Shown here piece after piece: positions 1 through 57,027 of a DNA stretch of 57,027 nucleotides. A program made the translations under genes and the position numbers. Source of the DNA: Candidatus Methanomethylophilaceae archaeon (GTDB lineage: Archaea > Thermoplasmatota > Thermoplasmata > Methanomassiliicoccales > Methanomethylophilaceae); assembly GCA_017461225.1 (NCBI GenBank), contig JAFTYV010000053.1, forward strand, positions 1-57,027, given 5' to 3'. A model generated the notes under the pieces. The model was not told the origin of the DNA, did no database searches, and saw only the letters and a program-made list of their open reading frames with translations. Numbering within the stretch: the stretch's first letter is position 1; every line of letters begins with the position of its first letter.

Positions 1-15
1 CCTATACATAGACTG

Positions 16-39
16 TTGTCAATATATCTATATAGACAA
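16..39. promoter_or_regulatory. near-palindromic operator upstream of the permease operon
   Basis: A 24-bp inverted repeat with arms TTGTC...GACAA around an AT-rich centre; 10 of 12 positions match between half-sites. It lies just upstream of a TATA-like TTTATACC at 50-57. The size and position fit a dimeric winged-helix repressor of the ArsR or MarR type. The regulator gene is not in the window, so the identity of the regulator is inference. Confidence 0.55.
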
Positions 40-97
40 TCATCAATGTTTATACCATGTCCGGATCGTGTTTCGCGGATGGGGGGACGGTGTCCCC

Positions 98-1108
98 GTG
101 AGTGCATGGGAGTTCGTCCAGACGCAGGTCCTGGGCATGCAGTGGTTGAACGACGCGGTCGGGTGGATCCTGACCGCCATCGGCGTGGACATCACGACCA
201 GGATCGGGGGGAGCGTGCAGTTCCTCCTGTACGACACCGTGAAGATCCTGATCCTGCTGACCGTGCTAATCCTCGTGATATCCTACATCCAGAGCTACTT
301 CCCGCCGGAGAGGACCAAGGGGATCCTCGGCGGGCTCGCCGGGATCAGGGGGAACATCGCGGGTGCGCTGCTCGGGACGGTCACCCCGTTCTGCAGCTGC
401 TCGTCCATACCCCTGTTCATCGGTTTCAACAAGGCGGGACTCCCCCTGGGGACCAGCATATCCTTCCTGATATCGTCCCCGTTCGTCGACCTTGCCGCGG
501 TGATAGTGCTCATGGGCGTCTTCGGACCGGCGATGGCCGTCGGATACGTTGTCGCAGGGGTTCTGCTCGCCGTGGTGGGCGGGGCGCTGATCGAGAGGAT
601 GGGGATGGAGGACCAGATCAGGGAGTTCGCGCGTCCCGCATCCTGCTGCTGCGGATCGGGGCCGGTGCAGACGGGACCGTCCACGTTCGACGAGAGGATC
701 TCGTACTCCGCCGGGGAGGTCCGCACGACGGTCTCCCGGGTCTGGAGGTACATCCTGATCGGCGTCCTCATAGGTGCGCTGATACACAACTGGATCCCGC
801 AGGACCTCATCCTGGCTGTCCTCGGGGACGGCAACCCGTTCTCCGTGGTGATCGCGACGCTGGTGGGCGCACCCATCTACGCGGACATATTCGGCACGAT
901 ACCGATAGCCGAGGCCCTGTTCGACAAGGGTGTCGGTGCGGGCACCGTGATGGCGTTCATGATGGGGGTCACCGCGCTGTCCATCCCGTCCATGACGATG
1001 CTCAGGGGCGTGATGGAGCGCAGGCTGCTGGCGACGTTCTTCGTCACCGTGGTACTCGGGATCGTCGTGATGGGCTACCTGTTCAACGCGCTGCAACCGT
1101 TCGTATGA
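98..1108 (+). CDS. DUF318/UPF0718 (ArsP-like) permease
   Basis: Polytopic membrane protein of about 336 residues. It carries the family hallmark TPFCSCSSIPLF near residue 105, where a Cys-Ser-Cys-Ser motif sits in a membrane segment, and an IYADIFGTIPIAEAL segment near residue 265. A cytosolic loop holds a CCC cluster (ASCCCGSGP). ArsP-type members export trivalent organoarsenicals, but many archaeal members have no tested substrate. I chose GTG at 98 because a G-rich Shine-Dalgarno-like stretch (81-86) lies upstream; an in-frame GTG at 68 is an alternative. It is first in an operon with a thioredoxin-like and an AhpD-like gene, pointing to thiol or metalloid stress (inference). The operator at 16-39 probably controls it. 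Confidence 0.85.
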   Translation: MSAWEFVQTQVLGMQWLNDAVGWILTAIGVDITTRIGGSVQFLLYDTVKILILLTVLILVISYIQSYFPPERTKGILGGLAGIRGNIAGALLGTVTPFCSCSSIPLFIGFNKAGLPLGTSISFLISSPFVDLAAVIVLMGVFGPAMAVGYVVAGVLLAVVGGALIERMGMEDQIREFARPASCCCGSGPVQTGPSTFDERISYSAGEVRTTVSRVWRYILIGVLIGALIHNWIPQDLILAVLGDGNPFSVVIATLVGAPIYADIFGTIPIAEALFDKGVGAGTVMAFMMGVTALSIPSMTMLRGVMERRLLATFFVTVVLGIVVMGYLFNALQPFV

Positions 1109-1121
1109 GGAGTGTGATGGA

Positions 1122-1418
1122 ATGTTCGGATCGAGGAAGAGGGAGGTGGAGCCGGTGGAGACCGGTGCGTTCGTGAAGGTGCTGGGTTCTGGTTGCAGGA
1201 ACTGCGAGACCACGGCGGCCAGCATGGTGACCGCGCTTCGGAGGTGCGGGCTCCCAGATGCGGTCGCGCACGTGACCGACCTGGAGGATATCGTGTCCTA
1301 CGGCGTCATGGTCATGCCCGCGGTGGTGTTCGGCAGGGAGGTTGTCTCCGTGGGGAGGACGCTCACCGCCGACCAGGCGGTGGAGCTCGTCGGGAAGCAC
1401 AGGGGGATGTTTCAGTGA
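1122..1418 (+). CDS. thioredoxin-like redox-active disulfide protein
   Basis: 98-residue protein of the small archaeal thioredoxin-like family (redox-active disulfide protein 2 type). It has GCRNC, a CxxC active site near residue 25, followed by the helix and a cis-proline strand VMVMPAVVF typical of the thioredoxin fold. Start ATG lies 13 bp after the permease stop; GAGG at 1107-1110 may be the ribosome site. Its stop overlaps the next start. In this family such proteins often neighbour DUF318 permeases, so it probably supplies thiol redox chemistry to that transporter (inference). Function as a general disulfide reductase is not excluded. Confidence 0.85.
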   Translation: MFGSRKREVEPVETGAFVKVLGSGCRNCETTAASMVTALRRCGLPDAVAHVTDLEDIVSYGVMVMPAVVFGREVVSVGRTLTADQAVELVGKHRGMFQ

Positions 1419-1741
1419 GGATGCTGGAGGAGTTCTGCCCCGGGTTCACCGAGGCCCTGGATGGTGTCGACACGGAGCTGCACTCGGGGATGCCGTTCGA
1501 CGAGAAGACGTACCAGCTCATATGCTTCGCACTGGCGGTGAAGTCCCGCAGCGCCCCCTGCGTCAGGAAGCACTTCAGAGGCGCCCTCCTCGCGGGGGCC
1601 ACTGTGAAGGAGGTGTCGTACACCCTGGCCCTCGTGATGAGGGAGTCCGCGGGGGCCGACGACTGCTGGACCCACGACGTGCTCGGGGACTGGACGGATG
1701 TCCTGAGGGAGGACTGCAGGACCTGTGGATGCATGAGGTGA
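1415..1741 (+). CDS. carboxymuconolactone decarboxylase (AhpD-like) family protein
   Basis: 108-residue helical protein that resembles AhpD-like CMD domains: FDEKTYQLICFALAVKSRSAPCVRKHFRGALLAG-type helices, but the usual CxxC is reduced to a single Cys (SAPCVRKH) followed by His. Further cysteines occur in DDCWTHDV and the C-terminal CRTCGC. The GTG at 1415 overlaps the previous stop, and AGGGGG at 1401-1406 serves as ribosome site; ATG at 1421 is an alternative. Last gene of the permease operon. AhpD proteins act as disulfide reductases or peroxidases; with the altered CxxC the activity here is uncertain, and the C-terminal Cys cluster may substitute or bind metal (inference). Confidence 0.75.
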   Translation: MRMLEEFCPGFTEALDGVDTELHSGMPFDEKTYQLICFALAVKSRSAPCVRKHFRGALLAGATVKEVSYTLALVMRESAGADDCWTHDVLGDWTDVLREDCRTCGCMR

Positions 1742-1767
1742 GTCCACCGTCCGCGTGATGGGACTCA

Positions 1768-1773
1768 TTATAA
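1768..1773 (+). promoter_or_regulatory. TATA box of the UbiD-family gene
   Basis: TTATAA centred about 27 nt upstream of ATG 1797, with no Shine-Dalgarno sequence between. This fits a leaderless archaeal transcript and decides the start at 1797 over ATG 1791 or 1755. Confidence 0.6.
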
Positions 1774-1796
1774 CCTCGGTGACCCTACGGATGCGC

Positions 1797-3062
1797 ATGT
1801 CTGTCAAGGAATCGCTCTTCGGAGAGATCGTCACCGTCCCCGGTCATGTCGACAGCGACACCAGGGACGTCACCAGGGCCCTCATGGCCGACCAGGAGGC
1901 CACAGTCGTCTTCGAGGACCTCAACGGCGGGAGGGCCGCGGGCAACCTCTTCTCCACCAGGGAGAAGACCGCGGCGGCGCTCAACGTCCCCAAGGATGGC
2001 ATCGTCGAGCACATACTCCAGGCCGTGAACTCGCCCAAGCCCGTGGAGGTCGTGGAGGACCCCGCGTTCAGGGAGTGCTCGCTCCCCGTGGACCTCATGT
2101 CCCTCCCGATCCCCAAGTACTTCCCCGAGGACGGCGGCAGGTACATCACATCCGGCATAGTCGTCACCGAGTACGCGGGCAAGAAGAACGTATCCTTCCA
2201 CAGGATGATGATCATGGACTCGGGGCGCATCGCCATCAGGCTCGTCCCCAGGCACACGTTCACACTCTACAACATGGCCAGGGAGAACGGCGAGGAGCTC
2301 AGGATCGCGATCTGCGTTGGCGCCAGCGCCGAGGTGCTCCTGGCTGCCGCCACGTCCATGGACTTCGGTGCCGACGAGCTGGAGGTCGCCTCCGCCATGA
2401 GCCTCAGGGGACACGGCGTCCCGCTCAGGGTGGGCAGGTGCGACAACGGCATCCTGGTCCCGGCCGACACGGACTACGTCCTGGAGGGCAGGATAACCAT
2501 GGAGCAGACCACCGAGGGGCCGTTCGTGGACATCACCGGCACGTACGACTTCGAGAGGCAGCAGCCCGTCATCGAGGTCGACAGGATATGGTCCCGCAGG
2601 GACCCGATCTTCCACCTCCTCCTCCCCGGCGGTTACGAGCACTTCATGCTCATGGGCCTCCCCAGGGAACCGATGATCCTGAAGACCGTGAGGCAGGCCG
2701 TCCCCAGGGTCGCCAACGTCAGGCTGACCGAGGGCGGGTGCTGCTGGCTCAACGGGGTGGTCTCCATAAGGAAGAACAAGGAGGGAGACGGCGTCAACGC
2801 CATCATGGCCGCCTTCACCGGGCACACGTCCATGAAGCAGGTGATCGTGGTCGACGACGACATCGACATCTTCGACGACAGGGAGGTCGAGTGGGCGGTC
2901 GCCACCAGGATGCAGGGCGACGGCATACTGAGGATCCCCGGAGCGGCCGGATCCTCGCTGGACCCCAGCTGCCACGGCGGGACCACGTGGAAGGTCGGGT
3001 TCGATGCGACCCTCCCCGTGGGCGCCGACAGGGCGGCCTTCAGGAAGGCCACACTGGACTGA
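1797..3062 (+). CDS. UbiD-family decarboxylase, probable trans-anhydromevalonate 5-phosphate decarboxylase
   Basis: 421-residue protein with the full UbiD fold sequence: N-terminal domain with NLFSTREKTAAAL, central PIPKYFPEDGGRYITSGIV, and C-terminal RMQGDGIL and GAAGSSLDPS segments. UbiD enzymes use prenylated FMN for reversible decarboxylation. In most archaea with the modified mevalonate pathway, a UbiD homologue decarboxylates trans-anhydromevalonate 5-phosphate to isopentenyl phosphate; the length fits, and this is my preferred role (inference). An aromatic acid decarboxylase is the alternative. Leaderless promoter at 1768; monocistronic, ended by the hairpin at 3063. The flavin prenyltransferase (UbiX) is not in the window. 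Confidence 0.8.
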   Translation: MSVKESLFGEIVTVPGHVDSDTRDVTRALMADQEATVVFEDLNGGRAAGNLFSTREKTAAALNVPKDGIVEHILQAVNSPKPVEVVEDPAFRECSLPVDLMSLPIPKYFPEDGGRYITSGIVVTEYAGKKNVSFHRMMIMDSGRIAIRLVPRHTFTLYNMARENGEELRIAICVGASAEVLLAAATSMDFGADELEVASAMSLRGHGVPLRVGRCDNGILVPADTDYVLEGRITMEQTTEGPFVDITGTYDFERQQPVIEVDRIWSRRDPIFHLLLPGGYEHFMLMGLPREPMILKTVRQAVPRVANVRLTEGGCCWLNGVVSIRKNKEGDGVNAIMAAFTGHTSMKQVIVVDDDIDIFDDREVEWAVATRMQGDGILRIPGAAGSSLDPSCHGGTTWKVGFDATLPVGADRAAFRKATLD

Positions 3063-3078
3063 GGGGCCATACGGCCCC
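3063..3078 (+). terminator. GC-rich hairpin terminator
   Basis: GGGGCC - ATAC - GGCCCC perfect stem-loop directly after the UbiD-family stop codon, followed by pyrimidine- and T-rich sequence (TTTTTCCC, then CCTTTTTAATC). Confidence 0.65.
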
Positions 3079-3211
3079 ACACAACCCATTTCCGACCCTT
3101 TTTCCCATCTCATTCTAACCTTTTTAATCCCTAATCTGCCGGTCCACGTTCTTAACCCCTCCATCCGACACGGTCGTGCACACCACCGTACGGTGTGCGG
3201 CTAGTGATAGG

Positions 3212-5842
3212 ATGAACAGGAACACAGCGATAGCCGTCGTCTCCGTCCTGCTGGTACTCGCCGTGGTGACGCACGTCCCATGGCAGTCCGACGGGGAGGA
3301 GGTGGTGCACGGATCCACCGTCCAGTTCGGGACGGACGTGTACCACGTGGTGACCGACGGCGACACCAGGAAGTACACCGACAGCAGCCTGCCGGGGAAC
3401 CGCATCTACGTCTACGGGTGCGCTTCCCTGCGCGACGGGGCGTTCGAGGGATGCAAGACGCTCCTAGACGTGTACCTGTCCCCGCATGTGGGGACGATCG
3501 GGGAGGGGACCTTCAGGGGATGCACCTCCCTCGACTTCGTGAACGCACCGTACGTATCCTCCATAGGGGATGGGGCGTTCGAGGACTCCTCCGTCAGGAG
3601 GGTCTGGATGGGACCCGCCCTGACCTCCATCGGGGACGATGCGTTCAGGGGATGCTACGGACTCCAGGATGCGATGCTCTGGAGGTCCTCGGTCACCTCC
3701 ATAGGGGACGGGGTGTTCGCGGACTGCGCCCTCCGCGTGATAGACCTGAGGGGGATCGCGGACATCTCCCCGACCGCCTTCGAGGGGACGTCCCCCTACG
3801 TGCAGATCGTGACGCCCGGTCAGACCGTCCGCCTGGACGGTGTGGGACGCCTCGTGATGGATGACGGGGACTTCTTCGAGGAGGTGGCGGCCTCCAGGGA
3901 GAGGGTGCGCATGGAGCTCTGCGAGGACATCCGCGTCGAGGTGACCGGACCCGGGGGCGAGCCCGTCGAGGTGGAGCATACGAAATCCCTCTCCGACCCC
4001 TGGATCGAGTTCCCGATAACCGCGGGGAACGACTACAGGATCGGTCCGGCGACCACCGCCGTGTCCTTCCCGGCCGGTCTCGGCCTGGACGACATCGTCC
4101 ACACCTCTGGCGACGGCACCGTCGTCCTACCGGTGCCCGTCCTGGGGGAACTGGAGTTCCTGGGGTGGGAGATCGAAGGTATGGACGGGTACGTCACGGA
4201 GCTGCGGGAGTCGGACATCGCCTCGCTGGGCGACATCGCCCCCGTCCCGAGGTTCTCCGAGGCGACCGTCACGTTCGACCACGGTGCCGTGTCGGACCTC
4301 ACCGACACGTCGTCCCTCCCAGCCGGCACGGACTTCACGTTCGGCGGCACCTATCCGGAACTGCAACCGGTCACCGGATACAGGCACACGGGATGGGAGG
4401 TCGACGGGGACACCGTCGCCCCGGGATCCGCGATAACCGTGTACGGCGACCATCCGGCCGTCAGCCTGTGGGAGCCCACCGTGACATACGATGTGGTGTT
4501 CACCGACGGGGAGGGCGGGACGTACCTCGCACTGCAGGCGAACCACGGGACCAGGGCGGACATCCCCTCGGACGGACCGGATCGCGACGACACCCTGAGA
4601 TTCACCGGATGGTCCGTCTCCGGTTCGGACACCGTGGTCGATCCGGGATCCCCTCCCGCGATCGTCTCGGACACGGTCTTCGACCCCGTGTTCGAGACGC
4701 GTGCACTGAGGACCGTGACCTACACGGACGGCGATGGGAACGTCCTGTGGAGCCACGGGGTGCGCGACGGCAGGACCCACACCGTGGATCCGACCGTGCC
4801 CTCGAGGGAGGGGTACGACTTCCTGCACTGGTCCTCCGACGGCGGTGTGCTGACGGGGGGCACGGGGGTCACCGTGGTATCGGACATGACGCTGGAGGCC
4901 GTCTGGCGCCAGGTGCCCGTGTTCAGCCTGACCTACCATGCGGCCGGAGGAGACGTCGTGGAGACCCACCGTTCGGGGACCGTCGTGACCGTGTTCTGCG
5001 ACGGGACGGCCGATGGGACCGTCCTGTTGGGATGGAGCCTCTCCGATGGATCCGGGGCCGTGGATGTGGTCAACGGGGACCGCATCACGCTGGACTCCGA
5101 TGTCGACCTCTACCCGGTGGTGCGCCCGGTCCCGCAACCGGAGCCGGAACCCGAGCCCGGGCCCTCCCCCGGTACGGAATCCGGGACACCGGTGGATCCG
5201 GAACCCGGGGGGACGCCCGAACCGGAACCGCCTGTGGAACCCGGACCCGTCCCTCCCACCGACGACGGTGCGGACACCGGGGACGACGACCCCGTATCGG
5301 GGAACCCCATCAGGGTCACGCTGTCCATACACACAGGCGACGGGGACCTGGTCCTCAGGCTGCGTCCGGGAGACGTCTACACACCGCAGGCACCGGACGA
5401 CAGGTCAGATTCCGTCTTCATGGGTTGGAGCACCTCCCCCGACGGGGCCGTCACCGTGGCACCCGGCGGATCCGTGACCCTCGGGTACACGGACACCTCC
5501 CTCCACGCCGTCTGGGCGGAACTGCACGACGTGCTCCTCCTCGAACACGGTGAGACCGTCGGAGGATACAGGGTGACCGCCGGTTCCACCGTAACGCTCC
5601 CGGGATCGGCATCGGACGGGATCCCCGTGTCCGGATGGTTGTGCGACGGGGAGTTCCACTCCCCGGGAAGCGGCATCACCGTGCGTGGGGACATGGTGCT
5701 GGAGGCCGTGTTCCCAACCTCGTCGGGAGACGCGGATGCGGACCGCGACGGGGGAGGTGGAGGGACGACCGCCGTGGCCGTGGCGGCGGTCGCCGGGATC
5801 CTGGTGGCAGTCCTGGCCGCACTGCACCTCCGCAGGTCCTGA
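3212..5842 (+). CDS. large surface protein with BspA-like leucine-rich repeats and InlB-type B-repeats
   Basis: 876-residue exported protein. Residues 1-20 form a hydrophobic signal or anchor (TAIAVVSVLLVLAVV). Residues about 60-210 are LRR_5/BspA-type repeats with SIGDGAFEGC-like units. Residues about 310-640 and 710-840 are repeated beta modules with the GW..DG and VTLEAVW signatures of Listeria-Bacteroides (InlB B) repeats. A Pro/Glu-rich linker near 655-705 separates them, and the C-terminus is a membrane helix (TTAVAVAAVAGILVAVLAAL) ending RRS, so the protein is likely membrane-anchored with its repeats outside. Probable adhesin for host, mucin or microbial partners (inference). Start ATG at 3212 was chosen because the signal segment begins there. 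Confidence 0.85.
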   Translation: MNRNTAIAVVSVLLVLAVVTHVPWQSDGEEVVHGSTVQFGTDVYHVVTDGDTRKYTDSSLPGNRIYVYGCASLRDGAFEGCKTLLDVYLSPHVGTIGEGTFRGCTSLDFVNAPYVSSIGDGAFEDSSVRRVWMGPALTSIGDDAFRGCYGLQDAMLWRSSVTSIGDGVFADCALRVIDLRGIADISPTAFEGTSPYVQIVTPGQTVRLDGVGRLVMDDGDFFEEVAASRERVRMELCEDIRVEVTGPGGEPVEVEHTKSLSDPWIEFPITAGNDYRIGPATTAVSFPAGLGLDDIVHTSGDGTVVLPVPVLGELEFLGWEIEGMDGYVTELRESDIASLGDIAPVPRFSEATVTFDHGAVSDLTDTSSLPAGTDFTFGGTYPELQPVTGYRHTGWEVDGDTVAPGSAITVYGDHPAVSLWEPTVTYDVVFTDGEGGTYLALQANHGTRADIPSDGPDRDDTLRFTGWSVSGSDTVVDPGSPPAIVSDTVFDPVFETRALRTVTYTDGDGNVLWSHGVRDGRTHTVDPTVPSREGYDFLHWSSDGGVLTGGTGVTVVSDMTLEAVWRQVPVFSLTYHAAGGDVVETHRSGTVVTVFCDGTADGTVLLGWSLSDGSGAVDVVNGDRITLDSDVDLYPVVRPVPQPEPEPEPGPSPGTESGTPVDPEPGGTPEPEPPVEPGPVPPTDDGADTGDDDPVSGNPIRVTLSIHTGDGDLVLRLRPGDVYTPQAPDDRSDSVFMGWSTSPDGAVTVAPGGSVTLGYTDTSLHAVWAELHDVLLLEHGETVGGYRVTAGSTVTLPGSASDGIPVSGWLCDGEFHSPGSGITVRGDMVLEAVFPTSSGDADADRDGGGGGTTAVAVAAVAGILVAVLAALHLRRS

Positions 5843-5884
5843 ACCCACGGACCGGGTCCCCGCGATCCGGTCCGACAATAACCC

Positions 5885-5891
5885 CTTATAC
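5885..5891 (+). promoter_or_regulatory. TATA box of the PAPS-reductase-like gene
   Basis: CTTATAC about 29 nt upstream of the ATG at 5919 with no clear Shine-Dalgarno between; near-leaderless transcript expected. It excludes the much longer upstream in-frame extension. Confidence 0.5.
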
Positions 5892-5918
5892 CGCCACGAC
5901 GTCCACCGAACGAGTACC

Positions 5919-7850
5919 ATGGCAGCGATAAGACTGGGAAAGAACCACCTGAGATGGTGTTACGAATGCAACCTCCCCATCATGGAGGAGAAGTCCTGCC
6001 CCGTTTGCGGGACGTCCACACAGGAGATGGTGCTCACTCCCCCCGCAGATGCGAGGCCCGCGTTCGAATCCGACATCAGACTCATCAGGGACATCCTGGA
6101 CAGGGACTACGGCGAGGGCACAGGTTCCGCCGTCATCCCCGACGGGCACGTGGTCATCCTCAACAAGGCACCCTCCCTCGACCGCATGGACGAGGTCGTC
6201 ATAGACGGTGCGGTCATCGCAACCATGAGGTACGACATGGGATCGGGATGGAAGTTCGTGTCCCGCATGCAGGGTGCGTACAGGATCGGGAAGTGCTTCT
6301 CCAGGGGATACGTCGTCTGCGACACCGGTGCGATCCCGTTCGTCAGGGAGAGCAAGAACCTCATGGCGCCCGGAGTTGTCGACGCCGACCCCGGTATCAG
6401 GGAGGGCGACGAGATCATCATCGTCTCCCCCGACAGGGAGGTCATCGCGACGGGTATGGCCCGCATGTCCGGACCCCAGATGGTGGAGGCGGACAAGGGC
6501 GTCGCCGTCAAGACCAGGTGGTACAAACCCGAGGAGTTCAGGGACCTCACCGACAAGCCGCACACGTGGGAGGAGGTCGTGGAGGCCAACAGGGGCGTCA
6601 TCGAGAAGAGGGTCGCCGAGGCCACCGGGTTCATCAGGAACACCATCGAGAAGAACCAGCTCCCCGCCATAGTGTCGTTCTCCGGGGGCAAGGACAGCCT
6701 AGCATCGCTGCTGCTCACACTCGACGCGGGACTCAAGCTCCCCGTGCTCTTCGTCGACACCGGACTGGAGTTCGACGAGACCGTGCAGCACGTCCACGAC
6801 GTGTGCGACAGGCACGGACTGCAGCTGATAGAGGAGAAGGCACCCACCGACGCGTTCTTCGGCAACCTGGTCTACTTCGGACCCCCCGCCAAGGACTTCA
6901 GGTGGTGCTGCAAGACCAACAAGCTCGGCCCCACGGTCGGCGCCATAACCAAGAACTTCCCCGACGGCGTCCTCTCGTTCATCGGACAGAGGAAGTACGA
7001 GTCGGAGGCGAGGAACTCCAAGCCCCGCGTCTGGCGCAACCCCTGGACGCCCGGACAGGTCGGCGCGTCCCCCATCCAGAACTGGTCCGCCATGCACGTG
7101 TGGCTCTACATCTTCAGCAGGGGCGAGCCCTTCAACGTGTGGTACACCAGGGGACTCGACAGGATCGGCTGCTTCCTGTGCCCCGCGTCCGACCTCTCCG
7201 AATTCGACATCGTCGCGGGCAACAGCGCCAGGTGGGACCAGTGGGACAGGTACCTGACGGAGTACATGGAGGACCGCGGACTCCCGAAGGAGTGGAAGGA
7301 GTTCAGCCTGTGGAGGTGGAAGAATGCCCCCAAGTCCATCAGGGAGGAGGTCCACAGGGTCTCCGGGAAGGAGGTGTCCGAGCTGACGAAGCAGACGAGG
7401 ACCCCCGAGAGGGGACCGCTCACGATCAAGGTGCAGGAGGGCTACTCCCCCTGCGTCATCGGGTACAGCGTGGAGGCCGCGCTGTCCAGGCCCGTGGACC
7501 TGGAGGCCATCAAGCCGTTCTGCCACGCAATAGGGTGGACCGTCGAGATGGACCCCGAGGGCGAGTACATAACAGCGGACTACACCACCATCTACCGTGA
7601 GGGCTCCATCATAACGAAGGCCAACGTGGAGAGGGATGCCGGCGCCCACATGGACGAGGCGTTCCAGGTCATCGTCCGCGCGGAGCAGTGCGTGGGATGC
7701 GGACTGTGCGCCGCCAGGTGCGAACCCAAGGCCCTGTACATGGAGGACGGCAAGGTTCATATCAACGAGGACGAGTGCATATTCTGCAAGGACTGCTTCG
7801 GACCGTGTCCGTCCGTGAACTTCATCAGGGATGCGGAGTTCGAGCAGTGA
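5919..7850 (+). CDS. PAPS-reductase-family protein with zinc ribbon, PUA-like domain and 2[4Fe-4S] ferredoxin tail
   Basis: 643 residues. N-terminal zinc ribbon (C14, C17, C27, C30), a PUA-like region around 100-200, an ATP pyrophosphatase/PAPS-reductase domain with loop SGGKDS near 255, and a C-terminal ferredoxin with CVGCGLCAARC near 591 and CIFCKDCFGPC near 619. This architecture is known from methanogen genomes as a sulfotransfer or assimilatory PAPS/sulfite-type protein, but its reaction is not settled. The PUA-like segment would suit RNA binding, so a tRNA sulfur-modification role is a serious alternative to sulfate assimilation. It sits 12 bp before serine acetyltransferase, linking it to sulfur or cysteine metabolism. 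Confidence 0.8.
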   Translation: MAAIRLGKNHLRWCYECNLPIMEEKSCPVCGTSTQEMVLTPPADARPAFESDIRLIRDILDRDYGEGTGSAVIPDGHVVILNKAPSLDRMDEVVIDGAVIATMRYDMGSGWKFVSRMQGAYRIGKCFSRGYVVCDTGAIPFVRESKNLMAPGVVDADPGIREGDEIIIVSPDREVIATGMARMSGPQMVEADKGVAVKTRWYKPEEFRDLTDKPHTWEEVVEANRGVIEKRVAEATGFIRNTIEKNQLPAIVSFSGGKDSLASLLLTLDAGLKLPVLFVDTGLEFDETVQHVHDVCDRHGLQLIEEKAPTDAFFGNLVYFGPPAKDFRWCCKTNKLGPTVGAITKNFPDGVLSFIGQRKYESEARNSKPRVWRNPWTPGQVGASPIQNWSAMHVWLYIFSRGEPFNVWYTRGLDRIGCFLCPASDLSEFDIVAGNSARWDQWDRYLTEYMEDRGLPKEWKEFSLWRWKNAPKSIREEVHRVSGKEVSELTKQTRTPERGPLTIKVQEGYSPCVIGYSVEAALSRPVDLEAIKPFCHAIGWTVEMDPEGEYITADYTTIYREGSIITKANVERDAGAHMDEAFQVIVRAEQCVGCGLCAARCEPKALYMEDGKVHINEDECIFCKDCFGPCPSVNFIRDAEFEQ

Positions 7851-7862
7851 GAGGTGGAAGAC

Positions 7863-8510
7863 ATGATGGACGACATCAGGATAGATCCGGACGACCTGGC
7901 GGTCGTCATGGAGAAGGACCCGGCCATAGTCGACGAGGACGATGCCAGGAGGTTCCACACCGGGCTCCAGGCCGTCAGCATGTACAGGATGAGCCACGAG
8001 CTCTGGCTCCAGGGCAGGAAGATGGAGGCCAGGGAGATCAACTTCAGGGCGCACCAGCTCACGGGCTGCGACATACACCCCGGTGCGACCATCGGCAAGA
8101 GGTTCTTCATCGACCACGCCACCGGCGTGGTCATCGGTGAGACCGCGATCATCGGCGAGGACGTGTCCCTGTTCCAGGGGGTGACACTCGGCGGAGTGTC
8201 CTCCAACAAGGGCAAGAGGCACCCCACGCTCGGGAACAACATCGTCGTCGGATGCAACGCGTCCGTCCTCGGCGACATAACCATCGGCGACAACGTCCGC
8301 ATAGGTGCGGGATCCGTCGTGCTCATGGACATCCCGGACGACTGCACCGTGGTCGGTGTCCCCGGCAGGATCGTCAAGAGGGCCGGCATCAAGACCAAGG
8401 AGCAGGCGCTCATGCACAACGAGCTCCCCGACCCCATGAGGGACAGGATCAAGGAGCTCGAGGACGAGATCGCCGAACTCAAGCGCATCATAGCCGGACT
8501 CAGGGATTGA
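7863..8510 (+). CDS. cysE: serine O-acetyltransferase
   Basis: About 215 residues. The short helical N-terminal domain is followed by a left-handed beta-helix of hexapeptide repeats, including the CysE hallmark HPGATIG, DHATGVVIGETA, GVTLGG and GNNIVVGCNASVLGDI; the C-terminus is a charged helix (RDRIKELEDEIAELKRII). The enzyme makes O-acetylserine from serine and acetyl-CoA, the acceptor for sulfide in cysteine synthesis. ATG 7863 follows GAGGTGG at 7851-7857; ATG 7866 and GTG 7854 are alternatives. Operon with the preceding PAPS-reductase-like gene. Its presence implies a bacterial-type cysteine route (the sulfhydrylase is not in the window) rather than sole reliance on the tRNA-dependent route. 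Confidence 0.9.
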   Translation: MMDDIRIDPDDLAVVMEKDPAIVDEDDARRFHTGLQAVSMYRMSHELWLQGRKMEAREINFRAHQLTGCDIHPGATIGKRFFIDHATGVVIGETAIIGEDVSLFQGVTLGGVSSNKGKRHPTLGNNIVVGCNASVLGDITIGDNVRIGAGSVVLMDIPDDCTVVGVPGRIVKRAGIKTKEQALMHNELPDPMRDRIKELEDEIAELKRIIAGLRD

Positions 8511-8524
8511 TCCCTCCGGCATCC

Positions 8525-8540
8525 GCCCCCGCTCGGGGGC
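8525..8540 (+). terminator. GC-rich hairpin terminator after cysE
   Basis: GCCCCC - GCTC - GGGGGC perfect stem-loop 14 nt after the cysE stop. Confidence 0.6.
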
Positions 8541-8643
8541 GCAAACACATTCCGATCATTCCACGTACGCGTCAGTTCGGTAGTGGACGCATTCGTGGGA
8601 ATTGTATCTGACAGATTGAAAAAACCCAAACCGAGATTGGATG

Positions 8644-8659
8644 GGGGGCGGAAGCCCCC
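8644..8659 (-). terminator. hairpin terminator of the minus-strand cassette
   Basis: GGGGGC - GGAA - GCCCCC. On the minus strand it follows the stop at 8671 and is itself followed, about 15 nt later, by a run of six T, making it a convincing intrinsic-type terminator. Confidence 0.65.
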
Positions 8660-8670
8660 TCTCCCCTCAC

Positions 8671-8871
8671 TCACGGTTTGTTGAAGAAATCCTCGTATTC
8701 CTCGGTGGGGGTTCCGTCCGGTTTGAGATACCTCATCCTTACACCAAATTGGCGACCCCTCTCGGCATCCTCCCTGGTGCCCAGGCGCGCATACAATGAG
8801 TCGAACCTGGTCAAGGGCCTCCCGACCTCTTCCTCCGTCCTCTCGTAAATCAGCAAATCACCAGCCTTCAT
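8671..8871 (-). CDS. small protein of unknown function (cassette gene 2)
   Basis: 66 residues, not recognised. It starts MKAGDLLIYERTEEE and is rich in charged residues with no membrane segment or metal motif. The start is supported by GGGAGGT about 10 nt upstream. It lies 52 bp behind the minus-strand gene starting at 9175 and ahead of a good terminator, so the two form a transcription unit. Plausible codon use and a matched ribosome site argue that it is real. No function can be assigned; the cassette sits alone between cysE and cysS. Confidence 0.55.
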   Translation of the reverse strand: MKAGDLLIYERTEEEVGRPLTRFDSLYARLGTREDAERGRQFGVRMRYLKPDGTPTEEYEDFFNKP

Positions 8872-8923
8872 GTCCCGGCATACCTCCCTGTCGTCCCCCC
8901 GTCGCGCCCGGGGACGGTCCGGC

Positions 8924-9175
8924 TTATCCTGCACCGGCACCTCGGATCGAGGGTCGGTCTGACCTTCGGGTCGTACGGCCCGTCGCGTCCCGTATGTACC
9001 TGCGGCAGATCGGGCACAGCCCGTCTTCCGGGATGCACACGGACAGGTGCTCCGCTGCAACCGGCTCCCCCTCACCCACCTCGACCTGGGTGCATCCATG
9101 TGGGCCGGTTGCCGGGATCCATTCGTGGGGAATCACCGGGCCCCGACCGCCTGTCTGGATCGTGTCATCGGTCAT
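8924..9175 (-). CDS. small putative zinc-binding protein (cassette gene 1)
   Basis: 83 residues, not recognised. Mid-C-terminal CIPEDGLCPICRRYIRD contains a CxxC preceded by another Cys and His (EHLSVC), suggesting a small zinc knuckle; the tail is basic and Arg-rich. The start ATG is 26 nt downstream of a TTTTAAG TATA-like element on the minus strand, giving a leaderless transcript. First gene of a two-gene unit. Could be a nucleic-acid-binding regulator (inference only). Confidence 0.5.
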   Translation of the reverse strand: MTDDTIQTGGRGPVIPHEWIPATGPHGCTQVEVGEGEPVAAEHLSVCIPEDGLCPICRRYIRDATGRTTRRSDRPSIRGAGAG

Positions 9176-9200
9176 GGATGGTCATCCGGACCCGCGGGTT

Positions 9201-9207
9201 CTTAAAA
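9201..9207 (-). promoter_or_regulatory. TATA box of the small two-gene cassette
   Basis: TTTTAAG on the minus strand, about 26-32 nt before the ATG at 9175; supports leaderless expression of the cassette. Confidence 0.45.
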
Positions 9208-9306
9208 CGGTACGCTCCGACACCCCCTCCGGAACGGGCACCGGCGGCTATCGGGGCGCCTGTGCAACTACACCCCGGGATCCCGGAGCCGGCCGTGTCG
9301 GCCCCC

Positions 9307-9314
9307 TTTAATAT
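9307..9314 (+). promoter_or_regulatory. TATA box of cysS
   Basis: TTTAATAT about 28-35 nt before ATG 9342. Transcription start is expected near 9335-9342, which favours ATG 9342 over GTG 9321. Confidence 0.55.
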
Positions 9315-9341
9315 GGAGGAGTGGTTACACCTGACGATCCA

Positions 9342-10772
9342 ATGTCTTTGATGATCCACAACACACTCACCAACTCCAAGGAGGAGTTCGTCACCATCGA
9401 ACCCGGCAAGGTCAAGATGTACGTCTGCGGCGTCACCGTCTACGACGACATCCACATGGGACACGCCAGGAGCATGATCGTGTTCGACACCGTGGCGCGC
9501 TACCTCAGGTACCTCGGGTACGAGGTCACCCACGTCACCAACTTCACCGATGTCGACGACAAGATCATCACCCGCGCCGCGAAGGAGGGCGTGGAGCCCC
9601 TGGAGCTCTCCGCACGCTACATCGACAGGTACTTCGAGGACGCCGCCAAGCTGGGGATCAACAGGGCGGACATATACCCCAAGGCCAGCGAGAGCATCGG
9701 CGACATCATCTCCATGGTCCAGAGGATCATCGAGAACGGCTTCGGATACGTGACCGACGACGGCAGCGTCTACTTCGCCGTCGACAAGGTCCAGGACTAC
9801 GGCAGGCTCACCAACCAGAGGCTCGAGGACATGGAGTCCTCCGGACGTGTCCAGCTGGACGGTCAGAAGAGGAACCCCATGGACTTCGCCGTGTGGAAGG
9901 CCGCCAAGCCCGGCGAGTGCACCTGGGACTCCCCCTGGGGACCCGGCAGGCCCGGATGGCACATCGAGTGCTCCGCTATGATCGAGAAGCACCTCGGCGA
10001 GCAGATCGACATCCACGGCGGAGGGAACGACCTGATCTTCCCCCACCACGAGAACGAGATCCTCCAGACCGAGGCGGTCACCGGCAAGCCCCTGTCCAAC
10101 TACTGGATGCACAACGGCATGCTGCAGGTCAAGAGGCACGGCATGAGCAAGGAGGAGAAGATGTCCAAGTCCCTGGGCAACTTCTTCACCGTCAAGGACG
10201 TGGCCGAGAAGTTCGACACCCACACCATCAGGTTCTACTTCCTCAACACCCACTACATGAGCCCCCTCGTCTACGGCGAGGACATGCTCGAGGAGGCCAG
10301 GTCCGCGCTCGGCAGGCTCGTCAACAACTACAGGGAGCTCGTGTCCTACGTCAGGAACGCACCCGAGGGCGACGCCGGTTCCGACGACTGCTGCGACCTC
10401 ATCGAGGGCTACAGGTCCGCGTTCAGGGACGCCATGGACGACGACTTCAACACCAGGCAGGCCATCGAGGTCATGTTCCAGATCGCCAGGGCCACCAACA
10501 GGGCGATGGGCGAGAAGACGCTGACCAGGAGGGCCGCGGAGAGGCACATCTCGCTCATCGACGAGTTCAACGGCATCCTCAACATCATCCCCCAGGACGA
10601 CGGTGCGGACGACGGCACGCTCGACTCCGTCATGGACATCCTCATCGACCTCAGGGCGCAGCTCAGGAAGGACAAGAGGTACGACCTCGCCGACATGATC
10701 CGCGACAGGCTCAAGGAGTCCGGCATCGCACTGGAGGACTCCTCCGACGGTGCCAAGTGGAAGAGGATCTGA
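9342..10772 (+). CDS. cysS: cysteinyl-tRNA synthetase
   Basis: 476-residue class Ia synthetase that charges tRNA-Cys with cysteine. Visible signatures: zinc ligand Cys29 in YVCGVTVYD, the HIGH-type HMGH at 38-41, the CysRS-specific WHIECSAM and HGGGNDLIFPHHENE, and KMSKS at about 273. The length is normal and the C-terminal anticodon-binding region is complete. The downstream palindrome at 10791 separates it from the convergent ncsA. With cysE nearby it forms a loose cysteine cluster, although they are separate transcription units. Confidence 0.97.
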   Translation: MSLMIHNTLTNSKEEFVTIEPGKVKMYVCGVTVYDDIHMGHARSMIVFDTVARYLRYLGYEVTHVTNFTDVDDKIITRAAKEGVEPLELSARYIDRYFEDAAKLGINRADIYPKASESIGDIISMVQRIIENGFGYVTDDGSVYFAVDKVQDYGRLTNQRLEDMESSGRVQLDGQKRNPMDFAVWKAAKPGECTWDSPWGPGRPGWHIECSAMIEKHLGEQIDIHGGGNDLIFPHHENEILQTEAVTGKPLSNYWMHNGMLQVKRHGMSKEEKMSKSLGNFFTVKDVAEKFDTHTIRFYFLNTHYMSPLVYGEDMLEEARSALGRLVNNYRELVSYVRNAPEGDAGSDDCCDLIEGYRSAFRDAMDDDFNTRQAIEVMFQIARATNRAMGEKTLTRRAAERHISLIDEFNGILNIIPQDDGADDGTLDSVMDILIDLRAQLRKDKRYDLADMIRDRLKESGIALEDSSDGAKWKRI

Positions 10773-10790
10773 GAAACGGGTTCAACGGGT

Positions 10791-10806
10791 CCGGGGGATC
10801 CCCCGG
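10791..10806. terminator. palindromic hairpin between convergent cysS and ncsA
   Basis: CCGGGGGATCCCCCGG is a perfect 16-bp palindrome, extendable by GGG/CCC pairs outside. Positioned between the cysS stop and the ncsA stop, it can terminate both directions. Confidence 0.6.
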
Positions 10807-10811
10807 GCCCA

Positions 10812-11732
10812 TCATTCTCCCGATATGCGCCTGCGGGCCTCCTCCACGAGCTCGCAGGACTTGCAGCGCTCGCCGACGGTGGGCTCACCGCATCCGCAGA
10901 GGTGCAGGTTGGACTGGGGGTACTCCCTGTGCAGCATCGGCCTCAGGGTGTCGTACGAGGACATTATGCTGAACCTCGCACCGGGCGACCTGTCCTCCAG
11001 GTCGTCGACTATGTCGCGGTACTGGTTCCTGAGCGCCTCCTTCCAGTAGGGACACTCCCCGTCCCAGAACTCCATCCCCGAGACGATGGCGTACAGCAGC
11101 GCCTCCTTCTCCGGGATCAGCCTGAGCGGCAGGAACCTGGGGATGAGTCCGGGCTGGACCTTGGTGTGGGGACCGAGCCTGGCGAGCCTCTCCACGTCGC
11201 CCCTGACGAAGTTCATCATGACCGACTGGGCCATGTCGTCGAGGTTGTGCCCGGTGGCGAGGTAGCGGGCCCCGATCCTGCGGGCCTCGTCGTTCATCAG
11301 CCTCCTCCTGAACACGCCGCAGTAGGTGCAGGGGCTGCTGTCGGTGCAGTGGGGCGCCACACCGTCCATGGTGACCCCCAGCTCGGAGAACGACCTGAGG
11401 TGGAAGTGGATCCCGTTGGCCTCGCAGTACCTCCTGACTATGTCGACGCTCGGGGGCCTGTAGCCGTCTATCCCCTCGTCCACGGTGATGGCGTGGACCT
11501 CCACGCCGTTGCGGGGGCCGAACACGGATGCGACCATCCTGAGTGCGACCATGCTGTCCTTCCCGCCGGAGACGGCCACGGCGATCCTATCGCCGCGCTG
11601 GACGTCGATCTGCTTGCGGATCTCCCTCTTCACCCTGCGGTCCACGTAGCGCATGAAGTGATCGGCGCACAGGTGGGTGCCGTTGTAGCGGATGAACGTC
11701 ACCGCATCCCTCCCGCAGTGGTCACATCTCAT
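10812..11732 (-). CDS. ncsA: tRNA U34 2-thiolation enzyme of the NcsA/Ctu1 (TIGR00269) family
   Basis: 306 residues. An N-terminal zinc finger (CDHCG, with C22 and H25 nearby), the PP-loop ATPase motif SGGKDS at 55-60, the CTYCGVFRRR catalytic-cysteine segment, GHNLDDMAQ, and a C-terminal zinc ribbon (HLCGCGEPTVGERCKSC). The family adenylates U34 of certain tRNAs and transfers sulfur to make 2-thiouridine. Its start overlaps the end of the cdc6 gene by 11 bp, so it is the last gene of the NIF3-like/cdc6/ncsA operon. Normal length; no anomaly seen. Confidence 0.92.
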   Translation of the reverse strand: MRCDHCGRDAVTFIRYNGTHLCADHFMRYVDRRVKREIRKQIDVQRGDRIAVAVSGGKDSMVALRMVASVFGPRNGVEVHAITVDEGIDGYRPPSVDIVRRYCEANGIHFHLRSFSELGVTMDGVAPHCTDSSPCTYCGVFRRRLMNDEARRIGARYLATGHNLDDMAQSVMMNFVRGDVERLARLGPHTKVQPGLIPRFLPLRLIPEKEALLYAIVSGMEFWDGECPYWKEALRNQYRDIVDDLEDRSPGARFSIMSSYDTLRPMLHREYPQSNLHLCGCGEPTVGERCKSCELVEEARRRISGE

Positions 11733-12909
11733 CGGGGTCCACCTCCCTGGACATCTCGCGGTCCAGGATGGCCTCCATCTTCGCCGCCAGCACCTTCGAG
11801 GGGATGTCGGGCAGCGATATCAGGGTGGTCCTGCCGTTGCCGTCGTTCCTGACGACGGTCCTGAGGAAACCGGCCTTCTCCAGGTCCTGTATGTAGGTCC
11901 AGAACTGGGTGTGCTTGCGTGCGGCAACGCCGTACTCCTCGCACACCACGGCGTAGGTCTTCTCTGCGGCGGACATGTTGATGTTCAGGTTGGTCTTGAT
12001 CGCACGGGCGACCGCCAGGAGCGACACCTTCCTGTTGACGTCCAGGCTGACCAGCTTGGACTCGGACACGGTGCTGTATATCATGGCCTTCGCGGCGCGC
12101 ACGTGCTCGACGTCCACCTCCCCGCGGTCGTCGCCCTCGGCGATGTTCGCCGCACGGTCCAGGAGCTCTATGGCCATCCTGGCGTCACCGTAGTCCGCGG
12201 AGTTGTCCGCTATGAGCGCCAGCGCGTCGTCGGTGATCCTCCCGGGGTACAGTGCCTCCTGCGCCCTGGCGGTGACGATCCTGAGCAGCTCCTCGCGGGT
12301 GTACCTGTCGAACCTGACCACGTTGGACCTGCGGAAGGACGACACGGACGCCTCGTCCATGTAGTCGTAGACGGGCTCCTGGGAGATCAGGATCAGGGAG
12401 ACGCGGGCGGAGTGCTCCGCACCGTCGGAGAACCTGGTGAGCTGGTAGACGATGTCGACGGTGCCCTTGCGTATGAGGACGTCCACCTCGTCCAGCACGA
12501 TGACCATGCTGCGGTTGTTGTCCATCAGGTGGTTCCTGAGGACGCGGGCCATCTCCTCCACCGAGAACCCCCTGTCCGGGTACCCGGGATCGAAGAAGCG
12601 TATCATCTGGAGGATGACCGCTGCCTCGGAGTTCCTGTTCCTGCAGTTGATGAAAAGCACCTCTATGGGGCGGCCCCTGTTCCTGCAGTAGTCGGACATG
12701 TCCCTGCAGAAGCGCTTCGCCGTCACCGTCTTCCCGGTGCCGACGCTGCCGGTGAGGAACGCCGTGCACGAGCGCCCGTGCTGTGCGAGGGGACGGAACA
12801 GCACCTCGAGGGAGGACATCTGCCCCTCCCTGTCGGTGAGGTTCTCGGGGACGTAGTCGTAGTCCAGCTTCGATGCGTCCGAGATGATGTTGGATGCGTT
12901 CTCGAACAT
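11722..12909 (-). CDS. cdc6: Orc1/Cdc6-type replication initiator
   Basis: 395 residues with an AAA+ domain: Walker A GSVGTGKT at 54-61, Walker B VIVLDEVDVL near 135, a sensor region ending SADYGDARMAIELLDRA (sensor 2), and a C-terminal winged helix from about 310. In archaea such proteins bind origin recognition boxes and load MCM. It is cotranscribed with the NIF3-like gene (1-bp gap) and ncsA. Origins often lie beside cdc6 genes, but the flanks here are coding and I saw no repeated origin box, so this may be a second copy away from the origin. Confidence 0.92.
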   Translation of the reverse strand: MFENASNIISDASKLDYDYVPENLTDREGQMSSLEVLFRPLAQHGRSCTAFLTGSVGTGKTVTAKRFCRDMSDYCRNRGRPIEVLFINCRNRNSEAAVILQMIRFFDPGYPDRGFSVEEMARVLRNHLMDNNRSMVIVLDEVDVLIRKGTVDIVYQLTRFSDGAEHSARVSLILISQEPVYDYMDEASVSSFRRSNVVRFDRYTREELLRIVTARAQEALYPGRITDDALALIADNSADYGDARMAIELLDRAANIAEGDDRGEVDVEHVRAAKAMIYSTVSESKLVSLDVNRKVSLLAVARAIKTNLNINMSAAEKTYAVVCEEYGVAARKHTQFWTYIQDLEKAGFLRTVVRNDGNGRTTLISLPDIPSKVLAAKMEAILDREMSREVDPDEM

Positions 12910-12910
12910 G

Positions 12911-13873
12911 TCAGTTCCTGCTGTGGCGGGTGAGTCCGGAGCAGGGGATCACATCTATCCCCTCCCTCTCCCAGACGTCGCATATCAGGTTGATGCCCAG
13001 GGAGTCCGAGGACATGTGGCCGGAGATGACGATGTTGACGTTGTGCTTCCTGGCCTCCTCGATGTGGCTCTCGGGGAAGTGCATGCCGACGACGGTGCCC
13101 ACACCGGCCTGTGCGAACTTCTCGTAGATCTCCTTGGGTCCGGAGGTGCCGCCGGTCATCTTGCACACGATCCTCCCGCAGCGGGAGGTCTTGGAGCCCA
13201 CCATGATCTTGGGCGGGCTGTTGAACCTGGCGGCGTCCCTGAACTCGGGCTCGGTGTAGAGCGTGTCGATGATGTCCCCCAGTGTCCTGGGCTGTGCGGT
13301 CTCGAACATGCGGGTCATGTAGTCCTGGACCATGTTGTCGGCGGGGGAGTGGATGTTGAACAGCGGGATGCCCAGCAGCCTGGCTGCATCCACGGCCTGG
13401 TTGTAGTTGGACCCCATGACGCCCCTGAGGACGTCGTCCATGCGGCCCTTCATCAGACCCTCGGCGACGTTGATGGGGACGCCCGCGTCGTGGTACATGT
13501 CTGTCTGCATCCACATGACCTCGGGGAAGCAGGTCCTGGCGGTACCTATGGGGTGGTGTGCGACCACCGCGGATATGTTCCTGCCCCTCTCCCTGAGTCT
13601 GTCGGCGAGGAGCACCTCGCCGGTGCCGATGTCCACGCCCCACATGAAGCACTCCGCCTCGGCCTCGAGGTCCTCCTCGGGGCAGAACGAGAAACGGGAG
13701 TCGGCGTAGGGGTTCCAGAGGCGCTCCGGGTCGAACAGGTCCCTCCTGTCCTCGGGGAGCTTGTCGTATGCCTCCCGGGCATCCGAGAGCACACGGTCCA
13801 CCTCGTCCCTGGGACGGGGGTCCTTCGACATACCGGCCTCTATCGCGAGCCTGTAGGCATCCTTGATCTTCAT
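12911..13873 (-). CDS. NIF3-like dinuclear metal-centre protein
   Basis: 320 residues. AVVAHHPIG places the conserved paired histidines at 106-107, and VNIVISGHMSSDSLG near 293 matches the second metal-site region of the NIF3 (GTP cyclohydrolase I type 2-like) family. These proteins hold two divalent metals and their physiological substrate is generally unknown. A leaderless promoter is visible (TTAATAAA on the minus strand at 13897-13904). First gene of the operon with cdc6 and ncsA. Assignment rests on motifs, so moderately sure. Confidence 0.75.
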   Translation of the reverse strand: MKIKDAYRLAIEAGMSKDPRPRDEVDRVLSDAREAYDKLPEDRRDLFDPERLWNPYADSRFSFCPEEDLEAEAECFMWGVDIGTGEVLLADRLRERGRNISAVVAHHPIGTARTCFPEVMWMQTDMYHDAGVPINVAEGLMKGRMDDVLRGVMGSNYNQAVDAARLLGIPLFNIHSPADNMVQDYMTRMFETAQPRTLGDIIDTLYTEPEFRDAARFNSPPKIMVGSKTSRCGRIVCKMTGGTSGPKEIYEKFAQAGVGTVVGMHFPESHIEEARKHNVNIVISGHMSSDSLGINLICDVWEREGIDVIPCSGLTRHSRN

Positions 13874-13896
13874 GCCTTCGGGTAACGGGTTACAGG

Positions 13897-13904
13897 TTTA
13901 TTAA
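13897..13904 (-). promoter_or_regulatory. TATA box of the NIF3-like/cdc6/ncsA operon
   Basis: TTAATAAA on the minus strand, 24-31 nt before ATG 13873, with no Shine-Dalgarno between. It would drive all three genes. Confidence 0.5.
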
Positions 13905-13974
13905 CGCGGTGAGTAGAAGGAGACGTGAAGGTGTTTGTGAACCGTAGCCGTACGGCCAGGTCCGTGTCCTACGC

Positions 13975-14397
13975 TCACCACGGCGGGTTGCCCGTGGTCA
14001 CCAGCGCGGTGTTGTACTCCTTGACGGCGTTGTACGAGTCCAACACGGCGTAGATCCAGATGCAGAACGAAACCAGGGACAGCAGGCCGGCGACGAACAC
14101 GAACGCGCCGACCTCCGTCTGCACCAGTCCGTAGAGGCAGTAGAACGCGACCACGGACAGGAGTATGGAGGCCACGAGGATCGCTATGCCGCGGTTCACC
14201 TTCCCGGCGTACATGTGGCCGAGACCGGGTATCAAGATGGACAGGATCAGCACCATCCCCTCGCTCTTCTTGTTCATCAGTATCCTGGCGTCCGAGCCCG
14301 CCCCGTTGCCGGGGTGGTCTCCGATCCGGTACCCGCACCAGTTGCAGTAGCTCGAATCGGGATGCAACAGTTCCTTGCCACAGTTGGGACAGTACAT
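13975..14397 (-). CDS. zinc-ribbon membrane protein
   Basis: 140 residues. N-terminal zinc ribbon CPNCG...CNWCG (residues 3-24), a flexible Gly-rich linker, then three hydrophobic segments (VLILSILIPGLGHMYAG, GIAILVASILLSVVAFYCL, VFVAGLLSLVSFCIWIYAV). The PGLGHMYAGKVNRG motif resembles TM2-like small membrane domains. The start is fixed by GGAGATGAG just upstream of ATG 14397 and a TTTAAAT element about 45 nt upstream. Divergent from the nitrogenase-like gene with about 100 bp between. Function unknown. Confidence 0.75.
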   Translation of the reverse strand: MYCPNCGKELLHPDSSYCNWCGYRIGDHPGNGAGSDARILMNKKSEGMVLILSILIPGLGHMYAGKVNRGIAILVASILLSVVAFYCLYGLVQTEVGAFVFVAGLLSLVSFCIWIYAVLDSYNAVKEYNTALVTTGNPPW

Positions 14398-14472
14398 CTT
14401 CTCATCTCCTACGGATTGATGGGAGACATGTGTCCGCGATGATTTAAAGATTGTCCGAACCACCCAATGTGA

Positions 14473-14480
14473 ATTATAAT
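14473..14480 (+). promoter_or_regulatory. TATA box of the nitrogenase-like operon
   Basis: ATTATAAT 23-30 nt before ATG 14503; transcript expected to be leaderless. The promoter sits in a markedly AT-rich pocket next to GC-rich genes. Confidence 0.6.
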
Positions 14481-14482
14481 TG

Positions 14483-14499
14483 TTGGATGATACATCCAA
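14483..14499. promoter_or_regulatory. perfect palindromic operator between TATA and start of the nitrogenase-like gene
   Basis: TTGGATGATACATCCAA: 7-bp arms around a 3-nt spacer. It occupies the space between the TATA box and the start codon, a position that would block polymerase, so a repressor site is likely. Half-sites of the same sequence recur around the methanol methyltransferase operons. Confidence 0.6.
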
Positions 14500-14502
14500 C
14501 TA

Positions 14503-16599
14503 ATGTTGCAGATAGCGGTCTACGGAAAGGGCGGGATCGGGAAATCCACGATATCGGCGAACATATCCCACTCACTGTCGAACAGGGGCCTGAAGGTCCT
14601 GCAGATCGGATGCGATCCGAAACACGACTCCACGCGCCTCCTCCTGGGGGGCAGGGTCCAGAACACCGTCCTGAGGTACCTCAGGGAGGTCCCCAAGGAG
14701 GACAGGAAACTGGACGACGTGCTGTCCGTCGGATCCGGTGGTGTACACTGCATAGAGGCGGGCGGACCGGAACCGGGCGTCGGATGCGCCGGGAGGGGCA
14801 TCCTCACGATGTTCGACTTCCTGGACTCCAACGGTATCTCGGACATGGAGCACGACGTGAGGGTCTACGACGTCCTCGGGGACGTGGTGTGCGGCGGGTT
14901 CGCCGTTCCGCTGAGACACGACTACGCCGACGTCGTGTTCATCGTGACGTCCGGGGAGTTCATGTCGCTCTACGCGGCGAACAACATCCTCAAGGGACTC
15001 CAGAACTACGACAACGGGAGCCCCCGCGTGGGCGGGATAATCCTGAACCGCAGGGGCATGGAGGGGGAGGAGGAGTACGTCCGCAACTTCGCGGACGGCG
15101 TGGGACTCCCCATCGTCACCGTGGTCGAGAGGGACCCCCTTTTCATGCAGGCGGAGTCCATGGGGAGGACCGTTTCCGAGGCGTTCCCCGGTTCCGGACC
15201 CGCCATGTCCATCGAGCGCGTAGTGGACCTCGTCGAGGGCATCCGCAACGGCACGGTGGAGCTACACCACCCGCACCCGCTGGACGACGACTCGATGGAC
15301 AGGGTCGCCAAGGGCGTGCCCCTGGACAGGGGATGCGACTGCGGGTACACCAGGGTCCGAAACCCGGTGGAGGACCGCAGGTCCCTGAAGTCCTGCGCCG
15401 GTGCCGGTGCGGTCTCCTACACCGCACGCATCCGCGACGCGCACACCATAGTCCACGGCCCCTCGAGCTGCGCCTACATGATGTGCTGCAACTCGGACAT
15501 CGTCACCGTCCACAGGGACCTCCACGGTGACGGGGACTCAATCTGGGACCACGTCACCTGCACCGACCTCGACGACTCCGCCTCCGTGTTCGGCGGCATC
15601 CCCGCACTGGAGGATGCCATCCGCCACAGGGCGGAGATGGGTGACGGGGTCGTGTTCGTCGTGTCCATGTGCGTCCCGGGGATCATAGGGGACGACATAG
15701 AGGACTGCTGCTCCAGGATGTCCGCCGAGACCGGGATGAGGGTCATCCCCGTCCCTGTCGACGGCATAGCCGCCGGGGGCGTGGTCCACGGCAGGGAGAT
15801 GGCGATTGGGAAGGTCATGGAGCTGGTCGAACCCTGTGACGAGAAGGACATGGGTCTGGTCAACATACTCGGGGACTACCGCGTGGGCAGGGAGTTCCAC
15901 GCCCACATGGACGCCTCCGTCGAGGAGCTGCTGTCCATGGCCGGGTTCGAGATCAACACCGTCTACCCCGGCAAATGCCGTCTCGAGGACGTGCGCAGGA
16001 TGGGTCGCGCCGGCGTCTCGGTCCGTTCCATGGACAACATGGTCTTCAACAGGAACTGCGACCTCATCTGCGAGAGGACGGGGTCCGTCCACATGAGGGA
16101 GGCGCTCCCCCGCGGGATGGGTGCGATGGACCGCTGGTTCGACGAGGTCTCGGAGATAACCGGTCGTGACACCTCCGCCGCCAAGGCCGAGGTGCGCTCC
16201 CGCTACGAGGCGGGGATATCCCGTCTGACACCGCACACGAGGGGCAGGAGGGTGGTGGTCGTCACCAGGCCCTCGGGGAGGTACAGGTGGCTGTTCGAGC
16301 TTCTCGACGACCTCGGTGTCGAGGTCGTCAGGACCAGGGAGACCACGTACAACAGATGGATAATGGGGACCGAGCTGAGCATGTCGAAGGAGGAGTACAT
16401 CTCCGGGATGGTGGAGTCCGACTGCAGGGAGCTCCAACCGGACCTCGTCCTATCCGACAGCCAGTCGGACCTGCACATCGGGTACAGGTGCAGCGCGATA
16501 GGCGAACCGCATCCCGGGCTGGCCGGCATAATGGACTACGCGGAGAGGCTGAGCAGGATGTTCAGGGCGCCCGTCGCCGAGGGATGGAGGTGCGCCTGA
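14503..16599 (+). CDS. NifH-NifD fusion protein of the nitrogenase-like superfamily
   Basis: 698 residues combining two normally separate subunits. Residues 1 to about 265 are a NifH-type ATPase: P-loop GKGGIGKST at 8-16, CDPKHDST at 37-44, and both [4Fe-4S] cysteines, C95 in GCAGRG and C130 in VVCGGF. Residues about 290-698 are NifD-like, with cysteines at the P-cluster positions: C298 (SCAGAGA), C323 (HGPSSCAY) and C390 (MCVPGIIGDD). It overlaps the NifK-like gene by one base, so the products are coupled. No nifE, N, B, K or molybdate genes are nearby, so this is not a diazotrophic system; F430-type (CfbC/D), chlorophyllide-type or methylthio-alkane reductase-type reductases are the relevant comparisons. 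Substrate unknown. Confidence 0.88.
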   Translation: MLQIAVYGKGGIGKSTISANISHSLSNRGLKVLQIGCDPKHDSTRLLLGGRVQNTVLRYLREVPKEDRKLDDVLSVGSGGVHCIEAGGPEPGVGCAGRGILTMFDFLDSNGISDMEHDVRVYDVLGDVVCGGFAVPLRHDYADVVFIVTSGEFMSLYAANNILKGLQNYDNGSPRVGGIILNRRGMEGEEEYVRNFADGVGLPIVTVVERDPLFMQAESMGRTVSEAFPGSGPAMSIERVVDLVEGIRNGTVELHHPHPLDDDSMDRVAKGVPLDRGCDCGYTRVRNPVEDRRSLKSCAGAGAVSYTARIRDAHTIVHGPSSCAYMMCCNSDIVTVHRDLHGDGDSIWDHVTCTDLDDSASVFGGIPALEDAIRHRAEMGDGVVFVVSMCVPGIIGDDIEDCCSRMSAETGMRVIPVPVDGIAAGGVVHGREMAIGKVMELVEPCDEKDMGLVNILGDYRVGREFHAHMDASVEELLSMAGFEINTVYPGKCRLEDVRRMGRAGVSVRSMDNMVFNRNCDLICERTGSVHMREALPRGMGAMDRWFDEVSEITGRDTSAAKAEVRSRYEAGISRLTPHTRGRRVVVVTRPSGRYRWLFELLDDLGVEVVRTRETTYNRWIMGTELSMSKEEYISGMVESDCRELQPDLVLSDSQSDLHIGYRCSAIGEPHPGLAGIMDYAERLSRMFRAPVAEGWRCA

Positions 16600-17843
16600 T
16601 GCACAAGGAGACCATGGACGGTTTCCTGGCCTCCGTCATCGCGGCGGAGAGCGTCCTGGGCTGCAGGGCGGTGATCCACGGACCGGGCGGCTGCAGGACG
16701 CACTCGTCCCGCCTGTCCGCGAGGACGGTCCTCCGCGACTACTCGATACGCGAGGGACCCTTCTACTTCGACCATCCCAGGGTCCCGTGCACGTACATCG
16801 ACGAGGAGGACTACGTGAACGGTGCGGACTACAAGGTCCAGGACCTGGTGTCCGAGATCGATGCGGAGCTCGTGGTGGTCATCCAATCCCCGGGGACGTC
16901 ATTGATCGGCGACGACCTCAACGGTGCGGTCTACAGGTCGGGTTACGGCGGTGCCTTCGTCGTCGCCGAGAACAACCTCATGTCCGAGAGGCCCCACGTG
17001 GGTTACGACTCCACCATCGCGTCGATGGTGGGCGCTGTGTGCGCCCGCACCGGGACTGACCCGGGGGTCGTGAACGTCGTCGGACTGCCCGTGACGCTGG
17101 AGGGCTGGGAGAGCACCGTGGGGGAGCTGCGTTCCTACGTGGAGGCCATGGGTCTGACCGTCGGGGCGTTCGTCGGTGCCGGATGCACCGTGGGGGAGCT
17201 GCGCGGATCGTCCCGCGCCGGGATCACCGTGTCGGTGCTCCCCGAGTACTGCGGCGCCACCATGGAGGTCTACAGGCGCCTCGGGTCCCACTGCGTGGTC
17301 CCGGAGGTCCCGATCGGGTTCCAATCCACGGGCTCGTGGATCCGCACCGTGGCCGATGCGGCGGGTGTGGACCCCGCGCCCGCCCTGGAGGTGCTCTCGG
17401 GTATGGAGCGCCGCAGCTCCCGTGTGCTCCTGAGCGGGATGCACGAGGGCATGAAGGCGCGCTGCTCCACGTACTCCGTGGACCTCGACACCACGGCGGT
17501 CGCACCGCTGGTCGAGTGGCTGCACTCCTACCTCGGGATGTTCCCGGAGGCCGTCGACGTCAAACCGTGGTGGGACGATGCCACCAGGGGGAGGCTGACC
17601 TCCTTCCTCGACTCCGTCGGCTGCCCGGAGGCCGTGGACCGCGACGCGTCCCGCACCCGCGTGGACGCCGCGTTCACCGACGGGTACTCCGCGATGCTCC
17701 TGGAGAAGCGCGGCACCTGCTCCGTCGGACTAGACCTGTGGATACCCACGGAGCACAGGATGGTGTTCGTGGACAGGCCCGTGCTCGGCGGCAGGGGGGC
17801 ACTGAGGATCCTGGACGAGCTGTTCCAGGGGATACAGAGGTGA
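16599..17843 (+). CDS. NifK/NifN-like subunit of a nitrogenase-like reductase
   Basis: 414 residues, starting very close to the cofactor-binding core. GCRAVIHGPGGC gives C22 and C32, matching the first two P-cluster ligands of NifK. SPGTSLIGDDL at 97-107 aligns with the usual CMAEVIGDDL, but the cysteine is absent. So the bridging cluster, if present, is held asymmetrically, or C64 (RVPCTYID) substitutes. The start ATG overlaps the upstream TGA (TGATG) behind GGAGGTG. The length is short for NifK (about 520), lacking its N-terminal extension. It would pair with the NifD half of the upstream fusion (inference). Confidence 0.85.
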   Translation: MHKETMDGFLASVIAAESVLGCRAVIHGPGGCRTHSSRLSARTVLRDYSIREGPFYFDHPRVPCTYIDEEDYVNGADYKVQDLVSEIDAELVVVIQSPGTSLIGDDLNGAVYRSGYGGAFVVAENNLMSERPHVGYDSTIASMVGAVCARTGTDPGVVNVVGLPVTLEGWESTVGELRSYVEAMGLTVGAFVGAGCTVGELRGSSRAGITVSVLPEYCGATMEVYRRLGSHCVVPEVPIGFQSTGSWIRTVADAAGVDPAPALEVLSGMERRSSRVLLSGMHEGMKARCSTYSVDLDTTAVAPLVEWLHSYLGMFPEAVDVKPWWDDATRGRLTSFLDSVGCPEAVDRDASRTRVDAAFTDGYSAMLLEKRGTCSVGLDLWIPTEHRMVFVDRPVLGGRGALRILDELFQGIQR

Positions 17844-17870
17844 GCATGGGACCCCCCGCCCGCCGCACCC

Positions 17871-17889
17871 CGCCCGGCACGTCCGGGCG
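17871..17889 (+). terminator. hairpin after the nitrogenase-like operon
   Basis: CGCCCGG - CACGT - CCGGGCG stem-loop between the NifK-like stop and the rfcS promoter. Confidence 0.5.
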
Positions 17890-17941
17890 GACCCCTGCAA
17901 CAAGGTTTTATGAGTCCTGACCATTCACCGGGACGGTCACC

Positions 17942-18901
17942 ATGAACGAGATCTGGACGGAGAAGTACAGGCCGAGAACACTCGACGATGTCGTAGGACA
18001 GAAGCACGTCACCGAGAGGTTGAAGGCATACGTGTCATCGAGGAACATGCCGCACCTCCTCCTCACCGGACCCGCGGGCACCGGGAAGACCACCTGCTCC
18101 CTCGCCCTCGCCAAGGGCATGTTCGGGGACGAGTGGAAGGGCAACTTCATCGAGCTCAACGCTTCCGACGAGAGGGGTATCGACGTCGTCCGCGGCAAGA
18201 TCAAGGAGTTCGCCAGGACCTCCCCGCTCGGCGGTGCCGAGTTCAAGATCATCTTCATGGACGAGGCGGACGCACTGACGTCCGACGCCCAGGCCGCACT
18301 CAGGAGGACCATGGAGAAGTACGCGGGCATCTGCCGCTTCATCCTCTCCTGCAACTACTCCTCCAAGATCATCGACCCGATCCAGTCCAGGTGCGCCGTG
18401 TTCAGGTTCAAGCCCCTCACCACCGACGACGTCAGGGAGTTCCTCCAGAGGATCGTCACCGAGGAGGGCGTGGACATAGACGAGGAGGCCATGAGCGGAC
18501 TCGTTCACGTCGCAAGGGGCGACATGAGGCGCGCCGTCAACTCCCTGCAGGTGGCCGCATCCCTCGGCAGGACCATCGACCTCGACCTCATCTACCAGAC
18601 CACCGGCATGGCCAACCCCGAGGCGGTCAGGTCCATGCTGGAGACCGCGCTCTCCGGGAACTTCGTCAAGTCCAGGGACATGCTCGACGAGACCATGATC
18701 ACGTTCGGACTCTCCGGACAGGACATCATAAGGCAGATCCACTCCGCCATCTTCGACCTCGCCATCACCGACTCGGAGAAGGTCAGGCTCATGGACAAGA
18801 TCGGCGAGATAGAGTTCAGGATCGTCGAGGGCAGCAACGAGAGGATCCAGCTCGAGGCCCTCCTCGCCTACCTCGTCATGATAGGCGGCAACAAGAGGTG
18901 A
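17942..18901 (+). CDS. rfcS: replication factor C small subunit
   Basis: 319-residue AAA+ clamp-loader subunit. It has TEKYRPRTLDDVVGQ at the N-terminus, Walker A GPAGTGKTT near 41, Walker B IIFMDEADAL, and the SRC arginine-finger motif in IDPIQSRC. With the large subunit (not here) it loads PCNA. TTTTATG at about 17906 is the likely TATA element. No intein. Ended by the hairpin at 18908. Confidence 0.96.
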   Translation: MNEIWTEKYRPRTLDDVVGQKHVTERLKAYVSSRNMPHLLLTGPAGTGKTTCSLALAKGMFGDEWKGNFIELNASDERGIDVVRGKIKEFARTSPLGGAEFKIIFMDEADALTSDAQAALRRTMEKYAGICRFILSCNYSSKIIDPIQSRCAVFRFKPLTTDDVREFLQRIVTEEGVDIDEEAMSGLVHVARGDMRRAVNSLQVAASLGRTIDLDLIYQTTGMANPEAVRSMLETALSGNFVKSRDMLDETMITFGLSGQDIIRQIHSAIFDLAITDSEKVRLMDKIGEIEFRIVEGSNERIQLEALLAYLVMIGGNKR

Positions 18902-18907
18902 GCCGGG

Positions 18908-18928
18908 TCCGCGGGTCGCCCCCGCGGA
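18908..18928. terminator. hairpin terminator after rfcS
   Basis: TCCGCGGG - TCGCC - CCCGCGGA, an 8-bp stem just after the rfcS stop, followed by CGTTTTTAC. It lies between convergent genes and may serve both. Confidence 0.6.
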
Positions 18929-18959
18929 TCCACGGACACCGGAAACCACGTTTTTACAA

Positions 18960-19742
18960 TCATTCCAGACAGGGGAGTATCCTCGGCACGATGGTGCCGA
19001 CGGCCTCCTCCAGGACCTCGTCGCAGGAGCACATCACCAGCAGGCCGTACCTGTCCATGAGATCCCTGTCGTAGACCGCACCGGCCATCTCGGCGAGGTA
19101 CATCCCGGGCAGGAAGTCCCACACCCTGTTGACGAACCTCACGTGTACGTCGGTCCTCCCGCTCGCCAGGTAGGCGAAGTCGAGGCAGGCGGCGCCCAGG
19201 ACCTTGAACCTGGCGATGTCACCGTAGCAGTCGTGCATCAGGGCCGCCTGCGCCTCCCTGTACGCCTGCGACCTCCTGCTGAAGTCACCGGTGGAGAGGA
19301 TGCACTCCCTGAGCGGGCGCGGGCGCGCGGTGCGGATCGGTTCCCCGTTGAGGAACGCGCCGTCCCCAGATGCCGTGAACATCTCCCCGTGGACCGGCAC
19401 GTGTATCGCCGACGCCCTGGGGACCCCGTCCTCCGTGAACACGGCCTGCATCCCGAAGAGCGGTATCCCGCGGGTGTAGTTCATCGTCCCGTCTATGGGG
19501 TCGACCGCCCACGTCCTGCCGGACATGCGGGCGTCCGGGTTGGTCTCCTCGGAGATTACCGTGTCGCCGGGGAACTCCGAACGGAGCCTGTCGAGGATCG
19601 TACGCTCCGCGAGGAGGTCCGATCCAGTGACGACGTCGTAGACGCCGATCTCGGTCCCCTTGGACTCCGCGGACCTGTCGCCACCCATCACGTGGACGGC
19701 GGCATCGGTCAGGGCGGCCGTGATGACATCGAGCTCGCGCAT
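18960..19742 (-). CDS. inositol monophosphatase / fructose-1,6-bisphosphatase family phosphatase
   Basis: 260 residues with family motifs: VISEET near 61, the metal-binding WAVDPIDGTMNY near 80-92, and C-terminal RVWDFLPG. These lithium-sensitive Mg-dependent phosphatases act on inositol-1-phosphate, and in archaea often also on fructose-1,6-bisphosphate or NAD phosphate. It is the last gene of a minus-strand operon with three Sel1-repeat genes and paaK (4-bp gap). In archaea, inositol-1-phosphate dephosphorylation feeds lipid or osmolyte synthesis; which substrate applies here is open. Confidence 0.88.
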   Translation of the reverse strand: MRELDVITAALTDAAVHVMGGDRSAESKGTEIGVYDVVTGSDLLAERTILDRLRSEFPGDTVISEETNPDARMSGRTWAVDPIDGTMNYTRGIPLFGMQAVFTEDGVPRASAIHVPVHGEMFTASGDGAFLNGEPIRTARPRPLRECILSTGDFSRRSQAYREAQAALMHDCYGDIARFKVLGAACLDFAYLASGRTDVHVRFVNRVWDFLPGMYLAEMAGAVYDRDLMDRYGLLVMCSCDEVLEEAVGTIVPRILPCLE

Positions 19743-19746
19743 GGTA

Positions 19747-20982
19747 TCAGTAGCGGTTGTCGAATATGCGGTTGGTCTTCTTCTCGCTGCGGGGCAGGTG
19801 ACCCTCGTCCACGGCCTTGGCCACCACGGTGACGCCGACCTTGGACTTCATCCTGGCTACCAGGTCGTCCTCGACGGACCTGCGGTCCGCCTCCGGAACC
19901 GCGGTCTCGAAGAACACCGTGACCGTGTCCCTGCCGTTGAGGTGGTCGATCATCACCTGGTACTCGCCGGATGCGGAGTCCATCGAGGACAGCACCTCGT
20001 CGAACTGCGCCGGGAACATGTTGACCCCCTTCACCTTCACCATGTCGTCCGTGCGTCCCACTATGATGTCGATGCGGGGGAACCTCGAACCGCAGGGGCA
20101 CTCCCCGGGGATGATCCTGGTGAGGTCGTGGGTCCTGTACCTGATCAGCGGCGCACCCTCCTTGCGGAGCGTCGTGATCACGAGCTCGCCCACCTCCCCG
20201 TCGGGGAGCACCTCCCCGGTCACCGGGTCGATGATCTCGAAGTAGAGGTAGTCGTCCCACATGTGGATCCCGTTGCGGTAGTCGCAGCTTATGCCTATCC
20301 CGGGACCGTAGATCTCGGTGAGGCCGTATATGTCGTAGAAGTCGACCCCGAGGTCCTCGGCGATCCTGTTGCGCATCTTCTCCCCCCAGCGCTCGGAGCC
20401 GATGATCCCCTTCCTCAGCCTGATGGTGTCCCTGATGCCGCGCCTGCCGATCTCCTCGGACAGGAGCAGCGCGTAGGACGAGGTGGCGCAGAGCACGGTG
20501 GAGCCCATGTCCTGCATCATGCGGATCTGCTTGTCCGTGTTGCCGGGACCCATCGGCACCGCCATGGCACCCAGCCTCTCGCAGCCCGCCTGGAAACCTA
20601 TGCCGGCGGTCCAGAGCCCGTATCCGGGCGTGATCTGTATGCGGTCCTCCTCGGTGATCCCGGCCATCCTGTAGCAGCGCTCGAACATCACCGCCCAGTC
20701 CTCCACGTCCCTCCTGGTGTACGGGATCACCACCGGTGTCCCCGTCGTCCCGGAGGACGAGTGTATCCTGACGATGTCCCTCTCCGGGACCGCGGCCAGC
20801 CCCAGGGGGTAGGCCGAGCGGAGGTCGCCCTTGTCGGTGAAGGGGAGCCTCTCGAAATCCTCCTGCGTGAGCACCGCGTCGGTGTCCACGTCCCTGTACT
20901 TCTCGGCGTAGAAGGGACTGCGTCCCTTGATGCCGGAGACCAGTTTCACCACCGTCTCCAGCTGGTATCCGTTCATCCTCAT
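19747..20982 (-). CDS. paaK: phenylacetate-CoA ligase family enzyme (AMP-forming)
   Basis: 411-residue member of the PaaK branch of adenylating enzymes: SSSGTTGTPVVIPYT near 75 (phosphate loop), YGLTEIYGPG near 220, RTHDLT, and the C-terminal GRTDDMVKVKGVNMFP. It converts aryl acetates to CoA thioesters. In methanogens such enzymes let indolepyruvate ferredoxin oxidoreductase recycle aryl acids into aromatic amino acids; that role is inferred. AGGTGAT upstream supports ATG 20982. Placed between Sel1 genes and the phosphatase with gaps of only 4-6 bp. Confidence 0.92.
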   Translation of the reverse strand: MRMNGYQLETVVKLVSGIKGRSPFYAEKYRDVDTDAVLTQEDFERLPFTDKGDLRSAYPLGLAAVPERDIVRIHSSSGTTGTPVVIPYTRRDVEDWAVMFERCYRMAGITEEDRIQITPGYGLWTAGIGFQAGCERLGAMAVPMGPGNTDKQIRMMQDMGSTVLCATSSYALLLSEEIGRRGIRDTIRLRKGIIGSERWGEKMRNRIAEDLGVDFYDIYGLTEIYGPGIGISCDYRNGIHMWDDYLYFEIIDPVTGEVLPDGEVGELVITTLRKEGAPLIRYRTHDLTRIIPGECPCGSRFPRIDIIVGRTDDMVKVKGVNMFPAQFDEVLSSMDSASGEYQVMIDHLNGRDTVTVFFETAVPEADRRSVEDDLVARMKSKVGVTVVAKAVDEGHLPRSEKKTNRIFDNRY

Positions 20983-20988
20983 GTGAGA

Positions 20989-21717
20989 TCACCTGCCCAT
21001 CGATGCCAGGACCTCCGAGGCCTCCGCGCTGCCGCGTGCGGCCGCCTTCATGAGCCACTTCCTGGCGTTCTTCTCGCTGCGGACCATCCCCTCGCCGGAG
21101 AGGGACATCCTCCCCAGGACGCACATCGCGTCCTCGGATCCGAGGTCCGCCGCCTTGATCATGAAACCCGCCGCCTTGTCGGCATCGGCGGGGACGCCCC
21201 TGCCCTCGAGGTGCATCATGCCGAGCCTGTAGCCGGCCCTGGCGTAGCCCTCCGAGAGGCACGTGGCGTATATCTCCCGGGCGAGGTCCGTGTCCACCGG
21301 GACGCCCCTGCCCTCCTCGTGGATCACACCGACCCTGTAGTACGCCATGAGGTTGCCCGCCTCGGCGGCCCTCCCGTACCAGTGCAGGGCCTGGGACCAG
21401 TCCTGCTCGACGCCCTCGACGTCCGAGTACATGAACCCCAGGTTGAACATCGCCCTGGCGTACCCGAGGTCGGCGGACATCCTGTAGAGCTCCATCGCCC
21501 TCTCCAGGTCCATCTCCATCCCGGTGCCGTGGGCGCACATGTGGCCCAGGTTGCACATCGCCTCGGCGTTGCCCTGGTCCGCGGCGCGTCCGAACCACAG
21601 CGCCGCCTCCCTCCTGTCCTGGACGACCCCGTCGCCCTTGTAGAACAGGTAGCCCATCGCCACCTGCGCGTCGGGGTCCCCCTCGCGCGCGGCCCTCATA
21701 ACACTCTCGAAAGACAT
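20989..21717 (-). CDS. Sel1-repeat protein
   Basis: 242 residues made of about six Sel1-like repeats of 36 residues with the pattern A..LG..Y..G.GV..D...A..W...AA. The helical-hairpin solenoid mediates protein-protein contacts. No signal peptide or membrane segment, so cytosolic. GAGGTGAGGAC precedes ATG 21717. Third Sel1 gene in a row in this operon and immediately upstream of paaK (6-bp gap). Partner proteins cannot be deduced. Confidence 0.9.
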   Translation of the reverse strand: MSFESVMRAAREGDPDAQVAMGYLFYKGDGVVQDRREAALWFGRAADQGNAEAMCNLGHMCAHGTGMEMDLERAMELYRMSADLGYARAMFNLGFMYSDVEGVEQDWSQALHWYGRAAEAGNLMAYYRVGVIHEEGRGVPVDTDLAREIYATCLSEGYARAGYRLGMMHLEGRGVPADADKAAGFMIKAADLGSEDAMCVLGRMSLSGEGMVRSEKNARKWLMKAAARGSAEASEVLASMGR

Positions 21718-21721
21718 GTCC

Positions 21722-22807
21722 TCACCTCGTCCTGCTGCGACGGACGTAGACCTCGGGGTGGTCGAAGTACTTGCTCAGGTAGTACAGCGCCGGGAGGAAC
21801 CCGTTCACCGCGGCCTTGACGTAGTACCTTATCGCCTCGTTCTCGTCCTTCGGCAGCTTGCCGTCGTCGTACATGCGGGCGAGGTAGAACTGGGCGTCCT
21901 CGGATCCGGCGCTGGCCGCCCTCACCAGGAGCTCGTACGCCCTCATGTCGTTGCGCTTCACGTGTATGCCCCAGTGGTGCATCATCGCCACGTTGAACAT
22001 CGCGATGGGGCTCCCCAGGTCGGCCGCCCTCTGGTAGTACTCGAACGCGTTGTCCTCGTCGCCGGCGTCGAAGCACTCGTCCGCTATGCCCAGGGCCGAG
22101 TCGCGGAGGCTCGCCTCCTTCTGGGTGTTCGACGAGTTGAGCTTGTACATGCGGACCTCGTAGGTGTCTCCGGTCGAACCGTGCATCTCGCCCAGCAGCG
22201 AGCTCCAGCAGATCGTGCACTTCTCGTGGCCCATGTCGACCCCGTACTTGTACCACCTGCCCGCCTCTATGGGGTTGACCTCTATGCCCTGGAGACCGTA
22301 CTCGAAGCACAGCCCCAGCTGGAGGAACAGCTCCGCGTCCCCGGTCATCCCGGCGGACGCGAACCACATCTCGGCTTCGCCGTCGGAGACCTCCGTGCCT
22401 ATGCCGTGCGCGTAGCTGTACCCGACCATGAACTTGGCACGTGACTCGCCGTTCTCGGCGGCCGCCCTGTACCATGAGAAGGCGAGGGCGTCGTCCCGTC
22501 CCACCACCTCCCCCGCACGGTACTCGTCCGCCAGGGCCATCTGCGCCTCGGAGTTCCCCAGCTCGGCGGCGGCGGTCAGGTGCTCCATGTAGTGGTCCAG
22601 GTCGCGCTCCACGTACTCGCCGTCGCGGTATATCTTGGCGAGCTCCCAGTGGGCCCTGGGGCACTTCCCCGCGGCGGCCCTCTCGTACCAGCCTATGGCG
22701 GCACCGATGTCCTGCTCGCGGTCCTTCCCCGTGAAACAGTAGTACGCGACGCCGAGGCAGGCGTACGGGTCGCCCGCGTTCGCATCGCGCTGGAGATGGT
22801 CCTTCAC
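21722..22807 (-). CDS. Sel1-repeat protein, GTG start coupled to the upstream Sel1 gene
   Basis: 361 residues of Sel1-like repeats (about eight, some degenerate) with an irregular central insert (SSLLGEMHGSTGDTYEVRM). The reading frame begins with GTG at 22807 overlapping the preceding TGA as GTGA, behind GGAGAGG, so translation is coupled. Cytosolic. In-frame sequence upstream of this point lies inside the previous gene in another frame and is not part of the protein. Confidence 0.85.
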   Translation of the reverse strand: MKDHLQRDANAGDPYACLGVAYYCFTGKDREQDIGAAIGWYERAAAGKCPRAHWELAKIYRDGEYVERDLDHYMEHLTAAAELGNSEAQMALADEYRAGEVVGRDDALAFSWYRAAAENGESRAKFMVGYSYAHGIGTEVSDGEAEMWFASAGMTGDAELFLQLGLCFEYGLQGIEVNPIEAGRWYKYGVDMGHEKCTICWSSLLGEMHGSTGDTYEVRMYKLNSSNTQKEASLRDSALGIADECFDAGDEDNAFEYYQRAADLGSPIAMFNVAMMHHWGIHVKRNDMRAYELLVRAASAGSEDAQFYLARMYDDGKLPKDENEAIRYYVKAAVNGFLPALYYLSKYFDHPEVYVRRSRTR

Positions 22808-24276
22808 TTCGACCTCTCCGTCTTGATCTTGTTGAGCAGCGCCATGGCGTCCCTGTCGCCCTGTTTGGAGGCGAGGCTGAGGAACTTCTTGGCGCGGGGT
22901 ATGTTGCGGTCCACGTACTTGCCCTCGTAGTAGAGCTTCCCGAGGTAGTACTGGGCCTCGAAGTAGCCCTGCTCCGCGGACTCGTTCAGGTTCCTGAGAC
23001 CCTCGGCCACGTCCTGCCTGGTGCCGGACCCGGTGACCTGCAGCATCCCGAGGAACGCCTTCGCGGCGGGGTGCCCCTGGTCCGCGGCCTGGTCGAACCA
23101 CATGGCCGCCTCGGACAGGTCCTTCTCGGTACCGCGACCCTCGTAGTAGAAGCAGGCGAGGCAGTACTGGGAGTTGACCTCCCCCATCTCGGCCGCCTCC
23201 CTGAACCACTTGAGTGCCGTCTCGTCGCTCTGCTCGTAGTAGAACCCGTTGCCGTACATGCAGGCGAGCGCGTACTGCGCGTAGCCGTTGCACCTGTTGG
23301 CGGCGACGGTGAACCAGTGTGCGGCCTTCTCCAGGTCCTTGGGGATCACCTGTCCCTCGAAGGACATGTTGGCGTAGTCGACCATCGCCTGCTGGAATCC
23401 GCCCTCGCATGCGCTCTCGAGCCACCTGACGGCGAGGGACGGGTCCCTCTTCACGCCCTGGCCGTATGCGCACATCATGCCGATCTGGTACTGGGCCTCG
23501 GCATGGCCCTGTTCGGCGGCCTTGGAGAACATGACCGCCGCCTCCCTCTCGTTGGTGTACTTGCTGCGGGGCAGGGTGTAGATGCATCCGAGCGAGAACT
23601 GCGCGTCCATGTCGCCGGCCTCGGCACCCCTCCTGTACCACTGCACCGCCTGCTTTATGTCGGGTTCGGTGTCGCAGAGGCCCTGGTCGTACATCTGACC
23701 CATGTGGTACATCGCGGAGCCGCTGCCGTTGTCGGACGCCCTGTTCAGCCAGTACACCGCGGCGTCCCTGTCCTTGCGGACACCCTTGCCCATCATGTAC
23801 ATGAAGCCGACCACGTCCTGCGCCACGACGTCGTCGTCCTCGGCGCAGACGGTGTAGAACCTCACCGCCTCGACATGGTCCTTCCTGACGCACTCCGCAC
23901 CGTTGTCGTACAGCTCGAAGAGCCTGCGGCAGGCGTCGGTGTCGCCCAGCTCTCCCCTCAGCCTGAGGGGGAGGAGCCTGTCCATCAGGTCCGCATCGTT
24001 CCTGGTCATCTCCGCGGCCACTATGGACGCGGGCTTGCATCCGCCGGATGCCGACAGGGCGAACATCTCCGCCGCGGTGGCCGTGTCCCTCTGGACCCCG
24101 GCCTCCCCGGTGTGGAGGAACAGTCCGTAGATGTACTGTGCGTCGGGCACGGAGTCGGCGGCACCCTGTTCCGCCGCGACGGCGGCGGCCCTGGGATCGT
24201 AGTCCTTGGACGAACGGTCCATGTGCATGCGGGCCGGCTGGTACAGGCCCTCCTCATCTACGGTGTACTGGGTCAT
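22804..24276 (-). CDS. long Sel1-repeat protein
   Basis: 490 residues with about twelve Sel1-like repeats filling nearly the whole chain, preceded by a short N-terminal segment. The best-formed units (MYDQGLCDTEPDIKQAVQWY, MCAYGQGVKRDPSLAVRWL) lie in the middle. The start ATG 24276 is 23-29 nt from a TTTATAG element, so the transcript is leaderless; the in-frame ATG at 24288 is too close to the TATA box. First gene of the sel1-sel1-sel1-paaK-phosphatase operon. Confidence 0.88.
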   Translation of the reverse strand: MTQYTVDEEGLYQPARMHMDRSSKDYDPRAAAVAAEQGAADSVPDAQYIYGLFLHTGEAGVQRDTATAAEMFALSASGGCKPASIVAAEMTRNDADLMDRLLPLRLRGELGDTDACRRLFELYDNGAECVRKDHVEAVRFYTVCAEDDDVVAQDVVGFMYMMGKGVRKDRDAAVYWLNRASDNGSGSAMYHMGQMYDQGLCDTEPDIKQAVQWYRRGAEAGDMDAQFSLGCIYTLPRSKYTNEREAAVMFSKAAEQGHAEAQYQIGMMCAYGQGVKRDPSLAVRWLESACEGGFQQAMVDYANMSFEGQVIPKDLEKAAHWFTVAANRCNGYAQYALACMYGNGFYYEQSDETALKWFREAAEMGEVNSQYCLACFYYEGRGTEKDLSEAAMWFDQAADQGHPAAKAFLGMLQVTGSGTRQDVAEGLRNLNESAEQGYFEAQYYLGKLYYEGKYVDRNIPRAKKFLSLASKQGDRDAMALLNKIKTERSK

Positions 24277-24298
24277 GGATGTCCTCATGTGCGCGTTC

Positions 24299-24305
24299 TA
24301 TAAAG
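24299..24305 (-). promoter_or_regulatory. TATA box of the Sel1-paaK operon
   Basis: TTTATAG on the minus strand, 23-29 nt before ATG 24276. Confidence 0.5.
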
Positions 24306-24420
24306 GATTGTTCCCGGCTGGCTCCATGGCCGCCGTCTGCTTGCGACACGGGACCGATCGCCGCCCGTGCATCCTTTTCCCGTAAACGCTAATAATCAGG
24401 GCAACATTCAAGGAGGTCAT

Positions 24421-25107
24421 ATGAACGGCTCGGGACCTGATTCAATGGAACCCCTGGAGTGGGCGAAGTACGTCATCCGCAACAGGAACGAGAAGGGTTA
24501 CACCGAGGCGTACTCCACCTTCATCAGGGAGTCCCGTGACGGCAATCCGGACGCGGAGTTCTGCCTGGGCCTCATGTACGCGAGGGGCCAGGGCCTCCCG
24601 AAGGACTACAAGGCGGCGCGCTCCTGGTTCGAGAGGGCGCACCTCAAGGGACACCCCAGCGCATCCTACTTCCTGGGCAAGATCTACCTGCACGGCCTCG
24701 GCGTCTCCAAGGACGTCGTCAGGGCGCAGATGCTCTTCCAGAAGGCAGCCGCCACAGGCGACATACGCGCCCAGTACGAGCTGGCGCTCGTGTTCTTCCG
24801 CAACGACACCGTCCCACGTGACTTCGGGGAGTCGGCCAGGTGGATGGCCATGGCCGCCGAGGGGGGACACGCCGAGGCGCAGTTCGTCCTCGGTCAGTTC
24901 TACAAGGCCGGATGCGGTGTGGAGCAGGACATGAAGAAGGCGCTGAACTGGCTCACCTCCGCGGCACTCAACCGCCACACGGGCGCCCAGATCCTCCTGG
25001 GCAACATGTACAAGCTCGGCGACGGCGTCGATGTCGACAAGGAGGAGTCGGACCGCTGGTACGACATGGCCGACGGCATCAGGAACGTCCAGCGCGAGTC
25101 CGAGTGA
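24421..25107 (+). CDS. Sel1-repeat protein
   Basis: 228 residues with about five Sel1-like repeats from residue 40 (EFCLGLMYARGQGLPKDYKAARSW and similar). AAGGAGGTCAT directly ahead of ATG 24421 is a strong Shine-Dalgarno sequence, and TAATAAT lies about 30 nt further up. Divergent from the three-gene Sel1 operon, from which it likely arose by duplication. Monocistronic and cytosolic. Confidence 0.9.
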   Translation: MNGSGPDSMEPLEWAKYVIRNRNEKGYTEAYSTFIRESRDGNPDAEFCLGLMYARGQGLPKDYKAARSWFERAHLKGHPSASYFLGKIYLHGLGVSKDVVRAQMLFQKAAATGDIRAQYELALVFFRNDTVPRDFGESARWMAMAAEGGHAEAQFVLGQFYKAGCGVEQDMKKALNWLTSAALNRHTGAQILLGNMYKLGDGVDVDKEESDRWYDMADGIRNVQRESE

Positions 25108-25226
25108 TGCCGGCCCCGTCCGGGAACGGCGGATAGATGGTTTTGACAGGGCGCCGATCCTAACGGCCCGCGGATTGTTCTCAGAACGATTGTACGCCCG
25201 CCACTTTGTGACGGGCGGTGTGGAAA

Positions 25227-25242
25227 GGGGGCGGTGGCCCCC
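25227..25242 (-). terminator. hairpin terminator after fhs
   Basis: GGGGGC - GGTG - GCCCCC perfect stem-loop 10 nt beyond the fhs stop on the minus strand; same stem as the hairpins at 8525 and 8644. Confidence 0.6.
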
Positions 25243-25252
25243 GTTTACGGTC

Positions 25253-26041
25253 TCACTTGAGTCCTACGATCCTTCCGTCGGGGAGGAGGTCCATCCTCAT
25301 CGCGGCGGGGACCTTGGGGAGTCCGGGCATGAGGGTGAGCGTACCGCAGATGGGGACGATGAATCCGGCTCCGGAGGAGAGCTGGACCTCCCTCACGTTG
25401 AGGATCCATCCCTTGGGCGCTCCCTTCTTCTTGGAGTCGTCGGTCAGGGACGCCTGGGTCTTGGCGATGCAGATGGGCAGGTTGCCGAAGCCGTCCGCCT
25501 CCATTCCGGCGATGGCCTTCTCCGCGACCGCGGAGAACGTGACGCCGTCGGCACCGTAGATCCTCTTGGCGATGGTCTCGATCTTGGACTTGATGGGGGA
25601 GTCGAGGTCGTAGAGGAACTTGAAGTCCGCCTTGTCGTTCTCGAGTGCGTCGATGACGGTCTCGGCGAGCTCGACAGCTCCCTCCCCGCCCTTGATGAAC
25701 GCGTCGGAGAACGCGACCCTGACGCCGATCTTCTCGCAGTGCTCGCGGACGAGCTTGATCTCCTCCTCGGAGTCGGATGCGAAGTGGTTGATGGAGACGA
25801 CGATGGGGACACCGTATCCGGACATGTTCTCGATGTGCTTGTCGAGGTTGCAGAATCCCTTCTCGAGGGTCTCGAGGGTGAGTGTGGACTCGTCGTCGAG
25901 GAGTCCGCCCCCGTGGGTCATGATGGCCCTGATGGATGCGACGATGACGACGCAGTCGGGTCTCATGCCGGACTGCCTGCACACGATGTCCATGAACTTC
26001 TCTCCACCGAGGTCGGATGCGAAACCGGCCTCCGTGACCAC
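25253..26041 (-). CDS. fhs: formate-tetrahydrofolate ligase, C-terminal part (after an in-frame TAA)
   Basis: 262 residues matching the C-terminal half of Fhs (VVTEAGFASDLGGEKF through GTLTLMPGLPKVPAA). It continues in the same frame directly after TAA at 26042-26044. In intact homologues the residue at this place is usually Tyr (ADYVVTEAGF), so a TAC or TAT to TAA change would explain it. GTG at 26041 could restart translation, with GGGGG six nt upstream. Sequence conservation is intact to the last codon, with none of the decay expected of an old pseudogene. It could be a two-polypeptide enzyme, a readthrough product, a recent nonsense mutation or a base-call error. Confidence 0.8.
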   Translation of the reverse strand: MVTEAGFASDLGGEKFMDIVCRQSGMRPDCVVIVASIRAIMTHGGGLLDDESTLTLETLEKGFCNLDKHIENMSGYGVPIVVSINHFASDSEEEIKLVREHCEKIGVRVAFSDAFIKGGEGAVELAETVIDALENDKADFKFLYDLDSPIKSKIETIAKRIYGADGVTFSAVAEKAIAGMEADGFGNLPICIAKTQASLTDDSKKKGAPKGWILNVREVQLSSGAGFIVPICGTLTLMPGLPKVPAAMRMDLLPDGRIVGLK

Positions 26042-26929
26042 TTAGTCCCCCAGCTTGAGCGCCGCCTTGGTGGCGATGATGCTGTTGGTTCCGTGCGCGA
26101 TGTTGGCGAAGGGGAATCCGTGGACGAACACGGGCTGTCCCTCGAGGGTCTGGACGAGGTTGGGGTTGACGGCGTCCTTGAGGAGGACCATCATCGCACC
26201 GACGCACTTCAGGTCGGCGACGGTGACGGGCTTGTTGTCGTAGGTGTATGCGACGACCATGCGCTCGAGCCTGGCGCGGAGGTCGTCACGGTCCTCGGAG
26301 AGCGCGAGGATGGCGGAGATCTCGGATGCGGAGGTGATGAGGAAACTCGCCTCGTGGGGGACTCCTCCGAGGATCCTGTCGCGGCCGAGACCGGTGACGA
26401 CGTTCCTGAGCTCACGGGCGTTGATGTCCATGGCCTTCTTCAGGACGATGCGGTTGGGGTCGATGTTGAGCGCGTTGTCCCTGACCAGCTCGTTGTCGAG
26501 GATGGCGGACAGGAGGTTGTGCGCCGCGGTGACGGCGTGGATGTCACCGGTGAAGTGGAGGTCGATGTCCCACATGGGGTACACCTGGGAGTATCCTCCG
26601 CCGGTGGCACCGCCCTTGATTCCGAAGGTGGGTCCGATGGAGGGTTCCCTGAGGGCACCGACGACGTTCTTGCCGAGGTGTCCGAGACCCTGGATGAGTC
26701 CGATGCTGGTGACGGTCTTACCCTCTCCGGCGGGGGTGGGTGTGATCGCCGTGACCATCACGAGCTTCCCGTTCTCCCTATCCTTGTACTTCTCGAGGGT
26801 CGCGACGGGGATCTTCGCGATGTGCTTTCCGTAGAAGCTGATGTCGTCCTCACTGAGGCCGAGGGATGCCGCGACCTCCTTGATGGGTTTGACGGTCGCT
26901 GACTCGGCTATTTCGATGTCGGTCATCAT
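26042..26929 (-). CDS. fhs: formate-tetrahydrofolate ligase, N-terminal part ending at an in-frame TAA
   Basis: 295 residues with the Fhs ATP-binding loop TPTPAGEGKTVTSIGL near 55 and EPSIGPTFGIKGGATGGGY near 95. The enzyme makes 10-formyl-tetrahydrofolate from formate, ATP and tetrahydrofolate, supplying one-carbon units for biosynthesis in archaea that lack a complete methyl branch. The chain stops after KLGD at TAA; with the downstream part the total is about 558 codons, the normal family length. ATG 26929 follows AGGTG, and a TTTATAAC TATA element lies at about 26953-26959. ATG 26926 is equally possible. Pyrrolysine cannot explain the gap because that residue uses TAG. Confidence 0.85.
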   Translation of the reverse strand: MMTDIEIAESATVKPIKEVAASLGLSEDDISFYGKHIAKIPVATLEKYKDRENGKLVMVTAITPTPAGEGKTVTSIGLIQGLGHLGKNVVGALREPSIGPTFGIKGGATGGGYSQVYPMWDIDLHFTGDIHAVTAAHNLLSAILDNELVRDNALNIDPNRIVLKKAMDINARELRNVVTGLGRDRILGGVPHEASFLITSASEISAILALSEDRDDLRARLERMVVAYTYDNKPVTVADLKCVGAMMVLLKDAVNPNLVQTLEGQPVFVHGFPFANIAHGTNSIIATKAALKLGD

Positions 26930-27084
26930 GGAACGCACCTAGACGGCCGAGGTTATAAACCCTACCATAGGGGCGATGGAAAACCTTAACCATCGGTTCC
27001 GCCTTCCAATCCGAAAACGGAGGGGGGATGGCGCACCGCCGATGCGGACCGCCCGTGGCACCTTCCTCCACACGAGGTCCTCCC

Positions 27085-27579
27085 ATGCATCATCTTTATA
27101 TATTCGACTTGGAGGGGACCCTCTTCAGATCGGAGTTCGTCAACGATTCCGAACCGTTCAGCTGGGATTCATGGAAGGTCCTCGAGAGACCGTTCCCGGA
27201 CACCGCGGAGACCCTCGCCCTGCTCAGGGACGCGGGGAACGCGATCTGCATCGCCACGAACGCGTCCGGCGTCCACACCAGGGAGCTCCTGGCCTCCCAC
27301 GGCGTCCTCGGACTGTTCGACGCCGTCGTCGGCCGCGAGGACGTCCGGAACGGCAAACCCGACCCCGAGATGCTGGAGATGTGCATGGGGCTCACGGGTT
27401 ACGCCCCCGGGGACACGGTCTTCATCGGCGACTCCCCCTCCGACATGCGGGCAGCGGCCTCCGCGGGCACCCGTTTCCTCCTGATCGACCGCGAGGGATC
27501 GACCGAACCGCCGTACGGAGAGCGCATACGGACCCTCGCCGAAGCGGTCGGATACGATTTTGAAGACCCTCGAAATTAA
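27085..27579 (+). CDS. HAD-superfamily phosphatase
   Basis: 164 residues. Motif I is FDLEGTLF (Asp nucleophile, but Glu in place of the usual second Asp), motif II ATNASG, motif III Lys in NGKPDPEM, motif IV FIGDSPSDMRAA. It resembles phosphoglycolate phosphatase-like enzymes with a small helical cap. The second Asp normally acts as general acid; the Glu may slow or alter the reaction. GAGGTCC precedes ATG 27085. Stands alone between fhs and the feo operon. Substrate not deducible. Confidence 0.85.
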   Translation: MHHLYIFDLEGTLFRSEFVNDSEPFSWDSWKVLERPFPDTAETLALLRDAGNAICIATNASGVHTRELLASHGVLGLFDAVVGREDVRNGKPDPEMLEMCMGLTGYAPGDTVFIGDSPSDMRAAASAGTRFLLIDREGSTEPPYGERIRTLAEAVGYDFEDPRN

Positions 27580-27611
27580 TTTAGGGGTAGCTAAACTTAA
27601 ATATGTTTAAG
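27580..27611. promoter_or_regulatory. two inverted repeats at the feo promoter, candidate iron-regulator sites
   Basis: TTTAG-GGGTAG-CTAAA (27580-27595) and CTTAAA-TATG-TTTAAG (27596-27611) lie back to back and cover the likely TATA region (AAATATG) upstream of ATG 27626. TTAG...CTAA half-sites resemble operators of DtxR/IdeR-family iron repressors. The regulator gene is not in the window. Confidence 0.55.
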
Positions 27612-27625
27612 CGTTCCTAAACCCC

Positions 27626-27937
27626 ATGAGTTCAAGTGCTGTGCATGAAACCGATTGCTGCGGAGACTGCAGCAACTGCATCAAATGCAGTGACAAGGGG
27701 GAGCATGCCCCCGGGGTTCCGATTTCCCTGGCCAGGGTCGGAGAACGGGGCACTGTCGTCAGGATTTCCGGAAGGGATGAGACCAAGAGGTTCCTGGCGG
27801 GACTCGGATTCACAACGGGTTCACAGGTATCCGTCGTGAGCCACGCGAACGGGAGCGTCATCCTCGAGATGAAGGGCTCCAGGATCGCGATAGACAGGCA
27901 CATGGCGTCCAAGATACTGTTCCACCCGGAGGGTTGA
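27626..27937 (+). CDS. feoA: FeoA-domain protein with Cys-rich N-terminus
   Basis: 103 residues. A cysteine-rich head (CCGDCSNCIKC at 11-21) precedes a FeoA SH3-like domain (SLARVGERGTVVRI, LAGLGFTTGSQVSV, GSRIAIDRHMASKILF). FeoA domains assist the FeoB ferrous iron permease. The Cys head is unusual and may sense or hold iron or an Fe-S cluster (inference). First gene of the feo operon; the next gene begins 4 bp after its stop. Confidence 0.9.
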   Translation: MSSSAVHETDCCGDCSNCIKCSDKGEHAPGVPISLARVGERGTVVRISGRDETKRFLAGLGFTTGSQVSVVSHANGSVILEMKGSRIAIDRHMASKILFHPEG

Positions 27938-27941
27938 TAGA

Positions 27942-28163
27942 ATGAAGACTTTGAAGGATGTCGAGTGCGGCAAGACGGCGAAGGTCGTCAAGCTGCACGG
28001 AGAGGGTGCCGTGAGGAGGCACATCATGGACATGGGTATCACGAAGGGTTGTGAGATCTACGTCCGCAAGGTGGCCCCCCTCGGAGACCCCATCGAGATC
28101 ACGGTTAGGGGCTACGAGCTTAGCCTCAGGAAGGCCGAGGCGGAGATGGTAGAGGTCGAATGA
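27942..28163 (+). CDS. feoA: FeoA protein
   Basis: 73-residue single FeoA domain (LKDVECGKTAKVVKLHGEGAVRRHIMDMGITKGCEIYVRK), the standard cytosolic partner of FeoB. It sits between the Cys-headed FeoA and FeoB. The stop is 76 bp before FeoB; the gap holds a long inverted repeat. Confidence 0.93.
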   Translation: MKTLKDVECGKTAKVVKLHGEGAVRRHIMDMGITKGCEIYVRKVAPLGDPIEITVRGYELSLRKAEAEMVEVE

Positions 28164-28185
28164 GCCTCTGACACTCCTGTGTTTT

Positions 28186-28225
28186 GGGATCCGAAGCCAC
28201 TGCGTCAGCGTGAGCTATGGATCCC
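28186..28225 (+). other. inverted repeat in the feoA-feoB gap
   Basis: GGGATCC (28186-28192) pairs with GGATCCC (28219-28225) around a 26-nt loop that can form an inner CAC-GTG stem. It ends directly before the feoB ribosome site (GGGAG), so it could tune feoB translation or be an mRNA processing site. No known riboswitch recognised. Confidence 0.35.
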
Positions 28226-28239
28226 GGGAGAACGATAAA

Positions 28240-30384
28240 ATGGAACTTAGAATCGCTTTGGCGGGCAACCCGAACTGCGGTAAGACGACCATGTTCAACA
28301 AGTTGACAGGATCGTCCCAGCGCGTCGGTAACTGGCCCGGAGTCACCATCGACAGGAAGAGCGGTAAGATCAAGGGCACGGACGCCGAACTCATCGACCT
28401 GCCCGGAATCTACTCCCTCTCCCCGTACTCACCCGAGGAGATAGTTTCCAGGAACTACCTCATCGACGAGAGGCCCGATGCCGTGATCAACATCGTGGAC
28501 GCGACCAACCTCGAGAGGAACCTGTTCCTCACGCTCCAGATCCTCGACACGGGGATCCCCACGGTCGTCGCCCTCAACATGATGGACACCGTCGAGAAAC
28601 TCGGCGACAAGATCGACGTCAAGAAGCTCTCCGAGGGGCTCGGATGCCCCGTCGTCCCCGTCTCCGCCCTCAAGGGCGATGGAGTGGACGACCTCGTCAA
28701 GACCGCCGTCGACGTCGCGGGCAACGGGAAGGCCCCCGTACCCGTGAAATTCGACCACAGGATCGAGGATGTCATATCCCACACCGAGAACGCCATCAGG
28801 GGCAACGTCCCCAACGAACTCATAAGATGGTACGCGGTGAAGATCCTCGAGAACGACGAGTGCGTCCTCGGACAGCACCCCGAGGTCAGGTCCTCGGTGT
28901 CCGGCCCCATCTCAGAGCTCGAGGAGGAGTACGACGACGACAGCGATGCCGTCATCGCCGACGCGAGGTACGGCACGATCGCCCAGATCGTCTCGTCCAG
29001 CGTCACCAAGGCCAAGAGGGACGAGAAGGGATCCCTCTCCGACAGGATCGACCGCGTGGTCACCCACAGGATCCTCGGACTGCCCATCTTCATATGCATC
29101 ATAGGTGCGATGTTCCTCGCCATCATAGGATACGGGGACATCACAGGTATCGGAACGTACTTCACCGACATGCTCAACGGCTACATCGGTGACGAACTCA
29201 TGCCCGCCGCGGAGCAGTGGTGCGCCGATAACGGTGTCAGCGACGTCCTCACCGGCCTGCTGGTCAACGGAATAATCGGCGGTGTGGGAGCCGTCATAGG
29301 GTTCCTGCCCCAGATGCTCGTCCTCTTCGTCGCGCTCTGCATCCTCGAGGACGTCGGATACATGGCGAGGGTCGCCTTCGTCATGGACCGTATCTTCAGG
29401 TACTTCGGACTCTCCGGGAAATCCTTCATCCCCGTGCTCGTCGGTACCGGATGCGGCATCCCCGGAATCATGGCCTCCAGGACCATCGAGAGCGAGAGGG
29501 ACAGGCGCATAACCGCCATGACCGTCACGTTCATCCCCTGCGGTGCCAAGCTGCCCGTCATCGCCATGATCGCCGGAGCCCTCTTCGGCGGCAACGGTAT
29601 GGTCGCGCTGTTCTCGTACCTCCTCGGTATCGTCTGCGTGCTCATATCCGGTATCATCCTCAAGAAGCTCAAGAGCCTCTCGGGAACCCCCGCGCCGTTC
29701 ATCATGGAGCTTCCCCCCTACCACATGCCCAGCTGGATCAACGTCCTCAAGGGGACCATCGACAGGGGATGGGCCTTCGTCAAGAAGGCGGGAACCATCA
29801 TCCTGCTCTCCTGCGTGATCCTCTGGTTCCTCATGTCGTTCAACACCAGCTTCGAGTTCATCGGAACCGATGCCACCACCGACTCCATCCTCCAGGTCAT
29901 CGGAGAGGCGATCTGCTTCGTCTTCCAGCCCCTCGGATGGGGTGACGACTGGCAGCTCACCGTCGGAACCATCACCGGACTCATCGCCAAGGAGAACATC
30001 GTCGGAACCTTCGGTGTCCTCTACGGTATCGAGGCCGGGGAGAACGGGGAGGGCCTCGAGGCCGTCCTCGCAGCCGCACTCACACCCGCCGCCGGTCTCG
30101 GCTTCCTCGCCTTCAACCTGATCTGCGCCCCCTGCTTCGCCGCCATCGGTGCGATGCACAGGGAGCTCGGAACCTGGAAGGCCACCGGCATCGCGGTCCT
30201 GTACCAGTGCCTGCTGGCATACGGTGTCGGAATGATCATCTACGCCGTCGGCAGCATCATCGCCGGAACCGAGATCCACATCGGCAGCATCATCGCGGCC
30301 TTCGTGATCCTCGCGATCCTGGTGTACCTGCTCGTGGCGAAGGACCCCTTCCGCCAGCTCGGTGACAGGGAGGCCGCGGCCTGA
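28240..30384 (+). CDS. feoB: ferrous iron transport protein B
   Basis: 714 residues. N-terminal cytosolic G domain with G1 GNPNCGKT at 8-15, G3 DLPG and G4 NMMD, followed by a GDI-like helical region, then two Gate domains and the FeoB core with about eight to ten membrane helices, including the conserved VGTGCGIPG and IPCGAKLPV segments. Transports Fe(II) across the membrane. GGGAG precedes ATG 28240. It overlaps the next gene by one base. Codon use and composition match the neighbours. Confidence 0.97.
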   Translation: MELRIALAGNPNCGKTTMFNKLTGSSQRVGNWPGVTIDRKSGKIKGTDAELIDLPGIYSLSPYSPEEIVSRNYLIDERPDAVINIVDATNLERNLFLTLQILDTGIPTVVALNMMDTVEKLGDKIDVKKLSEGLGCPVVPVSALKGDGVDDLVKTAVDVAGNGKAPVPVKFDHRIEDVISHTENAIRGNVPNELIRWYAVKILENDECVLGQHPEVRSSVSGPISELEEEYDDDSDAVIADARYGTIAQIVSSSVTKAKRDEKGSLSDRIDRVVTHRILGLPIFICIIGAMFLAIIGYGDITGIGTYFTDMLNGYIGDELMPAAEQWCADNGVSDVLTGLLVNGIIGGVGAVIGFLPQMLVLFVALCILEDVGYMARVAFVMDRIFRYFGLSGKSFIPVLVGTGCGIPGIMASRTIESERDRRITAMTVTFIPCGAKLPVIAMIAGALFGGNGMVALFSYLLGIVCVLISGIILKKLKSLSGTPAPFIMELPPYHMPSWINVLKGTIDRGWAFVKKAGTIILLSCVILWFLMSFNTSFEFIGTDATTDSILQVIGEAICFVFQPLGWGDDWQLTVGTITGLIAKENIVGTFGVLYGIEAGENGEGLEAVLAAALTPAAGLGFLAFNLICAPCFAAIGAMHRELGTWKATGIAVLYQCLLAYGVGMIIYAVGSIIAGTEIHIGSIIAAFVILAILVYLLVAKDPFRQLGDREAAA

Positions 30385-30605
30385 TGTCCGGGAACCTGCT
30401 CGTCGGCGGACTCATCGTCCTCCTGCTGGCACTTGCCGTGGCGACCATCGTCAGGGACAGGCGCAACGGCAAGGGGTGCTGCGGATGCAGCGGCTGCAAC
30501 GCATGCAAGTCGTGCGGCAACGGCGGCGACGAACAGAACGGATGTCCGAGGAGCAGCATCCCCGGCAACTGCGAGAACTGCGGTCGCTGCAAGAAGGAAG
30601 AATGA
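30384..30605 (+). CDS. FeoB-associated Cys-rich membrane peptide
   Basis: 73 residues: one membrane helix at 5-22 (LLVGGLIVLLLALAVATIV), then a basic stretch and a cysteine-rich tail (CCGCSGCNACKSCG ... CENCGRC). This is the architecture of FeoB-associated Cys-rich proteins, which occupy the FeoC position in many operons. Its ATG overlaps the feoB stop (TGATG), showing translational coupling. The tail may receive iron or protect FeoB (inference). Ended by the hairpin at 30613. Confidence 0.88.
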   Translation: MSGNLLVGGLIVLLLALAVATIVRDRRNGKGCCGCSGCNACKSCGNGGDEQNGCPRSSIPGNCENCGRCKKEE

Positions 30606-30612
30606 CACAACC

Positions 30613-30632
30613 GGGAGGGGACCTCCCCTCCC
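30613..30632 (+). terminator. hairpin terminator of the feo operon
   Basis: GGGAGGGG - ACCT - CCCCTCCC, an 8-bp perfect stem with a 4-nt loop, 8 nt after the last feo stop. The same stem occurs behind mtaB copy 1 at 41496. Confidence 0.7.
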
Positions 30633-30710
30633 CCAAACACCTTGGATTCTCACACCCGGACGACCGGGTACCCCCGTGGACGGTACATGTCCGCGGTTAG
30701 GTTAGAATAC

Positions 30711-30866
30711 ATGGAGACCGATACGGCCCCCATGAAGTACAGATGCTCCATGTGCGGTTATATCTACGACGAGGAGAAGGAGGGCGTCGCCTTCGCCGAC
30801 CTCCCCGATGACTGGATCTGCCCCGTTTGCGGGGAGCCCAAGTCCGAGTTCGTCGCCGTCGAGTGA
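30711..30866 (+). CDS. rubredoxin
   Basis: 51 residues with two CxxCG knuckles, [16 protein letters not shown] and [13 protein letters not shown], that bind one iron. Short rubredoxins of this type carry electrons to oxygen- or peroxide-detoxifying enzymes in anaerobes. ATG 30711 was chosen; ATG 30732 (MKYRC) would give the typical short N-terminus, and ATG 30687 a longer one. Its stop is one base from the convergent Sel1 stop. The partner oxidoreductase is not in the window. Confidence 0.92.
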
Positions 30867-30867
30867 C

Positions 30868-31797
30868 TCACGAACCGTCTATCCTGACGAACTGGGTGTT
30901 CTGCCTGCGGCGGATGTCCTGCACGATCTGCTGTGCCATGGTGTTCCCCGCGGCGGCCGCCCTTCCCAGGAACTCGAAACCCCTTCCGGCATCCTTCTCG
31001 GTCCCCAGACCCTCCATGTACATCCTCCCGACCATGAACAGCGCGTCACCGTCCCCGGTCTCCGCGACCTCGGAGTAAAGGTCGAACGCACGGTCCAGGT
31101 CCTTCTCGACACCTTCGCCCTCGTAGTACATCGTGGCGAGGTTGAACTTCGCGGGGGCGAAGCCGTTGGACGCGGCCTGGTCGTACCACTGGGCGGCCAT
31201 GACCGCACCGCCGGGGACGACGCCCTCGGCGGTCAGCGAGGCCATCTTGAACTGGGACTCCGGGACACCGGCCATGGCGGAGATGCGGAACATCCTGACG
31301 GCCTCGTCCATGTCCCTCTCGGTGCCGACGCCCTCGGCGCACATGTACCCGACCTTGAACATCGACAGCGGATCGCCCGCGTCGGCGGCCTTCCTGTACC
31401 ATCCGTAGGCCGCGACCGGATCCTGGGCGGTGCCGTACCCGTACATGTATATACCGGCGATCTCGGGGAACGCCTCCGGCATGCCCGCCTCGGCGGCACG
31501 CTCGAACCACATCTTCGCACCCTCCGGGTCCTCGGGCGTCCCGTACGCACCGGTGCACACGGACCCCAGCCTGAACATGGACGGGGGGTGGCCGGCCTCC
31601 GCCGCCACCGTGTAGAGCTCCACCGCCCCGGCGACGTCCTGCGGGACCCCGACGCCGTTGAGCATCATCTCGGCCAGGCCGAAGTACCCGTTGGGCGAAC
31701 CGGCCTCCGCCGCCTGCCTGAACAACTCCGCCGACCTGGCGGGGTCGGTGCCGTAAGACTGAACTGCCTGCTCACATAGTTCCATTGGGTCCTGCAT
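30868..31797 (-). CDS. Sel1-repeat protein
   Basis: 309 residues with about seven Sel1-like repeats. The start ATG 31797 lies about 27 nt behind a TTATAAG TATA box (31822-31828), so it is leaderless; in-frame ATGs at 31809 and 31833 are too close to or beyond that element. Convergent with rubredoxin and divergent from a small membrane protein. Fifth Sel1 gene of the window and not adjacent to the others. Confidence 0.88.
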   Translation of the reverse strand: MQDPMELCEQAVQSYGTDPARSAELFRQAAEAGSPNGYFGLAEMMLNGVGVPQDVAGAVELYTVAAEAGHPPSMFRLGSVCTGAYGTPEDPEGAKMWFERAAEAGMPEAFPEIAGIYMYGYGTAQDPVAAYGWYRKAADAGDPLSMFKVGYMCAEGVGTERDMDEAVRMFRISAMAGVPESQFKMASLTAEGVVPGGAVMAAQWYDQAASNGFAPAKFNLATMYYEGEGVEKDLDRAFDLYSEVAETGDGDALFMVGRMYMEGLGTEKDAGRGFEFLGRAAAAGNTMAQQIVQDIRRRQNTQFVRIDGS

Positions 31798-31864
31798 GGG
31801 TGCCCGCATCCACCCCATGGCACTTATAACCAAGGTTCAAGAACCATGACGGGCATCCGCACCC

Positions 31865-32047
31865 ATGGAGAAGAGACCGCTCGTGACAACGATGGTCGTG
31901 TTCGCCGCACTGCTGATGGTCATGTCCTTCGCGATAGTGGCGTTCCCGCAGCACATCGAGATCCTCGCGGTGGTGTCCGCGGTCGTGGCGGTGGCGGCGA
32001 TAGCCGTCCTCGTCGTCATGTTCATCAGGCTCCGCCGTTCGGTGTGA
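31865..32047 (+). CDS. small two-helix membrane protein
   Basis: 60 residues, two hydrophobic helices (VTTMVVFAALLMVMSFAIVAF and ILAVVSAVVAVAAIAVLVVMFI) with basic ends (MEKRP, RLRRSV). Not recognised. Lies between the Sel1 gene and the chaperone operon in the orientation of the latter, about 220 bp before it. A TTATAAC element at 31824-31830 is placed to serve either strand. Function unknown. Confidence 0.55.
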   Translation: MEKRPLVTTMVVFAALLMVMSFAIVAFPQHIEILAVVSAVVAVAAIAVLVVMFIRLRRSV

Positions 32048-32084
32048 GCCCCGCGGACACCACAAACCACCTTCCCCCCGTTTC

Positions 32085-32215
32085 TACGAAAAACGTAATC
32101 CACCTGCACGCGGAATCCCCCGTCGCGCCATGCGACAGACGTCTGCGGATTTCGTAGACGGGATTTCCGTACCGTCTCCGGGGATGCGGGCATCCCGGGA
32201 AATACGATTTTCGTA
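32085..32215. promoter_or_regulatory. leader region of the chaperone operon with several inverted repeats
   Basis: Within the 219-bp gap ahead of the Hsp70-vWA gene: TACG-AAAAA-CGTA at 32085-32097, TTTCGTAGA around 32150-32157, ACGG-GATTT-CCGT at 32158-32170, hairpin GGGATGC-GG-GCATCCC at 32181-32196, and TACGA-TTT-TCGTA at 32203-32215. A TATA-like TATTAAATA follows at 32229-32237. Repeated TACGA/TCGTA half-sites look like operators; the GC-rich hairpin may end the upstream transcript. Confidence 0.5.
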
Positions 32216-32266
32216 GGACAGTATTATCTATTAAATACGCGCAAAACATTACACGCACGATGGGAT

Positions 32267-34297
32267 ATGAAGGTTGGAATTGACCTCGGGACAACATACT
32301 CTGCAGTCGCAAGATACGACAGGAACACGAACAAACCCATGATCCTCCCGAACTCGTTCGGGAAGGAGATCACACCCTCGGTCATATGCTTCCTCGACGA
32401 CGGGGACATCCTCGTCGGAGAGGACGCGAAGGACATGCAGTCCAACGGTACCGGGGTCAACGCAGCCGCCTTCAAGCGCAACATGGGTGATGGGTCCATC
32501 GCCGTGAGCTTCAACGGCAAGGACTACACGTCGGAGGACCTCTCCGCGATGCTGCTCCAGCACCTCATCGCCGACGCCGAGAAGGCCACCGGCGAGAAGA
32601 TCACGGAGGCCGTCATCACGGTCCCCGCCTACTTCAACGACTTCCAGAGGACCGCCACCATCCGCGCCGGAGAGGCCTGCGGTGTGAAGGTCCCCAAGAT
32701 CATCAACGAGCCCACCGCGGCCGCGATCTCCTACGGTTACAAGCACGCCTCCGACAAGACGGTCATGGTCTACGACCTCGGGGGCGGAACCTTCGACGTC
32801 ACGATCGTCAGGATCAGCAAGGGCAACATCGAGGTCATCGGAACCGAGGGCAACCACATCCTCGGCGGCAAGGACTGGGACGCGGCCATCGTCAAGTACG
32901 TCTGCGACCAGTTCATCGACGAGTTCGACGTGGATCCCAGGGACGACCTCCCCACCAAGAACGAGCTCATCGTCGCGGCGGAGGGCTACAAGAAGACCCT
33001 GTCCATCGCGGAGAGCGTCACGATCCCCCTCAACTACGACGGCTACAGCGCCAAGTACACACTCACCAGGGCGGAGTTCGAGTCCATGACGGAGCACCTC
33101 CTCTGCGCCACCAAGGACGTCTGCTCCGACCTTATCGACTCGCTCAACATGTCCTGGACCGACATCGACGAGATCCTCCTCGTCGGCGGATCCACCAGGA
33201 TGCCGTCCGTCGCCAGGTTCCTGAAGGACCTCACCGGACGCGACGTCGTCGCACACGGCGACACCGACCTGGCCGTCGCCAAGGGCGCGGCCATCACCGC
33301 GGAGCTCTACTGCAGCACCGCCACCGGACTTAGGGCCGTCCAGATCGCGGACGTCACCGCTCACAGCCTCGGCGTCCTCTCGGTCAGCCAGGACGGATCC
33401 AAGTTCGTCAACGAGATCATGATCAAGAGGAACTCCAAGGTCCCCTCCACCGTCCGCAGGCAGTTCACCGTCAAGAAGGGCAACGTCACGGACAAGATCG
33501 AGGTGTTCACCCTCCAGGGCGAGTCCAGGATGCCCCTCGACTGCAACGTCCTCGCCAAGGTCGTCATCTCCGGATTCTACAACAGGGGACAGGGCGTCAT
33601 CATCGACATCGAGTACAACTACGACGAGAACGGGGTCGTCAACATCACCGCCTACCAGGACGGGGAGCCCCTCAGCGTCGTGGCGGAACCCGTCCCCGAC
33701 GACATCAGGTGGATGGGCGGAAGTCCCAAGGACAGGCCCAGCGACGAGACCATCCTGAAGAACATCGCCATCTGCGTGGACCTCTCCAGGAGCATGGAGG
33801 GCGACCCGATCGAGGCCGCCAAGGAGTCGATCCGCGACTTCGTCCACACCCTCGCCAGCAAGGACACCAAGTTCGCACTCATCGGATTCGGTGACAAGAT
33901 CAAGGTCGTCCAAGAGCTCACGTCCGACTCCCAGGCCATCCTCGGGTCCATAGACGACCTCAAGGTCAAGATGGTCGGAAGGGGAACCGACGCCAGCCCC
34001 CTCGACACCGCCAGGCTCATGCTGTCCTCCGCAGCGGGGATCGGCATCATAGTCGTCCTGACCGACGGAATCTGGGGCAAGAGGGACGCCGCTGTCGAGC
34101 AGGCGATGGGATGCAGGTCCGACAACATCACGATCATAGCGGTCGGTCTCGGAGAGGCCGACACGTCGTTCCTCAGGCAGATCGCCACCGTCGACGCGGG
34201 AGCACTCTTCACCACCATCGACAGGCTCGGTGACACCTTCGGAACCATCGCCACCGCGATCTCCTCCGGAAACATGGGACTCAGGACCCAGGAATGA
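32267..34297 (+). CDS. Hsp70-vWA fusion protein
   Basis: 676 residues. Residues 1 to about 370 are an Hsp70 ATPase: GIDLGTTYSA at 4-13, DLGGGTFDVT near 168, LLVGGSTRMPS near 305. Residues about 375-480 resemble the Hsp70 beta substrate-binding domain. From about 500 to the end is a von Willebrand factor A domain with a complete MIDAS: DLSRS near 505, a Thr in GRGTDAS, and Asp in VVLTDGIWG. The usual Hsp70 lid is absent and the vWA domain takes its place. The protein would bind a metal-dependent partner while cycling ATP (inference). First gene of a five-gene operon. Not DnaK itself. Confidence 0.9.
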   Translation: MKVGIDLGTTYSAVARYDRNTNKPMILPNSFGKEITPSVICFLDDGDILVGEDAKDMQSNGTGVNAAAFKRNMGDGSIAVSFNGKDYTSEDLSAMLLQHLIADAEKATGEKITEAVITVPAYFNDFQRTATIRAGEACGVKVPKIINEPTAAAISYGYKHASDKTVMVYDLGGGTFDVTIVRISKGNIEVIGTEGNHILGGKDWDAAIVKYVCDQFIDEFDVDPRDDLPTKNELIVAAEGYKKTLSIAESVTIPLNYDGYSAKYTLTRAEFESMTEHLLCATKDVCSDLIDSLNMSWTDIDEILLVGGSTRMPSVARFLKDLTGRDVVAHGDTDLAVAKGAAITAELYCSTATGLRAVQIADVTAHSLGVLSVSQDGSKFVNEIMIKRNSKVPSTVRRQFTVKKGNVTDKIEVFTLQGESRMPLDCNVLAKVVISGFYNRGQGVIIDIEYNYDENGVVNITAYQDGEPLSVVAEPVPDDIRWMGGSPKDRPSDETILKNIAICVDLSRSMEGDPIEAAKESIRDFVHTLASKDTKFALIGFGDKIKVVQELTSDSQAILGSIDDLKVKMVGRGTDASPLDTARLMLSSAAGIGIIVVLTDGIWGKRDAAVEQAMGCRSDNITIIAVGLGEADTSFLRQIATVDAGALFTTIDRLGDTFGTIATAISSGNMGLRTQE

Positions 34298-34313
34298 TCC
34301 AAGAGGACACCAC

Positions 34314-37300
34314 ATGGCGGACAAGAGACTGAACTACTGTCAGCTCCTCGGGCTCAACCCGTTCAAGGAGGAGACCTACACCATCGAGGCCATCCTCAAG
34401 AAACTGGAGACCAAGAAGGGCAAGTGGGCCAACGACAGCAGGAACAAGCAGAACGACACGGAGCAGCGCTTCAAGGCCGAGAGGCTCGTGGAGTCCGCCC
34501 CCGACATCGAGCGTGTCATGAGGGACCCCATCCTCAGGAGGAAGGAGTTCATCGAGGGGCAGACCATCCTCAAGGGCAAGTCCCAGAAGCTCAGGCAGGA
34601 CTGCATCGTGCTCGGGGACGGGACGTACCTCGTCCTCCCCGGAATCGCCGAGAACTACGCGAAGAAGCTCCACTGGGAGGGCGTCACCAAGGCGGACGTG
34701 CTGAAGCAGGCGGGCGTCAGGGAGGGCAACCCCCCGAAACCCGTCAGTGACAAGGTGCTGAACGCGTACAAGGGACTCAGGGCCGTCGACGCCTACTCCC
34801 CCATCGAGATGCTCAACACCCTGATCAACCACCCCAACCTGGAGATCCAGCTGGACCCCCTCTCAGAGGGGAGCTCCTGCTCCCAGATCAGGAACGCGTT
34901 CGATGTGTGCGACAAGAGGGTCAACAACGTCAGACCCGACGTGCTCCCGGAACAGGACTCGTACATCCTCACCATGAGGAGCGTGAAGCTGGTCCTCGAA
35001 CCGGACAAGGAACTCATGGACCTGATCGCCTACGGCAGGTGCAACAAGGCACTCGTCCCCGTGATGGAGACCATGGAGCAGGAGAGCAACGGCACACAGC
35101 TCACCAGGAAGTACATCGACGAGCTCATGGCGGTCCACCTGCCCCGCGACGTCGACGGGAAGATGGCCGTGCAGGTCATGCAGGCGTTCTGCTACAAGAA
35201 GAAGATCGCCGCGAACTTCTCCGACAGCGACAGCGAGATGATGAGGTGCCCGGACTGCGGCTGCATGGTCCAGGCCGGACCCAACACCGTCTTCTGCCCC
35301 GCCTGCGGGAAGAACTTCAAGACCGTCTGCCCCGCATGCAACACCACCCAGCAGTCAAACAACCAGCTGTGCATCAAGTGCGGCTTCAACTTCAAGGAGG
35401 GGCTCCAGAGGGCCAAGAACCTCGAGATGAGCTTCCGCGTCAACCTCCAGCAGGGTATGATCACCAAGGCGGAGAAGGACCTGTCGGGACTCAAGGAGAC
35501 CTACTCCGGGTACCCGGGCATAGCCACCATGGAGATGCAGCTCACCAAGGCGCTCGGCACCGTCAGCGCCCTGCGCAAGATGATCAACGACGCGTACGGC
35601 CGCAAGAGGTTCGCCGAGGCGAAGGGCGCCTGCGAGAACCTCGCCAAGCAGTACCCGGAGATCCTCAGGAACGACCCCGAGCTGAAGCAGAAGTTCGACG
35701 ACAGCAGCAGCCACTTCAACGCCGCGGAGATGTACTGCTCCAAGGCGGAGGCCGCCACCGGACGCGACGAGAGGATGGCGTTCTACGTCAACGCGGTGGA
35801 GCTCTGCTGCGACCACCCGGTCGCCAAGGCCAAGCTCAGGGAGCACCCCCCGCAGGGTCCCGTCGACCCCGTCGGGAGGCTGGGCGACAGGTCGTTCACC
35901 ATCAAGTTCGAACCCCCGAGCGAGAACACGGGGCTCACATACTGCATTTTCAGGGAGAGGAACTCCCTTCCCAACGTCACCGAGGAGTCCAGACCGCTCG
36001 CCGAGATCCCCTCGAGCGTCTACGCGGACAAGACCCTCGACCCCGGTGTGGAGTACTACTACTCCGTGTACTCCAAGCGCTGGGGCATCCTGTCCAGGGA
36101 GGGCGCCCACATAGGCCCCGTCATGATCCTGGCCGAGGTCGACATGGTCAACATCGACCAGATCGACGGCGGACTGAGGATCATGTACGAGAAGCCCCGC
36201 GGGAGCAGCCGCGTGCGCCTCTGGAGGACGGAGGACTCCGGCGGGAGCGGCGTCGGCATCGAGATCCCCCTCAACGGGGAGACCGTCTACGACGACATCG
36301 GACTGGTGGGCGGCAGGAAGTACCACTACCTGTTCGTCGCCGAGTACGAGGCACGCGGCAGGGTCGAGAGGTCCCAGGGCGTCGTGTTCTCCGCCAACAC
36401 TGTGGACGCACCCAAGCCCGTCAGGGACATGAAGGTCAAATGGAACAAGGCCGACGGCACGTACACGGCCAAATGGGGCACCACGGAGCACGTGGAGCTC
36501 TACTGCACGCCCAAGAAGATCAACATCCCGGGCAACCTGGTGAAGATGGAGGACATCAAATCGTGGATGACCCCCCTCCTCCCGCTCCAGGAGTACACCG
36601 ACGGTGCCCGTTTCGAACTGCCCGACGGCTCGGTCCAGTACATCTACCCCGTGATACCCCGCGGCAAGCTGGGCATCAGGGGGACGGAGGTCCTGGTCGC
36701 CAACCTGAAGCCGTTCAGGGACGTGGAGAAGACGCTCAGCAACAAGGACTGCGTCATCACCATGAGCTGGCCCGCCGACGCCGTCGAGGCCAAGCTGGTC
36801 ATATCCGACGACGAGGCCCGCGGACTGGAGGACCTGAACGCCGAGATCATCACGATCAGGCGCGAGGAGTACCAGGACGAGAAGCTCATCAGGGTTCCCA
36901 TGGGCAGGGCGGTGAAGAAGTGCATCAACATCTTCGCCATCTACAGGGTCTCCGGTCAGACCATCCCCTCGAGGGGCATCGCCATAGACGTCTACAACGC
37001 GGAGTGCAGGAAGGTGCGCTACGCCGTCCGCTCCGACAGGTCCGGGACCAGCCTGGACTTCTCCACCGACGCGGACGTCCGCGAGCTGCCGCCCATGATC
37101 GCCGTGTCCACGGAGGTGGGCATCCCGCTCAAGGGCAACGACGGGCATGTCGTCTGGAGGTCCGGCGGACCCGTCCGGCTGACGTCCGGTTCCGCCACCG
37201 TGGTCATGCAGACCACCGGCAGGATGGAGATCGAGAGGATGAGACTGTTCTTCGAGAACGACGAGAACTACAACCTGTACAGGTTCGTGCACCCGATCTA

Positions 37301-37316
37301 CAGGAGGAGGGACTGA
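34314..37316 (+). CDS. 1000-residue protein with J-like head, zinc ribbons and FN3-like repeats
   Basis: Not a described family that I recognise. Residues 6-40 (LNYCQLLGLNPFKEETYTIEAILKKL) look like the first helices of a J domain, but no HPD is present. Residues about 335-385 hold paired zinc ribbons: CPDCG, CPACG, CPACN and CIKCG. A helical stretch follows to about 520. From about 535 to the end are repeated beta sandwich-like segments of the fibronectin III kind (DPGVEYYYSVYSKRWG, VGGRKYHYLFVAEYEARG). No signal peptide, so intracellular. GAGGAC precedes ATG 34314, 16 bp after the Hsp70-vWA stop. Likely the scaffold or co-chaperone of this operon (inference). Confidence 0.75.
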   Translation: MADKRLNYCQLLGLNPFKEETYTIEAILKKLETKKGKWANDSRNKQNDTEQRFKAERLVESAPDIERVMRDPILRRKEFIEGQTILKGKSQKLRQDCIVLGDGTYLVLPGIAENYAKKLHWEGVTKADVLKQAGVREGNPPKPVSDKVLNAYKGLRAVDAYSPIEMLNTLINHPNLEIQLDPLSEGSSCSQIRNAFDVCDKRVNNVRPDVLPEQDSYILTMRSVKLVLEPDKELMDLIAYGRCNKALVPVMETMEQESNGTQLTRKYIDELMAVHLPRDVDGKMAVQVMQAFCYKKKIAANFSDSDSEMMRCPDCGCMVQAGPNTVFCPACGKNFKTVCPACNTTQQSNNQLCIKCGFNFKEGLQRAKNLEMSFRVNLQQGMITKAEKDLSGLKETYSGYPGIATMEMQLTKALGTVSALRKMINDAYGRKRFAEAKGACENLAKQYPEILRNDPELKQKFDDSSSHFNAAEMYCSKAEAATGRDERMAFYVNAVELCCDHPVAKAKLREHPPQGPVDPVGRLGDRSFTIKFEPPSENTGLTYCIFRERNSLPNVTEESRPLAEIPSSVYADKTLDPGVEYYYSVYSKRWGILSREGAHIGPVMILAEVDMVNIDQIDGGLRIMYEKPRGSSRVRLWRTEDSGGSGVGIEIPLNGETVYDDIGLVGGRKYHYLFVAEYEARGRVERSQGVVFSANTVDAPKPVRDMKVKWNKADGTYTAKWGTTEHVELYCTPKKINIPGNLVKMEDIKSWMTPLLPLQEYTDGARFELPDGSVQYIYPVIPRGKLGIRGTEVLVANLKPFRDVEKTLSNKDCVITMSWPADAVEAKLVISDDEARGLEDLNAEIITIRREEYQDEKLIRVPMGRAVKKCINIFAIYRVSGQTIPSRGIAIDVYNAECRKVRYAVRSDRSGTSLDFSTDADVRELPPMIAVSTEVGIPLKGNDGHVVWRSGGPVRLTSGSATVVMQTTGRMEIERMRLFFENDENYNLYRFVHPIYRRRD

Positions 37317-37318
37317 AC

Positions 37319-38587
37319 ATGGCCATGAGAAAGAAGGAGCAGAGATCCGCTCCCGGAGGTCCCGAGTACATCTGCCCCTACTGCTTCAGCAGGGTGGACC
37401 TCGCGAACGTCCACTACATGTGCAGCGGACAGACCTGCGCGAGGACCTTCGCGAACACGGCCGTCGGCACCAGGAACGCAGCGGACATGAAGTTCGTGTC
37501 CAAGGACGGTTCCTCGGAGATAGACCCCGAGAAGAGCCTCTTCTACGGCCGCGACCCCTACGGGGCGGACGCCGTGGTGACCAGGCAGCACATCATACGC
37601 AACTCATCGGGACTGTGCGACGTTTGCCGCAGGCCCGTGTACACCCGCGTGTGCCCGACCTGCCACAACATGATCCCGCCCGGTGCGGAGGAGGACGGCA
37701 ACAGGATATTCGTCATCCTCGGACCCAAGGGCGTGGGGAAGAGCCACTACATCGCGGTGCTGATCAACCAGCTGAAGAACTACGTGTCCACGGAGTTCAA
37801 CGGCGTCCTCAACGCCGCCACCGACAGCACCACGCTGAAGTACAGGGACATGTACTACCGCAGGCTCTTCGAGGAGAAGCGCAAGCTGCTCCCCACCAAG
37901 TCCTACGACAGCTCGGAGGATGCGCGCGAGCCCCTGATCTACTACCTCAGGATATTCAACGAGGACAGACCCCAGGTGTACACCTTCGCGTTCTTCGACA
38001 CCGCCGGCGAGGACCTTGTGTCCTCGGACAAGATGATGTCCCTGAGCATGAACTCGTTCATCTCCAAGGCCGCGGGCATAGTGTACCTGGTGGATCCGCT
38101 CCAGGTCAGGTACATCAACAGCAGGATCAACGTGGAGAACAAGCCCCCTGTGGGGCCCGACGTCTCCGACATCCTGAACAACATATGCCAGATCATCCGC
38201 ACGAACAGGAAGCTCAGGTCGAAGGACAAGGTCGACGTGCCGCTCGCGGTGTGCCTGACCAAGTGCGACGTGCTGCTGAAGGCGGCTGAGAACGAGGAGG
38301 AGGACAAGGTGCTGTTCGGCCCCGGATCCTCCGTACTCATCCCCCGTGAGCACGGGAGGTTCGACAGGGAGAACTTCGAGCAGATCGATGTGGAGCTCGA
38401 GGAGTACCTCAGGAGGACCGTGGGGGACAACTTCATACAGATGGTCAACGGGTTCGACGAGCACTGCTACTTCGCGGTGTCCGCGCTGGGATGCAACCCC
38501 ACGGGCAGCACCCTGCCCCGCGGCGTCTCCCCCATGAGGGTGGAGGACCCGTTCATATGGCTTCTCAACAGGGAGGGACTCAGATGA
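37319..38587 (+). CDS. zinc-ribbon GTPase-like P-loop protein
   Basis: 422 residues. N-terminal cysteine pairs C19/C22 and C35/C40, then C100/C103 and C112/C115 form zinc ribbons. A TRAFAC-type GTPase domain follows: G1 GPKGVGKS at 135-142, G3 FFDTAGED near 235, G4 LTKCD near 318. The domain resembles the Double-GTPase-like families described in prokaryotic NTP-dependent conflict systems (recalled, not searched). Its start is 2 bp after the upstream stop behind GGAGGAGG, and its end overlaps the GrpE-like gene. A switch for the operon's chaperone complex is the natural guess. Confidence 0.82.
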   Translation: MAMRKKEQRSAPGGPEYICPYCFSRVDLANVHYMCSGQTCARTFANTAVGTRNAADMKFVSKDGSSEIDPEKSLFYGRDPYGADAVVTRQHIIRNSSGLCDVCRRPVYTRVCPTCHNMIPPGAEEDGNRIFVILGPKGVGKSHYIAVLINQLKNYVSTEFNGVLNAATDSTTLKYRDMYYRRLFEEKRKLLPTKSYDSSEDAREPLIYYLRIFNEDRPQVYTFAFFDTAGEDLVSSDKMMSLSMNSFISKAAGIVYLVDPLQVRYINSRINVENKPPVGPDVSDILNNICQIIRTNRKLRSKDKVDVPLAVCLTKCDVLLKAAENEEEDKVLFGPGSSVLIPREHGRFDRENFEQIDVELEEYLRRTVGDNFIQMVNGFDEHCYFAVSALGCNPTGSTLPRGVSPMRVEDPFIWLLNREGLR

Positions 38588-39381
38588 ACGAGAACAAGCT
38601 AAAGAACTTCCTGGTCAACGGATTCCAGGCACTGGACGACAGGAGGGACGCCGAGGAGGCGTCCGTCGAGATCATCGACGCGACGGTGGAGGAGATCCCC
38701 GCCGCCCCCGAGCCCGTACCCGAGGAACCCCGCACCGGGGATGACGACGGCATCAGGGTGCTGCTGGGCGGCATCGAGGACGAGCTGCTGAAGATGAGGT
38801 ACATACTCGAGGACCTCAGGGACGCCGAACCGGTGGCACCCGCCGCCCCCGAGATGCCCGACATGAGCGGGTACCTCACATCCAGGGAACAGCTCAAGAC
38901 CATAGTGGCCGCCGTCGAGAGGAAGGACGCGGAGGTCTCCAACAAGAGCCTCATCAGGGCCATGGAGCAGATATCGGTCATGAGGGAGGACTTCTTCAAG
39001 CTCTGCACCGGTATGAGGGAGCGCATAGACACACTGAGCGCCGAGGACGTCCTGTCGTCGTTCGAGGCCTACAGCGTCGACATGGAGAACATCCTGATCG
39101 ACGGAGGCGTCTTCATCGGGCAGTTCCCCTACGACAGACTCAACACACTCCACCAGCGTATTATCGGTGTGGTACCGACCGATGATGAGGAGAAGAACGG
39201 TATGGTGGCCGAAAGGCTGTCCGACGGATACAAGATCGGAAACAAGGTCCTCCTGAAGGAAAAGGTCAAGATCTACAAGTTCACGGATACCGCCGAGGCG
39301 ACGGAAACACCTTCGAAAACAGATTGCGAAACCGCTTCCGAAGAAGGAACCAGAGAAGTGATTCAGGAGGAAGAAGAATGA
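38584..39381 (+). CDS. GrpE-like nucleotide exchange factor
   Basis: 265 residues. An acidic, Pro-rich head (about 25-65) leads into helices, and the C-terminal part matches the GrpE beta domain: HQRIIGVVPTDDEEKNGMVAERLSDGYKIGNKVLLKEKVKIYKF near 190-235, closely following the VVPTDDPEKDGTVAEVLRPGY pattern of GrpE relatives. It should release ADP from one or both Hsp70 proteins of the operon. ATGA overlaps at both ends show tight coupling with the GTPase and the second Hsp70. Confidence 0.78.
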   Translation: MNENKLKNFLVNGFQALDDRRDAEEASVEIIDATVEEIPAAPEPVPEEPRTGDDDGIRVLLGGIEDELLKMRYILEDLRDAEPVAPAAPEMPDMSGYLTSREQLKTIVAAVERKDAEVSNKSLIRAMEQISVMREDFFKLCTGMRERIDTLSAEDVLSSFEAYSVDMENILIDGGVFIGQFPYDRLNTLHQRIIGVVPTDDEEKNGMVAERLSDGYKIGNKVLLKEKVKIYKFTDTAEATETPSKTDCETASEEGTREVIQEEEE

Positions 39382-40964
39382 CAGAGTATTGCATCGGTAT
39401 CGACCTCGGTACGACCTATTCGTGCCTTGCTTATATCGACGAGGATGGGGACCCGGTTGTTGAGAAGAACTTCGAGCAGGAGGACACAACACCGTCAGTC
39501 ATCCTCTTCAACGAGAACGGCGAGATCATCGTCGGATCACCCGCGAAGGACATGGCAATGATGTACCCCGCGGAGAGGATCATCACCGCCATCAAGAGGC
39601 AGATGGGTACCGACTACGAGGTAGACGTCGACGGGGAGAAGTACAACCCCATCATGCTGTCCGCGGTCATCCTCAGGAAGATGATCAACGACTTCAACGA
39701 GAACCACGGCTGCGATGTGAAGAAAGCCGTCATCACCTGTCCCGCCTACTTCGGTCAGAACGAGAGGGACGCGACCAAGACCGCCGGAACCATCGCCGGA
39801 CTCGACGAGGTCACGGTCATCAACGAGCCCACCGCCGCCGCCATCTCCTTCGGATTCGGAAACGCAGCCGAGGGCAAGAAGAGGGTCCTCGTGTACGATC
39901 TCGGAGGAGGTACCTTCGATGTCACCGTCCTCGAGATCGACGGTTCCGCATTCACAGCCGTCGCCACCGACGGTGAGAGGTTCCTCGGAGGAAAGGACTG
40001 GGACGCGGTCATCTCCAAGATCATCAAGGAGAAGGTGTCCGAGGAGTCCGGAGTGGACATGGACACCCTCGACTCCGACGAGGAGATCCAGCAGACACTC
40101 ATCAACGACTCCGAGACCATCAAGAAGAGGCTCTCCACCGCGGAGTCCACCAAGGGAACCCTGACCGTCGAGGGACAGAAGATCGTCTTCACCGTCACCA
40201 GGGAGGAGTTCGAGGCCGCATCCGCAGGTCTCATCCAGACCACCATCGACATCATGGACCGCGTCCTCGCATCCAAGAGCTTCAGCATGGCCGACATCGA
40301 CGACGTCGTCCTCGTCGGAGGATCCTCCAGGATGCCCCAGGTCAGGAACGCCATCACATCCAAGTACCCCGATGCGAACGTCAAGGTCTTCGACCCCGAC
40401 CAGTCCGTCGCCAAGGGAGCCGCCATCTTCTCCAGGTCCAACTCCATGGTCCCCGACGGCGTCGCACCCATCGACCCCGCCACCGGAGAGGTCTCCGCAG
40501 AGGCTGCCGCAGCAGGCGTCCTCAGCGTCCACAACGTCCTGAGCAAGACCTTCGGAATCAAGGCTGTCTACGAGGATGGTACCGAGATGATCTCCAACAT
40601 CATCTTCAGGAACGAGGTCCTGCCCATCGAGTCCGTCAAGACGTACTACCCCGTCGACGACGGACAGTCCACCATCAAGGTCGAGATCTACGAGGATTCC
40701 GCAGTCAACGACGACTCCGGCAAGAAGACCGCGATCATCGACGGTGCACCCGTCGGAGAGTTCATGATGGAGCTCCCCCTGGATGTCACCACGAGCACCC
40801 CCATCACGGTCAAGTTCACCGCGACCGACGAGGGTATCCTCATCGCATCCGTCGACTGCATGGACCAGCACACGGACTACCAGATCGAGAACGACATGAA
40901 GATGTCCGCTGACGCCATCGCCAAGTCCCAGGGACTCATGGAGAAGGTCAGCAACGCGAACTGA
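39378..40964 (+). CDS. Hsp70-family ATPase lacking the C-terminal lid
   Basis: 528 residues. Full ATPase domain: GIDLGTTYSC at 6-15, DLGGGTFDVT near 176, LVGGSSRMPQ near 313. A degenerate beta substrate domain follows (TFGIKAVYEDGTEMISNII...), and the chain ends after a short helix, about 100 residues shorter than DnaK. The usual NRLDKKLT-like substrate lip is not recognisable. GGAGGAAG precedes ATG 39378, which overlaps the GrpE-like stop. The ATPase motifs look fully functional. Last gene of the operon, followed by a hairpin terminator. Confidence 0.9.
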   Translation: MTEYCIGIDLGTTYSCLAYIDEDGDPVVEKNFEQEDTTPSVILFNENGEIIVGSPAKDMAMMYPAERIITAIKRQMGTDYEVDVDGEKYNPIMLSAVILRKMINDFNENHGCDVKKAVITCPAYFGQNERDATKTAGTIAGLDEVTVINEPTAAAISFGFGNAAEGKKRVLVYDLGGGTFDVTVLEIDGSAFTAVATDGERFLGGKDWDAVISKIIKEKVSEESGVDMDTLDSDEEIQQTLINDSETIKKRLSTAESTKGTLTVEGQKIVFTVTREEFEAASAGLIQTTIDIMDRVLASKSFSMADIDDVVLVGGSSRMPQVRNAITSKYPDANVKVFDPDQSVAKGAAIFSRSNSMVPDGVAPIDPATGEVSAEAAAAGVLSVHNVLSKTFGIKAVYEDGTEMISNIIFRNEVLPIESVKTYYPVDDGQSTIKVEIYEDSAVNDDSGKKTAIIDGAPVGEFMMELPLDVTTSTPITVKFTATDEGILIASVDCMDQHTDYQIENDMKMSADAIAKSQGLMEKVSNAN

Positions 40965-40974
40965 TCGCGAAAAC

Positions 40975-40990
40975 GGGGCCGCAAGGCCCC
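40975..40990 (+). terminator. hairpin terminator of the chaperone operon
   Basis: GGGGCC - GCAA - GGCCCC perfect stem with a tetraloop, 10 nt after the Hsp70 stop, followed by pyrimidine-rich sequence. Confidence 0.7.
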
Positions 40991-41034
40991 AACTTCCACT
41001 CTCTTCTACAGAACGATTGAATGGAACGGACCGG

Positions 41035-41439
41035 TCACTCGTCCTGGTCGGAGACCAGTATGACGGTGCAGGTCGCGTTCTTGACGATGTAGTTCGACAC
41101 GCTTCCGAGGATGAACCTGTCCAGTGCGGACTTGTCCGACCTGCCTACGATGATGGTGTCGCATTTGAAACGGGATGCGGTCTCAAGGACCGTCTCATCG
41201 GGTTTACCTGTCTCGATGATCGTGTGGACCACCGCCCCCTCGGCCGCGGCCCTGTCGCGGGCGGCCTCCATGTACTCGCGCACCGCTGGATCGGGGGACT
41301 CCGGGTCCATCTGGTCCTTGGTGACGACAGTGAGGATGTAGAGAGGTTCGTTGTAGTTCACGGAATGCCTGATGGCGTAGTCCAGGGCCCTCTCGGTGCT
41401 CTCCCTGCCATCGTAGGCAATGAGTATGGTCATATCCAT
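41035..41439 (-). CDS. universal stress protein (UspA family)
   Basis: 134 residues with the ATP-binding Usp signature IIVGRSDKSALDRFILGSVSNYI (G-x2-G-x9-G-S type) and N-terminal ILIAYDGRESTERAL. Such proteins bind ATP and help in stress survival. A TTTTATAG element at about 41460-41467 makes ATG 41439 a leaderless start. Sits alone between the chaperone operon and mtaB copy 1. Confidence 0.92.
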   Translation of the reverse strand: MDMTILIAYDGRESTERALDYAIRHSVNYNEPLYILTVVTKDQMDPESPDPAVREYMEAARDRAAAEGAVVHTIIETGKPDETVLETASRFKCDTIIVGRSDKSALDRFILGSVSNYIVKNATCTVILVSDQDE

Positions 41440-41495
41440 GGTACAACGTCAACGCAAGCTATAAAACTTCTTAACAGCCAGCATCAAATTTGTGT

Positions 41496-41515
41496 GGGAG
41501 GGGAGGACCCCTCCC
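41496..41515 (-). terminator. hairpin terminator of mtaCB operon 1
   Basis: GGGAGGGG - AGGA - CCCCTCCC, 30 nt beyond the mtaB stop on the minus strand; same stem as at 30613. Confidence 0.65.
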
Positions 41516-41545
41516 TGGAAGGGGTTTTCAACCAGCCAAGCCGAC

Positions 41546-42943
41546 TCAGAGGTCGTAGTTCTTGGGGTTGTAGTTGGGGACAGAGTCCTTGTACTCCTTG
41601 GTGCAGTACTCGGTGATCTTGTCGGTGTCGTCGGGGAGCTCCTCGAGGGTCTTGATGATGGACTTGAGGGTGTCGAGCTGCTTGTTGGTCAGTCCGAGCT
41701 CCTTGGTCTCGTATCCGTTGAGGATGATCTTGGCACCGGTGAGTCCGGCTGCCTTTGCCCTGAGGTAGAGGTCGTTTCCGTTCTCTGCGATTGCCTGTCC
41801 GACCTTGTATGCGTTGTCGTAGGCGAGGACGTATGCCTCGGGTCCCCTGGTCCTGTCTGCGTACATGTACAGGTCCCTGAGGGTCTTCTCCTGTCCGAGC
41901 TGGGTCGCGGTGTTCATGAGTGCGGCCTCGTATGCGATGGATCCGAACCAGCACTGGACGGAGGTTCCACCGAACTCGGGGTGGTACTCGACGGACTCGT
42001 TGGACCAGAGGTCGCAGGCCTGTGCGATGAGGTTACCCTGGAGATCGCAGTGTGCGCACTGGCAGTTCTTTCCCTCCTGTGCGGTGGGCTTTCCTGCGAC
42101 GGCCTTACAGATGATTCCCTCGTATCCGCAGTCCTTGTCGGGTCCGACTGCACCGGACTCCCATGCTGCAAGGGTCCTTGCAGCGGAGATGCACCTGGTG
42201 ACTGCGGAGAAGGTCTTCTGGACATCGTTGTCGAGGTATCCGCCGGCCATGAACATGGAGACGTTCGCTCCGGAGCAGTTGGTGTCTCCTCCGGGGATGC
42301 ACTTGTTCTTCTTTGCGATCTCGGAGAACTCGGACCAGACGTAGGTCATGTCGAGGGATCCGAGGTAACCGACTCCGAAGAGGAATGCGGTGATGTCTCC
42401 GTTGGTGACTGCGTAGTCTGCGAACTCTTTTCCACCGACGGTCTCACAGGAGAGGACATCGGTTCCGTTCTCGCATGCGATCTCTGCGCACTCGAAGAGC
42501 TTCTCGGGGTAGCTGCGTCCTCCCATTCCGGGCTTGAGTCCCTCATCGGCCTCACGCTGGTCGGGGATGGTGTGCCTGACTGCACAGTTGACTCCGTACT
42601 CCTCGTGGTACTTCTCGCAGATTGCCTTCTGGCCTGCGACGACGGGACCGGAGAGCTTCTCCTGGTTCATCTGGGAGACCCACTCGGTCTCGAGCTGGAC
42701 GTTGGGGAATCCTGCGGTGACTGCCCTGTTGAGGATGTCCTTGGAGATGTAGTCGACGTACTCCCTCCTGAGCTTCTCTGCATCCTTCTCGGTTCCGGGC
42801 CTGGGTGCGTAGTTGATCTCGGGGATGACGACTCCGGCTCCGACCTGGATTCCGAATCCGTAGGAAACGGGGTGGACTGCCTTTCCGAAGACAAGGTCAT
42901 CTGCGTCTTTGTATGCCATGCTGGTGTATCTTGTAACTGCCAT
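41546..42943 (-). CDS. mtaB: methanol:corrinoid methyltransferase, copy 1
   Basis: 465 residues. MtaB transfers the methyl group of methanol to Co(I) of MtaC. The zinc ligands known from Methanosarcina barkeri MtaB (Glu164, Cys220, Cys269) are matched here by Glu167, Cys223 and Cys272 with identical spacing (56 and 49). ATG 42943 lies 5 bp after the mtaC stop behind GGAGAGTGAT. No in-frame stop; pyrrolysine is not used. A stretch near the C-terminus is identical at nucleotide level, over more than 60 nt, to mtaB copy 2. MtaA, which passes the methyl group to coenzyme M, is not in the window. Confidence 0.97.
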   Translation of the reverse strand: MAVTRYTSMAYKDADDLVFGKAVHPVSYGFGIQVGAGVVIPEINYAPRPGTEKDAEKLRREYVDYISKDILNRAVTAGFPNVQLETEWVSQMNQEKLSGPVVAGQKAICEKYHEEYGVNCAVRHTIPDQREADEGLKPGMGGRSYPEKLFECAEIACENGTDVLSCETVGGKEFADYAVTNGDITAFLFGVGYLGSLDMTYVWSEFSEIAKKNKCIPGGDTNCSGANVSMFMAGGYLDNDVQKTFSAVTRCISAARTLAAWESGAVGPDKDCGYEGIICKAVAGKPTAQEGKNCQCAHCDLQGNLIAQACDLWSNESVEYHPEFGGTSVQCWFGSIAYEAALMNTATQLGQEKTLRDLYMYADRTRGPEAYVLAYDNAYKVGQAIAENGNDLYLRAKAAGLTGAKIILNGYETKELGLTNKQLDTLKSIIKTLEELPDDTDKITEYCTKEYKDSVPNYNPKNYDL

Positions 42944-42948
42944 TCGAA

Positions 42949-43728
42949 TCACTCTCCAATGATGTTGTCCCACTCATCCCTAATCTGCTTCCAGGTGTAT
43001 CCGTCAAGGATCTTCTGTGCGAGGATAGGGGTCTGGGGTGCCTTCTCAGAGTAGATTCCGAGGTCGTAGGAGTTGGCGAAGTCCCTGTTGACTGCTCCTC
43101 CGCATCCCATCATGGGGATCTCGAGGCCTGCGTCCTGGAGTCCTTTCGCGACTGCGGGGAACGCGGTCATGGTGGTGGTCATGAGTGCTGTTCCGGAAAT
43201 GAACAGGGGTTTGACCTCGACACACTTTGCGATGGCGTCGACGACAGGAACATCCCTTCCCATGTCGATGACGTCGTATCCGGAGGACCTCATCATGACA
43301 GCGGCGATGTTCTTTCCGATGTCGTGGGGGTCTCCCTCTGCTGCGTGCATGACGACGGTGGCCTTTGCCTCCCTTCCGCCGGGAACCTGCTTCTCGGCGA
43401 GTGCGATTCCAATCTCCATGGTCTTTGCGGCCATCATGATCTCGGGCAGGTAGTACACGTGCTCTGCGTAGAGCTTTGCAACGACTTCCATTCCTGCAAC
43501 AAGTCCCTTGTTGATGACGTCGAGGGGGTCCCTCTCCTTGAGTGCCTCCATGACGACGGGTCCAACGGTCTTGAACCTCATGTACATGACCTCCTCAGCG
43601 ACCTTGTTGAAAACGGGGTCGGTGGGAAGGAGCTTCTTTGCCATCTCTTCGGGGGTTGCCTCGACCTGGAGGTCGATGTCGTAACGCTTCAGAACTTTGC
43701 TGAAGTCTGCGCCTTTGCTGCTAAGCAT
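42949..43728 (-). CDS. mtaC: methanol corrinoid protein, copy 1
   Basis: 259 residues. An N-terminal four-helix methyltransferase cap is followed by a B12-binding Rossmann domain with EGDPHDIGKN (axial His135), SGTALM and GCGGAVN motifs. It carries the methyl group from MtaB to MtaA and must be reactivated by RamA when cobalt oxidises. GAGGAGATAAAC precedes ATG 43728. Cotranscribed with mtaB. Confidence 0.97.
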   Translation of the reverse strand: MLSSKGADFSKVLKRYDIDLQVEATPEEMAKKLLPTDPVFNKVAEEVMYMRFKTVGPVVMEALKERDPLDVINKGLVAGMEVVAKLYAEHVYYLPEIMMAAKTMEIGIALAEKQVPGGREAKATVVMHAAEGDPHDIGKNIAAVMMRSSGYDVIDMGRDVPVVDAIAKCVEVKPLFISGTALMTTTMTAFPAVAKGLQDAGLEIPMMGCGGAVNRDFANSYDLGIYSEKAPQTPILAQKILDGYTWKQIRDEWDNIIGE

Positions 43729-43742
43729 GTTTATCTCCTCTA

Positions 43743-43759
43743 CAAGTGCGGTGCACTTG
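43743..43759 (-). promoter_or_regulatory. hairpin in the mtaC copy 1 leader
   Basis: CAAGTGC and GCACTTG separated by three bases, a perfect inverted repeat ending about 14 nt before the mtaC start and just upstream of its ribosome site. It lies in the untranslated leader between the TATA box (43783-43792) and the start, so it may act at RNA level or as an operator. Confidence 0.5.
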
Positions 43760-43782
43760 CAACAGTGAAATTCAAGAAGTTG

Positions 43783-43818
43783 TATTTATAATGCTCTATG
43801 GATGGAGATATATCCATA
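43783..43818 (-). promoter_or_regulatory. mtaCB operon 1 promoter with palindromic upstream element
   Basis: ATTATAAATA at 43783-43792 (minus strand) is the TATA box. Just upstream, at 43797-43818, is an inverted repeat with TATGGAT/ATCCATA arms whose core reads GGATGGAGATATATCC on the plus strand. A very similar element sits at the same place before mtaC copy 2, suggesting a shared activator. Confidence 0.6.
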
Positions 43819-44152
43819 CATTTAATTGCATTCATATATAAAGAAAATTGATTATTCTTTAACCAACATTCAACCGTATATATACTTTAGTTAATATTGT
43901 TAATGTTACATCCAACATCATCCAATGAACATCGAACATCATGAATGATAAATTTTATAAATGGTATAATGGGCTCCGACGATCGTCGTTTTTCAGGTTG
44001 GATGTGATGGATGAATCCCGATCCATGCATCCACCCAGAGACAGAACGGGCGATGGACCGGGGACCGTGGGCGCTGTAACCAAACGGACACGGAATCTGA
44101 AAAAGGTAAGAGGTTTGGGTAAGGGGTTTGTTGAACATCAAGTTGTACGACT
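43819..44152. other. intergenic region between the mtaCB operons
   Basis: 334 bp without a gene I can support. The first half is AT-rich and the second is GC-richer. It holds two CATCCAA copies (43909-43915 and 43919-43925), a plus-strand TATA-like ATTTTATAA (about 43951-43959), the palindrome at 43977, TTGGATG at 43998-44004 and TGGATG at 44008-44013. Short open frames exist on both strands but have no ribosome site or recognisable product. A small RNA driven by the plus-strand TATA box is possible. Confidence 0.5.
43977..43993 (+). other. CGACGATCGTCG palindrome followed by a T tract
   Basis: A perfect 12-bp palindrome (43977-43988) followed by TTTTT. Reads as a small terminator on the plus strand, or as an operator; it lies about 20 nt downstream of a plus-strand TATA-like element. 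Confidence 0.4.
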
Positions 44153-45553
44153 TCAGAGGCCGTAGTTCTTCATGTTGAAGTTGGGGACGAGGTCCGCGTA
44201 CTTCTTTGCGCAGTACTCGGTGAACTTGTCGGTCTCCTCGGGGAGAGCCTCGAGCTCCTTGATGACTGCGTTGAGGACGTCCAGCTGCTTGTTGGTGAGC
44301 TGGATCTCCTTGCCCTCGTAACCGCCCTTGATGATCTTGGCTGCGGTGAGTCCGGCTGCCTTTGCCCTGAGGTAGAGGTCGTTTCCGTTCTCTGCGATTG
44401 CCTGTCCGATCTTGTAGGCGTTGTCGTAGGCGAGGACGTATCCCTCGGGTCCACGTGCCCTGTCAGAGATCATGTACAGGTCCCTGAGGGTCTTGTCCTG
44501 ACCGGTTGCGATTGCGGTGTTCATGAGGGAGACCTCGTATCCGAGGGATCCGAGCCAGCACTGGACGGAGGATCCACCGAACTCGGGGTGGTACTCGACG
44601 GACTCGTTGGACCAGAGGTCGCAGACCTGAGCCATCAGGTTACCCTGGAGGTCAGCGTGTGCGCACTGGCAGTTCTTACCCTCCTGAGCGCAGGGCTTTC
44701 CGGCGATTGCCTTTGCGATGGGTCCCTCGTATCCACAGTCCTTGTCGGGTCCGGCTGCGCCGCACTCCCATGCAACAAGGGTCCTTGCTGCGGAGATGGC
44801 CCTGGTGACTGCAGAGAAGGTCCTCTGAACATCGTTGTCGAGGTATCCGCCTGCCATGAACATGGAAACGTTTGCTCCGGAACAGTTGGTGTCTCCACCA
44901 GCGACTGCCTTGTTCTTCTTGGCGATGTCGACGAACTCAGACCAGACGTACTCCATATCGATGGAACCGAGGTATCCGACTCCGAAGAGGAATGCGGTGA
45001 TATCTCCGTTGGTGACTGCGTAGTCTGCGAGCTCCTTTCCTCCCATGGTCTCACAGGAGAGGACATCTGCACCAGACTCACATGCGACCTCTGCTGCCCT
45101 GAAGAGTGCCTCGGGGTATGCGTGGGATCCACCCATGCCGGTCCTCAGACCCTCCTCTGCCTCACGCTGGTCGGGGATGGTGTGCCTGACTGCACAGTTG
45201 ATTCCGTACTCCTCGTGGAACTTCTCACAGATCTCCTTCTGTCCCTCGACGACGGGGGTGGACATCTTGGGGTTACCCATCTGGGAAACCCACTCGGTCT
45301 CGAGCTGGACATCGGGGAATCCGAGGGTGACTGCCCTGTTGAGGACATCCTTGGAGATGTAGTCGACGTACTCCTTCCTGAGTTTTGCGGGGTCCTTCTC
45401 GGATCCGGGCCTGGGAGCGTAGTTCAGCTCAGGGATGACCCTTCCGGCTCCGACCTTGATTCCGAATCCGTAGGAAACGGGCTGTTTTGCGGTTCCGAAA
45501 ACCATCTCATCTGCGCTGCCGTATGCCATTTTTGTGTATCTAGTAACTGCCAT
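44153..45553 (-). CDS. mtaB: methanol:corrinoid methyltransferase, copy 2
   Basis: 466 residues, collinear with copy 1 and very similar. Zinc ligands Glu168, Cys224 and Cys273 are conserved with the same spacing. ATG 45553 is 1 bp from the mtaC stop behind GGAGGTGAG inside the end of mtaC. Differences from copy 1 concentrate in residues 10-25, 90-110 and 135-160. Two isozyme pairs usually allow expression at different methanol levels or growth stages (known for Methanosarcina, inferred here). Confidence 0.97.
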   Translation of the reverse strand: MAVTRYTKMAYGSADEMVFGTAKQPVSYGFGIKVGAGRVIPELNYAPRPGSEKDPAKLRKEYVDYISKDVLNRAVTLGFPDVQLETEWVSQMGNPKMSTPVVEGQKEICEKFHEEYGINCAVRHTIPDQREAEEGLRTGMGGSHAYPEALFRAAEVACESGADVLSCETMGGKELADYAVTNGDITAFLFGVGYLGSIDMEYVWSEFVDIAKKNKAVAGGDTNCSGANVSMFMAGGYLDNDVQRTFSAVTRAISAARTLVAWECGAAGPDKDCGYEGPIAKAIAGKPCAQEGKNCQCAHADLQGNLMAQVCDLWSNESVEYHPEFGGSSVQCWLGSLGYEVSLMNTAIATGQDKTLRDLYMISDRARGPEGYVLAYDNAYKIGQAIAENGNDLYLRAKAAGLTAAKIIKGGYEGKEIQLTNKQLDVLNAVIKELEALPEETDKFTEYCAKKYADLVPNFNMKNYGL

Positions 45554-45554
45554 T

Positions 45555-46337
45555 TCACTCACCTCCAACGATGGACTCCCACTCGTCCCTTATTCTCTTC
45601 CAGTCATATCCTGCAATGATCTTGTCTGCGATCGGGGGAGTCTGGGGTGCCTTCTCGGAGTAGATTCCGAGGTCGAAGGACTCTGCGAAGTCCCTGTTGA
45701 CTGCTCCACCTGCTGCCATGAAGGGCAGGCTGATACCGTCTTTTACAAGGATCTCTGCTGCACGGGGGAATGCGGTCATGGTGGTGGTCATGAGTGCAGT
45801 ACCGGTAACCATGATGGGCTTGACTTCTTTGACCTTGGCAACAACATCGACGACTGCGACGTCCTTACCCATGTCGATGATCTCGTATCCAGAGGACCTC
45901 ATCATAACAGCGGCGATGTTCTTACCGATGTCGTGGGGGTCTCCCTCTGCTGCGTGCATGACGACAGTTCCCTTTGTCTCTCTTCCACCGGGGATCTGCT
46001 TCTCTGCAAGAGCGATACCGATCTCCATGGTCTTTGCGGCCATCATGATCTCGGGCAGGTAGTAGATGTGCTCGGCATACAGTTTTGCGACACACTCCAT
46101 TCCAACAACGAGTCCGTTGTTGATGATGTCAAGAGCCTTGTGGGTCTTGAGTGCCTCTGCGGTTGCGGGACCGACGTCCTTGAATTTCATGTAGAGAACA
46201 CACTCTGCGACGTTCTTGAGAACGGGGTCAGCAGGGAGCATTTTCTTCGCAACTGCCTCGGGGGTTGTCTCGTTCTGAGCCTCAATGTCGTAGCGCCTGA
46301 GGATCGTGCCGAAATCTACACCTTTGTAGTCAATCAT
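45555..46337 (-). CDS. mtaC: methanol corrinoid protein, copy 2
   Basis: 260 residues with the same plan as copy 1: helical cap, then EGDPHDIGKN with axial His135, GTALMTTTMTAF and AGGAVNRDF. AAGGAGGAAACTAA gives a strong ribosome site before ATG 46337. Together with the adjacent mtaB it forms operon 2; the TATA box is TTATATAG at about 46402-46409. Confidence 0.97.
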   Translation of the reverse strand: MIDYKGVDFGTILRRYDIEAQNETTPEAVAKKMLPADPVLKNVAECVLYMKFKDVGPATAEALKTHKALDIINNGLVVGMECVAKLYAEHIYYLPEIMMAAKTMEIGIALAEKQIPGGRETKGTVVMHAAEGDPHDIGKNIAAVMMRSSGYEIIDMGKDVAVVDVVAKVKEVKPIMVTGTALMTTTMTAFPRAAEILVKDGISLPFMAAGGAVNRDFAESFDLGIYSEKAPQTPPIADKIIAGYDWKRIRDEWESIVGGE

Positions 46338-46401
46338 TTAGTTTCCTCCTTTTTGCGGGCTCCGGTTTCCCATTGCCTGCATGTTGAACACCACAAACAG
46401 G

Positions 46402-46436
46402 CTATATAACTCCATTCGAGGATGGTTATTATATCC
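46402..46436 (-). promoter_or_regulatory. mtaCB operon 2 promoter with upstream element
   Basis: TTATATAG (minus strand, 46402-46409) as TATA box, and GGATGGTTATTATATCC on the plus strand at 46420-46436, which matches the GGATGG...TATATCC core of the element before operon 1. The distance from TATA differs by only about 3 nt between the two operons. Confidence 0.6.
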
Positions 46437-46823
46437 AGAGTTTATATACTCAATAATTAACATTAAATACTGTGTATCTTAAATATTGACATTATCAACA
46501 TTTTCTTAATTTTATTAATATATTATAATATATGATATTTAAACAACAAATTTAATTCCTAAAAAGGAAATAATTTAATTAAATTGTATTTTAAGAAAAT
46601 AGTGTACATTTCATGTGGAATAAAATCAGATGTTGGATGTGGGTCCGGAAATATGGATGGATATGATGCACAATAATCCAACCATCCGGCATAAATGAAG
46701 GATGCTGGCCATGGTGGATCGAATGAGACAACCGTGAATTAATATTAAATAAGAAGAAAGGAAGAAAACACGTAGTCATTCCTAAATTTCCAATATCTTC
46801 CCAATGGCCTTTACACCTAAACT
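46437..46823. other. AT-rich intergenic region between mtaCB operon 2 and the ramA operon
   Basis: 387 bp, strongly AT-rich, especially 46440-46610 with runs such as TTATTAATATATTATAATATATG. TTGGATG at 46633-46639, ATGGATGG at 46654-46661 and AATCCAACCATCC at about 46675-46687 repeat the half-sites seen elsewhere. No gene supported. Probably a regulatory region for two divergent, strongly expressed operons; remnants of a lost gene are not recognisable. Confidence 0.5.
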
Positions 46824-46862
46824 CTTCTTTACTATAGAAGAAGAAAGGATATTGCTTATATC
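46824..46862 (+). promoter_or_regulatory. promoter of the G3E GTPase-ramA operon with inverted repeat
   Basis: CTTCTT (46824-46829) and AAGAAG (46838-46843) flank an 8-nt spacer just upstream of the TATA box GCTTATATC (about 46853-46861). ATG 46886 lies about 29 nt from the TATA centre, so the transcript is leaderless. Confidence 0.55.
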
Positions 46863-46885
46863 TTAGATGATACTATGAATCGAGC

Positions 46886-47473
46886 ATGTACGTATACATT
46901 CTCGGTGGATTCCTAGGAAGTGGGAAAACCACATTGTTGATGAAACTCGCATCCATGTACACCAAACGTGGTCTCAAGACCGCATTGCTTGTCAATGAGT
47001 CCGGGGAGATCGGTGTGGATGGTGCCACATTGAAGGCCGAGGGTTACGATGCCATAGAGCTTCCCGATGGTTGCATCTGCTGCTCCCTCTCCGGAACTCT
47101 CCAGTCCGCCCTCAAGAACATCGCCAGGGACATCGACCCCGACATCATCATCGTCGAACCTACTGGACTCGCCCTCCCCCACAAGGTCAAGGAACTTGTC
47201 CACTACGCCATGATCGATGAGGAGGCAACATACATCATCGGTGTGGCAGATGTGCAGAGGTTCGAGGACCTCATCAAGAAGAAGGAACAGTTCTTCAAGA
47301 TGCAGATGTCCGGTGCCGACTTCGTCCTCATCAACAAATGCGACCTGGCCACACCCGAGAAGATCGAACAGATCAAGGCATGGATCCATGAATCCTTCCC
47401 CGAGAAGCCCATTCAGGAGATCTCCGCCAAGACCGGAGAGAACATGGACAAGCTCTACGAGATGATGAAATGA
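46886..47473 (+). CDS. G3E-family (CobW/HypB-like) metallochaperone GTPase
   Basis: 195 residues. Walker A GGFLGSGKTT at 7-16, NESGEIGVD, the GCICCS metal-binding CxCC motif near 64, Glu-Pro-Thr of the G3E switch (VEPTGL near 92), and NKCD for guanine. It is short because it lacks the CobW C-terminal domain. Such GTPases bind Zn, Co or Ni at CxCC and hand it to a target enzyme. It overlaps the His-rich gene and is in one operon with ramA next to the methanol methyltransferase genes, so zinc for MtaB or cobalt handling for MtaC are the obvious targets (inference). Confidence 0.9.
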   Translation: MYVYILGGFLGSGKTTLLMKLASMYTKRGLKTALLVNESGEIGVDGATLKAEGYDAIELPDGCICCSLSGTLQSALKNIARDIDPDIIIVEPTGLALPHKVKELVHYAMIDEEATYIIGVADVQRFEDLIKKKEQFFKMQMSGADFVLINKCDLATPEKIEQIKAWIHESFPEKPIQEISAKTGENMDKLYEMMK

Positions 47474-48180
47474 GTGAGGAGTACAGTTCCATAACCGAGG
47501 CAGGCGGATGTGCCGTCGGCATGACAGGGAAACTGGAATGCTTCAACGGTTCCACCGAGGATAAGTTCGCCAACGCACTCGTGACTGTCGGAGAGTGGGT
47601 AGCCGAGGAATCCGGTGCCCTCCTCGGTCACATCAAGGCCGCCATCACACTTGATGACGGTTCGGGAATGACTCTCAACCTCACCAGCCTCCAATCCGGC
47701 GTCGAGCGCCACGGCTCACTCAGGTCGGAAGGCAAGGTCAACTTCACCTTCATGTGTGCGGTCCTCGACGTCGACGAGGCCGAGCTGAAACACAGGATGT
47801 TCCACGCTATCGACGATTCCGGCATGAAGTACGAACTCGATGAGCACGTCGAATGCCACTGCCATGAGCACCACCATCACCATGACCACGAGCATGGAGA
47901 GGGTTGCACTTGCGGTTGCCACGATCATGAGCACCACCATCACCATGACCACGAGCATGGAGAGGGTTGCACTTGCGGTTGCCACGATCATGAGCACCAC
48001 CATCACCATGACCGCGAGCATGGTGAATGTCACTGTCACGACCATGATCACAGCCACTGCGACCACGATCATGGACATGGCCACGACCACGAGGAGGGAC
48101 ACTGTCCCGCCTGCGAGGCTAAAAAAGGAACCGGTCAGAAGAAATCCCTTCTTGACCGGCTGAGGAGGAAAAAGGAATGA
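47470..48180 (+). CDS. His-rich metal-binding protein
   Basis: 236 residues. The first 125 form an unrecognised alpha/beta domain (EAGGCAVGMTGKLECF...). From about 128 the chain is extremely His-, Asp-, Glu- and Cys-rich, built from a 21-residue unit HEHHHHHDHEHGEGCTCGCHD repeated, then HDHDHSHCDHDHGHGHDHEEGHCPAC and a basic tail KKGTGQKKSLLDRLRRKKE. Start and stop overlap the neighbouring genes by ATGA. It may act as the missing C-terminal partner of the short G3E GTPase, storing or loading zinc, cobalt or nickel (inference). Confidence 0.8.
   Translation: MSEEYSSITEAGGCAVGMTGKLECFNGSTEDKFANALVTVGEWVAEESGALLGHIKAAITLDDGSGMTLNLTSLQSGVERHGSLRSEGKVNFTFMCAVLDVDEAELKHRMFHAIDDSGMKYELDEHVECHCHEHHHHHDHEHGEGCTCGCHDHEHHHHHDHEHGEGCTCGCHDHEHHHHHDREHGECHCHDHDHSHCDHDHGHGHDHEEGHCPACEAKKGTGQKKSLLDRLRRKKE
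47863..47988 (+). repeat. two identical 63-bp tandem repeats plus a partial third
   Basis: Unit 1 at 47863-47925 and unit 2 at 47926-47988 are identical; a third copy diverges after about 30 nt (CACGAG to CGCGAG near 48010). Each encodes 21 residues of the His-rich tail, keeping frame. Prone to copy-number change. Confidence 0.9.
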
Positions 48181-49793
48181 GTTACGGAATATCACTGGAT
48201 ATTGGAACCAGTGGTACCAGGGGACATGCTGTGGACCTCTCCAACGGGAAGATCCTGTCCACTGCAGTCACTGAGTGCCACCCACTCCCCGGTGCGAACA
48301 TCATGGATCACCTTACATTCTGTATCAACTTCGGTACGGATATCGCTCACAAGATCCTGATGGACACAGTCAACAAATTGATCGCCCAGCTGGGTGTGGA
48401 CCTCAACCAGGTCGAAAAGGTCAGTATCTGCGGTAACCCCATCCAGCTCTCCCTGTTCCAGGGAATCCCCGTCGACGATCTCGCATTCGCTGGCGAGAAC
48501 GCCCACAAGGCCAGGGGAATCCAGGAGCAGAAGAGGGACGCAGGAGTCTTCTCCGCTGTCGATGTGGGACTCAACGTCAAGGATGGATGCGAACTCTACG
48601 TACCCCCATCCATCAGGCATGAGATCGGTGCCGACGCACTGGCGATGATGTACAAGAGCGGTTTCCTTGAGGAGAAGGAGAACTGTATGGTCACCGACTA
48701 CGGAACCAACGCCGAGATGGCGCTGAAGATCGGCGACGACATCTACACCGGATCGGCAGCTGCAGGACCCGCGATGGAGGGACAGTCCATCCAGTGCGGT
48801 ATGCTCGCCGGACCCGGAGCCATATCCGACCTCGAGTACGACTTCAAGTGGATCTGCAAGGTCCTCGACGACGACATCATCCCCCAGGATGGAGACAAGG
48901 TCGACTTCGGACTCGACATCATCGAGGAGTACGGACCCATGCGCGGAAAGGCCAAGGGAATCACCGGAACCGGTGTCATCGCCGCGGTATCCGCTGCGAT
49001 GGACGACCACCTCTGGAGGAAGGGAAAGCTCCAGACATCCGATGGAAAGCTCCACCTCCAGGACGGAGTGTTCATCGACTCCAAGGACATCTCCGAGGCA
49101 CTCAAGGCCATCGGAGCCATGAGGGCCGGTCACTTCACACTTCTGGAGCACGCCGGAATCAAGTTCGAGGAACTGGGAATCATGTACATGGCCGGTGCAT
49201 CCGGAACCTATGTCGATGCAGTCAAGGCAAGGGACGTCGGTCTCCTGCCCCCGTCCTGTCACACCATCTACCAGTACGGTAACACCTCTCTGGCAATGGC
49301 GACAGACATCCTGAAGAACCCCGAACTCCTCGATGAGCTCCAGGGAATCGCCAACGGAATCAGGGCAAACCACATCATGTTCGCCGGAGACAAGATCTTC
49401 GAGCAGATCTACATGCAGGAGCTCGCCGTCTGCGATGAGGGAATGAGCATGGAGATGTACAACAGGAACAACGCCATGGTCGGAATCCAGGAACTCCCCA
49501 AGCCCAGGGGCAGACCCAAGGTCCACCGCATGGTCCAACGTGACATCCCCGACCTCGGAGAGAGGGGACTCACCATCCTCCACGACATCGGAACCGTCCT
49601 CAAGGGAAAGATGGATGGATGTACCGGTTGCGGAAAGTGTCAGAAGGAGTGCCCCGAGCAGGCCCTCACAGTCGGTGCCGACAAGGAGATCTCTGTCCTC
49701 ACCAAGAACTGTCTCGGTACCGCCTGCTTCAGGTGCCAGTTCGTCTGTCCTGAGAAGGTCTACAAGTACGACAACCTCAAGCTGACAATCTGA
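48177..49793 (+). CDS. ramA: RamA-type reductive activase of corrinoid methyltransferase proteins
   Basis: 538 residues. ASKHA-type ATPase core (SLDIGTSGTRGHAVDL at 6-21, VTDYGTNAEMAL near 178, MAGASGTY near 340) and a C-terminal 2[4Fe-4S] region, CTGCGKCQKECPEQAL near 482 and CLGTACFRCQFVCPE near 509. RamA reduces Co(II) of methyltransferase corrinoid proteins to Co(I) using ATP. It resembles the Methanosarcina methylamine activase and the methanol-specific MtaX-like proteins; the mta context favours methanol. The start overlaps the His-rich gene. Terminator follows at 49805. Confidence 0.93.
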   Translation: MSYGISLDIGTSGTRGHAVDLSNGKILSTAVTECHPLPGANIMDHLTFCINFGTDIAHKILMDTVNKLIAQLGVDLNQVEKVSICGNPIQLSLFQGIPVDDLAFAGENAHKARGIQEQKRDAGVFSAVDVGLNVKDGCELYVPPSIRHEIGADALAMMYKSGFLEEKENCMVTDYGTNAEMALKIGDDIYTGSAAAGPAMEGQSIQCGMLAGPGAISDLEYDFKWICKVLDDDIIPQDGDKVDFGLDIIEEYGPMRGKAKGITGTGVIAAVSAAMDDHLWRKGKLQTSDGKLHLQDGVFIDSKDISEALKAIGAMRAGHFTLLEHAGIKFEELGIMYMAGASGTYVDAVKARDVGLLPPSCHTIYQYGNTSLAMATDILKNPELLDELQGIANGIRANHIMFAGDKIFEQIYMQELAVCDEGMSMEMYNRNNAMVGIQELPKPRGRPKVHRMVQRDIPDLGERGLTILHDIGTVLKGKMDGCTGCGKCQKECPEQALTVGADKEISVLTKNCLGTACFRCQFVCPEKVYKYDNLKLTI

Positions 49794-49804
49794 AAACACT
49801 AACA

Positions 49805-49822
49805 AGGGGGTTACAACCCCCT
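49805..49822 (+). terminator. hairpin terminator of the ramA operon
   Basis: AGGGGGTT and AACCCCCT form an 8-bp inverted repeat around two bases, followed by CCTTTATTGTTATTATATT. Confidence 0.65.
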
Positions 49823-49896
49823 ACCTTTATTGTTATTATATTATACAAAATGGAAACGATAGACCGATAGGTCACCTCATCTTCCTGTTGTTTTTC

Positions 49897-49915
49897 GGAT
49901 ACGGCCGAGGTATCC
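49897..49915 (-). terminator. possible hairpin terminator of the MFS gene
   Basis: GGATAC - 7 nt - GTATCC about 33 nt beyond the MFS stop on the minus strand; no T tract follows on that strand, so it is only a candidate. Confidence 0.35.
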
Positions 49916-49947
49916 TATACCCCGACCGCACCCGGATGTATTGGGTT

Positions 49948-51348
49948 TCAGTGATTCGTCTCCGAACCGGGTTTGGAACGGAACATGAATCCCATCAGGA
50001 AAGCCACTACGGACACCACTGCCAGGACCATGAATGTGACAGACATACCATCCATGGTGGAATCCATCACCGATCCATCGGAACCGGATGCGACCAACTC
50101 CATCAATCCGGTGGACAAGGCCATACCCAAAGCTCCTGCCAGGGTCCTGAGTGCGTTGATCAGGGAAGTGGCATCTGCCCTCATCTCAGCTGAAACGGAA
50201 TTGATTCCATACGCGGTCACAGGCATCATCTGACAGCCTGCCAACGCGGCGACCGTGTAGAACACCACGGGGATGATGACTGCAGTGGAGGCTCCCACGA
50301 ACATGAGTCCGATGCATCCGATGGCGGACATACCTGCAGAGAACAGGATGAGTGACCTGATCCCATGCTTGTCATACCATTTTCCGGCCATGGGTGAAGT
50401 CACCGCCACTATGAGCGAACCGAACAGAAGGAACGTTCCCGACATGGCGGCACTGTAACCCATACCTGTCTGGAAGAGTATGGGCATCAGGACGGACATG
50501 GAGAGGATGACCGCATAGAACAGCATTCCCACCAGGACCGCGAGGACGAATCCCTTGCTTCCGAACACATGGAGGTTGAGGAACGGGTTCTCCAGCTTCC
50601 TCTGACGGATAACGAACGCCAGGGTTCCCAGGATACCCAGAATCAATGGGATGAGGGTGATCGTGGAGGTCATGCCCATGGAGATCATGTTGCCTACACC
50701 AAGTGTCAATCCACCGAATCCCACTGCACAGAATGAGAACGATATGACATCGAATTTGGATTTCGTAGTCTCGAGCACATTGGGAAGGGTGATCACTGCG
50801 ATGATTATGGACAGTGTCATGAAGATCAAGGGAATTAGGAAGACACCTCTCCAGGTCAATGCATCGATCATCAGACCGGAGATAGCCGGTGCGATGATTG
50901 GTGCGACTGTGAGTGACAGTCCGTACCAACCGAGAATAGCACCATGTTTGTTCATGGGATAAATGGACATCAGGATGATCTGACCCATCGACATGAGGAC
51001 TCCGTTGGCACATGCCTGGAGGATCCTACCGAACATCAGCATTCCGAAATTAACAGCCAGTATGTCTATTACCAATCCGACAAGGTAAATCCCGACGACA
51101 CCTACATACAATATACGTGTGCTGAAGCGCTTTACCAAGAACGCCGTAGCAGGGATCATGATTGCCATGCAAAGCATGTAACCGCTACTCAACCACTGGG
51201 CCAATGATGCACTGATATTGAAATCACTGATTATACTCGGTAAAGCCGTGGATAATGCAGTCGACATCATCGATGATGCTATGCACGCGACGACTATGTT
51301 TATGAAAATGAGGCTCCTCTTCGAGTCACTCATGTCATTGATACTCAT
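49948..51348 (-). CDS. MFS transporter, DHA2 (EmrB/QacA-like) family
   Basis: 466 residues, about fourteen hydrophobic helices. Motifs: TALPSIISDFN in helix 1, LAQWLSSGYMLCMAIMIP in helix 2, FGRILQACANGVLMSMGQ in helix 4 (motif B) and GLSLTVAPIIAPAISGLMID in helix 5 (antiporter motif C). A proton-coupled drug or metabolite exporter. ATG 51348 is 21-28 nt from a TATA box overlapped by a palindrome, so it is probably repressed until a substrate appears. Substrate unknown. Confidence 0.92.
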   Translation of the reverse strand: MSINDMSDSKRSLIFINIVVACIASSMMSTALSTALPSIISDFNISASLAQWLSSGYMLCMAIMIPATAFLVKRFSTRILYVGVVGIYLVGLVIDILAVNFGMLMFGRILQACANGVLMSMGQIILMSIYPMNKHGAILGWYGLSLTVAPIIAPAISGLMIDALTWRGVFLIPLIFMTLSIIIAVITLPNVLETTKSKFDVISFSFCAVGFGGLTLGVGNMISMGMTSTITLIPLILGILGTLAFVIRQRKLENPFLNLHVFGSKGFVLAVLVGMLFYAVILSMSVLMPILFQTGMGYSAAMSGTFLLFGSLIVAVTSPMAGKWYDKHGIRSLILFSAGMSAIGCIGLMFVGASTAVIIPVVFYTVAALAGCQMMPVTAYGINSVSAEMRADATSLINALRTLAGALGMALSTGLMELVASGSDGSVMDSTMDGMSVTFMVLAVVSVVAFLMGFMFRSKPGSETNH

Positions 51349-51368
51349 AATACCGCGGACACATCGAG

Positions 51369-51395
51369 ATATTTATGAGTTGTCTAGTCAACTCA
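51369..51395 (-). promoter_or_regulatory. MFS promoter with MarR-like palindrome
   Basis: TATA-like ATAAATAT (minus strand, 51369-51376) abuts TGAGTTG-TCTAGT-CAACTCA at 51376-51395, whose centre is CTAG. The near-perfect 20-bp palindrome covers the TFB site and is typical of MarR-type operators. Confidence 0.6.
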
Positions 51396-51427
51396 CTGTA
51401 ACTTTGAATTGTAGAATGATTGCGAAG

Positions 51428-51446
51428 CAGGGGGTTTGACCCCCTG
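51428..51446 (-). terminator. hairpin terminator of the ABC transporter operon
   Basis: CAGGGGGT - TTG - ACCCCCTG, an 8-bp perfect stem just beyond the ATPase gene stop on the minus strand. Confidence 0.65.
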
Positions 51447-51451
51447 GCGTT

Positions 51452-52258
51452 TCATTGAAGGACGTTCTCCTTCTCGAGTTCCTCGAGGATCCTCTTCCTC
51501 AGAGCGGTGAACTCGGGTGAAGCACGGTCCCTGGGCCTGGGCCAAGGGATCTCCACGATCTCCTTGATCTTGGCAGGACGTTTGGTCAGGATGACGATCC
51601 TATCGGACAGGAACACGGCTTCATCCACGGAGTGTGTGATGAAGATGATCGTCTGATCGGTCTTCTCGAGGATCCTGACGAGTCCGGCCTGCATGATGTT
51701 CCTCGTCTGAGCATCCAATGCTCCGAAGGGCTCATCCATCAGAATCACATCGGGATTGTTAACCAATGCCCTGGCGATTCCAACACGCTGCTTCATACCA
51801 CCGGATAACTCATTGATACTGGAATCGGCGAAATCCTGAAGACCGACGATCTCGAGGTACTTCTCTGCCCTAGCCTTGCGCTCTTCTTTGGGCATACCGG
51901 CGATCTCGAGTCCGAGTTCGACGTTCCTCCTGACGCTCCTCCATGGAAGGAGTGCGAAATCCTGGAACACCATACCCCTGTCCGGACCTGGACCGGAACA
52001 AGGCCTTCCGGCGATGCTTATGCTACCGGATGTTGGTTCCAGAAGACCGGCGATCATCCTGAGGATCGTGGTCTTACCACAACCAGACGGTCCGACTATC
52101 GAGATCAGCTCACCTTTCTTGATGTCAAGGTCGAAATCCTCGATGGCGACGGTGACCTTCTCATCCTTCTGATACGTCTTGCTGAGGTTGTCGATCCTGA
52201 TGAAGGACTCACCCTCCTGGACGCATTCGTTTCCTGTACATGTGGTGTTCTCGTCCAT
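51452..52258 (-). CDS. ABC transporter ATP-binding protein (SsuB/TauB/NrtD type)
   Basis: 268 residues: Walker A GPSGCGKTT near 62, Q-loop VFQDFALLPWRSV, signature LSGGMKQR near 158, Walker B VILMDEPFGALD, switch His in FITHSVDEAVFL. The sequence FALLPWRSV and the tail RPRDRASPEF are typical of the nitrate/sulfonate/taurine/aromatic importer class. ATG 52258 overlaps the permease stop. The N-terminal extension contains two cysteines (TTCTGNEC) not usual for the family. Confidence 0.93.
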   Translation of the reverse strand: MDENTTCTGNECVQEGESFIRIDNLSKTYQKDEKVTVAIEDFDLDIKKGELISIVGPSGCGKTTILRMIAGLLEPTSGSISIAGRPCSGPGPDRGMVFQDFALLPWRSVRRNVELGLEIAGMPKEERKARAEKYLEIVGLQDFADSSINELSGGMKQRVGIARALVNNPDVILMDEPFGALDAQTRNIMQAGLVRILEKTDQTIIFITHSVDEAVFLSDRIVILTKRPAKIKEIVEIPWPRPRDRASPEFTALRKRILEELEKENVLQ

Positions 52259-53055
52259 CACTCGACCCCCATCCTCTTGGAAATGTACTTCTGAAGGTAC
52301 TCGGAAAGGGATGTGGTGAGTATTCCGAGTATCGCGATTATGATCAGTATTGCGAATGTACTGTCCCACAATCCAGACATACACATGTTGGAGATGCAGT
52401 ATCCCACTCCGATGGCCACAGGCGAGTACATCTCGGCTGCGACGATACACATCCATCCGACTCCCAGACCGACCTTGATACCGTTCATGACATACGGGAT
52501 GGAACTAGGTGCCATGACCTTGGTGAAGACCTGCATCTTGTTTGCCCCCAGTGTCCTGGCCGCATCGACCAGAGTGGGGTCGATCTTCTTGACACCGAAA
52601 ATGATGTTGGTCAGCAACGGGAAGAAGATACCGATGAAGACGACGAGAATCGGACCGGTTCCATAGCTGATTCCGTAGATGAAGATAGGTGCCCATGCCA
52701 TGGGTGCGATGGGCCTAAGGACCTCGACTATGGGTGTGACGAACGTGTTCAGCGTCTTCGAGAAACCGAGGACCAATCCAAGAGGGACGGCCACGACGAA
52801 TGCCAGCAGGAATCCCTTGAGGAAGAGCACAAGGCTCGACGAGATGTAATCCCATGCGGATATGTTGAGGTATCCGTTGGCCAGGAAGTCCTTCAACGCT
52901 GCGAATGTCTCGGGAGGCGTCGGAAGGACCCTGCTGTCTATCAACTCGGCTATGAACCACCACAGCTCGACGAATATTATCAGGGAGGCGAGGACCACCA
53001 GGATGTTCTTCCCGAGCCTGTGGTACTTGTTGTTGTTATCGTACTTGAAATTCAA
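52258..53055 (-). CDS. ABC transporter permease (SsuC/TauC type)
   Basis: 265 residues, six membrane helices, BPD-type EAA loop DAARTLGANKMQVFTKVMAPSSIPYVMNG near 170. Start codon is TTG at 53055 (no ATG nearby), behind GGAAGGTGA, 18 bp after the substrate-binding protein stop. It overlaps the ATPase gene by one base. Forms the membrane channel for the substrate delivered by the permuted binding protein. Confidence 0.92.
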   Translation of the reverse strand: MNFKYDNNNKYHRLGKNILVVLASLIIFVELWWFIAELIDSRVLPTPPETFAALKDFLANGYLNISAWDYISSSLVLFLKGFLLAFVVAVPLGLVLGFSKTLNTFVTPIVEVLRPIAPMAWAPIFIYGISYGTGPILVVFIGIFFPLLTNIIFGVKKIDPTLVDAARTLGANKMQVFTKVMAPSSIPYVMNGIKVGLGVGWMCIVAAEMYSPVAIGVGYCISNMCMSGLWDSTFAILIIIAILGILTTSLSEYLQKYISKRMGVE

Positions 53056-53073
53056 GATTAGTCACCTTCCCAA

Positions 53074-54240
53074 TCAGGCGGTAACCGCCCTGTCATTGAC
53101 TGTGTTGATGGTAAGTGGCGGTGCTCCGAGGAGACCGAAATCAGACTGACCTCCGAGAAGGTCCAATGCAACGGCACCTCCGTTACCAACACCTCTGATG
53201 TTGACGTCGAGGTTGTACTCGTCGAAGTAACCGAGTTCGTCTGCCACGTTGAGCGCGATCTGGTGGATATCACCGGCGATGGCGACCACATCGATGACGG
53301 TCTTGGACTTCAGGGGCCTTATGTTCTCATCCACTGCATCCTTGAGGTAGGAATCGTCGACCAATGCTGTGGCGAACTCTGTGCTGTCCTTGAATCCAAG
53401 TGACTGGATCTCGGTCTTGATGGTTTCGATGTCCTCGAGGTCCTTCTCGAGTGATGCGATATCCTGGATAAGGACGTCGAGGGAACCGGAGACGTTGTCA
53501 TCGGAGTACTTGTAGACGACATTCTCGAGTGCTGCCTCGATGACGGCCCTGTTGAGACCTGTGGTCTTCTCACAGATTGCTATGAACTCCGCATACTTCT
53601 CTGAGCCTTTGTCAGCGAGTGCCTCGTTCACGTACTTTACACCCTTGACATAAGCTGTGAGGAATGCGACGGTGGCATCGCGGTTGGAGTCCATGAACTC
53701 ATCGTAACCTGCAATGACACAACATGCGTGACCGGGGAACAGATCGTTCGTGAGCACCATGGGCTCGTACTGCGAATCACTGATGATCCTGCTGTACTGG
53801 GGCTCCCAGAGGATTCCACCATCGAGGATGTGTGCATTGTTCTCGGTTGCTGCCTCCGCGTTGTTGATTGTATCGGAGAAGTACAGAGTGTCCTTGTTCT
53901 TCGCATCGCCCTCTGTGTACTTCACGAACTTGAGACCCATGGAATCCGCAATCTGCTGCAACTGTACGTGTTGAATCGTAGATGTGCCGGGTGTACCGAA
54001 CACCTTACCGGCCCATCCATCCTTTATGAACGTATATGTTCCATCATCGTTCTCGATCAGAAAATCACTCACTTCATACGACGCTTTCATGTATATGCCA
54101 GAACCATCTGTGTTGACCCTGGCCACAGCCGATATAACGCTACGTGATTCTCCATCCCCGTCATCGGAAACCACGTAGATCCCCACAGCGAGGACCAGCA
54201 TGATGCCCACAACGGCAACTACAGAGACTTTCGTATCCAT
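53074..54240 (-). CDS. substrate-binding protein with circularly permuted NMT1/SsuA domain
   Basis: 388 residues. Residues 5-23 form a signal or anchor helix. The chain then starts in the middle of the usual fold: SVISAVARVNTDGSGIY, the lobe-2 motif GWAGKVFGTPGTSTIQH at 76-91 and ILWEP at 143-147, through YVKGVKYVNEAL and the family C-terminal VDDSYLKDAVDE. After that comes what is normally the N-terminus (KTVIDVVAIAGDIHQIALNVADELGYFDEY) and it ends at GLLGAPPLTINTVNDRAVTA. Joining the end to residue 35 would recreate the standard order. ATG 54240 chosen; GTG 54249 is 23 nt from the TATA box and would be leaderless. Substrate not deducible (taurine, sulfonate, thiamine-precursor or aromatic types). 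Confidence 0.85.
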   Translation of the reverse strand: MDTKVSVVAVVGIMLVLAVGIYVVSDDGDGESRSVISAVARVNTDGSGIYMKASYEVSDFLIENDDGTYTFIKDGWAGKVFGTPGTSTIQHVQLQQIADSMGLKFVKYTEGDAKNKDTLYFSDTINNAEAATENNAHILDGGILWEPQYSRIISDSQYEPMVLTNDLFPGHACCVIAGYDEFMDSNRDATVAFLTAYVKGVKYVNEALADKGSEKYAEFIAICEKTTGLNRAVIEAALENVVYKYSDDNVSGSLDVLIQDIASLEKDLEDIETIKTEIQSLGFKDSTEFATALVDDSYLKDAVDENIRPLKSKTVIDVVAIAGDIHQIALNVADELGYFDEYNLDVNIRGVGNGGAVALDLLGGQSDFGLLGAPPLTINTVNDRAVTA

Positions 54241-54271
54241 GGCTTTCACTATGGTTACATACCGGATGATT

Positions 54272-54279
54272 CTATATAA
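54272..54279 (-). promoter_or_regulatory. TATA box of the ABC transporter operon
   Basis: TTATATAG on the minus strand, 23-30 nt before GTG 54249 and 32-39 nt before ATG 54240. Confidence 0.5.
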
Positions 54280-54371
54280 CCCTGCTTGAGAATAAATTCC
54301 TAATTAGGAAAATAATTCGAACAATAGTTACATTGTGCATAGGAAACACAGACCTAACCATCTATGATATC

Positions 54372-55058
54372 ATGTATGAGCACCTTCCAGGATGCATGAG
54401 GGGCAACATCGTATCCAGTCTCGTGGGGAAGACCGGGACAGGTCTGGCGCTGCAGGAGGTCCTATATGGATTCATAATGGCGCTGATTTTCGTCACAGCT
54501 GCCAGAGTGGGGATTCTGAAGTACGATGATGCCAACGACCTCATCATTCTGATTGTGGGAATGAACATCACATGGGGTGCCATCGATGCAGTGGCATTCT
54601 ACTTCATCGACGTGATGAACCAGAAGAAGTACATCCACCTACTGGAGTCAGAGGATATCGACAGGCAGGAACGCATAGACACATTGTACTCCGAGTTCGG
54701 GGGGACCCCGTTGGATGTGCTGGACCCGAAATGTCAGAGGGCCGTATGCGAGAGCATGCTGACCATGGAAGTGGAGGATGAATCCGAAAGGGCGAAGGAC
54801 AGGAGGGAGATGCGTCACAGCGCCATCGCATGCTTCATAATCACCGCCTCCACCATCATCCCGGTGATCGTTCCATTGCTCCTGATCGACGATATCATGG
54901 ATGCACTCCTCATGTCCTCGTGTCTATCGGCAGTGGTGCTGTTCTTCGTCGGCTACATGACCGGTGATGACCTTGGCCTCAACAGGATGAAGTTCGGTCT
55001 GGTCCTGACGATAATATCATGGACCATCACAATCGTGGCCACGTTCACAGGTGGATGA
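54372..55058 (+). CDS. membrane protein of unknown function
   Basis: 228 residues, about five membrane helices in two groups: residues 20-70 (FIMALIFVTAARVGI and LIILIVGMNITWGAIDAVAFYFI) and 150-228 (IACFIITASTIIPVIVPLLL, LLMSSCLSAVVLFFVGYM, FGLVLTIISWTITIVATF), separated by an acidic cytosolic segment of about 70 residues. The layout recalls VIT/CCC1-type metal carriers, but the identity is not secure. ATG 54372 chosen; an upstream in-frame TTG at 54333 is unlikely. Convergent with the SpeD-like gene. Confidence 0.65.
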   Translation: MYEHLPGCMRGNIVSSLVGKTGTGLALQEVLYGFIMALIFVTAARVGILKYDDANDLIILIVGMNITWGAIDAVAFYFIDVMNQKKYIHLLESEDIDRQERIDTLYSEFGGTPLDVLDPKCQRAVCESMLTMEVEDESERAKDRREMRHSAIACFIITASTIIPVIVPLLLIDDIMDALLMSSCLSAVVLFFVGYMTGDDLGLNRMKFGLVLTIISWTITIVATFTGG

Positions 55059-55066
55059 TGTTGTAA

Positions 55067-55084
55067 CCGGGGGAAGTCCCCCGG
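55067..55084. terminator. hairpin between convergent genes
   Basis: CCGGGGG - AAGT - CCCCCGG, a 7-bp perfect stem between the membrane protein stop and the SpeD-like stop; likely bidirectional. Confidence 0.6.
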
Positions 55085-55099
55085 GTTGAGTTTAAGAAA

Positions 55100-55525
55100 T
55101 CAAACGTCCCTGAACAGGGTAGCGTATTCCATCTTCTTGGCGCCGAAGTACTCTTTGCAGAACTCCGCGGTCTTCTCCGGAGGGAACTGCTTGCAGGAGA
55201 ACACGTCGATGAACGCCCTGTCGGTGTCCTCGGCGAAATGACCTGCGATGCAGGAGGTCTCGATGAGCTGGATGAGTGAGTACCCCTGGACCTTGGGGTT
55301 GTCACCGAAGTGGACCGCGATGGGTTCACCGTATCTCTTCATCTCGATGTAATCCGCGAGGTCGATAGCGAACTGCTTGATGACCTCTCCATCGGAGATC
55401 TTCTGGTGGTCGCACTCGCCGAGATCGACGGCGATGTGGAGACCCCAGTGGTTCTCCGTGTTGTACTTGTTGATAGACTCCTCGTCGGAGAGGAGTTTGC
55501 CTGCGTGGGGGCTCATACTGTACAT
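55100..55525 (-). CDS. SpeD-like (S-adenosylmethionine decarboxylase family) protein
   Basis: 141 residues. HWGLHIAVDLGECD near 26-39 and IETSCIAGHFAEDTDRAFIDVFSCKQFPPEKTAEFCKEYFGAKK near 85-130 follow the SpeD pattern (family form: ES-H-I-x-I-H-TWPE, then A.VD.F.CG..DPEKA). A Ser in the cleavage region is present, but the following His is Cys (SCIAGH) and the TWPE is changed. The protein may self-cleave to a pyruvoyl enzyme making decarboxylated AdoMet, agmatine or another polyamine precursor, or may have lost activity. AGGTGTGAT precedes ATG 55525. The leader carries a GC-rich hairpin. Confidence 0.7.
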   Translation of the reverse strand: MYSMSPHAGKLLSDEESINKYNTENHWGLHIAVDLGECDHQKISDGEVIKQFAIDLADYIEMKRYGEPIAVHFGDNPKVQGYSLIQLIETSCIAGHFAEDTDRAFIDVFSCKQFPPEKTAEFCKEYFGAKKMEYATLFRDV

Positions 55526-55538
55526 CGTAATCACACCT

Positions 55539-55554
55539 GGGGGCTCTCGCCCCC
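55539..55554 (-). promoter_or_regulatory. GC-rich hairpin in the leader of the SpeD-like gene
   Basis: GGGGGC - TCTC - GCCCCC lies immediately upstream of the ribosome site of the minus-strand SpeD-like gene. A TATA-like AAATATGG at about 55578-55585 (minus) puts the transcript start near 55558, so the leader would begin with this hairpin. It may control translation or be a leftover terminator. Confidence 0.45.
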
Positions 55555-55715
55555 CTGTTAACACATGCATAGACTAACCATATTTCAAACAATCCCCAGG
55601 ACGTTTTTCGATTTGTTCCCAGGGAGACATATGAGGCGAGCATGTATCTCCCACGGGTCAAGTGCAACAGTGGGAAACGTTTTCAACAGCCAAGAGATGG
55701 TGGAGGCGGATACCC

Positions 55716-56828
55716 ATGGATAGGTCGAAAGTGTACTTCACCAGCATGAACTGCAAAGTCGGGGACAGCCTACTCGACAAACTCGACAGGTTGATCGTCG
55801 CAGCCGGAATTGAGGACATGGACCTCGAGAAGAAGTTCGTGGCTCTGAAGGTCCATTTCGGCGAATATGGGAACCTTGCATACCTCAGACCCAACTACTC
55901 CAAGGTTGTCGCGGACAAGGTCAAGGAGAAGGGCGGGATGCCGTTCCTCACGGACTGCAACACACTGTATGTAGGGAAGAGAAAACATGCTCTGGAACAT
56001 ATGGACACCGCCTATGCGAACGGATACGGCCCATTCTCCACAGGCTGTCAGGTGATCATAGCCGACGGTCTGAAGGGAACCGACGACGTGGAGGTCCCGG
56101 TAGAAGGGCAGTACATCAAGACGGCAAAGATCGGACGTGCGGTCGTTGACTCTGATGCCATCATCACCATCAACCACTTCAAATGCCATGAACTCACGGG
56201 ATTCGGTGGTGCCCTGAAGAACCTGGCCATGGGCTGCGCTTCCAGGAGGGGGAAGATGGAGATGCACTCCGCGGGGAAACCCGACATAGATCCCGATGCG
56301 TGCAGGGGATGCAGGAAGTGCCTTTCAGTATGTGCTCAGGATGCCATCACCATATCTGACAGAACCGCCCACCTTGACAAGGAGTCGTGTGTCGGATGCG
56401 GAAGATGCATTGGTGTCTGTCCCTTCGATGCCATCGAGGCCCAGATGGATGAGGACAAGGACATCCTGAACCACAAGATCGTCGAATACGCATACGCCGT
56501 GGTCAAGGACAAACCCAGCTTCCACATCACCGTCGTATCCGATGTGTCCCCGTTCTGCGACTGTCACGGTGAGAACGACATGCCCATAGTCCCGAACGTC
56601 GGTATCCTCGCCTCGTACGACCCCGTGGCACTGGACAGGGCATGCGTCGATCTTGTTCAGGCACAGCCCATGATCGCCGGATCATTGCTCTACCACAACT
56701 GCTCGGGCAGGAAACCCTCGGACGTCTTCACTGCGACCCAACCCAGGACCAGGTGGCAGAGTACCTTCGAACATACCGAGAAGATCGGTTTCGGCAACTC
56801 CGATTACGAGCTGCTGGAGATCGATTGA
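55716..56828 (+). CDS. DUF362 protein with 2[4Fe-4S] ferredoxin domain
   Basis: 370 residues. DUF362 segments VALKVHFGEYGNLAYLRPNYSKVVAD, CNTLYVGKRKHALEH, NHFKCHELTGFGGALKNLAMGCASRRGKMEMH and GILASYDPVALDRACVDLV enclose a ferredoxin insert with CRGCRKCLSVCAQDAI (about 192-207) and CVGCGRCIGVCPFDAI (about 222-237). Cytosolic iron-sulfur protein common in anaerobes; biochemical role not established. GGAGG precedes ATG 55716. Divergent from the SpeD-like gene. Its electron partners are not evident from the context. Confidence 0.88.
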   Translation: MDRSKVYFTSMNCKVGDSLLDKLDRLIVAAGIEDMDLEKKFVALKVHFGEYGNLAYLRPNYSKVVADKVKEKGGMPFLTDCNTLYVGKRKHALEHMDTAYANGYGPFSTGCQVIIADGLKGTDDVEVPVEGQYIKTAKIGRAVVDSDAIITINHFKCHELTGFGGALKNLAMGCASRRGKMEMHSAGKPDIDPDACRGCRKCLSVCAQDAITISDRTAHLDKESCVGCGRCIGVCPFDAIEAQMDEDKDILNHKIVEYAYAVVKDKPSFHITVVSDVSPFCDCHGENDMPIVPNVGILASYDPVALDRACVDLVQAQPMIAGSLLYHNCSGRKPSDVFTATQPRTRWQSTFEHTEKIGFGNSDYELLEID

Positions 56829-56888
56829 GGGTGACCGACCACTCTGTGAACGTAGGTTTTTATCATGATAGAATCTACTTGGTCAACG

Positions 56889-57027
56889 ATGGAAACCATA
56901 GAGCAATTGCTTTCCAAAGCCGAAGCAGGGGACGTGTGGTCCTGCTACGCGCTTGGGCAGATGTTTGCAACCGGTAACGGAACGGATGCGGATGAGACTA
57001 AGGCGTTTGAGTGGTACCTTCGTGCCG
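56889..57027 (+). CDS. Sel1-repeat protein, partial (runs off the window)
   Basis: The first 46 codons read METIEQLLSKAEAGD followed by WSCYALGQMFATGNGTDADE and KAFEWYLRA, a clear first Sel1 repeat. TTTTTATC at about 56855-56862 lies 27-34 nt before ATG 56889 as TATA box. Sixth Sel1-family gene of the window; the 3-prime end lies outside. Confidence 0.85.
   Translation, partial: METIEQLLSKAEAGDVWSCYALGQMFATGNGTDADETKAFEWYLRA

Follow-up and report, generated by a model that had tools for sequence, protein, structure and literature searches.

Results

A NifH-NifD fusion and its NifK-like partner

The window, that is, the whole 57-kb stretch of DNA analysed here, corresponds to contig C24 in a methanogen MAG of 1.52 Mb and 97% completeness, in which mcrA is present. 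The features relevant to this study are as follows.

14472..14481, + strand: putative TATA-box-like element AATTATAATT upstream of HD, as read from the sequence
14483..14499, no strand assigned: putative palindromic operator TTGGATGATACATCCAA (TTGGAT-N5-ATCCAA), perfect, 3 bp upstream of the start codon of HD
14503..16599, + strand: HD, the NifH-NifD fusion, a single ORF of 698 aa (Pfam PF00142 and PF00148)
14503..15297, + strand: H half of HD, with P-loop, C95 (14785) and C130 (14890)
15298..15390, + strand: H-D linker, about residues 266-296 of HD
15391..16596, + strand: D half of HD, with C298 (15394), C323 (15469) and C390 (15670) and without a Cys275 equivalent
16599..17843, + strand: K, the NifK-like subunit, 414 aa (PF00148), with C32 (16692) and D7 (16617)

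The original prediction of a NifH-NifD fusion in one polypeptide is borne out by this single ORF with its two Pfam domains, Fer4_NifH over residues 3-267 (E 3e-85) and Oxidored_nitro over residues 298-654 (E 3e-53), and the sequence confirms the P-loop, both H-cluster cysteines and the three cysteines at P-cluster positions that had been read in it. The next gene is indeed NifK-like, with Oxidored_nitro over residues 12-411 (E 2e-29), but it is not short, as had been claimed: 414 aa from the ATG at 16599 is an ordinary length for such proteins. This ATG overlaps the HD stop codon (TGATG), and the two genes are translationally coupled. The AlphaFold models have a mean pLDDT of 85.6 for HD, with values below 50 in the linker (residues 281-293), and of 91.8 for K; by structure comparison, the H half of the model has the fold of Fe proteins (TMt up to 0.91) and the K model matches NifK, MarK and BchB. 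With an Fe-protein ATPase and an Oxidored_nitro D/K pair, HD-K falls within the nitrogenase superfamily in the broad sense. No replication-origin motif of the kind described in PMC4153887 was found within the window, and sigma-70 and terminator scans of the window are little informative for an archaeon.

The fusion is conserved in gut methanogens and Clostridia

An assembly error can be rejected as the origin of the fusion, since the same architecture recurs in genomes of the genus and the order and in 53 aligned full-length fusions from archaea and Clostridia. The source genome alone has four HD+K pairs. Compared with the copy at locus L081, from a Candidatus Methanomethylophilaceae MAG and 93% identical to that of the window, dN/dS is about 0.055 for HD (0.039/0.72) and about 0.07 for K; HD-K is real and under strong purifying selection, not a product of chance.

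Most Methanomethylophilaceae genomes carry the fusion, in a copy number that ranges from 0 to about seven. Within the genus, a NifH-domain match was found in 30 of 31 genomes, commonly as one free CfbC and zero to seven fusion-type copies, and within the order 119 of 147 genomes matched the HD of the window at E <= 1e-40, a threshold that also lets in free CfbC. At E <= 1e-80, a phylum sample of 390 genomes gave 36 positive ones, all within the order. A GTDB scan queried with 7 sequences found the fusion also in rumen and gut Lachnospiraceae, Oscillospiraceae, Eggerthellaceae and other Clostridia or Firmicutes.

Apparently split orthologues are not counter-evidence to the fusion. In four relatives (L082, L076/L089, L112 and L136) H and D lie in one frame interrupted by a single TAG at their junction, and in L083 and L097 the two parts are frame-shifted; furthermore, one island at L085 holds a D-K pair without its own H. 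The fusion had been expected to force a fixed stoichiometry of H to D, which may not be strict, given the junction TAG in four relatives and the D-K pair without H.

The fusion itself was already noted in 2014 and 2024. A "fused nifH/nifE" is listed in Ca. M. intestinalis (PMC4153887), and PMC11237513 lists a NifH-NifD/E fusion for Methanomassiliicoccales along with composite and split forms for Methanosarcinales and Methanomicrobiales; the two listed fusions are very probably the same proteins as HD. The passages concerned mention the fusion in passing and leave its partner, ligands, regulon and function aside. In the open-access literature, which was the scope of our search, we found no description of the partner, ligands, regulon, function or chemistry of HD-K and no link between nitrogenase-like proteins and CobN.

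A shared palindrome and tight operons link HD-K to corrinoid genes

The window contains one match to the palindrome at up to one mismatch, at 14483-14499. Across 1.34 Mb of archaeal loci we counted 86 such matches at a spacing of 5, and 0-5 matches at each of the other spacings between 0 and 12. The pattern was derived from the same upstream sequences in which matches were counted, and the loci surround HD genes by selection and partly overlap, so that the 86 matches should not be taken as independent sites. With up to 3 of 12 mismatches, the palindrome stands upstream of 52 of 68 distinct archaeal HD genes and in none of 68 in-gene controls. Several HD genes that have no palindrome sit inside operons behind CobN, ChlD or CbiZ (L014, L077, L111, L126, L119). 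The bacterial loci (328 kb) gave a single match and the CfbC/CfbD loci (99 kb) gave none. In the source genome the palindrome also lies just upstream of CobN (C39, C55) and ChlI (C5, C55); it also occurs around CbiK (C48), and several binding-protein genes have it in front. The palindrome of archaeal HD genes is common to CobN, ChlI, CbiK and corrinoid-type ABC-importer genes, which ties the lone HD-K of the window to tetrapyrrole and corrinoid genes.

The copy in the window lies between housekeeping genes and has no tetrapyrrole gene beside it. The original observation that no cofactor biosynthesis genes are adjacent thus holds for this copy only, and not for its close orthologues and for other paralogues, which are found among CobN, ChlI/ChlD, CbiZ and BtuFCD-type genes. 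A FecCD, binding-protein, CobN, ChlI/ChlD or CbiZ gene lies within 8 kb in 45 of 73 archaeal D-containing loci, many of them on short contigs. Tight same-strand arrangements include CobN-HD-K in the source genome (C60, gap 14 bp) and at L077 (16 bp), ChlI-ChlD-HD-K (L111), BtuC-BtuD-CbiZ-HD-K (L126, with L119 similar) and HD-K-SBP-FecCD-ATPase (L087); CbiK adjoins one HD-K pair, and L082, L085 and L087, members of the window's own HD clade, are located among tetrapyrrole and importer genes. As for the identity of these neighbours, CobN (PF02514) scores above the CobN equivalog cut-off, the ChlI/ChlD neighbours are ChlI/ChlD-like AAA proteins, CbiZ and CbiK belong to PF01955 and PF06180, and the FecCD neighbour (PF01032) scores best against BtuC, albeit under the cut-off, and the ATPase against a corrinoid ATPase.

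Among the matches listed, and with shared ancestry not corrected for, HD and CobN copy numbers correlate across 45 genomes (rho 0.77), and 14 of 73 HD genes lie within 12 kb of CobN against 4.3 expected; both genes are missing from 6 of the 45 genomes, again among the matches listed. Three high-quality genomes have HD without CobN among the matches listed, and the Clostridia copies stand alone, with no common theme in the bacterial neighbourhoods, both of which count against a tetrapyrrole-related role, as does the lack of such a gene beside the copy in the window; L154 is the sole Clostridia copy near cbiG and a tetrapyrrole methylase. Taken from sequence and gene order, HD-K would belong to a corrinoid/tetrapyrrole import and chelatase regulon, with the palindrome as its putative operator.

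The same importers raise the question of whether the regulon could instead serve iron, heme or siderophore scavenging, with HD-K reducing a metallophore or heme and so freeing the metal. Siderophores and heme are further cargoes of FecCD/PF01497-type importers, the closest relative of one binding protein is IsdE, which counts against corrinoids, and the CobN-family protein HmuS releases iron from heme in gut Bacteroidota (PMC12583661). We consider scavenging unlikely, however, as CbiZ, CbiK and a CobN above the cobaltochelatase cut-off indicate cobalt or corrinoids, and so do the best scores of the permease and the ATPase.

Alternatively, HD-K could be an ATP-driven electron donor for the activation of a corrinoid or nickel protein (to Co(I) or Ni(I)) and leave free tetrapyrroles unchanged. 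The organism depends on corrinoid methyltransferases, which need low-potential reduction, and the window has two MtaB/B12-binding pairs. Yet there is already a gene for a RACo-type activase at 48177-49793, the number of HD copies ranges from 0 to about 7, and HD-K is linked genetically with import and chelatase genes and not with mtaBC, which makes an activase improbable.

HD-K forms a clade of its own

The H domains of the fusions all fall into a single clade of the H tree (SH-aLRT 99), with an archaeal (92) and a bacterial (99) half, separate from CfbC, NifH, NflH and BchL. D and K were placed in a joint tree, where the D halves group together on the D side (99) and so do the K proteins on the K side (100). 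Both clades divide into an archaeal and a bacterial branch and lie apart from CfbD, NifD/E/K/N and NflD/K; these trees come from a quick search with SH-aLRT support only, with one BchN and one BchB on long branches and Mar represented by two Nfl loci only. As each of the three has its own clade with the archaeal/bacterial split, H, D and K seem to have been passed on together. The separate HD and K clades agree with the earlier reading of an uncharacterised nitrogenase-like reductase.

Family scores tell the same story, with HD-K under every NCBIfam equivalog cut-off. The best score of the H half is to CfbC, for which HD reaches 300 bits (cut-off 402), and the CfbD score is 26 bits (cut-off 268); for DPOR the values are 183 of 345 bits (BchL), 28 of 420 (BchN) and 50 of 490 (BchB), and the Nif families are missed by far. 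Among solved structures, the D profile is nearest to NifE and NifD, NifE being best, and K is nearest to MarK among PDB sequences. HD-K is thus a new clade, or variant, of nitrogenase-like reductases and not a member of CfbCD, DPOR, Nif or Mar.

Placement within CfbC/CfbD, which would have overturned the original prediction, is rejected by these scores and by the trees. HD-K shares with CfbC/CfbD the archaeal order and the nearest equivalog model for the H half; in contrast, CfbC and CfbD each have a gene of their own, and no K partner goes with CfbD. HD-K could nonetheless have replaced CfbCD functionally in the source genome, in the reduction of Ni-sirohydrochlorin a,c-diamide towards coenzyme F430: no CfbD scores above the cut-off there although mcrA is present, and to this can be added the CfbC score of the H half and the CbiK gene beside one HD-K pair. 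We regard such a replacement as very improbable, because HD-K lies outside the Cfb clades and under the cut-offs, most members of the genus own HD-K together with canonical CfbC and CfbD, and CfbE is missing from the source genome as well. A relative has cfbA-C-E-D-B as a single operon, so that an assembly gap, or else the loss of the entire pathway, is more probable than the exchange of one enzyme.

The cluster ligands resemble those of DPOR

Cysteines C95 and C130 of H and C298, C323 and C390 of D are invariant in the alignment of all 53 fusions; in a set of 30 that includes divergent copies, the first D cysteine is found in 29 and the other two in 30. An equivalent of the cofactor ligand Cys275 is absent from all 30 HD proteins and present in every NifD, NifE, VnfD, VnfE and NflD reference. 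The His442 position does not discriminate, as HD and the Nfl references alike have a gap there. K retains only the Cys95 equivalent: the Cys70 column is an invariant Asp and the Cys153 column Pro or Leu. Instead of the six P-cluster cysteines, D and K therefore provide three and one.

It is highly unlikely that HD-K is a metallocofactor enzyme of the nitrogenase or methylthio-alkane reductase kind with N2, C-S or other small molecules as its substrates, a reading to which the proximity of D to NifE/NifD and of K to MarK could point, as the missing Cys275 ligand and the replacement of two of the three NifK P-cluster cysteines in K disfavour both N2-type and methylthio-alkane chemistry. NifHDK/NifEN share the fold with HD-K, and methylthio-alkane reductase and NflHDK share the set of H, D and K; Mar, however, has a P-cluster and an Fe8S9C cluster (PMC12552129), for which HD-K lacks the ligand set.

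Fewer ligands than a P-cluster together with the lack of Cys275 is a trait of DPOR and COR, and three D cysteines, one K cysteine and no Cys275 fit a DPOR-like enzyme with [4Fe-4S] clusters only. CfbCD-type enzymes have [Fe4S4] clusters only and tetrapyrrole sites, and neither BchNB nor CfbD has the full cysteine set (PMC12552129). By analogy, we infer that the inter-subunit cluster of HD-K would be a [4Fe-4S] cluster and the acceptor an organic macrocycle. DPOR (BchL-BchN-BchB) also combines an Fe protein with a heterodimeric D/K-type component, and the neighbours bchN-bchB-bchH-bchL in Roseobacter, where BchH is a CobN-family subunit, parallel HD-K beside CobN. On the other hand, H is a separate protein in DPOR, BchB has an Asp at or next to the position of the K cysteine, and HD-K is separate from DPOR in trees that hold one Bch reference only.

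Discussion

We lean, with slightly better than even confidence, towards the prediction that HD-K is a two-component, ATP-driven, Fe-S-only tetrapyrrole reductase within a regulon for the uptake and remodelling of corrinoids or metallo-tetrapyrroles, and that its mechanism is like that of DPOR, COR or CfbCD. The shared operator and the operons with import and re-metalling genes suggest that it probably reduces a vitamin-B12-like pigment rather than nitrogen. The H half, as a dimer, would hydrolyse ATP to drive low-potential electrons to a cluster between D and K, held by the three D cysteines and the K cysteine and perhaps by the invariant K Asp, from where they would reach an organic macrocycle bound between the two subunits, as suggested by the absence of the metallocofactor ligand. 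The most likely substrate would be a tetrapyrrole on which the co-regulated proteins act (the BtuFCD-type importer, the CbiZ-like amidohydrolase, CbiK and the CobN-ChlI-ChlD chelatase), either a corrinoid that has been imported or remodelled or a metallo-tetrapyrrole related to it, and its reduction, at the ring or at the metal, may be placed between import and (de)chelation. With one H per D, a D2K2 core would have only two H domains and hence one Fe-protein dimer at a time, a limit that might be eased by the flexible linker, by H-less D-K pairs (L085) or by the junction UAG of some relatives.

A bolder extension, which strikes us as distinctly doubtful, would make HD-K a motor for reductive de-metallation or ring remodelling of the imported pigment, combined in some relatives with tuning by the junction UAG. 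Electrons passed into a corrinoid or metallo-tetrapyrrole would then let CobN-ChlID extract the metal, that is, run chelation in reverse, and gut methanogens would gain the metal or the ring skeleton, while pyrrolysine read-through at the H/D junction would set the ratio of free H to fused HD.

For the nitrogenase superfamily, our results add a coherent clade with a built-in reductase, spread across gut methanogens and Clostridia. They also provide the archaeal homologues of CobN, whose use was called unclear in 2025 (PMC12583661), with a co-regulated reductase partner, and the putative operator offers a direct handle on the regulator and its signal. If the tetrapyrrole reductase reading is true, it would open the question of whether ATP-driven reduction can power tetrapyrrole remodelling or metal removal, and it would provide a route to understanding how gut methanogens obtain corrinoids or metals, with a bearing on ruminant methane.

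F430 genes of the source genome

Neither CfbD, which with CfbC forms the reductase of F430 synthesis, nor CfbE was found in the source genome (G000) or in its sister genome G094, nor did G000 show a free-standing CfbC; mcrA is nevertheless present. In relatives, cfbA-C-E-D-B form a single operon. The missing CfbD and CfbE reflect either an assembly gap in both genomes or a loss of F430 synthesis, with uptake in its place.

Other genes of the window and of related loci

Methanol-methyltransferase genes occupy the stretch 41546-49793 of the window, and the NMT1-like/BPD-type pair is an ABC importer. The 320-aa gene has no match in Pfam or NCBIfam.

Other genes in the window
12911-13873, (-): 320-aa gene, adjoining an Orc1/Cdc6 gene
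41546-49793: two pairs of MtaB and B12-binding protein, a CobW-type GTPase, a RACo-type activase
52258-54249, (-): NMT1-like binding protein and BPD-type permease

Among loci encoding relatives of the NifH-NifD fusion (HD) and its NifK-like partner (K), L085 carries a D-K pair lacking the H domain (16853-19431, (-)), in an island that also holds a full HD-K, three CbiZ-like genes and two CobN genes. Of the Clostridia HD-K loci, two have a suggestive setting: L154 has cbiG and a tetrapyrrole methylase nearby, and in L140 HD-K is followed by genes that, by eye, resemble larB and larC. A putative methyltransferase-ArsR-type HTH fusion, also judged by eye, adjoins HD in two genomes (L067, 5637-6767; L073, 7994-9052) and is a possible regulator.

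In-frame TAG codons in HD genes

Nine HD genes of the order Methanomassiliicoccales carry a single in-frame TAG; as for other stops inside HD genes of the order, there is no TAA and one TGA, in a truncated match. None of the nine TAGs lies in the H half: five fall in D (L175, L176, L177, L178 and L061) and four at the H/D junction, within about five residues of one another. The window's HD has no TAG within the gene.

TAG codons at the H/D junction
L179/L082: residue 276-277
L173/L136: residue 277
L174/L112: residue 273-275
L076/L089: residue 361 (about 277 when the N-terminal extension is discounted)

Since pyrrolysine is encoded by the order, partial read-through of TAG might yield both free H and HD from one gene.
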